DNA from: a virus
Direction: 5' to 3' (one strand)
IMG/VR virus record: IMGVR_UViG_3300030098_004286
Span: 1-24,248 of that record
DNA length: 24,248 nt
Under the pieces are notes generated by a model. It made no database searches. It was not told where the DNA came from and saw only the letters and a program-made list of their open reading frames with translations. How positions within the stretch are numbered: the first letter of the stretch is position 1; the number at the start of each line of letters is the position of its first letter. Positions 1 through 24,248 of this stretch are shown piece after piece. The position numbers and the translations under genes are program-made.

Positions 1-37
1 CCTAAACAACATAATCCAAGCCAAGTATACCAAATAA

Positions 38-499
38 ATGCGTGTTTGTTATGCACTGAAGTGTGGTATTAATGCCAGCGTTGCCCTGCGCCAGGAGCTT
101 CTTGAGAGCTGTAATCTTCATACCATCCTCGATTGCCCCGGCGGGACGTTCCTGGGTGCCGGTGTCAAAACGGTGGTGCTGTTCTTTGAGAAGGGCAAGC
201 CAACACAGGACACCTGGTATTACCAGCTCGACCCCGGTCGCAGTCTTGGGAAGACAAATCCGCTCAATGACGATGACCTGGCAGAATTTATTGATCTGCA
301 GAAGTCGCGGGCTGAAGGACCGCGAAGCTGGGCCATCAGCCGGTCCGATTTAGACGAAGAGACCTACGACCTGTCGGTGAAGAATCCCAACGCTCCCGAA
401 GCAGAAGCTTTGCGGCCCCCCGAGGAAATCATCGCCGACATGCTGGCGCGGGATGCTGAGACGGCAGACATTCTCGAGAATATTCGGGGGATGCTGTGA
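38..499 (+). pseudogene. hsdM: Type I R-M methylase subunit HsdM, 3' fragment
   Basis: This is the C-terminal third of a type I restriction-modification DNA methyltransferase subunit (family length about 500 aa; 153 aa here). The visible part runs from ALRQELLESCNLHTILDCP through GVKTVVLFFEKG to the helical tail with LAEFIDLQKSR, which matches the end of the N6_Mtase fold and the HsdS-contacting tail. The SAM-binding motif and the catalytic NPPF/Y motif are absent. An in-frame TAA at 35-37 sits directly before the first ATG, and residues 1 to about 12 do not look like HsdM. The gene is therefore truly 5'-truncated or fused to foreign sequence near position 75, not merely cut by the window edge. 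Its TGA overlaps the hsdS GTG (GTGA at 496-499), the usual operon coupling. It cannot methylate alone. Confidence 0.85.
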
Positions 500-1701
500 A
501 GGAATCTGCCAAGTTTGGCTGGATGACCGCACCGCTTGGTGAGGTTGCCTCAGTTATCAACGGTGGCACTCCAAAGTCGAACGTGGGGAAATTTTGGGGC
601 GGCGACGTTCAATGGCTAACCCCGAAAGATATGGGGCAGATGGTTGGTCGCGAGATTTCGGAAACCCCCAGAAAGATTACTGATACGGGGCTTTCCTGTT
701 CATCCGCACGTTTGGTGCCGGCAGGTTCAGTCATCCTGTCCACGCGTGCCCCGATTGGTCACCTAGCCATTAATACCGCGCCTATGGCATTCAATCAGGG
801 GTGTCGCGGTATCATCCCGAGCGAAAAACTAGACCCGGTTTACCTTTTCTATTTTTTTGATATGAGCCGAGAAGCTCTTAACGACTTGGGCACCGGGACA
901 ACCTTCAAAGAACTCTCCGCCACAAACCTCAAATCGCTCGAAGTCCCCCTTCCCCCCCTCGACGAACAGAAGCGCCTCGTCGCGATCCTCGACGAGGCCT
1001 TCGAAGGGCTGGACCGCGCGCAGGCGAACGCTGAGGCTAATTTGGCGAATGCGCGGGAGTTGTTCACCGCATCTTTACGATCTTTATTCTCCGACAACCG
1101 CGAGCATTGGCCTCTGCGAAACATAGCGGACGTCTGTTCAGAATTTGGTCGGGGAAAGTCAAGGCACAGACCACGCAACGATCCTCGCCTTTACGGGGGT
1201 GACATGCCGTTCGTACAAACTGGTGACTTGAGCAAGGCAGATCATTTTCTGCGCGAATATTCTCAGACGTATTCGCCTGAGGGCGTTGCACAAAGCAGGG
1301 TTTGGCCCAAAGGCACAGTTTGCGTCGCCATCGTAGGTGCGACAATTGGTGAAAGTGCCATATTGGATTTAGATGCTTGCTTTCCTGATAGCGTAATCGG
1401 GATGGTTCCCAATCCAAGCAAGGCAGATTCTGAGTTTCTCGATTTCCTACTTCAGTTCGTTAAGGCTGACCTGAAGAAAGCTGGACAAGGCAGCGCAAGG
1501 GATAACATCAATCTTGGAACTTTCAGTGACCGCCTATTCCCCATTCCAGACTTGAAGGCTCAGCTGGAGGCCATTGAGAGAATATCTGAAATAGACATAG
1601 AGTGCCGACAGCTTTGTACCGATTACGATTCGAAACTTAAATCTCTCTCAGACCTCCGCCAATCCCTCCTGCAGAAAGCCTTTGCAGGCGAGCTGACGTG
1701 A
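496..1701 (+). CDS. hsdS: Type I R-M specificity subunit HsdS
   Basis: This is the DNA-recognition subunit of a type I restriction-modification complex, 401 aa and full length for the family. Two target-recognition domains are visible. TRD1 (about residues 10-150) contains GTPKSN, WLTPKDM and STRAPIG. TRD2 (about 205-350) contains FVQTGDL and AIVGATIG. Between them lies a conserved stretch, PLPPLDEQKR at 151-160, followed by a long helix; the second helix ends in LRQSLLQKAFAGELT. Each TRD would recognise one half of a bipartite site, with the helices setting the spacing. The start is GTG at 496, overlapping the hsdM stop. The central conserved stretch (about 925-1020) is visibly more GC-rich than the TRDs, as expected of TRD shuffling. 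No complete hsdM or hsdR is in the window, so it could act only with subunits supplied elsewhere. Confidence 0.93.
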   Translation: MKESAKFGWMTAPLGEVASVINGGTPKSNVGKFWGGDVQWLTPKDMGQMVGREISETPRKITDTGLSCSSARLVPAGSVILSTRAPIGHLAINTAPMAFNQGCRGIIPSEKLDPVYLFYFFDMSREALNDLGTGTTFKELSATNLKSLEVPLPPLDEQKRLVAILDEAFEGLDRAQANAEANLANARELFTASLRSLFSDNREHWPLRNIADVCSEFGRGKSRHRPRNDPRLYGGDMPFVQTGDLSKADHFLREYSQTYSPEGVAQSRVWPKGTVCVAIVGATIGESAILDLDACFPDSVIGMVPNPSKADSEFLDFLLQFVKADLKKAGQGSARDNINLGTFSDRLFPIPDLKAQLEAIERISEIDIECRQLCTDYDSKLKSLSDLRQSLLQKAFAGELT

Positions 1702-1714
1702 GGTAGTGGGCGTC

Positions 1715-1843
1715 ATGGCATACAACGACGAAACAGAATCCGACACTCGCGCCGAGAGAATAGACCCGGTCCTGAAAGAAGCTGGCTGGTGCTGGCGAGG
1801 CTATCCAGGGGCCCATTCTGGCGCGTGTGGTGGATGTTTATGA
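1715..1843 (+). pseudogene. hsdR: Type I R-M restriction subunit HsdR, 5' remnant
   Basis: An ATG 13 nt after the hsdS stop opens a frame beginning MAYNDETESDTRAERIDP and reaching KEAGW, a typical N-terminus of HsdR, the translocase/endonuclease subunit (normally 800-1,100 aa). After about residue 25 (near position 1789) the resemblance ends and the frame runs through foreign DNA to a TGA at 1841-1843. No PD-ExK nuclease or DEAD-box motor remains. The break falls in a run of GCTGG repeats (1781-1796), where the sequence of the downstream nuclease gene begins in another frame. It is a remnant with no expected restriction activity. Confidence 0.8.
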
Positions 1844-2165
1844 CGGAGACACCTTTACCGCCGAAGCGCGTACATGGTTGGGGCAAGTAACCACCACCAA
1901 GGTGCGTATTGCGGGCATCGATACGCCGGAGATTAGGCGGCCTAAATGCGATTCCGAGAAACGCAAAGCAATTGCAGCCAAAGAAGCATTAAGGCGCCTG
2001 CTCGGAGATTCGGTGTATTTGAGAAATATCAAGCGGGGGAAGTATGCGGGGCGGGTGATATCGCAAGTAATATCAAAAGGCGGAATTGATATCGGAAAAG
2101 ATATGATCCGCACGGGCCATGCTAGGCCCTATTCTGGTGGGAAGCGTGGGAGCTGGTGCAATTAA
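1827..2165 (+). CDS. Staphylococcal-nuclease-like (SNase) protein, N-terminally truncated
   Basis: The protein has the SNase fold signature in order: VYDGDTF, KVRIAGIDTPEI (Arg plus the Asp and Glu that bind calcium), RGKYAGRVIS (the Lys-Tyr-x-x-Arg segment) and the C-terminal GHARPYSGGKRGSWC, including two cysteines common in exported family members. The catalytic residues are therefore intact. The family cleaves DNA and RNA and is often secreted. The only standard start in frame is GTG at 1827, which falls inside the first beta strand. Upstream codons back to a TGA at 1773 read LAGAGEAIQGPILAR, resembling the end of a signal peptide and the mature N-terminus. The signal peptide and normal start were thus lost where the gene joins the hsdR remnant. 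It is probably a broken or poorly expressed gene, convergent with the phage operon. Confidence 0.8.
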   Translation: MVDVYDGDTFTAEARTWLGQVTTTKVRIAGIDTPEIRRPKCDSEKRKAIAAKEALRRLLGDSVYLRNIKRGKYAGRVISQVISKGGIDIGKDMIRTGHARPYSGGKRGSWCN

Positions 2166-2170
2166 TAGCG

Positions 2171-2317
2171 CTACCTCACCAATCGCAACCACCGCAAAAG
2201 ACGCAGCGGCCAAGGGGCAATAGAACGCCCTCTGCGTTTCGGGCGCTTGTCCTTCTTATAAACATGTGAGCAGGGGAAGCCGTAGGCATTGCGCCGAGGC
2301 ATGCTAGTGCGGGGCAT
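2171..2317 (-). CDS. Small Arg-rich protein (48 aa), hypothetical
   Basis: A short frame starts at an ATG that overlaps the last codons of the DUF1353-like gene and ends at TAG 2171-2173. It encodes 48 residues, strongly basic (KKDKRPKRRGR in the middle) with a Leu/Trp/Arg-rich C-terminus (WPLRLLRWLRLVR) that could form an amphipathic helix. No family is recognised and no clear Shine-Dalgarno is seen, so the call rests on the stop/start overlap that is typical of this operon. It would be the last gene of the late transcript, ending a few bases from the convergent nuclease gene. It may be spurious. Confidence 0.35.
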   Translation of the reverse strand: MPRTSMPRRNAYGFPCSHVYKKDKRPKRRGRSIAPWPLRLLRWLRLVR

Positions 2318-2813
2318 CTAAAACGCTGCGTAATTCTTGGGGGCTTAAGAAGCTCTTGCCGTCGCGATCGCTGAAAGGAACCCAGCCCCCTGCCCGCACA
2401 GCTCTGTAAATTGCGTGGCGCTTGAACCATCCCACGCCGGACGCCTCGCACCCAGCTAGCAGCATATCATCCGCAAACAACCTGTCATCATCCGTGGCTT
2501 CATAGTCGAGCGCCTCCCATGCCACATACAGAAAGTCATGGATAATGGCAGCCTCTAGCCACGGCCCCGTAGGCGCAATTACCGAATGCACTGGAGAGCT
2601 GGTCAGGTCTGTTAGCATACCCTCAGGCGCAGTCACGTGGTGCAGATAGTCATTCTGGTCCCGCCAGCTCACCGTAAAGTCGCGGGCAAGAATAAACTTG
2701 GCATCCCTATCCCTGCGGTATTTGGGCGCATTCACCGCACGCACTAAATGCAGAGGCGTGTGATAGTTGTATTCGGTTATTTCTACAGGGCGCCGTGGAT
2801 AAGGGTTATCCAC
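2304..2813 (-). CDS. DUF1353-like phage protein
   Basis: A protein of 169 aa matching the general pattern of the DUF1353 phage family: an N-terminal strand region (FILARDFTVSWRDQ), a TDLTSSP segment typical of the family, then IIHDFLYVAWEA with the conserved His-Asp pair, and a C-terminal helical part with FADDMLLAGCEASGV. DUF1353 proteins occur in many tailed phages near lysis or tail genes; their role is unknown, and the His/Asp pattern suggests a metal or catalytic site. The start is GTG at 2811-2813, overlapping the stop of the upstream 93-aa gene by 8 nt, so translation is probably coupled. No better start exists nearby. Confidence 0.75.
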   Translation of the reverse strand: MDNPYPRRPVEITEYNYHTPLHLVRAVNAPKYRRDRDAKFILARDFTVSWRDQNDYLHHVTAPEGMLTDLTSSPVHSVIAPTGPWLEAAIIHDFLYVAWEALDYEATDDDRLFADDMLLAGCEASGVGWFKRHAIYRAVRAGGWVPFSDRDGKSFLSPQELRSVLDAPH

Positions 2814-3087
2814 CGAATAATTTACCTACAAGCCCGCCGAGTTGGGGCAGAAACGGGATGCCCACACCAGTACCAATTAGCCCGGCAGCCTTGATCTTGG
2901 GCAGATACTTCTTAACCAGCGCCGCAATGGAATTGATGTTGAAACCATCCCACGCCTTGGCGCCGCCTATTACCTTATCGATTTCAGCGATGCTCTTGAC
3001 GAGGCTATCCCGCTTTTCACGTAAACGCTTGATTGCGGCTGCGGCCTTGCGGGCATCTTCGTCAGCAAATTGGATTTCATCAGCCAT
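2806..3087 (-). CDS. Hypothetical protein, coiled coil plus hydrophobic Gly-rich tail (93 aa)
   Basis: The first ~45 residues are charged and helical (KRLREKRDSLVKSIAEIDKV), likely a coiled coil. The last ~35 are hydrophobic and glycine-rich (AAGLIGTGVGIPFLPQLG, ending LVGKLFGG), enough for a membrane-inserting or amphipathic segment but without a clear transmembrane topology. No family is recognised. The gene lies directly after the small lipoprotein (ATG 2 nt past its TAA) and is followed by the DUF1353-like gene with an 8-nt overlap, in the lysis region. An accessory lysis role or a minor virion component are both possible. That the gene is real is well supported by packing and coding character. 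Confidence 0.6.
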   Translation of the reverse strand: MADEIQFADEDARKAAAAIKRLREKRDSLVKSIAEIDKVIGGAKAWDGFNINSIAALVKKYLPKIKAAGLIGTGVGIPFLPQLGGLVGKLFGG

Positions 3088-3273
3088 TTACTTGGCTCCT
3101 TTGCAGAATTTGTCTGAAATAGTTTCGCCGTTCGCATCTTCACAAACGGTGTAAGTGCTGAACCGGCCAAGCGGGTATTCAACCTGCTTGAATGGGGCCT
3201 TGGGCACATAGTTGCTGGGGGTCGTGCCGCATGCAGACAGCACAAAGAGCCCCACTAAAGCGAGGTAACGCAT
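3088..3273 (-). CDS. Small lipoprotein, candidate outer-membrane spanin subunit
   Basis: A 61-aa protein with a short lipoprotein signal peptide: MRYLALVGLFVLSAC with lipobox LSAC, so lipidation at Cys15 is expected. The mature part is about 47 aa, contains three more residues of interest (Pro-rich start TTPSNYVPKAP; two cysteines in VCEDANGETISDKFCKGAK) and would sit on the periplasmic face of a membrane. It lies 25 nt downstream of the endolysin, the usual place for an Rz1-like outer spanin, which disrupts the outer membrane at lysis. No convincing Rz-like inner partner with an N-terminal membrane anchor is next to it, so the spanin role is an inference from size, lipobox and position. Confidence 0.7.
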   Translation of the reverse strand: MRYLALVGLFVLSACGTTPSNYVPKAPFKQVEYPLGRFSTYTVCEDANGETISDKFCKGAK

Positions 3274-3297
3274 TTGTAGTTCTCTTATGGTTTGGGG

Positions 3298-3813
3298 TTA
3301 GCCGACGCGCCAGTAATGCGCCTCTGCGGTGATATCCATTAAACGCCGCATCCACCCGAGGCCGAACGTCTTGAAAATTGAAAGACCGCCATAGAAGCGC
3401 CCTCTCCTGGCCCCAATTTCTACAATTAGGCCACGTTGATCTGACTTGTTCTTTGCAGCCGCTAAAGTCTGCGGCCCAATTATGCCGTCATCCTTGACGC
3501 CTAGAGCGCGCTGCAGGAACTTCGCGGCCCATTTGGGGCCTTGATTTACCGCCGCATCAAACAACATTAGATCAACGCCAGTTGGCAACCCATCGCCCTT
3601 AATCACGCCCCAATAGCCGCCGTCATAAATATCGCGGACAACAGAATGCGGAATTTCTTTCAGATCTTTCTTGGTGGCGCCCGGCTTGTACTTTCGGTAT
3701 GTGCGCAGGGTTATGCCCTTGTTCGTTGCGCCGCCCGGATCGAGCCAATGATTTACGTAGCCGCCCTCATGCTTAAGAACGATGTCTAGGGCTACGTCAA
3801 AATGGACTCTGAT
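3298..3813 (-). CDS. GH108 muramidase endolysin with AUC start
   Basis: A phage lysozyme of the glycoside hydrolase 108 family, which cleaves the glycan strands of peptidoglycan. The N-terminal catalytic domain contains KHEGGYVN with the catalytic Glu at residue 16, DPGGATNKGIT and KDLKEIP. The C-terminal peptidoglycan-binding region contains GVKDDGIIGPQTLAA. At 171 aa it has the normal family length, and no signal peptide is seen. The first standard start in frame, GTG at 3606, would delete the catalytic half. Upstream the frame is open to the TAA at 3838-3840 but holds no ATG, GTG or TTG. AGGAG at 3825-3821 stands exactly 7 nt before an ATC codon (3813-3811), which fits the family N-terminus. 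Initiation at AUC, aided by termination of the upstream gene 24 nt away, is the best reading; an ATG-to-ATC mutation or a sequence error is the alternative. Confidence 0.88.
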   Translation of the reverse strand: MRVHFDVALDIVLKHEGGYVNHWLDPGGATNKGITLRTYRKYKPGATKKDLKEIPHSVVRDIYDGGYWGVIKGDGLPTGVDLMLFDAAVNQGPKWAAKFLQRALGVKDDGIIGPQTLAAAKNKSDQRGLIVEIGARRGRFYGGLSIFKTFGLGWMRRLMDITAEAHYWRVG

Positions 3814-3825
3814 TTGCTTTCTCCT
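3814..3825 (-). promoter_or_regulatory. Strong ribosome binding site deciding the AUC start of the endolysin
   Basis: On the minus strand AGGAG is followed by AAAGCAA and then ATC. The spacing of 7 nt is ideal and no other possible start lies within range. The site is 13 nt past the stop codon of the DUF6378-like gene, so terminating ribosomes could re-initiate here. Confidence 0.7.
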
Positions 3826-3837
3826 GACAGGCGCGCA

Positions 3838-4128
3838 TTATTCGCCACGCTCCCGGCTTTCAATCTCAGCGGCAACGCCGATATACCCGGCGGCATCAAT
3901 AAAGTTGTCATCCTTGTGCTTACCGGCCTCTCGAGCAATTTTCAGGAGCGCCATCATAATCGGAACATCAATGGCCCCTAGCTTCCCGCAGTGCCCTTTG
4001 GCTTTCAGATAGGCATTCCACATGCCCACGATGCGTTTGTGTGTTTCCAGTATGTCGCCGTAATCTTCATTTCGTGATCCGGCAACCAAGCTGGCTGCGG
4101 CGTTAAGCGTCGAGGCCGCCTTGTTCAT
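3838..4128 (-). CDS. DUF6378-like phage protein
   Basis: A 96-aa protein that matches the phage DUF6378 pattern: an N-terminal helix (AASLVAGSRNEDYGD), LETHKRIVGMWNAYL, then IMMALLKIAREAGKHKDDNFIDAAGYIGVAAEI. The last segment, with Lys-His-Lys-Asp-Asp and Asp-Ala-Ala-Gly-Tyr, is the most conserved part of the family. It resembles the all-alpha NTP pyrophosphohydrolase (MazG-like) architecture, and a role in nucleotide pools is sometimes suggested, but the function is not established. The ATG lies inside the end of the upstream 48-aa frame (26-nt overlap). The endolysin follows in the same reading frame, 24 nt after the TAA, so readthrough would fuse the two proteins. Confidence 0.78.
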   Translation of the reverse strand: MNKAASTLNAAASLVAGSRNEDYGDILETHKRIVGMWNAYLKAKGHCGKLGAIDVPIMMALLKIAREAGKHKDDNFIDAAGYIGVAAEIESRERGE

Positions 4129-4249
4129 TCTCGTACTCCGTTAATTCGCGTCTTAATATCGGCGCTAGCTCTAGCGGCACCTCAATCACCTGATCGCCTT
4201 GGAGCAGGAAAAAGCCGCCGTCGCGCACAATGATAAATTCTTCGCTCAT
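4103..4249 (-). CDS. Small acidic protein (48 aa), hypothetical
   Basis: A short frame whose ATG overlaps the stop of the metallophosphoesterase gene (ATGA at 4246-4249) and whose end overlaps the DUF6378-like gene. It begins MSEEFIIVRDGGFFLLQGDQ and continues VIEVPLELAPILRRELTEYE, a compact beta-then-helix pattern with net negative charge. No family is recognised. The tight overlaps on both sides and good coding character support a real, translationally coupled gene. Confidence 0.6.
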   Translation of the reverse strand: MSEEFIIVRDGGFFLLQGDQVIEVPLELAPILRRELTEYENEQGGLDA

Positions 4250-5424
4250 ACCAGCATCCCCGGGTTAACCGAGTGACGGCAGTATTCGCCGTGTTCTCTG
4301 TGAAACGTTACCGACTTCATGCCGCGAGTAGATCGGTAGCCAGCGCCAGAGTGATGCGCGTCCGGTGGGGGCAAGATGCTAAAGCTCTCCACTTTGGACC
4401 CGCGTCCGCTACCTTGCCTGTCGTGGTGGATATGGCCGGTCCACATAAACCGATGCTCGGAATCAGCCCAATCCTTGGGGCGGTCATTCGCCATAATCAG
4501 CGAAAGGTCATCGGCTTTAGTAATGCGTACTTTGTGGCCGTGGTGCGTGCCGATCAGCGTTTTGCCGAAGCGGTAATAGTGATAAAGCCCGGGGCTGGTA
4601 TCTATCGTAACCCGGCCTTCATTCTCATAAACATTTGCTAGGCAGGCTCTAAGGAATACCGTGCTGGCAGGGTCGTGGTTGCCCTCCTCCACGATCACAT
4701 GAACAGTTCTATGCTTATCTAGCGCTCGTTCTATCAGGTAGCGCATCGATCGTATGGCAGCCTCAACGATCTTCGGGAAACGGGTGTCCGTATCCAAAAG
4801 GTTGCCGCTGGTGGGTGTTAGCGCCGCATACCCATCAAAATGCATGTAGTCGCCCAAGAAGGCTATCAAAGCCTGGTCGCTCGGCATTGCACGATCAACT
4901 AGGTGATCCATAGCCCCGGTGATAAGCTCCTCGCCTATCTTTAGGTCGTAGTCCGCACCGGTTTCGGGAGCCCACGAAAGCATCCCGAGATGATGATCGC
5001 CTATCGGGTATCCGGTGAGTAAGTCCTTCGAATATTCCTTTAATGCAGGTTTTCTAGGTTTAGTCCGCTTAACGCTACCAGCCAGTCCCTCGATAGCGGC
5101 TTCCATCGCCGCTTGTTGGCGTTCCTGGTCAATGCCGGTCTTTACCCACTCCAACACCAACTCGCCATCGGCGTCATAGAGTGTGGACTTGCCCTTTATG
5201 AAATAACCGTCCGCTACTTCATGGCATGCGCCGCCATCAGGCGAATAGCCGCACTTGTCGGCCTTGTCCTTTACAACGGCCCACGCCTGGCAGATCAGGT
5301 TATTTGCTACGCCAAGCGCTTCGGCGGCCTTTCGTTGGCTACCGTGTTCTTTCCACGCCGTTAGTAATTCCCATTGGCGTGGGGTGCTAAACCGCTCTAG
5401 GGCGGGGTCCAGCACAAATGCCAT
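4246..5424 (-). CDS. HTH-metallophosphoesterase fusion protein
   Basis: A 392-aa protein with two parts. Residues about 15-45 (RQWELLTAWKEHGSQRKAAE...) form a helix-turn-helix of the type found in transposases and phage regulators. From about residue 138 a calcineurin-like metallophosphoesterase fold shows all metal motifs in order: GDHHLG (142-147), GDYMHFDG (191-198), EEGNHD (ending at 251), GTHHGHK (292-298) and GHIHHD (330-335). The family hydrolyses phosphoesters, including nucleic acid ends and cyclic nucleotides, using two metal ions. The substrate here is unknown; the DNA-binding N-terminus suggests it acts on or at DNA. Similar proteins are found in other tailed phages, usually annotated only as phosphoesterases. 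It starts 27 nt after the preceding frameshifted gene and overlaps the next ATG by 4 nt. Its place between membrane and lysis genes is unusual. Confidence 0.88.
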   Translation of the reverse strand: MAFVLDPALERFSTPRQWELLTAWKEHGSQRKAAEALGVANNLICQAWAVVKDKADKCGYSPDGGACHEVADGYFIKGKSTLYDADGELVLEWVKTGIDQERQQAAMEAAIEGLAGSVKRTKPRKPALKEYSKDLLTGYPIGDHHLGMLSWAPETGADYDLKIGEELITGAMDHLVDRAMPSDQALIAFLGDYMHFDGYAALTPTSGNLLDTDTRFPKIVEAAIRSMRYLIERALDKHRTVHVIVEEGNHDPASTVFLRACLANVYENEGRVTIDTSPGLYHYYRFGKTLIGTHHGHKVRITKADDLSLIMANDRPKDWADSEHRFMWTGHIHHDRQGSGRGSKVESFSILPPPDAHHSGAGYRSTRGMKSVTFHREHGEYCRHSVNPGMLV

Positions 5425-5450
5425 GAATCACCTATCGGTGGTTTCGGGGA

Positions 5451-5866
5451 TTAGTGGACGTTGAGGCCTGGGCGCAGCTCTATCTTCTGTTCTGAGCTGC
5501 TTTCCTTGGCGCTCTGTTCGCGCCGCCAAATGTAGAGGGGAATTTCAGGCTCGGTGCCATCGTAATTGACGATGCGCCACACAACCATTTTATCACCGTC
5601 ATAGTCAGTGAAGCGTTTGTACACGCTATGCAGCATGACCGCGAATTTAGAAGGAACAACGCTGCAATGTTTGGCGTTTGTTTGCTTGGTAACGGCGCTT
5701 TCGGCAGCTGTTTGGCTTTTTAATGCGCCCTCAACCACGGCAGAAACGCCCTTTTCATCGCAAACGACATACTCGCCAACCACGTCCCCCGCACTATCTG
5801 CGCGAGCGATACTAGAAACGGCAAAGAAAAAGGCGACCGCTAGGGCCGCCCTGGCATAGGGAGCAT
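5451..5866 (-). pseudogene. Exported protein gene with frameshift in the signal peptide
   Basis: The main frame encodes a mature domain of about 110 aa (GEYVVCDEKGVSAVVEG... YDGDKMVVWRIVNYDG), of no recognised family, beta-rich with two cysteines. Upstream of its first GTG (5783) the same frame continues with an obvious signal peptide, ALAVAFFFAVSSIARADS, back to a TAG at 5880-5882, but without any standard start. One frame away, ATG at 5866-5864 has an excellent AAGGA 7 nt upstream and reads MLPMPGR before hitting TAG. One extra base in the GGGCGGCCC run (about 5844-5852) would join MLPMPGR to ALAVAFF and give a perfect signal peptide. A one-base deletion, a sequence error or a frameshifting site would all explain this. 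As written, only a cytoplasmic product from GTG 5783 could be made. Confidence 0.65.
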
Positions 5867-5879
5867 AGGGTGTTCCTTT

Positions 5880-6305
5880 CTATCGAAGGAGAAGCAGGTT
5901 ACTGAGCCAAACGACCGCCACCAGGACGGCTACAGAACCTATGAAAGTTTTCGGTGCGACCTTCCGGCTTAATGGGGCGTAAATGTGGAGCAGATAGCCG
6001 ATTATTGACACGCCGCCTAACAGGAGGAGCGATATCCGCTGATCCAGAAGCCATGCCACCAGCTCAACCCACCCACGCTCATAGGCAATGAGGGTTAGCC
6101 ATTCACGACAAAACACAACTGCAGCGCCAGTGGCGACGATAGCAATGCCAAGCGCAAGAAACGACGAGGACTCAGAGCGGCGCCTTTCGGATGTCCCGCC
6201 TAATTCCTTGCGGATAAGAAAGAAGCGCGCCCAGTAGCAAACCATCGCCCATATGGAAACAAAGAAGCCAACCCCGTAAACGGTTGCGGTAATAAGTTCA
6301 CTCAC
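5880..6305 (-). CDS. Four-helix membrane protein, lysis/holin candidate
   Basis: A 141-aa membrane protein with about four hydrophobic segments: ITATVYGVGFFVSIWAMVCY, then FLALGIAIVATGAAVVFC, then ISLLLLGGVSIIGYLLHIYA, then TFIGSVAVLVAVVWLSNLLL. A charged loop RKELGGTSERRRSES follows the first. No family is recognised. The start is GTG, overlapping the TGA of the 55-aa gene by 8 nt, and that gene in turn overlaps a single-TM protein. This trio sits between a fibre gene and the endolysin, where holin and antiholin genes are common, but four helices would be more than most holins have. Function is inferred from position only. Confidence 0.65.
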   Translation of the reverse strand: MSELITATVYGVGFFVSIWAMVCYWARFFLIRKELGGTSERRRSESSSFLALGIAIVATGAAVVFCREWLTLIAYERGWVELVAWLLDQRISLLLLGGVSIIGYLLHIYAPLSRKVAPKTFIGSVAVLVAVVWLSNLLLLR

Positions 6306-6465
6306 CAGCGGCCCCCTCTAATGCGCTTTTGCCTTCCTCGTTTATTTCCCGGATGGCGTCTTTGATCTTGTCCATTGGGCTGGCATCAACGGCACTCTTT
6401 AAGCGCTCTTGGGAAACCCGGTTGGCCTCCATCACAGCATCCAGCTTTTTCTGCGAGGCAAACAT
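6298..6465 (-). CDS. Small helical soluble protein (55 aa), hypothetical
   Basis: This gene begins at the ATG that shares bases with the stop of the single-TM gene (TAATG at 6463-6467) and ends 8 nt inside the four-TM gene. The product (starting MFASQKKLDAVMEANRVSQE, ending EEGKSALEGAAGE) is charged, helical and likely coiled, with no membrane segment. No family is recognised. It may pair with one of its two membrane neighbours. Overlap on both sides supports that it is translated. Confidence 0.6.
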   Translation of the reverse strand: MFASQKKLDAVMEANRVSQERLKSAVDASPMDKIKDAIREINEEGKSALEGAAGE

Positions 6466-6656
6466 TACTTGGTGGCCTGGTCTATCTTCTGAGCCAGCAA
6501 GGTGTTGGCCTCGGTGTTGGCCCGAATAACCTCAATTAACTTATCGGTATTGCCGCGCATGAACTTGAGGAGGTACACGCCCAACCAGATGGCGATCGGC
6601 CAGCCAAGGCCTAATATCCCCTGCTCGATAAAGGGGGCGGTTATGTTGTCGGGCAT
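6465..6656 (-). CDS. Single-TM small protein, holin-like
   Basis: A 63-aa protein with an N-terminal tail, one clear transmembrane helix (ILGLGWPIAIWLGVYLLKFM) and a charged, helical C-terminus (DKLIEVIRANTEANTLLAQK). This plan resembles class III holins and small BhlA-like phage membrane proteins, which permeabilise the inner membrane at lysis. The start ATG is 2 nt beyond the stop of the fibre gene. Holin function is inferred from size, topology and its place upstream of the endolysin; a virion-associated or anchoring role is possible. Confidence 0.65.
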   Translation of the reverse strand: MPDNITAPFIEQGILGLGWPIAIWLGVYLLKFMRGNTDKLIEVIRANTEANTLLAQKIDQATK

Positions 6657-6657
6657 T

Positions 6658-7866
6658 TTATTTGCTGTATTGAATTGAAACGGAGCCAGCGTCGAAGGTA
6701 TTTGAGCCGGTTCGCGTCAAGCGAAGCTGGGTTAGCTCACCAGAAAGCGTTACCGAACCGCCGCCGGTCGAGCAGGTGGTCGCAGATGTAGAGCCGCTGT
6801 GATCGGATACCCAGGTATGGTTGGCCCCATCCTGCAAATATAAATTGACTACACCATGATGCGTATGACCGAGCGCGCCATTTTTAACGATGATTCCAGA
6901 AGTTGAATCATCAACTTCTGAGTTGCCTAAATTGTTAAGCCTAACCGAGCGGCTAACATATCCGCTCGTCACCACGCCGCCGCTTGTGCCAAGCTGAATT
7001 AGCAGGTCATCATTGCCGCTTAAGCTAACGCCGTTCAAAAGCACGCGCACCGTCCTCACGCCAGCGGGAATTGACGTAAAATCAAACGATGTGCCACTGG
7101 TTGTGGCCTGTTCTGCACTCAACGCTATAAGAGCATCCTCATCCGACCAAGCAGGGTCAGACCCGGCACCCTGGGTTTTAAGAACCTGGCCGGAAGTTCC
7201 AGCCGCCAGCCGCGCGTAGTCGGTGCCGTCGTAAAAAAGAACATCGCCCTGAGCGTCGGAGCCCATTGCTATCTTGGGGCCGGTTACGGAGTTGGCGTCT
7301 ATGTCGGCTGTGGCTACCGTGCTTTTGTATGCGAGCGCGCCGAAGTCCTTAGCCGAGGGGGACAACATCTGAAAGTTGGTGCCGTCATATTCTATTTCGA
7401 CAATTTGGCCCGCCTCGATATCGCCAGATTCTAAGTCTTGATCGTTCTGCTTCTTGATAGCCTTTGCGCCCACCGCGTTTACATCGATCGTGCTGGCGCC
7501 GGTGTTGGCGTTTGTGGCCTTAAATGTGAATTTTTGCCCGCTTGCGTAGGCGGTAATTGCCGGAGATAGGGTGATTGCATATGCATCCGCCGCACCGGCA
7601 TCGGCAGCGTAACTCAATGCCCCGTCCTGCACTTGGCCCGCGGCGGCATAGTCAGTGCGTGCGGTGGCATTGCCCACGCCAGTATGCTTAAACGTCGCCA
7701 TAGGCTGATTGCCAGTGGGCGTGGTTTGCCCGTCCTTTGACAAGCTATTGGTCAATGCAGTGGCTATATCGTTAAGCTCGGAATTAACCGCGGTCTCAGA
7801 TATCACCGTATCGGTGACGTAGTCCGATTGCGTGCGGTTGTATGTCCCTGATCCATTGCGGGGCAT
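6658..7866 (-). CDS. Phage tail fibre / receptor-binding protein
   Basis: A 402-aa protein with fibre-like composition (rich in Ser, Thr, Gly, Ala, Asp; hardly any Cys). The N-terminal part (RTQSDYVTDTVISETAVNSELNDIA...) resembles virion-attachment regions of phage fibres. A middle section with INVNAVGAKAIKK-type repeats (TIDVNAVGAKAIKKQNDQDL) and IEYDGTNFQML is common in tail fibres, as is GDVLFYDGTDYARL followed by SGQVLKTQGAGSDPAW. The C-terminal ~140 residues form a different beta-rich domain with GHTHHGVVNLYLQDG, probably the receptor-binding tip. The start has GGAG 6 nt upstream. A terminator at 7910-7939 lies just before the gene, so its expression depends on readthrough, antitermination or a local promoter. 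Confidence 0.85.
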   Translation of the reverse strand: MPRNGSGTYNRTQSDYVTDTVISETAVNSELNDIATALTNSLSKDGQTTPTGNQPMATFKHTGVGNATARTDYAAAGQVQDGALSYAADAGAADAYAITLSPAITAYASGQKFTFKATNANTGASTIDVNAVGAKAIKKQNDQDLESGDIEAGQIVEIEYDGTNFQMLSPSAKDFGALAYKSTVATADIDANSVTGPKIAMGSDAQGDVLFYDGTDYARLAAGTSGQVLKTQGAGSDPAWSDEDALIALSAEQATTSGTSFDFTSIPAGVRTVRVLLNGVSLSGNDDLLIQLGTSGGVVTSGYVSRSVRLNNLGNSEVDDSTSGIIVKNGALGHTHHGVVNLYLQDGANHTWVSDHSGSTSATTCSTGGGSVTLSGELTQLRLTRTGSNTFDAGSVSIQYSK

Positions 7867-7909
7867 TTAGTTCTCCATTTGAAGGAAAGCGCGCATCACT
7901 GCGGGCATG

Positions 7910-7939
7910 AAAAAATAACCCCGCTTTTACATGGCGGGG
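7910..7939 (-). terminator. Intrinsic terminator after the ejection-protein genes
   Basis: On the minus strand CCCCGC, a 9-nt loop and GCGGGG form a perfect 6-bp GC stem (7919-7924 with 7934-7939), followed by TTATTTTTT. It lies about 200 nt past the 519-aa gene and 44 nt before the fibre gene. On the plus strand the same stem is not followed by a T-run. Confidence 0.75.
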
Positions 7940-7965
7940 AATGTAGAAATCCCTATATTAAGGGT

Positions 7966-8145
7966 ATGGAATTTTACGAAATCTTTACCGCGGTGCTTGC
8001 GGGCAACCTCGCCGCCGCTTTCTGCATTTATGGTTTAGTGCAGTACAACAAATGCGGCGAAAACGACGAGCCGCGCACCATTCACGTTCTACAAATAGTT
8101 ATTCCGTTGCTGATGGCGGCGTCGGGCGCATATTTCTATTCCTGA
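7966..8145 (+). CDS. Solitary plus-strand two-TM protein (59 aa)
   Basis: This is the only supported phage gene on the plus strand. It reads MEFYEIFTAVLAGNLAAAFC..., with two hydrophobic segments (IFTAVLAGNLAAAFCIYGLV and HVLQIVIPLLMAASGAYFYS) joined by a polar loop YNKCGENDEPRTI, so it should be a hairpin in the inner membrane. AAGGG lies close to the ATG (2-nt spacing, short) and an upstream start at 7879 would add residues lacking membrane or family character. It overlaps the tail of the minus-strand 519-aa gene by 10 bp, end to end. No strong promoter is seen; TATATT at 7955-7960 has no matching -35. No family is recognised. Small, oppositely oriented membrane proteins in phage late regions are often lysogeny-expressed accessory genes (morons), which is an inference here. 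Confidence 0.6.
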   Translation: MEFYEIFTAVLAGNLAAAFCIYGLVQYNKCGENDEPRTIHVLQIVIPLLMAASGAYFYS

Positions 8146-9695
8146 AACACAGGCACACTCGGCAACTGTGCCGGCGCAGCGCGCTGCAACAATAATTGAG
8201 ACAGACGCCCATTAGGCAAAGCGTTGCGGACAGGCAATTTGCCGCCACGCGCCATAAGAGCCTGCGCCAACTTCGCGCGCCTGTCAGTCATTGCCGCCGC
8301 GCCGCGCCTAGAGAGCGTGCCCAAAAGTAGCGTAGCAAGCGCGGCTTCTGGGCCAACATCGCCTAAATACCCGCCAGCCATGCCCGCGCCGCCCGTCGCA
8401 ACAAGGGCGCTTAAGACATTATGTTGCTTGCCACCGCCGAGGCCAAAGTACCCCAGCTTGCGGAGCGTGTTGCTAATCGGGCCGCCTTGGCTGAGGTCGT
8501 TTAGCATCGCCACCTCATCGGGCGTCAGTCCGCGCCGGATTTTCTCATTTTTCAACATTTGCGTGGCAGCGATCCGCAGCCCGTTTTCATAACCGCTCGC
8601 TTGCCTTGTCGCGTTATCAATAGCCTTATCCATATCCTTGGACTTGTGATACCGCTGGTTTAGTCTATTGGCTTCTTTCAATTGACCCGCAAAACGCGGG
8701 TCCAACGTCTCGGCCAGATTGTCAATCTTCTTACGAATTAATCTGCCCAAACGCGCCGCGTTTCCCTTGCTGCTGCCTGCTGCGTCTTGCGAAATGCGCC
8801 GCATAATCGCCAGCGTGGTCGGGTCATCAAGTGTGCCAGCGACTTTATCTAGCTCGGCCATCACATTCTTGACCTCTTTAAGGCCGCTCAGGTTAGGCCG
8901 GTAGCCTGCCTTCCACAAATCCGTCTTTAGATCGACCATGAAGTCCAGCATTTCAGCCTTAGGCGGCGGGGCGTCCAGAGCCTCGGCGGCCGTATATGCC
9001 GCGCTCTTTCGGTCCATCAGTTGCCCTGTCGTCGGCGCCTCCTTCGCCATCTTGGTAGCAGCGAGCTGCCGAGACAATTTCCCTACAGCTCTCGCCATCT
9101 TGTCACCAATTACAGGCGCAGCCGTCCCCAAGGGAACCGCGAAGGCCCCGGTTAATGCGGCGCTTTTGGCGCGATTTTCCGCGCCCCCCTCACCTGCGCC
9201 ATAACCGTAGGCGCCACCATAGATAGCAGCAACCGTACCGCCTGCCTTGGCGCGTTTAGCCAGGCTGTCAGCCTGCGCCGTGCGGCCCAGTCCCCCCAAC
9301 CATCGAGTAGGTAGCAACATGCCTGGAATGGCCCCGGCGACCTCTACGGCCGTCGCTTCGACAGGGCGGGCGCGTCGGTAGTCGTCAATTTTGCGGCGTT
9401 CGCGGGCCAGATAGGTGTCGTATCTTTGCCCCCAATCGGTGCCGTCATCGCCATATTTGAGCGGGTGCGCCGTCGCAGCACCGGCAGCGACTATCTCGTC
9501 GCCGAAATTCGCGGTATAGCCTTGATACGCATTCCGTAGGCGGTCCATGAGGCCTATTTCGGGCTCCATTTGATCCTGGGCAGGCGCGCCTGCTTGGCTA
9601 CCAAATTCTTGGCCCAATACACGCTCTATCTCCTGATCCGGCGTGTTGTCGGGGAACTCGGCTATAGAGCCGTCAGGCAATTCTACTTCAATCAT
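8136..9695 (-). CDS. Ejection/DNA-transfer-like virion protein (519 aa)
   Basis: The N-terminus IEVELPDGSIAEFPDNTPDQ is a short beta/helix module frequently found at the start of large phage internal or ejected proteins. A long Ala/Gly-rich region follows with hydrophobic stretches (EVAGAIPGMLLPTRWLGGLG; TVAAIYGGAYGYGAGEGG; LSALVATGGAGMAGGYLG) that could insert into membranes, plus helical charged segments (VKNVMAELDKVAGTL). This is the usual look of the pore-forming ejection proteins of P22-like phages (gp7, gp16, gp20 equivalents). It is the third of a row of such genes after the gp10-like hub and shares ATGA with the gene before it (9692-9695). The specific homologue cannot be named from sequence alone. 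Confidence 0.7.
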   Translation of the reverse strand: MIEVELPDGSIAEFPDNTPDQEIERVLGQEFGSQAGAPAQDQMEPEIGLMDRLRNAYQGYTANFGDEIVAAGAATAHPLKYGDDGTDWGQRYDTYLARERRKIDDYRRARPVEATAVEVAGAIPGMLLPTRWLGGLGRTAQADSLAKRAKAGGTVAAIYGGAYGYGAGEGGAENRAKSAALTGAFAVPLGTAAPVIGDKMARAVGKLSRQLAATKMAKEAPTTGQLMDRKSAAYTAAEALDAPPPKAEMLDFMVDLKTDLWKAGYRPNLSGLKEVKNVMAELDKVAGTLDDPTTLAIMRRISQDAAGSSKGNAARLGRLIRKKIDNLAETLDPRFAGQLKEANRLNQRYHKSKDMDKAIDNATRQASGYENGLRIAATQMLKNEKIRRGLTPDEVAMLNDLSQGGPISNTLRKLGYFGLGGGKQHNVLSALVATGGAGMAGGYLGDVGPEAALATLLLGTLSRRGAAAMTDRRAKLAQALMARGGKLPVRNALPNGRLSQLLLQRAAPAQLPSVPVFQE

Positions 9696-10918
9696 TCAAG
9701 TTTCCTCGATTCGGGATTGTAGCGCCTGCGCCTCGCTGCGCCGGGGAGATTCTCAGGCGCAGCAAGCGGCCACCTGTTCCCGCTGCCTTGGCCGTGCACG
9801 ATATCCAAATAAATATTTTGCAAGCGCTTTAGGTTGTATTCCAACTGTTCGCGGCTTTGGGACTGTTCGACGCTACCAAGGGCGGAGGTCAAAAGATCCA
9901 TTTCCGTCTGGTTGATTGCGCCAAGCGCGCCGCCGGTCTTTGAAGCGTTCCGCATGCGCTGCAATCGATCAAAACCAACATTCGCCCTAATCGTCTGCAA
10001 GGTAGAAGCCACATCGCCCGCGGGGCTGCCGCCAATCCATGAAGTGGCCCGCGCGCCCATCCCTGTGGATAGGTTGGGGTTGCTAGAGATCGTGTCCAGC
10101 GCGCGACCGATGTCGGTAATAACCACATCGCCAGCTCGCGTTTGATTGTCACGGCTGGCTTGTGCGGACTGTTCCGCAGCCTGCTGTTCTTGGAAAACGC
10201 TTCCGCCCTGATACGGCAGCGCGATAGGCGCCCCACGATCATCCAAGACAATTTTGCCAAAGGCATCACGCTGCCACACCAAGCCCTTTTCAGGGTCGCC
10301 GTAATCAACGCCTTTCGGGCCTACGGTATTGGTGATGTGGGTCGCCCCCGCGCGCTTTTTAGCGGTTATAAAATCCGTGAAATTCCCCTTAAAGCCGTTA
10401 GCCTGTGCAAACTTAAACTCTTGTACGCTTGCCGGGTCCGCTTGCGGCGGCCTGGCCTTGTTCTGTTGCCTGAACAGGTAATCATCACGGGCGTCTTTGC
10501 GCTGGCGCCGTTCATCGCCCAATGCCTCACGCCTGCTGGCCTGCTGCATAACCATATTCACACCCATTTTCTGCAAATCAGGGTCTTGCGATTCAGCAAG
10601 CAACATAGCTGCCCTGGCTGGATCGGCGGCTCTGGCCGGGGTGTGGGTTACTTGATTGCCCCGCGCGTCCGGTTGGTTCCAAACAACGGTTTGGCCCTTT
10701 TGTGGCTGCATGGCTTGTAACGCAGCAGCGAGCCTACCCTTTGAGTCCTTCCGAATACTAGCGTCCCTCGCCTCTTGCTGCCCGGCCTCATGGCCGATAA
10801 GCGCCTTGGTTAGAACCGAAGCCAGGCCACCCAAGTGGGTTCCATCGTTTGTGCTGGGCTGTTGCGACAACAGTGCCGCCAAACGGTTGCCCCTCGAAAA
10901 GCGATTAAGGTTAATCAT
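9692..10918 (-). CDS. Ejection/internal virion-like protein (408 aa)
   Basis: A hydrophilic, helical protein with high Ala/Gln/Arg content. The N-terminal part (LASVLTKALIGHEAGQQEAR) and the middle (SRREALGDERRQRKDARDDY) look like long helices. A QEFKFAQANGFKGNFTDFIT segment and the C-terminal block (ITDIGRALDTISSNPNLSTG through LEYNLKRLQNIYLDIVHG) recur in phage internal proteins of this type, where the latter is a helical bundle. No enzyme motif is seen. The start ATG has GGAGG 10 nt upstream. By position between two similar genes it is probably one of the proteins ejected with the DNA. Homology needs profile searches. Confidence 0.65.
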   Translation of the reverse strand: MINLNRFSRGNRLAALLSQQPSTNDGTHLGGLASVLTKALIGHEAGQQEARDASIRKDSKGRLAAALQAMQPQKGQTVVWNQPDARGNQVTHTPARAADPARAAMLLAESQDPDLQKMGVNMVMQQASRREALGDERRQRKDARDDYLFRQQNKARPPQADPASVQEFKFAQANGFKGNFTDFITAKKRAGATHITNTVGPKGVDYGDPEKGLVWQRDAFGKIVLDDRGAPIALPYQGGSVFQEQQAAEQSAQASRDNQTRAGDVVITDIGRALDTISSNPNLSTGMGARATSWIGGSPAGDVASTLQTIRANVGFDRLQRMRNASKTGGALGAINQTEMDLLTSALGSVEQSQSREQLEYNLKRLQNIYLDIVHGQGSGNRWPLAAPENLPGAARRRRYNPESRKLE

Positions 10919-10943
10919 CTAGCGCAATCCTCCTATGCCAAGT

Positions 10944-11813
10944 TCATCGCCGACCGCCCCAACCGTAGGCGCCCGCCAGCGCGCCAGTACCAAGCAAGCC
11001 ATACAGTCCGGCGGTTTCCGCACTCCGCGCGGCCCTGTCCGCCGCATACTGGTTAAGGAGCCCGTTATACGAGCCATAAATACTCTCAGCGATGGGAGCC
11101 GCTGCGATGCTCTGCGTAGGCGTATTAACAAAAGCCGGGTTTTGCACTTGCGTGCCGCTGATAAGCGCTGCGGTTTCGTTTAGGGGAACTGAGCGCTCCT
11201 GCAGCATTTCCGAAATAGCCTGGTTTCTCGACGCATTCTCCAAGGCATACATCCTAGCCATTTCTTCGCCTGCAGATGCATCGATCGCTAACCGCATATC
11301 GTTCCGGCTTCTATCAAAATCGCTCATCGCATCGTCATAGGCCGCCGTGCCTTGCTGGAAGCCTTGGTTTACAAGCTGCGTGCGCAGCCTCTCGCGGTCC
11401 ATTTCCAATTGTGGGTTAATGCGGTCGAATTGCGCCTGGGCAACCAGGTTGCGATAGTCTTCATTCGCTACAGGGGCCGCACCCAATGAGCCAAAGTCCA
11501 GAGGGTCGGATAGCCTGTCCCCCACCATCCCAAGCTGTTGGTTGGCAATTTCGCCATATTGCCGTTGCGCCTGGTTGCTAAGGTCGAACAGCTTTTGTTG
11601 GTCGTCCGATAGCGTCTGCGTAGCCGCATATTGTGGCGTGCCGTCCTCCGCGGTGCCGCGTTGGGTGTATTCAAGCGCGCCATATGGCGTGTACTGATTC
11701 ACCATATTGATATTGGCTTGCGAAATAGCAGCCTCTTTGTTCGCCGCCGCCTGCGCCGCCGCCGTCTTTGCAGGATCGGGCGCAGCTGGCGCTTCGGGAG
11801 ATTTCTTACCCAT
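10944..11813 (-). CDS. DNA-transfer/internal virion-like protein (289 aa)
   Basis: The true start is taken as the ATG at 11813, which has AAGGA about 7 nt upstream and gives MGKKSPEAPAAPDPAKTAAA; the longer frame would add unlike residues overlapping the acetyltransferase. The N-terminal helix (AAAQAAANKEAAISQANINM), then NQYTPYGALEYTQRG and LSDDQQKLFDLSNQ, form a pattern shared by a widespread family of podovirus internal or tail proteins. The C-terminus ends in a glycine-rich hydrophobic segment (TAGLYGLLGTGALAGAYGWG). Long helices with Gln, Asn and Arg dominate. Location right after the hub region and before two more such genes supports a role in DNA ejection. It overlaps the GNAT gene by 8 nt. 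Confidence 0.7.
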   Translation of the reverse strand: MGKKSPEAPAAPDPAKTAAAQAAANKEAAISQANINMVNQYTPYGALEYTQRGTAEDGTPQYAATQTLSDDQQKLFDLSNQAQRQYGEIANQQLGMVGDRLSDPLDFGSLGAAPVANEDYRNLVAQAQFDRINPQLEMDRERLRTQLVNQGFQQGTAAYDDAMSDFDRSRNDMRLAIDASAGEEMARMYALENASRNQAISEMLQERSVPLNETAALISGTQVQNPAFVNTPTQSIAAAPIAESIYGSYNGLLNQYAADRAARSAETAGLYGLLGTGALAGAYGWGGRR

Positions 11814-12234
11814 GATATTTCCTTGTGAAGTCGGGTTTAAGCATCCGGCAAATGACTGCGTGGCGCTTCGGCCCAAAGTGATGAGCCAATACCGCTTCTT
11901 GCGTAAATCCTAAGTGCCGATTGAATTTAATAACGCGCTCGCTTTCGTGGGGCGTGGCCGTCCAAATTTTGTTAACGCCCAACTGATGAAAGGGGTAAGT
12001 AAGCAGCCCCTTGATATTGTCTGGCTTGGCCCAAAATGGTGTTACCGAGGCCATGCTAAGTTGAATGGTTAAATAATCCGGCTGATAGTCGTGGTACACG
12101 ACGCCAGCAACTATTTCATGCTTCTTTGATAAAACCCCAATAGCCGCACACGGTCCGAAATCGCCATTGCCAAGATGGGGGATGTTCTCGAAAACCCACT
12201 CCGCAACCTCGGCATCATGGCCATACAGAAGCAA
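11806..12234 (-). CDS. GNAT-family N-acetyltransferase
   Basis: A 142-aa protein of the GNAT fold, which transfers an acetyl group from acetyl-CoA to an amine. After an N-terminal helix (EVAEWVFENIPH), strand AAIGVLSKKHEIVAGVVYHD leads into a segment that differs from the classic Arg/Gln-x-x-Gly-x-Gly/Ala loop, then LLTYPFHQLGVNKIWTATPH, ESERVIKFNRHLGFTQEAVL and a last strand (HAVICRMLKPDF). The NRHLGFTQEA stretch is the hallmark C-terminal GNAT part. The start is a TTG immediately after the TAA of the gp10-like gene, so translation is likely coupled. Similar GNAT genes sit in the same structural position in other alphaproteobacterial podophages as far as recalled. Substrate unknown; a virion protein or host regulator are both possible. 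Confidence 0.8.
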   Translation of the reverse strand: MLLYGHDAEVAEWVFENIPHLGNGDFGPCAAIGVLSKKHEIVAGVVYHDYQPDYLTIQLSMASVTPFWAKPDNIKGLLTYPFHQLGVNKIWTATPHESERVIKFNRHLGFTQEAVLAHHFGPKRHAVICRMLKPDFTRKYHG

Positions 12235-13740
12235 TTAAAGCAGCCCGCCGGGGACATATTGATAGTTGGTTGCCACCCAGGACGGGCGCTGCGTATTCGT
12301 ATCAACGCGCACCCTTAAAGCGCCTGAGCGCCCAATCCCGGTTATGCCTCGCCAGCCCCGATAAACGGTGCCGTCTGTCCCCCACTTATCAATTCCCCAC
12401 TTGCCGCTTCCCCACTTCGCCGCGCTAACGGGCGATGCGGTATTGCTTCCAATGGGTGTGGTGACGGTAAAATCTGTGTAAAAATCCAGCGAAGGATTGG
12501 GATCGCCAGAGCTGGTAAAAATCGGCTCCGCCATTCTGAACGCTTTGGATTTCTTGGACCCGAAATAGTTAAAGGCCTGCAGGGCATCGCCGTTGATAAT
12601 GGACCCTAAGTCCGAATTGCCCGTGTCCAGCTTAATTACCGTGCCCGAATAGGTGCCGCCATATAGCTCGTCATTCAACAAAGACAGGCTAACAACGTTC
12701 TGCCCGGTAAACCGGGCCGGAGCGCCGGTGATGGTGTTGAAAACGTATTGATGCGCCTGACTGTTACCCACAGGAACGTTGAAAAGCATCATGGTGCCGC
12801 GTGGATATAAAACCGGTTGCCAACCAAAATTGCCGCCGTAATCCCTAACGGCATCATTTACCGCCTTGTTGATTTGATCGCTAAGGGCGCCCAGCCGGGC
12901 TTGCGTGCGATCGACCGATAGAATGGATGAGGCCGTAACAAACCCGTCCTCTGTCACCATCACCAAGTCAGGCCCGGCCTTTATCATGCATCGGCGACCT
13001 ATTGGCTTGCCAATTCTAAACACGCCCACCAGCGCCCACTTTGTGGCGTCGTTGGGGTCTGTGCCCTGATATACGATGGCCTCGCCTTCCGATGTCAGGA
13101 ATACCGCGGCATCGTCCTTGCCGTCGCCCGCATCCTGGGTCCAGGTCGCCATCGCCATCAGGTAGCCGCCCTGCGTAGCAATCCCCCCCAGTTTAAATTC
13201 GGTTGCAGCGCCGGTTATGGAATCAACGCCCAAGTACCATGCCGAAAGGCTATTTTGCTCGCCAAACCACAAGCGCCGCTGGTGGAGGTTGCACCATATT
13301 AGGCTCGCCATAGTGGGGCCGGTGGCTGTTGTGGTTGACCACGTTGACCCATCGTACACACGCGGCGTATCCGCACCATTAACGCAGAACAGATATTGCC
13401 CCGCGGCGGTGCCCACATTCACATGCTGCCAGCGGTCGTTAGACAGGCTCGACACATCGGCGGCGCCAACATCGCCCGAACCCGATGCATCATAAATAGC
13501 GTTATTATTAGCCGCGAATAGCTTGGATGATCCGGTAAGCGGCGTGTATTCCATAAGCGTCTCAACCGCACCACTCATTCCAGTGGCATGGGAAACGCTC
13601 CCGCCCCTTAGCCTAACTTCTTCGGTTTCGGGGAACCAATTATCCAGTATAACTGCATGAGTCTCGGGCATATCCGCAAGAGCATCCCTTGTGTTCCAAC
13701 CTCCTGTCGGGGCTGGCAAAGATGAACTTGTGCCGGGCAC
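12235..13740 (-). CDS. P22 gp10-like tail hub / packaged DNA stabilisation protein
   Basis: A 501-aa protein of the group that contains P22 gp10, which plugs the portal exit after packaging and forms the hub on which tailspikes and needle assemble. The N-terminus (PAPTGGWNTRDALADMPETH, then AVILDNWFPETEEVRLRGG) is characteristic. The rest is a series of beta blades (LFAANNNAIYDASGSG, YLFCVNGADTPRVYDG, RRLWFGEQNSLSAWYLG, DAAVFLTSEGEAIVYQG), consistent with a beta-propeller, and ends with tryptophan/glycine-rich strands (KWGSGKWGIDKWGTDG). The start is GTG, sharing a base with the TAG of the upstream chaperone-like gene. Assignment rests on this pattern and on the order fibre, hub, ejection proteins. 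Confidence 0.75.
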   Translation of the reverse strand: MPGTSSSLPAPTGGWNTRDALADMPETHAVILDNWFPETEEVRLRGGSVSHATGMSGAVETLMEYTPLTGSSKLFAANNNAIYDASGSGDVGAADVSSLSNDRWQHVNVGTAAGQYLFCVNGADTPRVYDGSTWSTTTATGPTMASLIWCNLHQRRLWFGEQNSLSAWYLGVDSITGAATEFKLGGIATQGGYLMAMATWTQDAGDGKDDAAVFLTSEGEAIVYQGTDPNDATKWALVGVFRIGKPIGRRCMIKAGPDLVMVTEDGFVTASSILSVDRTQARLGALSDQINKAVNDAVRDYGGNFGWQPVLYPRGTMMLFNVPVGNSQAHQYVFNTITGAPARFTGQNVVSLSLLNDELYGGTYSGTVIKLDTGNSDLGSIINGDALQAFNYFGSKKSKAFRMAEPIFTSSGDPNPSLDFYTDFTVTTPIGSNTASPVSAAKWGSGKWGIDKWGTDGTVYRGWRGITGIGRSGALRVRVDTNTQRPSWVATNYQYVPGGLL

Positions 13741-13946
13741 TACGTCCCCGCCGGGTAGTCGGGCTTTGCAGGAATATCACCCTCGCCAGTGGCAACAATG
13801 TCACGAAGCGAACGCCGATATGTCGCCCAGGCTTGGACATCCTTGGCGTTATAGCTGATGAGGCCTAAGGAAACTGCCTCGGCTATCCTAACAATTACCG
13901 TATCGCTTTCAGCAAGAGCCGTGCTGGCCTCTACTCTCTTGTTCAT
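13740..13946 (-). CDS. Tail-fibre assembly chaperone-like small protein (68 aa)
   Basis: A 68-aa protein beginning MNKRVEASTALAESDTVIVR, with the C-terminal signature AWATYRRSLRDIVA... PAKPDYPAGT. A helix of the form W-x-x-YR-x-x-LRDI followed by a Pro-rich tail is typical of the tail assembly chaperones that lie downstream of phage fibre genes (Phage_tail_APC-like). It begins in a TAATG overlap with the fibre-like gene upstream and would fold or trimerise that protein. The tail pattern is recognisable; the exact family is not certain. Confidence 0.7.
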   Translation of the reverse strand: MNKRVEASTALAESDTVIVRIAEAVSLGLISYNAKDVQAWATYRRSLRDIVATGEGDIPAKPDYPAGT

Positions 13947-14887
13947 TATGCGGCCTCGTAAGTGGCGGTGAATTTAATTGCACGCCCACTACCCCACAGG
14001 GAGGCGTTGTCGTAGCGAGTAACCTGAATTAGGTGCCCCCCAGGCGTGTTAATGATGCCCTTGGCCATGTGCCCGGTGACATTCACCTCCATGCCCGCGC
14101 CGCCAGCGGAGTAAAACCCAGCAAGGCTATTTACTGGAAGAGACACCCCGATAAAGCCGCTAGCGGTGCCCACGGTGGTGATGGTTACTTCAAACCTGTA
14201 AACAACGATCTTGCCAATCTGCAAATAGGCTCCGGATGCGGAAACGGTTGTAGGCGTCCCGGACCCGGCGGTAATGGTTGGTGTGTAGCTCGTCCATGCG
14301 TCGGTGATAGATGACGAAAGCCCAACTACCGGATTACCAGAAACGCCATCGCCATTGGTGATATCTATTTCATCTGTGGTGCCGGTAATCGTGCGGTTGT
14401 TATATGCACCGGCGCCGGTACGCACCAAAACACCATTACTGTCGAAATCCCCGTCCATGACAGCGCCAGCAGCGGCAACATTGGTTGCGTCGGTTACGTC
14501 TGCCGATGCTTCAATGCCGTCGAGCTTGGTCTCATCTGCTACGAGAAATGACGCGGTAGTATTGGCTAATACACTTGAATACGCCTGCACGTCAGAGCCA
14601 ATGGCTACGCCCAAATTAGTTCTAGCATTCGCTGCGGACGTGGCGCCGGTGCCACCATTCGCGACAGGAACCGCGCCCGTTAAGCCCGAAACCGGCGCCG
14701 TGAGCGTTCCCGTTACCTCAAGGTCGCCCGTAACTTTGGCTTCGGACTCCGATAGAGAAAGGGCGCTCTCTGTTCCCTCACCGTCCGATACCCGCCGCAG
14801 CGTGCCATCCACACCTTGGTTGCCGTTGGATACTTGCAGAAAGTCCTTGTAAACATCATCAATGTTTTTGCCCGTCAGGTCGGCCAT
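13946..14887 (-). CDS. Tail-fibre-like protein (313 aa)
   Basis: An N-terminal attachment-like helix (LTGKNIDDVYKDFLQVSNGN) and a TLRRVSDGEGTESALSLSES segment precede VTGDLEVTGTLTAP and VPVANGGTGATSAANARTNL, the well-known repeat motif of phage tail fibres. Then come TKLDGIEASADVTDATNV and a C-terminal beta domain (SYTPTITAGSGTPTTVSASG... IGKIVVYRFEVTITTVG). Composition is Ser/Thr/Gly/Ala-rich with no Cys, as in fibrous trimers. It is followed directly by a chaperone-like gene and preceded by the adaptor gene (TAATG). It is smaller than the second fibre gene at 6658-7866 and shares no obvious sequence with it. Confidence 0.85.
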   Translation of the reverse strand: MADLTGKNIDDVYKDFLQVSNGNQGVDGTLRRVSDGEGTESALSLSESEAKVTGDLEVTGTLTAPVSGLTGAVPVANGGTGATSAANARTNLGVAIGSDVQAYSSVLANTTASFLVADETKLDGIEASADVTDATNVAAAGAVMDGDFDSNGVLVRTGAGAYNNRTITGTTDEIDITNGDGVSGNPVVGLSSSITDAWTSYTPTITAGSGTPTTVSASGAYLQIGKIVVYRFEVTITTVGTASGFIGVSLPVNSLAGFYSAGGAGMEVNVTGHMAKGIINTPGGHLIQVTRYDNASLWGSGRAIKFTATYEAA

Positions 14888-15648
14888 TATGCACCTAAAA
14901 TTATGTTGCTGTTGCCAAGAACGGGAGCGGACTCGTCGCCAGATATTTGCTCCGAAGATTGTCCTGGCTCGCCAGTGAAGTGACGCCCAACACCAAATAG
15001 ATCGCCGGCCACAAGTATGGCCACGTTGGGTTGATCGTTTCCTATTAAGAGTTCAAACCGCTCCTCGTATTGAGCAGCGGCGTGCGCGCTCGGGAGGCCT
15101 TCCGCCTCTAAAAACTCATACCGAACACCGTAAGTAATCAGATCCTCATCTATAACGGCGGTATCACTATCGGCCTCAAAATTAGCCTTGGAAGTGCCGC
15201 CGGAATCCTTCGCCCAGTTCTTGCTTACATATTCAAATGCAAACCGTGCCGCGCCTTGGGGTATCGGGAACACTAAAAGCTCTCCTCCGCGGTAGGCAAA
15301 CTTTCGCGTGCCCTCATAAGTCCCGCTTCTGAGCGTTGCCCATTCAGTAGAGCTAATAGGCCCGGAAATATTGTAGTTGTTGCTCCGGTCCCAAAAAGTT
15401 TCCGGGCAAAAGCGGTCAAAGTCGCTGGGCTTCCAGTCCGCTTCCGTCTGAATAACGGACTTCGTAGCTGTGTAAGAATGCTCTTTTCGCAAGTCCTGCC
15501 AGGCGAAGACCCTCATCAGACGATCGCCCACCTTGTTCGCGTAGCGGAATAAGCGCCTGATATTTGGGTCTGTGCTGGACGCCACCTCAGTAGGGCGCAA
15601 TATCCCTATTTCGTCGGCGGCGTTCTGACAGATAGAAAGCAGAGTCAT
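14887..15648 (-). CDS. Head-tail adaptor / head-completion-like protein
   Basis: A 253-aa protein with an N-terminal helical domain (LLSICQNAADEIGILRPTEV; RRLFRYANKVGDRLMRVFAW) and a beta-containing middle (EWATLRSGTYEGTRKFAYRG; LLVFPIPQGAARFAFEYVSK). This layout recurs in phage adaptor proteins that bind the portal (T7 gp11 / P22 gp4-like position). Helix-rich EDLITYGVRYEFLEAEGLPS follows and then a disordered tail. It overlaps the preceding basic gene by 4 nt (ATGA) and ends in a TAATG with the fibre-like gene. The name is given from pattern and position. Confidence 0.7.
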   Translation of the reverse strand: MTLLSICQNAADEIGILRPTEVASSTDPNIRRLFRYANKVGDRLMRVFAWQDLRKEHSYTATKSVIQTEADWKPSDFDRFCPETFWDRSNNYNISGPISSTEWATLRSGTYEGTRKFAYRGGELLVFPIPQGAARFAFEYVSKNWAKDSGGTSKANFEADSDTAVIDEDLITYGVRYEFLEAEGLPSAHAAAQYEERFELLIGNDQPNVAILVAGDLFGVGRHFTGEPGQSSEQISGDESAPVLGNSNIILGA

Positions 15649-15878
15649 TTAGTGTTGGCCTTTCTTGCGGGCTTGTTGGCACCAGGGATAGCAACAACAT
15701 CGGAAATTTTGCCCGCGGGCTTCTTGCGCGTAGGATTACGCTTACGCTTGGGTTTCGGCTTTTTAACCGCATCCCTGGCATCAGCCTTGGACTTGAACCA
15801 TCCTTCTTGGTCGCCGTCGAAATTCTTTTCAAGCTTGCCGCCAACAATGCGGTAGCGGCGATCCTGTAAATAAGCCAT
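15645..15878 (-). CDS. Small basic Lys/Arg-rich protein (77 aa)
   Basis: The start is taken as the ATG at 15878, not the TTG 6 nt upstream. The N-terminal half reads MAYLQDRRYRIVGGKLEKNF followed by a DGDQEGWFKSKADA segment that looks folded. The C-terminal half is a highly basic, Pro-rich tail (KKPKPKRKRNPTRKKPAGK). No family is recognised; basic tails of this kind often bind DNA or RNA, and the position just before the adaptor gene suggests a minor head protein. One copy of the 20-bp direct repeat ends at its start codon. The stop overlaps the adaptor ATG (ATGA). Confidence 0.6.
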   Translation of the reverse strand: MAYLQDRRYRIVGGKLEKNFDGDQEGWFKSKADARDAVKKPKPKRKRNPTRKKPAGKISDVVAIPGANKPARKANTK

Positions 15879-15898
15879 TCTCAAATAGTCCCAACAAA
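15879..15898. repeat. 20-bp direct repeat, copy A
   Basis: The plus-strand sequence TCTCAAATAGTCCCAACAAA is identical to 16672-16691. On the minus strand it encodes the end of the 38-aa ORF (FVGTI then TGA) and lies directly before the next ATG. Confidence 0.9.
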
Positions 15899-15997
15899 GG
15901 GTGGGATTGCCGGTTGCGTCGTCTTGCGCAACCTTTCTTGGACCTGCTCACGGGTCATGTTGTGTATTTTCATGGTGTGTCGAACTCCATCTCTCAT
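15881..15997 (-). CDS. Small ORF (38 aa) in the duplicated-repeat cassette
   Basis: From the ATG at 15997 this reads MRDGVRHTMKIHNMTREQVQ and ends QPAIPPFVGTI, with TGA at 15881-15883; the second ATG at 15973 is an alternative start giving 30 aa. Its ribosome site would be GAGAGAAGG, just after the stop of the 216-aa gene. The PFVGTI end is also readable in front of the other repeat copy, suggesting a duplicated gene end. No family is recognised. It is supported by packing between two genes, not by homology. Confidence 0.45.
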   Translation of the reverse strand: MRDGVRHTMKIHNMTREQVQERLRKTTQPAIPPFVGTI

Positions 15998-16008
15998 TGC
16001 CTTCTCTC

Positions 16009-16659
16009 TCAAAACCTAATTTTAACCCTTCCCATAATTGTTGGGTCTTCGAAAAACCCGCTTGTCTGTGCGTTGTTGTGAACGTCGATGCTTCCCGAGT
16101 ACTTCCCTTGCGGGGAGTACGATGTCGGCGGCGACGAATACGTGCCTTGGATGCTGTCTAGCCCATAGCCAGACCACTCTGGCTTCATGGACTCGCCCGG
16201 TCTCAGGTACTCCCTCAGTTCTTCTGGATGCGACAAGCTCCCGGAGTAAACGTGACCTCGACCGCCAAGGCCGAAGTTCCCCACGCTTGTGTTCACGTTT
16301 ACACCAGCACCATATCCCATGCCGAAGTTTCTCAAGTCGCCCCTGACCGGGCCGCTGGGCAGGTCATACAGCGGGGATGCTCCTGTCGTAGAACCTGATG
16401 CGTACATCTTCGGCTTTACGTCTGCCCCGAAGATGCTCGCCGACCATCCCTGTGGCCCTTTGTCTTGCTCAAAAAAACGAGCGAACTCAGGGTAGAGGCG
16501 ACTGAGCTTCTTTATGGGCAGCGGCAGCACGGGCGTTTCGAAATCCATGCTACCTGCGTTTGCGGCCTGGTCGGCAAACAGATCGCGCGGCGCAGCGTAT
16601 GGCAGCCAATGCCAAGCGCCCTTGCTTGGCTGCTTTTTCTCTAGCAGACCCCGGGGCAT
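16009..16659 (-). CDS. Novel Gly/Ser/Tyr-rich protein (216 aa), possible moron
   Basis: The start is the ATG at 16659, with GAGAGG 8 nt upstream; the longer frame from TTG 16677 overlaps that site. The N-terminal third is helical and hydrophobic-rich (KKLSRLYPEFARFFEQDKG). The C-terminal two thirds are rich in Gly, Ser, Tyr and short strands (NFGMGYGAGVNVNTSVGNFG; YSSPPTSYSPQGKYSGSIDV) and end MGRVKIRF. Alternating strands with a C-terminal Phe resemble a small outer-membrane-type barrel or an adhesive surface protein, but no signal peptide is present, so a virion decoration protein is as likely. No family is recognised. It lies just after the coat terminator, between two copies of a 20-bp repeat, and so looks like an insertion into the head gene cluster. 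Confidence 0.65.
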   Translation of the reverse strand: MPRGLLEKKQPSKGAWHWLPYAAPRDLFADQAANAGSMDFETPVLPLPIKKLSRLYPEFARFFEQDKGPQGWSASIFGADVKPKMYASGSTTGASPLYDLPSGPVRGDLRNFGMGYGAGVNVNTSVGNFGLGGRGHVYSGSLSHPEELREYLRPGESMKPEWSGYGLDSIQGTYSSPPTSYSPQGKYSGSIDVHNNAQTSGFFEDPTIMGRVKIRF

Positions 16660-16671
16660 TACTTCTACCTC

Positions 16672-16691
16672 TCTCAAATAGTCCCAACAAA
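16672..16691. repeat. 20-bp direct repeat, copy B
   Basis: Identical to 15879-15898. This copy lies between the coat terminator and the ribosome binding site of the 216-aa gene, and on the minus strand reads into TTTGAGAGAGG, part of that site. Confidence 0.9.
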
Positions 16692-16719
16692 AGGAAAGGC
16701 CCGCCCCGAAGGGCGAGCC
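16688..16719 (-). terminator. Intrinsic terminator with UUCG loop after the coat gene
   Basis: On the minus strand GGCTCGCCC, TTCG and GGGCGGGCC give a 9-bp stem with one G-U pair closed by the very stable C(UUCG)G tetraloop, then TTTCCTTTT. It begins 9 nt past the coat stop codon. It would cap the coat mRNA, protecting its 3' end and lowering expression of the genes beyond. Confidence 0.85.
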
Positions 16720-16727
16720 AGTTAGTC

Positions 16728-17939
16728 CTAGTTAAAGCCGTAACGCACGGCCAATTCCGGACGAATTGCTTTGTAACCGTACAAAACATCAATACGGCAA
16801 GGGAACTTGTCGTTGTTGATGTCGTAGTCACGCACAATCCGCATGGAAATGCCGTCAAGCACTTCGCGCGCCGAGAAATCAACGCCGGACGGCATCACAA
16901 GGTCCGCAGTCGCGAACGCAAAGGCCTCTTTGTGGAAGCCCAAGCTAACCTTGTAATCCGCACTTGCGCCAATCGCAGTGCTATCATCACTCTCACGCTT
17001 CCAAACCTGCGCATTGTCCGCCGGAGAGCCGGTGACGTTCTGCGAGGCGCCCGAAACGGTGATGGACGGCGAGATTGATAACGAAGTTGCGGAAGCTCCG
17101 GCGTCAGCCGTCACAACGAACTTCATAAGCTCGCCCGTGTCGGCTTTGGTTTCCGGATGCACGCGATTCACGCCCGTAATGGACAGGATGTCGCCCTTCT
17201 TCCAAGTTCCGGCGCCGGTATCAACCGTCAACGTGGCGCCCGTTTGGGACGCGCCATTAACGAGGTAATCGCCGGTGCCGTCATCCGTGCCGGTGGTGTG
17301 CGTCGGCCAAAGCGTATTGCAATAAACATCTTTGTACCCAACGAACTGATTAGCCACCATGCCTTCCTTGAAGTTTTTGCCGATGTTGGCTTGAGGGTTG
17401 AACAGGCCGCTAAGTGCCGACACGAGGTCAACATTGTCGCGGGTATTCAGGTTCAAGCAACGATTGCTGGACGGCGTAAGTGCGTCTTCCAGCTTTTTGG
17501 CACCTTCAAGAACGTCATCCAGGGTGATGGACGCACCAACGTCCGAAATTTCTTGGTAAACGTCCTTGTACATGGACATGGCGTCATTCTCGATATTCGC
17601 GGCCAAAACCGACATAGCCGGTTCAAGAATGCGATCCGAGAAATCATCCAATTCCATCGTCAATTCAGCGGACGTAAAGTTGACATCCACACCCTTTTGC
17701 GTGGCAACTTGCAAAGTGGTGCTTGATTCGGTGGTGTCCTGCGCCGAAAGAGTTGCGCCCGTCCGAACCGTGTATTGGTTGGGCAAGCGAATTTTCAGCG
17801 AGTCACCGATTTTTGCGCCAGATTTGGCGTAGGAGTCGTCATACTCCCGCGTTACGTTCCCAACGAAATTCAGCTTTTGATGCAGAATCCGCAGGGCCTC
17901 CCGCGTTACCGCGGTCGGAGTTAAAATGCTATTAGCCAT
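16728..17939 (-). CDS. Major capsid (coat) protein, P22 gp5-like
   Basis: A 403-aa protein (P22 gp5 is 430 aa) with the N-terminal pattern of the P22 coat family: MANSILTPTAVTREALRILH followed by KLNFVGNVTREYDDSYAKSG and GDSLKIRLPNQYTVRTGA. The coat folds as an HK97-type shell protein with an inserted domain in this family; the middle (TLTVDTGAGTWKKGDILSIT, GVNRVHPETKADTGELMKFV) corresponds in position to the telokin-like/inserted beta domain. The C-terminal part has FHKEAFAFATADLVMPSG and RIDVLYGYKAIRPELAVRYG, as in many phage coats. The ribosome site GAGGG is strong, 7 nt from the ATG. It follows the scaffold gene and is followed at once by a UUCG terminator, as suits the most abundant late product. 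Confidence 0.92.
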   Translation of the reverse strand: MANSILTPTAVTREALRILHQKLNFVGNVTREYDDSYAKSGAKIGDSLKIRLPNQYTVRTGATLSAQDTTESSTTLQVATQKGVDVNFTSAELTMELDDFSDRILEPAMSVLAANIENDAMSMYKDVYQEISDVGASITLDDVLEGAKKLEDALTPSSNRCLNLNTRDNVDLVSALSGLFNPQANIGKNFKEGMVANQFVGYKDVYCNTLWPTHTTGTDDGTGDYLVNGASQTGATLTVDTGAGTWKKGDILSITGVNRVHPETKADTGELMKFVVTADAGASATSLSISPSITVSGASQNVTGSPADNAQVWKRESDDSTAIGASADYKVSLGFHKEAFAFATADLVMPSGVDFSAREVLDGISMRIVRDYDINNDKFPCRIDVLYGYKAIRPELAVRYGFN

Positions 17940-17997
17940 TGGTATTTCCCTCTAAAGGAATAGGCGTCGCCTCACGGCGGGCCTGCCTCGCGAGCTA

Positions 17998-18960
17998 TCA
18001 TTGCGCTCGCTTGGCGAGTTGCTGATTGCGCCTGCGTGCCCATTCAGCCGCGCTCATTTTGTCGGCGTCTGCGTTCAAGTCGAGACTTGGACCGCGGGTA
18101 TTGCCCGATTTGGCTTTCGCCTTGACGGGCTTTGCAGGTGCGGGTTTCGGTTTGGCCTCTTTGGCCTTGGCTTGCATTCGATCGAAAAGCATTGCCTTGT
18201 GAACGGCCAACGTAATGGCTGGGTCTAGTGCCCAGTCACCTTTCGCGGCTTCGGGCTCGATCCCCAACGTCTCAACGGCATAGTTGATAACGTCTGGTAG
18301 GTGCGCGGCCTCAAAACCGGGTACTTGCCTCTCAATCAGGGCCTTGCCTTCGCTAACGCGGCGCTCCGTTTCTTCGGTGAGCGCAGTTTCTAGCTTGGCC
18401 TCTGCTTCAGAGACGGCGTCCACGGATGCTTGGAAATCGCGCTGTTTTGCAGAGAGCATATCTGAAACGCGACGGGCCTGATCCGGATCGGATTGCCACA
18501 TCTCATTCAAATTCATGCTTTCCAACTGCTCGATTTCTTGCCGCAAACGCAAGCCAATTGAATAAATCTCCAGGGCCTCGCCTTGAAAAGATTCAAGTTT
18601 CTGGACTGCACCCTCGCGTGCTTCCAGAGCCTTGCCCTTCTCGACAAGCTCCTGCTTGTTCTTGGTGTAATCGGACCAAGTGCCTTTGGTGAATTGATCG
18701 ATCTTGTCGGCAAGCTCATCGGGGACGCTGCCCTTGGGCAGTTCCATTTTGTTCCCGCCGAAATCAAACTCGATTAATTCGATTTCTTCCTCTTCCTCCG
18801 GGTCGGCTTCCGCATCTTCCTCTTGAGGGTCATCCTCTTGGGCTTCCGCTTCTAGCTCGTCGGGGGTTTCGGGTTCTGAAACGTCATCGGCTTCCGCTTC
18901 CGGCGTTTCAATGGTTTCTGCTTCGGCTCCGTCTTCAACGGCGGCCAATTCATCTGCCAT
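17998..18960 (-). CDS. Scaffolding protein, P22 gp8-like
   Basis: The chosen start is the ATG at 18960 (GGAG 7 nt upstream) giving MADELAAVEDGAEAETIETP; the longer frame adds four residues with a weaker site. The product is about 320 aa: a very acidic, disordered N-terminal ~70 residues (EEDAEADPEEEEEIELIEFD), a long helical middle (KNKQELVEKGKALEAREGAV; AVSEAEAKLETALTEETERR), a Lys/Ala/Pro linker (KAKEAKPKPAPAKPVKAKAK) and a basic C-terminal helix pair (MSAAEWARRRNQQLAKRAQ). Basic C-terminal helix-loop-helix segments bind the coat in P22 gp8. Position between portal and coat is the P22 order. It is not incorporated in the mature head in P22. Confidence 0.8.
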   Translation of the reverse strand: MADELAAVEDGAEAETIETPEAEADDVSEPETPDELEAEAQEDDPQEEDAEADPEEEEEIELIEFDFGGNKMELPKGSVPDELADKIDQFTKGTWSDYTKNKQELVEKGKALEAREGAVQKLESFQGEALEIYSIGLRLRQEIEQLESMNLNEMWQSDPDQARRVSDMLSAKQRDFQASVDAVSEAEAKLETALTEETERRVSEGKALIERQVPGFEAAHLPDVINYAVETLGIEPEAAKGDWALDPAITLAVHKAMLFDRMQAKAKEAKPKPAPAKPVKAKAKSGNTRGPSLDLNADADKMSAAEWARRRNQQLAKRAQ

Positions 18961-18990
18961 AATTCTCTCCATCTATGGGATTGCGGCGCA

Positions 18991-20853
18991 TCACTGCGCG
19001 GCTGTATTTCCTCCATTAAAAAACCCGGCCTGAGCCGGGTCGATTGGGGGAACTGGTTGGCCGGGCAACCCCGGCTGCGCTGGTTGGCCGGGCAACCCCG
19101 GCTGCGGCTGAGTTACAGCCTCTACCTTGTCTGCCAGATCATCAGCCCCCACTACATCCATATGACGCAGTAGCATCGGGCCAATAAACGGCGCTGCGGC
19201 GGGGTACACCCGCAGTATTTCAAGTAATGCCTCGCGGGTTTCTTCGCGCTGTGTGGCGAAATTCGGGCCGCTTTCAACGGTTACATCGTAGGTGCCAACC
19301 CCTAGATTATAGAGCTTGCGCTCACCATCCTCTTTAAATTCGCCGGGGTTTTCTTGGGTTAGGTTAACAACGTTCTCTTTTTGGTCGGGGCCAAGTATGC
19401 GGATGGCTTCCCGGGCCCCATACACATGGGGGATAATTTCCACCAAGCACCGCCCAGCGTACTCAACGGCGCGATTCAGGTTATCAACGAAATGATAGTT
19501 GCTGATATCGCCCTGGCGCTCGCGGGCCAAGATTGCCCTGCCGCTTGTTTCATTCGATCGCGCGCCCAACGAACTATCATAAATCCCAGTAATGGCCTTG
19601 ATATCATCTGATGCGTTTAGAGCCTCTTGGATGGCGCCCGCGGGCACGCCCGCAAAAGGCTGCCGTTGCGGCGCCGCTTGGCCCTCATATTCCAGGTGGG
19701 CGTGGGAGCGTGTGTTAGCGGTTGCCCATTTTTCTTCATGCCCCTTCGGCACAAAACCTTTCGGGCCGATAAACGGCGCACGGGGGGCCAGGGCCACCAA
19801 CTCAGTAGAGGCGGAGCGCCAGTAATTGAACATCTGCTGCGGGTCACGGGCATCGCGAATTAGTGAGCGGAAATGCCTGCGCCCTTCGCTGTAAACCTCA
19901 TCACCCAACACAGGACAAATCGGAATCGTAGAGCCCGGCCACTTGGACTCCTCAAGAACATCGGCGCCAGAGATAACCCGGCGCGTGACTTCGTTAAATG
20001 TGCTTTCGCGTTCGCGGACAGCCTCTAGCCCCGTGTCAATGCTGGCAGCGGTTAGGACTTCATCATCCTTGAGCTGCTTGGCAATCTCCGAGTCCATACC
20101 GCCCGCGACCAAAACCTCCCGGGCCAGATCGGGCAAATGTTCTTCGCGGACAACGCGGCCATTATTGAGTTGAACGATCTTCTTTTTGACCTGTGTGCGC
20201 TCCCAATACTCGGCAACGCGAATATTGTCATCGCTCAACCAATGCTCTACGCCGTCAAATGTCGAGCCTTCAAATTCAACCTTGTCCGCATCAGGGTAAG
20301 CCGCCTCGAATTGTTCTTTCGTGTAGAACTCCGAGACAAATGCATATTCCCAATCGCTGGCATCCGCCTCTGAGCTGTTTACATCCCAGTGCACCATCAG
20401 GGGGTTTGGGACACGCTTGAAACGGCACTCCATTTCAAACGACATCGGATGTACATAATCGATTTCCAGTCGGAAAAAGCCAAACCCGCTCGTTACTGCG
20501 TGATCAACAGCGGTATCCTTAGCGACATCGCCGCCCTTGCGCTCTATGGCGCGTACCAAGCCACCAATGACCTCAGCGGTGCCCTCGTCCGCGCCATTGT
20601 CTACCGGGCGCACTTTAACGCCAGGCGTTGTGCGGCGCGCTTCGTTGGTTACTTGGCGAATAAACGTAGGCAGCCTGTTGATAGTGAGGCAGGGGCGGCC
20701 CTCTTGGGTGCGAATCTTCTTAATGTCTTTGGGCCACTGATCCGCCAGGCGCGCAAAGCGTATGTCTTCCTGCGCCTCATCTCGGTTGTGACTAGAAACT
20801 GTCTGAGATTCGTCGAATTTCTCCAACGCCTCAGCAAGTATGTCTTTATCCAT
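18991..20853 (-). CDS. Portal protein, P22-like
   Basis: A 620-aa protein of the P22 portal family (gp1, 725 aa). The N-terminus contains KFDESQTVSSHNRDEAQEDI and FARLADQWPKDIKKIRTQEG, then GRPCLTINRLPTFIRQVTNE ARR-type wing sequence and SGFGFFRLEIDYVHP. Later parts include YWERTQVKKKIVQLNNGRVV and the stem-helix/crown region SGRAILARERQGDISNYHFV. Twelve copies form the ring through which DNA is packaged and ejected. The C-terminus is Pro/Gly/Gln-rich with a perfect 9-residue repeat (QPGLPGQPx, twice), so it is shorter than and different from the long P22 barrel. The ribosome site is GAGG 6 nt from the ATG. The last codons contain an intrinsic-terminator-like hairpin. Confidence 0.92.
   Translation of the reverse strand: MDKDILAEALEKFDESQTVSSHNRDEAQEDIRFARLADQWPKDIKKIRTQEGRPCLTINRLPTFIRQVTNEARRTTPGVKVRPVDNGADEGTAEVIGGLVRAIERKGGDVAKDTAVDHAVTSGFGFFRLEIDYVHPMSFEMECRFKRVPNPLMVHWDVNSSEADASDWEYAFVSEFYTKEQFEAAYPDADKVEFEGSTFDGVEHWLSDDNIRVAEYWERTQVKKKIVQLNNGRVVREEHLPDLAREVLVAGGMDSEIAKQLKDDEVLTAASIDTGLEAVRERESTFNEVTRRVISGADVLEESKWPGSTIPICPVLGDEVYSEGRRHFRSLIRDARDPQQMFNYWRSASTELVALAPRAPFIGPKGFVPKGHEEKWATANTRSHAHLEYEGQAAPQRQPFAGVPAGAIQEALNASDDIKAITGIYDSSLGARSNETSGRAILARERQGDISNYHFVDNLNRAVEYAGRCLVEIIPHVYGAREAIRILGPDQKENVVNLTQENPGEFKEDGERKLYNLGVGTYDVTVESGPNFATQREETREALLEILRVYPAAAPFIGPMLLRHMDVVGADDLADKVEAVTQPQPGLPGQPAQPGLPGQPVPPIDPAQAGFFNGGNTAAQ
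19018..19040 (-). terminator. Terminator-like hairpin inside the last portal codons
   Basis: On the minus strand ACCCGGC, TCAG and GCCGGGT form a perfect 7-bp stem with a 4-nt loop, directly followed by TTTTT. It encodes part of DPAQAGFF near the end of the portal. By sequence it is a textbook rho-independent terminator or attenuator, placed about 60 nt before the scaffold start. Confidence 0.7.
19053..19106. repeat. Perfect 27-bp tandem duplication in the portal C-terminus
   Basis: Positions 19053-19079 and 19080-19106 are identical. In the portal frame each copy gives nine residues, QPGLPGQP plus one more, a short collagen-like or disordered segment. Confidence 0.95.
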
Positions 20854-21010
20854 TCACAACCTCGGGGGATTTTATGGCCTCGCGGACCTTGTTTTCTAAG
20901 TAGAGTTCCTGCGCGAACTGGGTCCATGTGGCGAAGTCGGGGTTTTCTTCCAGCGCCTCTTCAACCAAGCGCGTGGCGAGTTCAGTCTGAGTTTCCACTA
21001 AGCCATCCAT
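20846..21010 (-). CDS. Small helical protein between terminase and portal (54 aa)
   Basis: The start is taken as the ATG at 21010, which overlaps the last codons of the terminase gene; the longer frame from 21094 lies fully inside terminase and is unlike coding sequence. The product (MDGLVETQTELATRLVEEAL through TWTQFAQELYLENKVREAIK) is charged and helical, with no recognised family. Its stop overlaps the portal ATG by 8 nt, so the three genes are coupled. A head assembly or packaging accessory role fits the position only. Confidence 0.65.
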   Translation of the reverse strand: MDGLVETQTELATRLVEEALEENPDFATWTQFAQELYLENKVREAIKSPEVVNG

Positions 21011-22245
21011 CCACCGGACATTGCCGGTGCTTCTACATGTTTCGGGTTTGATTTCTCCCGCGTCATCTGCGGGAATAGTTCTGTAAATGCCCAAACCAGA
21101 GCATCCACACGGTCGGGGCTCCCCTGGCCCTCATAGCCCGCTGCCGTCATCTGGCACATTTGGCTTTCAAGCTCGGGGAACGCCCCGACATGCGAGATGC
21201 GGCCCAATTGGTACAGGGCGGATATGGGTTCTGCTCTTACATGCTTTCCGCGTGTCGCCCTTACCTCCACAATGGGGAGGCCAGGCCTAGCGGCTTCTAA
21301 GGTGTGTCTAACCATATCGCCGCCCTGATTCACTTCGATAACAATTGCATCGGCCTCATAGCGGTCATAGGCCGCAATAGCCCTGTTGGCCCATTCTCGG
21401 GGCGTACCGCCCAAGCTGTAGTCATCCAGGACATAGCCGCGCTGATCTTCACCAAGGCCGCAGACAATTATTCCGTGTTCGTTTGAGCCCGCCTCTGAGC
21501 TAACCGCAGGGTCAACCGCAATCACTATCCGTTCACAGGTTGCGGCCTCACGGCGGTGGGCATGAATTGTTTGCCTATCCCAAATTGCACCGATCGCGGT
21601 GGGCTCGTATTCGCCCAACCAAATGTGTGCGTAGCGGTCCGGATTGTTCTTTAGGTCGAATTGGCGTTCGTCTTCCAACTCTGCCGGAAACCACGGATTA
21701 TCTGTGTAGTTTGCCCTCACCACCATTGCACTTTGAGGCAAGGCTGTGCCACGCAACAGGCGGTCTATTGGGTCTGTTTCGTGCCTTGGGTTCCAACCGC
21801 CCCAAATCTCTGACCCGGGCTTACGAATAGTGGGTCGAAGCAATTCAAGGCTGCGGGCGGATAGCGTCTGCCCTTCCTCAATCCAGGCCGCGTCGTAATC
21901 CTCAAACGACTTAACGCTCTCCGCCGTATGGTCTTGCATACCCACGAATGAAATAACGCCGCCGCCGGGCGTGCGAATTTCATCGTTGCGCGCGTCGAAG
22001 GCCCCACCAGCTTCGTGGTCTCTGATTTTATTTTCCAGCAGGCGTTTGGCTGAATCCTTAAGGCTTTTCTGGATTTCACGAATGCACAACAAGCTGAACG
22101 GAGGTCGGATTAAACAATTCTCGATGCCAAGGCCAGCAAAGAAATGGCTTTTCCCGGACCCCCGGCCACCGTGTGCGCCCTTGTAACGATAATTCCCCAG
22201 CAGCGGGCGAAAAACCTTCGCCGTGGGAATATTAAGGCTCGACAA
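20998..22245 (-). CDS. terL: Terminase large subunit (packaging ATPase/nuclease)
   Basis: A 415-aa terminase large subunit, the motor that drives DNA into the head and cuts it. The ATPase domain shows Walker A GGRGSGKSH (about 26-34), Walker B FEDYDAAWIEE (about 114-124) and ISFVGMQD between them. The nuclease domain shows the RNase-H-like acidic strand RIVIAVDPAVSSE (about 240-252), then GGDMVRHTLEAA and a C-terminal acidic motif in SPDRVDALVWAFTEL. The domain order and size fit headful or pac terminases of the P22-like group. The start appears to be TTG, overlapping the small subunit gene by 14 nt. No ATG lies near the Walker motif upstream, so the start codon is less certain than the gene. 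Confidence 0.95.
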   Translation of the reverse strand: MSSLNIPTAKVFRPLLGNYRYKGAHGGRGSGKSHFFAGLGIENCLIRPPFSLLCIREIQKSLKDSAKRLLENKIRDHEAGGAFDARNDEIRTPGGGVISFVGMQDHTAESVKSFEDYDAAWIEEGQTLSARSLELLRPTIRKPGSEIWGGWNPRHETDPIDRLLRGTALPQSAMVVRANYTDNPWFPAELEDERQFDLKNNPDRYAHIWLGEYEPTAIGAIWDRQTIHAHRREAATCERIVIAVDPAVSSEAGSNEHGIIVCGLGEDQRGYVLDDYSLGGTPREWANRAIAAYDRYEADAIVIEVNQGGDMVRHTLEAARPGLPIVEVRATRGKHVRAEPISALYQLGRISHVGAFPELESQMCQMTAAGYEGQGSPDRVDALVWAFTELFPQMTREKSNPKHVEAPAMSGGWMA

Positions 22246-22489
22246 TCTCGCGGACTATCTTTTCAAAATGCAGCCCACCGCTTAATTCGGTTTCCTGCTT
22301 GGGTTTGCCGAACCCTCGGTCCAAGAGGCTGTTGGCCGCAGACACGCGCGCAGCGTGGGGCGCTTCCTTGTCGTCGGTGATATCGAGCAATGCGCCTATC
22401 GCCCTCTTGGCGTGCTGTCTAGCCAGTTCGCGCACTTGCACAGTTGCTTTATTCCGCGCTCCCTTAGGGCGGCCCGGACCTTTAGCCAT
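22232..22489 (-). CDS. Terminase small subunit-like protein (85 aa)
   Basis: An 85-aa protein with the typical start MAKGPGRPKGARNKATVQVR, followed by helices (LARQHAKRAIGALLDITDDK; AARVSAANSLLDRGFGKPKQ). This GRPKG-type N-terminus with one helical repeat is characteristic of short phage proteins directly upstream of the large terminase (DUF5681-like), which act as the DNA-recognition subunit. It is shorter than the P22 gp3 (162 aa). It overlaps the large subunit by 14 nt. The nearest purine-rich box, AGAGG, is 15 nt from the ATG, which is long. Confidence 0.7.
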   Translation of the reverse strand: MAKGPGRPKGARNKATVQVRELARQHAKRAIGALLDITDDKEAPHAARVSAANSLLDRGFGKPKQETELSGGLHFEKIVREIVEP

Positions 22490-22529
22490 GATTAAATATT
22501 ACAACCTCTTGAAAATTGGGTGGAATAAA

Positions 22530-22748
22530 TTAGTGAACCGTATCCCCGAATTGTTCCCTTTCATGCATAGCAACCACTGCCTCAATATCGATCGCTACGA
22601 ACATCGCTTCTGCTTCTTCGGTGAAGGGGCCAAGGGATACCCAATACTCACCGGTGTTGATGTCATGGGATACGGAGAATAGATCGTGTTTCATTATGGG
22701 CCGCTTTTTGGCTTTTGATTCTACGCCTTTTAGCTGCGATATTGGCAT
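22530..22748 (-). CDS. Hypothetical small protein (72 aa)
   Basis: A 72-aa frame; a start at the inner ATG 22694 (MKHDLFSVSHDINTGEYWVS) would give about 54 aa and a more compact protein. The visible part has a beta-rich core (GEYWVSLGPFTEEAEAMFVA) and an acidic helix near the end (VVAMHEREQFGDTVH). No family is recognised and neither start has a good ribosome site. It lies between the Lys-rich mini-protein and terminase small subunit genes and is probably real because the gap would otherwise be empty on this strand. Confidence 0.45.
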   Translation of the reverse strand: MPISQLKGVESKAKKRPIMKHDLFSVSHDINTGEYWVSLGPFTEEAEAMFVAIDIEAVVAMHEREQFGDTVH

Positions 22749-22779
22749 AGAGCCCAGGCCGTTTTTTTGGTCGCCGGCA

Positions 22780-22890
22780 TTATTTGTACGTCCGCTTTTT
22801 CGTGCCCATCGGCATCTTCTTCTTGCTTTTGGCTTTGGTAGTCTTACGCTTCGCAGGCTTTGCTTTTTTACCCTTCATCATTCCATACAT
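22780..22890 (-). CDS. Lys-rich mini-protein (36 aa), first gene of the late transcript
   Basis: The frame starts at ATG 22890, with AAAGG 7 nt upstream, and encodes only 36 residues, about half of them Lys or Arg (MMKGKKAKPAKRKTTKAKSK, ending GTKKRTYK). It would bind nucleic acid or another acidic partner. No family is recognised. It lies 17 nt past the leader terminator, so its mRNA depends on readthrough of that site. It may be a virion-associated DNA-binding peptide or a regulator; neither can be shown here. Confidence 0.55.
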   Translation of the reverse strand: MYGMMKGKKAKPAKRKTTKAKSKKKMPMGTKKRTYK

Positions 22891-22906
22891 TCTTAGGCCT
22901 TTCAAT

Positions 22907-22947
22907 AAAAAACCCCGCGAGTGTGCATCGTCGAGAGGCCCGCAGGG
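22907..22947 (-). terminator. Leader terminator upstream of the late genes
   Basis: On the minus strand CCCTGCG and CGCGGGG pair over 7 bp (one G-U) around a long loop, followed by TTTTTTA. It lies between the promoter at 23046-23074 and the first small late gene, about 130 nt from the expected transcript start. Confidence 0.7.
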
Positions 22948-22967
22948 TGTTGTTTAAATAATGCTTG

Positions 22968-22984
22968 CGCCCTCTTTAGGGGCG
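22968..22984 (-). other. Second hairpin in the late leader RNA
   Basis: CGCCC and GGGCG pair over 5 bp with a 7-nt loop (CTAAAGA on the minus strand). It has no T-run and lies between the promoter and the leader terminator, so it could be a pause or recognition element. Confidence 0.45.
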
Positions 22985-23045
22985 GGAAATCATCTTTTGT
23001 CTCCGAAGGGATTGAAATCTAAGCATAGCTTTAGATATTAGAAAT

Positions 23046-23074
23046 AGCATATATTGTTATTTGCCCTTTTGCAA
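23046..23074 (-). promoter_or_regulatory. Candidate late promoter
   Basis: On the minus strand TTGCAA (-35) and TATGCT (-10) are separated by exactly 17 nt in an AT-rich stretch (23030-23075) that contrasts with the surrounding GC-rich genes. No other equally good pair is visible upstream of the late genes. The expected start is about 23039, with a leader of about 130 nt before the terminator. Confidence 0.6.
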
Positions 23075-23112
23075 GCACAAAATGCAGTGGTCTCGCCAAG
23101 CCTCTTCCCGCG

Positions 23113-23589
23113 TCATTCGCTAACACCCCTTGCCAACCCACCCCACTTATCGAGCTTGTCCAAGCCCTCCTTTAGCCAGCGCAACCTATGGCGGGTGATG
23201 GGCGGGTCATCTGCTATTACGATATCTCGCACCACACGCCAGTGCTTCTCGCCACATACAGCCGCAGCCATAACGCAAGCACTCCAAGCATCTTCCGATC
23301 TGGCGAACGCAGATTGCACGCTGCCATGCCCCACCATATCCGAGTATTGGCTAATTACCTGCGGTGATCCAACCGCTACATGGTGGCAATTCTGTAGATC
23401 TCGGGCAGTTAAAAACTGATCCTCGGTTATCTTGCCACGCCCATGTAAACGATGGATGGTGGTGGGCCATTTTACCCTCGCCCTACTCCTTACCTCTCCG
23501 CTTTCGTTCTCGGGGGCTTCGATAATGAGGGGGTCGTGTTGCCCGCGTTGCTTGGTGGGCATTACGGAGTGAAGGGCTTGTTTAGGCAT
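23113..23589 (-). CDS. Unrecognised 158-aa protein in the antiterminator (Q) position
   Basis: A hydrophilic 158-aa protein. It has a basic N-terminal region (ESGEVRSRARVKWPTTIHRL), then GRGKITEDQFLTARDLQNCH, a middle with conserved-looking aromatic and charged residues, and a C-terminal helix-rich part (EKHWRVVRDIVIADDPPITR, HRLRWLKEGLDKLDKWGG) that could be a DNA-binding HTH. It loosely resembles DUF6456-type alphaproteobacterial regulators, but this is weak. It starts with an 8-nt overlap of the methyltransferase stop. It lies immediately before the late promoter, leader and terminator, the place of an antiterminator in lambdoid phages. A regulatory role is inferred from that context. Confidence 0.6.
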   Translation of the reverse strand: MPKQALHSVMPTKQRGQHDPLIIEAPENESGEVRSRARVKWPTTIHRLHGRGKITEDQFLTARDLQNCHHVAVGSPQVISQYSDMVGHGSVQSAFARSEDAWSACVMAAAVCGEKHWRVVRDIVIADDPPITRHRLRWLKEGLDKLDKWGGLARGVSE

Positions 23590-24248
23590 CGTCTAGAATC
23601 CCCAGTTGTTCGGGTTTCTTCGGTGGCTCAATGAATAGGTCGGGCTGCGCGTAGGCTTTCTCGATGCGCTCACAGGCGATGTCGAAATACTTTTCTTCTA
23701 TCTCGATGCCGATAAATTTGCGGCCTAGACTTGCGCACGCAACGCCTGTTGTGCCGCTGCCCATAAAGGGATCAAGAATTGTTTGGGCGTCAGAAGACAG
23801 GCGACCAATACACCACTTCATCAAAGCCAAAGGTTTTTGTGTTGGGTGTTGTTTTTTAAGCCCTGCGGGGGATAGGTCAAACACACGCGATGCTTCGCGC
23901 CAACCGCTACACCAAGCAATTTCGCAATCGTTAAAATGCATGTTTCGGATTCCCTTATTCCAAACAAACATTTGCTTTGAGCGCGGGAGCAGGTCAGAAA
24001 AATAGTTTGCGCCCCATATAATTTGGTGCTTTGACGCTGTTCGGAGCGCAGCAATATGATCGGGGCTAACGGGTTTGTCCCATTGCTGAGTCACATCCGA
24101 ATCAAACGGGCGTAAAGCGTTACTTCCTCGGTTGTTCCAATCACCCAAACCATATGGCGGGTCAGTCACCACCGCATCCACCGGCTCAAGCGTCGGCAAG
24201 ATTTCAAGACAGTCGCCAAGGTATAAATTGCAATCGCCTATCTGGACG
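23582..24248 (-). CDS. DNA methyltransferase, beta class (5' end outside the window)
   Basis: The protein shows the catalytic motif TDPPYGLGDW first and the SAM-binding motif DPFMGSGTTGVAC later. That order is the beta group of N4-cytosine or N6-adenine DNA methyltransferases. Between them lies a target-recognition part (KQMFVWNKGIRNMHFNDCEI), and HPTQKPLALMKWCIGR is the usual segment before the SAM motif. The frame stays open to the right edge of the window (GDCNLYLGDCLEILP upstream of the first TTG), so the true start is not visible; only a few residues are probably missing. It ends in a Pro/Glu-rich tail. Such phage enzymes protect phage DNA from host restriction or mark it. The next gene starts 8 nt before its stop. 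Confidence 0.92.
   Translation of the reverse strand, partial: VQIGDCNLYLGDCLEILPTLEPVDAVVTDPPYGLGDWNNRGSNALRPFDSDVTQQWDKPVSPDHIAALRTASKHQIIWGANYFSDLLPRSKQMFVWNKGIRNMHFNDCEIAWCSGWREASRVFDLSPAGLKKQHPTQKPLALMKWCIGRLSSDAQTILDPFMGSGTTGVACASLGRKFIGIEIEEKYFDIACERIEKAYAQPDLFIEPPKKPEQLGILDDA

Follow-up and report, generated by a model that had tools for sequence, protein, structure and literature searches.

Organization of the endolysin locus

The window, by which we mean the whole 24,248-bp stretch of DNA analysed here, is a linear IMG/VR record (IMGVR_UViG_3300030098_004286) that encodes on its minus strand what, judged by sequence, is a typical phage endolysin of the GH108 (N-acetylmuramidase) family (Table 1). 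Its GH108 domain is near full length (positions 2–85 of 85, Pfam E = 4.1e-25), as is the C-terminal PG_binding_3 domain (2–75 of 76, E = 7e-10); the protein matches PHROG 315 (endolysin, 5e-46) and has relatives of known structure in PDB entries 7dnp (1.9e-33) and 2ikb (2.8e-29). The EGG(Y) motif of GH108 is present N-terminally as KHEGGY and is invariant in a 10-phage alignment, and its glutamate is stated to be essential in PMC12561047 and PMC11131426. Apart from its start the gene is undamaged: neither a stop nor a frameshift interrupts it, and it retains every column that is invariant in the alignment.

Two small open reading frames follow in a row. The 61-aa ORF, which had no family match in Pfam or PHROG, is a possible outer spanin by virtue of its lipobox-like motif, and the 93-aa ORF may also serve lysis. 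No tRNA was found in the 24,248-bp window.

Table 1. Positions of the features discussed, numbered along the window.
Feature	Position	Strand	Basis
Endolysin coding sequence from ATC, 171 codons + stop	3298..3813	-	GH108 + PG_binding_3, PHROG 315, PDB relatives, alignment
ATC at start position, 15 codons before catalytic Glu	3811..3813	-	Homologous codon in relatives
Shine–Dalgarno (SD) AGGAG, spacer 7 nt	3821..3825	-	Sequence
GAG of KHEGG, catalytic Glu of GH108	3766..3768	-	Column invariant across 10-phage alignment; literature
GTG, first canonical start codon, after catalytic half	3604..3606	-	ORF list
DUF6378 gene, TAA 3840-3838 in endolysin frame	3838..4128	-	Pfam DUF6378 5e-23
13-codon ATG ORF, overlapping, one frame off, ends TTT TGA C	3797..3838	-	Sequence
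61-aa lipoprotein-like ORF beside endolysin	3088..3273	-	LSAC lipobox-like motif by eye
93-aa ORF, next in row	2806..3087	-	Charged N-half, hydrophobic C-terminus
Second gene without in-frame start	5451..5879	-	Signal-peptide-like stretch upstream of first GTG (5783); codon usage

The open frame of the endolysin extends from 3837 to 3298 (179 codons), directly behind the stop of the DUF6378 gene. The codons after that TAA are TGC GCG CCT GTC AGG AGA AAG CAA ATC AGA GTC CAT TTT GAC GTA GCC CTA GAC ATC GTT CTT AAG CAT GAG, and none of them is ATG, GTG or TTG; the first canonical codon in the frame, the GTG at 3606, comes 54 codons after the GAG of KHEGG. The first-pass annotation had proposed an endolysin initiating at AUC, noting that the GH108 domain with its KHEGG glutamate extends upstream of every ATG, GTG and TTG in frame, that the previous gene's stop closes the frame 24 nt before the ATC, and that AGGAG stands exactly 7 nt before it; each of these observations is borne out. 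It was also right that a gene predictor would miss the catalytic half, as an ORF list confined to ATG, GTG and TTG returns the C-terminal 102 aa only. It was silent on the frame shared with DUF6378, on the overlapping ATG ORF and on the second startless gene.

It could be argued that no full-length endolysin is made at all, that only the C-terminal piece from GTG 3606 or nothing is produced, and that lysis is left to an enzyme encoded outside the 24-kb fragment. The record is indeed a linear fragment, and the ORF list yields 3298–3606 alone. We nevertheless regard this as improbable, because the GTG-3606 piece is without the catalytic glutamate and no other lysin family was found among the proteins scanned from the fragment.

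The ATC occupies the start position of the family

AGGAG lies exactly 7 nt upstream of 0.074% of minus-strand positions in the window, and 5–9 nt upstream of 0.37%. The endolysin has one of only four 5-nt core matches among 31 listed gene starts, some of which are provisional. The ATC stands exactly 15 codons before the glutamate, where starts are most frequent in the family; given this position and the rarity of the 7-nt arrangement, the pairing of SD and ATC is not a chance one. Secondary structure around the start is unremarkable (z 0.10).

Ten phage relatives, 42–46% identical to the endolysin, were aligned. In five, the annotated ATG aligns precisely with the ATC; another four are annotated to start no further than one residue from it. 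For a broader count of starts, drawn from the matches listed, we took 10 phage records together with 80 IMG/VR and 80 GTDB loci, and L029 and L068 were dropped as truncated; the 168 usable relatives (78 viral, 80 genome and 10 phage) are not de-duplicated, as L056 and L109 share an N-terminus and several come from Aquamicrobium, and they include seven loci in which the matched region reached back past a stop. At the position 15 codons before the glutamate, 100 of the 168 have a canonical codon (ATG 89, GTG 10, TTG 1), and a canonical start is found 12–20 codons before the glutamate in 156, leaving 12 without. All 168 have a canonical codon somewhere in frame upstream of the glutamate, including L061, which is cut at a contig end, has such codons only 5 and 7 before the glutamate, and is uninformative. 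Fourteen listed rows are without a canonical start 11–20 codons before the glutamate, namely L029, L068, L061 and 11 relatives that have longer frames and begin more than 20 codons ahead of the glutamate. An ATC does occur at the −15 codon of three relatives, each with an ATG beside it or just upstream; a relative that relies on AUC or another near-cognate start at the endolysin was found in 0 of the 168 examined.

Codon usage draws the same boundary. A score trained on 11 long genes of the window reaches 0.331 between the ATC and the GTG, versus −0.54 and −0.82 in the other frames, and falls to −0.635 in the 8 codons between the stop and the ATC, a small sample. Since the start column is homologous and the coding signal sets in at the ATC, comparison with the family places the true start position of the endolysin at this codon, in agreement with the earlier proposal.

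Possible alternative routes into the catalytic domain

DUF6378 and the endolysin share one frame across a TAA TGC junction, an arrangement in which readthrough of the UAA would give a DUF6378–endolysin fusion. We find this barely credible: the 8 codons from stop to ATC score as non-coding, the fusion is annotated in none of the nine annotated phage relatives inspected (the tenth carries no annotation), TAA is also the stop of the endolysin, the 61-aa ORF and the gene at 5451, and the AGGAG before the homologous start would serve no purpose. An alternative genetic code was considered and rejected, because the endolysin gene itself terminates with TAA, the codon that also stands upstream of it.

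A programmed +1 frameshift offers another way in. Translation would start at the ATG at 3838, which overlaps the DUF6378 stop, and pass along the leading ORF ATG CGC GCC TGT CAG GAG AAA GCA AAT CAG AGT CCA TTT TGA C to shift at UUU UGA C, giving a product that begins MRACQEKANQSPF-DVAL where an AUC start would give RVHFD. A YUU UGA C slip site is present (TTT TGA C at 3802–3796), the UUUU permits perfect re-pairing, and the phenylalanine coincides with the family's N-terminal F/Y. The +1 frameshift site of prfB is CUU UGA C, and frameshifting of this type relies on a stimulatory SD-like element placed ~3 nt ahead of the codon that slips. The window has in common with prfB a YUU UGA C that ends a short leading ORF, but it differs in the stimulatory element: CAGAGTCCA precedes the TTT, with no SD-like stimulator 3 nt upstream. 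Moreover, CTT-TGA or TTT-TGA ends 8 of the 415 short ATG ORFs of the window, followed by C in 3 of the 415, so that a match to the slip site is not very rare. Such a shift would also leave the AGGAG at the homologous start unexplained, and the relatives of the endolysin, unlike prfB, start directly. We consider this route very improbable.

Close relatives and the wider window

Among the matches listed from viral contigs, genomes and alignment scans, no relative of the endolysin exceeded about 55% identity. In the genome searches, matches at E ≤ 1e-42 numbered 3 of 397 in the order of G002 and 10 of 398 in the order of G003, with a best identity of 55%; endolysin peptide patterns drew 20 stretches from viral contigs, none of them a relative, and no relative was found by way of the DUF6378, 93-aa ORF and HsdS searches. 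A phosphoesterase search returned three loci (L002, L003 and L004) that are ~62% identical, and none of these matched the endolysin or DUF6378. In L002 and L004 a different lysozyme-like ORF lies downstream (its type judged by eye), and lysis modules seem to have been swapped within this phosphoesterase-sharing group. The 12235–13740 protein recovered 16 loci, 0 with an endolysin match.

The same virus was met in a second sample (3300030329), where contig L175 differs from the window by 1 mismatch in 10,627 bp; it spans 10761–21387 only and is thus without the endolysin gene. The mismatch, at 17942, falls just before the ATG of the coat gene. From the same sample, the first 99 positions of the 35-kb contig L209 are identical to window positions 5506–5604, inside the gene at 5451, and beyond position 99 L209 diverges into what by eye is a tail-fibre-like end; the identity may reflect a shared assembly-graph k-mer, with one of the two contigs wrongly extended.

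That gene, 2 kb from the endolysin, is itself startless. It opens with a stretch that by eye resembles a signal peptide, ARAALAVAFFFAVSSIARA, and scores 0.216 by codon usage versus −0.29 and −0.87 in the other frames, and an SD-like AAAGGA with an ATG at 5866–5864 stands one base out of frame. We read this as an apparent one-base frameshift close to the start, which may be a mutation, an indel error or recoding. The protein had no match in 385 genomes or in phages.

The head genes of the window are P22-like (P22 coat 1.3e-37 and Terminase_3 2.7e-21 in Pfam), and phage matches of the portal include annotated P22-like portals. The portal gene carries a 27-nt perfect tandem duplication (19053–19106) in the part that encodes its C-terminal tail. 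A 23-nt direct repeat (96%; 15879–15901 and 16672–16694) stands just before the likely ATG starts of two head-region genes and is a possible promoter, leader or insertion footprint.

On the plus strand, opposite to the phage genes, positions 1–2165 hold the C-terminus of HsdM, HsdS and an SNase-like ORF, the type I restriction–modification genes hsdM and hsdS occupying 1–1701. HsdS had no relative in the viral contigs searched and the hsdM DNA has its best match, at 75%, in a Tritonibacter replicon, so that this region is probably host DNA and the window a provirus end. Lysis genes at such an end could decay unselected.

A private change or a maintained weak start

We favour, with a probability of roughly 0.6, a private change from ATG to ATC, by mutation or consensus error, that would leave the gene with weak AUC initiation. 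The ribosome entry site would comprise the AGGAG and the codon at 3813–3811, where relatives carry ATG, and the ATG would have been turned into ATC by a one-base change confined to this provirus or its population; a consensus error is the less likely source. If made, the endolysin would start at AUC with formyl-methionine at a fraction of the AUG rate, assisted by the favourable SD and by ribosomes that finish DUF6378 24 nt upstream and could feed the site. In E. coli an SD promotes re-initiation and excess IF3 suppresses it (PMC2268962), and IF3 disfavours weak third-base pairs (PMC10158994). What the sequence shows is the identity of the gene, its start position, the SD and the lack of a canonical start; we infer the recent origin of the ATC, the reduced output and the coupling to DUF6378.

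As all 168 relatives have a canonical codon before the glutamate, a loss on the window's branch is the parsimonious reading. Given the second start-proximal lesion at 5879–5451 and the likely host DNA at 1–2165, a private mutation or an error in the consensus is no less probable than a regulatory origin. Counting against the private change, the remainder of the endolysin is intact and hence bears no mark of prolonged decay, the capsid and terminase genes also look whole by Pfam coverage, and the single difference in 10,627 bp from L175 implies an error or variant rate so low that a chance hit on a start codon is improbable a priori.

The main rival is an evolved and maintained AUC, a weak, IF3-sensitive start that would lower or delay the endolysin and make lysis depend on how the host is translating. 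The well-spaced SD, the DUF6378 stop just upstream, the fully intact frame and the low variant rate all fit such a start, and precedents are described in two papers, namely a natural AUC start in Streptomyces infC (PMC5472188) and AUU/AUA starts with extended SDs conserved in Staphylococcus (PMC13009471). The SD here, however, is a plain 5-nt core and not extended, no relative above ~55% identity was found among the matches listed to show conservation, and 0 of the 168 relatives are without a canonical codon upstream of the glutamate. The first-pass annotation had cast AUC as a simple way to delay or lower endolysin production; this idea is not supported, as no examined relative uses AUC and the nearby gene at 5451–5879 is start-damaged in an unrelated way. 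By the same annotation, ATG in relatives would point to a mutation: 89 of the 168 have ATG at this codon, the closest relatives listed being ~55% identical. We judge a maintained AUC unlikely, though deserving of weight.

More doubtful still is a version in which AUC has been fixed as the endolysin's only start, IF3 discrimination holds endolysin output down and termination-coupled re-entry from DUF6378 raises it, such that the timing of lysis would read the host's IF3/ribosome balance. If true, this would parallel, in a phage, the way infC regulates itself. The sequence observation is confirmed and out of the ordinary; its start codon is a lone, unconfirmed case that more likely reflects a private change than regulation.

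Comparison with known near-cognate starts

AUC is named among the bacterial initiation triplets in a review (PMC4611024), rny was expressed at much lower levels when given an artificial AUC start (PMC10303841), and AUU and AUA starts in S. aureus work at ~10% of AUG, and at up to 30% in one medium (PMC13009471). The near-cognate starts of infC, the gene for IF3, are documented and IF3-autoregulated (PMC5472188, PMC13009471): ATT in E. coli, ATC in Streptomyces and AUA in S. aureus. The window shares with them a near-cognate A-U-N codon but differs in that this codon belongs to the lysis gene of a phage and is a solitary case that awaits confirmation. Similarly non-canonical are the starts of Streptomyces sigR (GTC), S. 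aureus cvfC1 (AUU) and ccpN (AUA) and Y. pestis rcsD-Hpt (AUU), which lower expression, are easily missed by annotation and, in contrast to the ATC of the window, have experimental support. In the window, no canonical start fits the conserved N-terminus, and the distance from AGGAG is suitable.

A phage endolysin starting at AUC was not found in the open-access literature searched. Since AUC starts are already known in bacteria, as in Streptomyces infC, the endolysin would be at most a new phage example. If its AUC is maintained, lysis genes would be added to the short list of bacterial genes whose level depends on a near-cognate start, and such enzymes would be clipped by ORF callers restricted to ATG, GTG and TTG. 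If the change is private, the case advises caution, in that start-codon oddities of single metagenomic contigs should be checked against reads or close relatives before any regulatory account is built on them. With the GH108 phage endolysins (PF05838 + PF09374), the protein is alike in domain order, EGG motif, invariant residues and length, and its start position is exactly homologous; the difference lies in the start codon, ATG, GTG or TTG in the family where the window has ATC.

Follow-up and report, generated by a model that had tools for sequence, protein, structure and literature searches.

The window analyzed here, i.e. a full IMG/VR record of 24,248 bases, probably harbors the late-gene switch of a tailed phage with a P22-type portal, in which antitermination by a GafZ-related protein would take the place of Q. 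On the minus strand, a 158-aa open reading frame (ORF) is followed by a promoter-like site, a ~130 nt-long leader, a strong terminator and, finally, the terminase, portal and head genes. The ORF occupies positions 23113–23589, confirming a sequence-only reading of the same DNA that had placed it ahead of the late genes, and it begins just before the DNA methylase gene located upstream (24247–23582) ends, such that the two overlap. It lies between early and late genes and adjoins both the promoter-like site and the leader terminator, which is the placement typical of Q.

The late genes are likewise encoded on the minus strand, as are all features below unless stated otherwise. As read from the sequence, the first reading frame past the terminator is a small lysine-rich ORF of 36 aa (22780–22890). 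It is followed by a 72-aa ORF (22530–22748), for which ORFs of ~62–65 aa preceding the late genes in loci L004 and L006 are possible counterparts as judged by eye, a probable terminase small subunit (22232–22489; phrog_15261, E 3.7e-15; phrog_2538, TerS, E 0.005), the terminase large subunit (TerL; 20998–22245; PF04466, PF17289), the P22-type portal (18991–20853; PF16510, E 8e-172), scaffold, coat and so on. The several later terminators mentioned in the sequence-only reading were recovered in a terminator scan: one within the 3′-terminal part of the portal gene (19023–19066; −17.4 kcal/mol, T5 tail), one after the coat gene (16698–16719; −18.1 kcal/mol) and one at 7919–7939 (−10.3 kcal/mol). 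Elsewhere in the late region, a 392-aa protein (4246–5424) appears metallophosphatase-like by eye and has an N-terminal HTH-like stretch with weak Pfam HTH matches. A 501-aa protein (12235–13740) matches PHROG 5107, named amidase (E 2e-120), a name that may be wrong because the position and length of this protein suggest a virion protein. At the record end opposite to the switch, type I restriction-modification genes lie on the plus strand (38–1701): the C-terminal portion of a methylase (N6_Mtase) and, after it, the specificity subunit HsdS. They may belong to flanking host DNA or be cargo of the phage.

The 158-aa protein has no match in Pfam, PHROGs or NCBIfam. Known antiterminator families were rejected as candidates in these collections, and PDB searches by sequence and by fold returned nothing significant. 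Its homologs in viral contigs comprise L002/L005 (99% identity; one contig, not independent of the window) and L003, L004 and L006 (~60%), while close homologs in GTDB genomes, annotated phages and plasmids were absent or at chance level. Even at E 10, the Pfam DUF6456 profile (PF20057) failed to match the window protein, L003 or L004; its curated score cut-off, which the window protein does not reach, is passed by relatives at the same genome place in L134 and L183. A first profile built from 15 DUF6456 proteins of genomes and prophages was searched against 19,260 six-frame ORFs and returned as new matches only the window protein, its L006 homolog and an ORF of L008 (E 0.0036–0.016), a further match in L063 being a copy of a seed. 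With a strict profile of 30 DUF6456 proteins, from which every relative reached via the window protein was excluded, the window family scored at E 0.002–0.007 among 26,052 ORFs (0.007 for the window itself). The searched loci had been fetched by TerL and matches could fall anywhere within them; the matching gene lay upstream of TerL and on the TerL strand in 9/9 contigs with a match, counting L063, which carries a seed, and L190, which is weak at E 0.8.

Profile–profile alignment with hhalign gave a score of 36.9 against the strict DUF6456 profile (E 2.1e-5, probability 77%), compared with at most 18.3 and 1.5% for 200 column-shuffled decoys. Iterated profiles, enlarged with the help of window relatives but built without the window family itself, gave stronger values (window E ~1e-9, hhalign probability 96%). 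AlphaFold models of the protein (pLDDT 61 and 70) are nearly all helical, and Foldseek with the first model retrieved 11 viral models at probability ≥0.98 before a drop to 0.08; the two informative names among these 11 were both DUF6456 phage proteins, matched at probability 1.0. Judged from profiles and predicted structures, the 158-aa protein is a divergent DUF6456/GafA-GafZ relative and hence a branch of a known antiterminator family, rather than the founder of a new one as had been suggested. The kinship was missed previously because it falls below detection by Pfam, PHROGs and NCBIfam.

DUF6456 is the annotation carried by GafA homologs (PMC9638019). Caulobacter GafZ, the counterpart of the C-terminal part of GafA, was reported to be an antiterminator that travels with RNA polymerase and passes terminators; it associates with NusA, NusG and NusE and depends on an element that lies, like the lambda Q site, between −35 and −10 (PMC11150451). 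GafY, with which it partners, is similar to DnaA domain IV (PMC9632790). A DnaA-domain-IV-like gene precedes the DUF6456-type gene in L003, L004, L006 (Pfam Bac_DnaA_C, E 8e-17), L055, L172, L177 and the gene transfer agent (GTA) loci. In the window, this region would lie beyond the end of the record. Because the 158-aa protein is kin to DUF6456/GafZ, GafZ is an antiterminator (PMC11150451) and the order of gene, promoter, terminator and terminase recurs in other phages, the Q-like place and role assigned in the sequence-only reading is supported.

The leader ends in the only sense terminator of the gap, a hairpin at 22947–22912 followed by U6 (feature 22906–22950). This intrinsic terminator ahead of the first late gene, predicted earlier, is well above chance, with 0.3 terminators per 869 nt in shuffled sequence. 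It is also an abiF-type RNA hairpin, which had gone unremarked. The Rfam abiF RNA model (RF03085) aligns to it over its full length as the single match of the record (27.1 bits, E 1.1e-4), below the gathering score of 37, whereas the hairpin of L203, located 99 nt past its DUF6456-like gene, reaches 39.7 bits and shares the loop GCCTCTCRACGATGCRCAC with the window. This core sequence occurs in at least 120 viral stretches, against a chance expectation that we estimate at ~5, and the stems vary but still pair. Covariation of the stem was evident in A5, a subset of 21 hairpin sequences picked for equal spacing, a choice that favors the structure; a 50-sequence alignment (A4) was left out of model building because its 3′ arm was out of register. 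The covariance model R1, derived from A5 without the window or L203, recovered the hairpin of the window with an E of 1.3e-10.

AbiF-type hairpins that stand alone are common among phage contigs (at least 120 loci, L268–L387), and most of them have a U tract and lack AbiF. An Abi_2/AbiF gene (PF07751) was found neither in the window nor in 29 other hairpin-bearing records; of the 120 loci listed, a single one, L318, carries it directly behind the hairpin (E 2.6e-53) with phage genes adjoining, and serves as a positive control for the family, as abiF-type RNA and terminator directly precede the toxin gene. Of these same loci, which were chosen by the hairpin alone, four contain a DUF6456-like gene (the contig of L203, L349, L275 and L297; 2/4 already by the strict profile). 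Since all four genes sit upstream of the hairpin on the same strand, at distances of 77–535 nt, hairpin and gene family are associated. Most DUF6456-type switches use ordinary terminators, and among some twenty TerL-selected loci only L203 has the abiF type. Promoters upstream of the hairpin were only weakly enriched in 81 loci (9 vs 5, 0 and 2 strong sites), and we therefore do not claim that all abiF-type hairpins are free small RNAs.

The best promoter-like site of the gap consists of a −35-like TTGCAA (23069–23074) and, 17 nt downstream, a −10-like TATGCT (23046–23051), with a predicted start at ~23039. The proposed promoter is thus present as a sequence (23074–23046), but it agrees with the consensus at 8/12 positions, and because 38% of shuffled gaps hold at least one equal match, it is not above chance on its own. 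The window promoter is weak and gains support from its relatives, which have TTGAC[AGT] at the same place; the counterpart in L203 reads TTGACT-17-TACGCT. The ~130 nt-long leader (~23039 to ~22912) folds no better than shuffled sequence (z −1.09), so that the two hairpins previously drawn upstream of the terminator are not significant and the whole leader was rejected as a structured RNA; its nucleotide similarity to known phages is at chance level. A second exact TATGCT at ~+13 to +18 (23022–23027), within an inverted repeat ATCTAA...TTAGAT (23017–23036), may by its placement resemble the sigma-dependent pause element of lambdoid pR′.

Terminase-based searches added 232 loci to the comparison. 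The anatomy of the switch is repeated in L008, L009, L015, L055, L197, L203, L172 and L297. Between the DUF6456-like gene and TerL, a terminator is present in L008, L009, L015, L055, L197, L203, L206, L172, L116 and L044; it was not detected in the gaps of L134, L152, L247, L190, L043, L177 and L160, some of the most divergent ‘DUF6456-like’ genes in either set (L116, L044, L160, L043, L177) being assigned by iterated profiles only. In L008, L009, L197, L203 and L172, a TTGAC promoter is located at most 15 nt from the stop of the gene and the hairpin begins 18–55 nt past the −10. TTGAC was found at most 150 nt before the hairpin in 10/15 relatives tested (P about 3e-6, for a set not fully independent), and some relatives have near-consensus promoters (L197, TTGACA-18-TATAAT; L183; L008). 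In L004 and L006, which harbor the closest relatives of the protein, genes on the opposite strand follow the homolog of the 158-aa protein, and a search of the gap found no sense leader terminator above chance. Short inverted repeats are present in the promoter spacers of L172, L015, L203 and L008 and are candidate counterparts of the GafZ site. Repeated AAACCCGGACACCAGTGTCCGCCTTTT inverted repeats between opposite-strand genes (L004, 2205–2232 and 2487–2514; L003, 2658–2686) are probably terminators.

From the homology, conserved gene order, terminator and hairpin identity established computationally, we infer how promoter use, polymerase loading, antitermination and accumulation of the leader RNA would proceed. 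Before the switch, transcription would end at the leader terminator, freeing a ~130-nt RNA with the abiF-type hairpin at its end. The 158-aa protein would be made late in the early phase and join RNA polymerase at the promoter that directly follows its gene. The polymerase thus loaded would then read through the leader terminator as well as three or more later terminators, and so transcribe the long head–tail operon.

The main rival to antitermination is that the 158-aa protein is a GafA-like activator that does no more than increase initiation from the late promoter, with the hairpin as a fixed attenuator or insulator. The DUF6456 family could work either way, because the description of Rhodobacter GafA is that of an activator binding the omega subunit of RNA polymerase (PMC9638019), not of an antiterminator, and the poor −35 of the window is shared with activator-dependent GTA promoters (PMC11150451). 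Yet the near-consensus promoters of L197, L183 and L008 should need no activator and nevertheless have a strong terminator directly behind them, and a strong terminator ahead of a late operon makes little sense without read-through. We consider an activator of initiation alone unlikely.

Still less probable is a unit that is chiefly a small-RNA gene, i.e. a promoter with an abiF-type RNA, with the late genes starting elsewhere and the regulator adjacent by chance. This would fit the abiF type of the hairpin and the many phages that have such hairpins without AbiF, but not the ordinary terminator found in the same place in most relatives, nor the consistently upstream, same-strand position of DUF6456-like genes in the 120 hairpin-selected loci listed. 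A true antiterminator of the lambda Q/Q21 family, unrelated to GafZ, would share the genome position observed here; with no Q-family match (Q, Q21, PF06530, PF03589) in Pfam, PHROGs or NCBIfam, nor in the PDB by sequence or fold, this reading was already disfavored and we regard it as very nearly dismissed. Antitermination by a GafZ-related protein is the reading that we prefer.

The identity of the terminator raises a more tentative, if attractive, idea. In the bacterial defense system AbiF, the toxin is countered by abiF RNA as its antitoxin (PMC12373285), and the leader might serve two purposes: the free abiF-type hairpin could accumulate, bind host AbiF, a Cas13 ancestor, and neutralize it before the switch, after which the GafZ-like antiterminator would read through it. 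We think this possible but doubtful. A precedent is the pseudo-ToxI of phage PhiTE, for which a decoy function was shown in another toxin–antitoxin family (PMC3475682), and an abiF RNA has been noted in cyanophage S-CREM1 with no role given (PMC9964418). If true, a dual-purpose leader would link the timer of the late genes to an RNA decoy against abortive infection.

Taken singly, none of GafZ antitermination, lambda-type switches or abiF RNAs is new. A search of open-licence papers yielded nothing on DUF6456 proteins as phage equivalents of Q or on abiF-type RNAs in late leaders. Our analysis suggests that in a group of phages the part of Q is played by antiterminators of the GafZ type, which are familiar from domesticated gene transfer agents. 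The GTA regulator would then have originated in phages, and many natural promoter–terminator pairs would become available for study. Antitoxin-type abiF RNAs that lie inside phage late leaders without a toxin make the idea of phage counter-defense directly testable.

Compared with known systems, the window resembles lambda Q-pR′-tR′ in that its regulator gene is followed by a promoter, a short leader with a terminator and then the late genes, and in a possible second −10 element within the initial transcribed region; it differs in that its protein is unrelated to Q by every test made and its terminator is an abiF-type RNA. With GafZ and the C-terminal domain of Rhodobacter GafA (PF20057), the protein shares distant homology over ~100–150 residues, a DnaA-domain-IV-like partner gene upstream in several relatives, and a place before a head–tail cluster with terminators. 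In contrast to these proteins, it is about half the size, lies below Pfam detection, has by eye a shorter C-terminal HTH part than GafZ relatives, and has its gene on a phage contig, where it adjoins the promoter presumed to be the target. The hairpin matches abiF RNA (RF03085) in full length, invariant 18-nt core and U tract, but is a single copy in a record without an abiF gene and scores 27.1 bits against a gathering score of 37. Like PhiTE pseudo-ToxI, it is a phage-encoded copy of a host toxin–antitoxin RNA without the toxin gene, although from another RNA family and with a decoy role that is demonstrated there and conjectural here.
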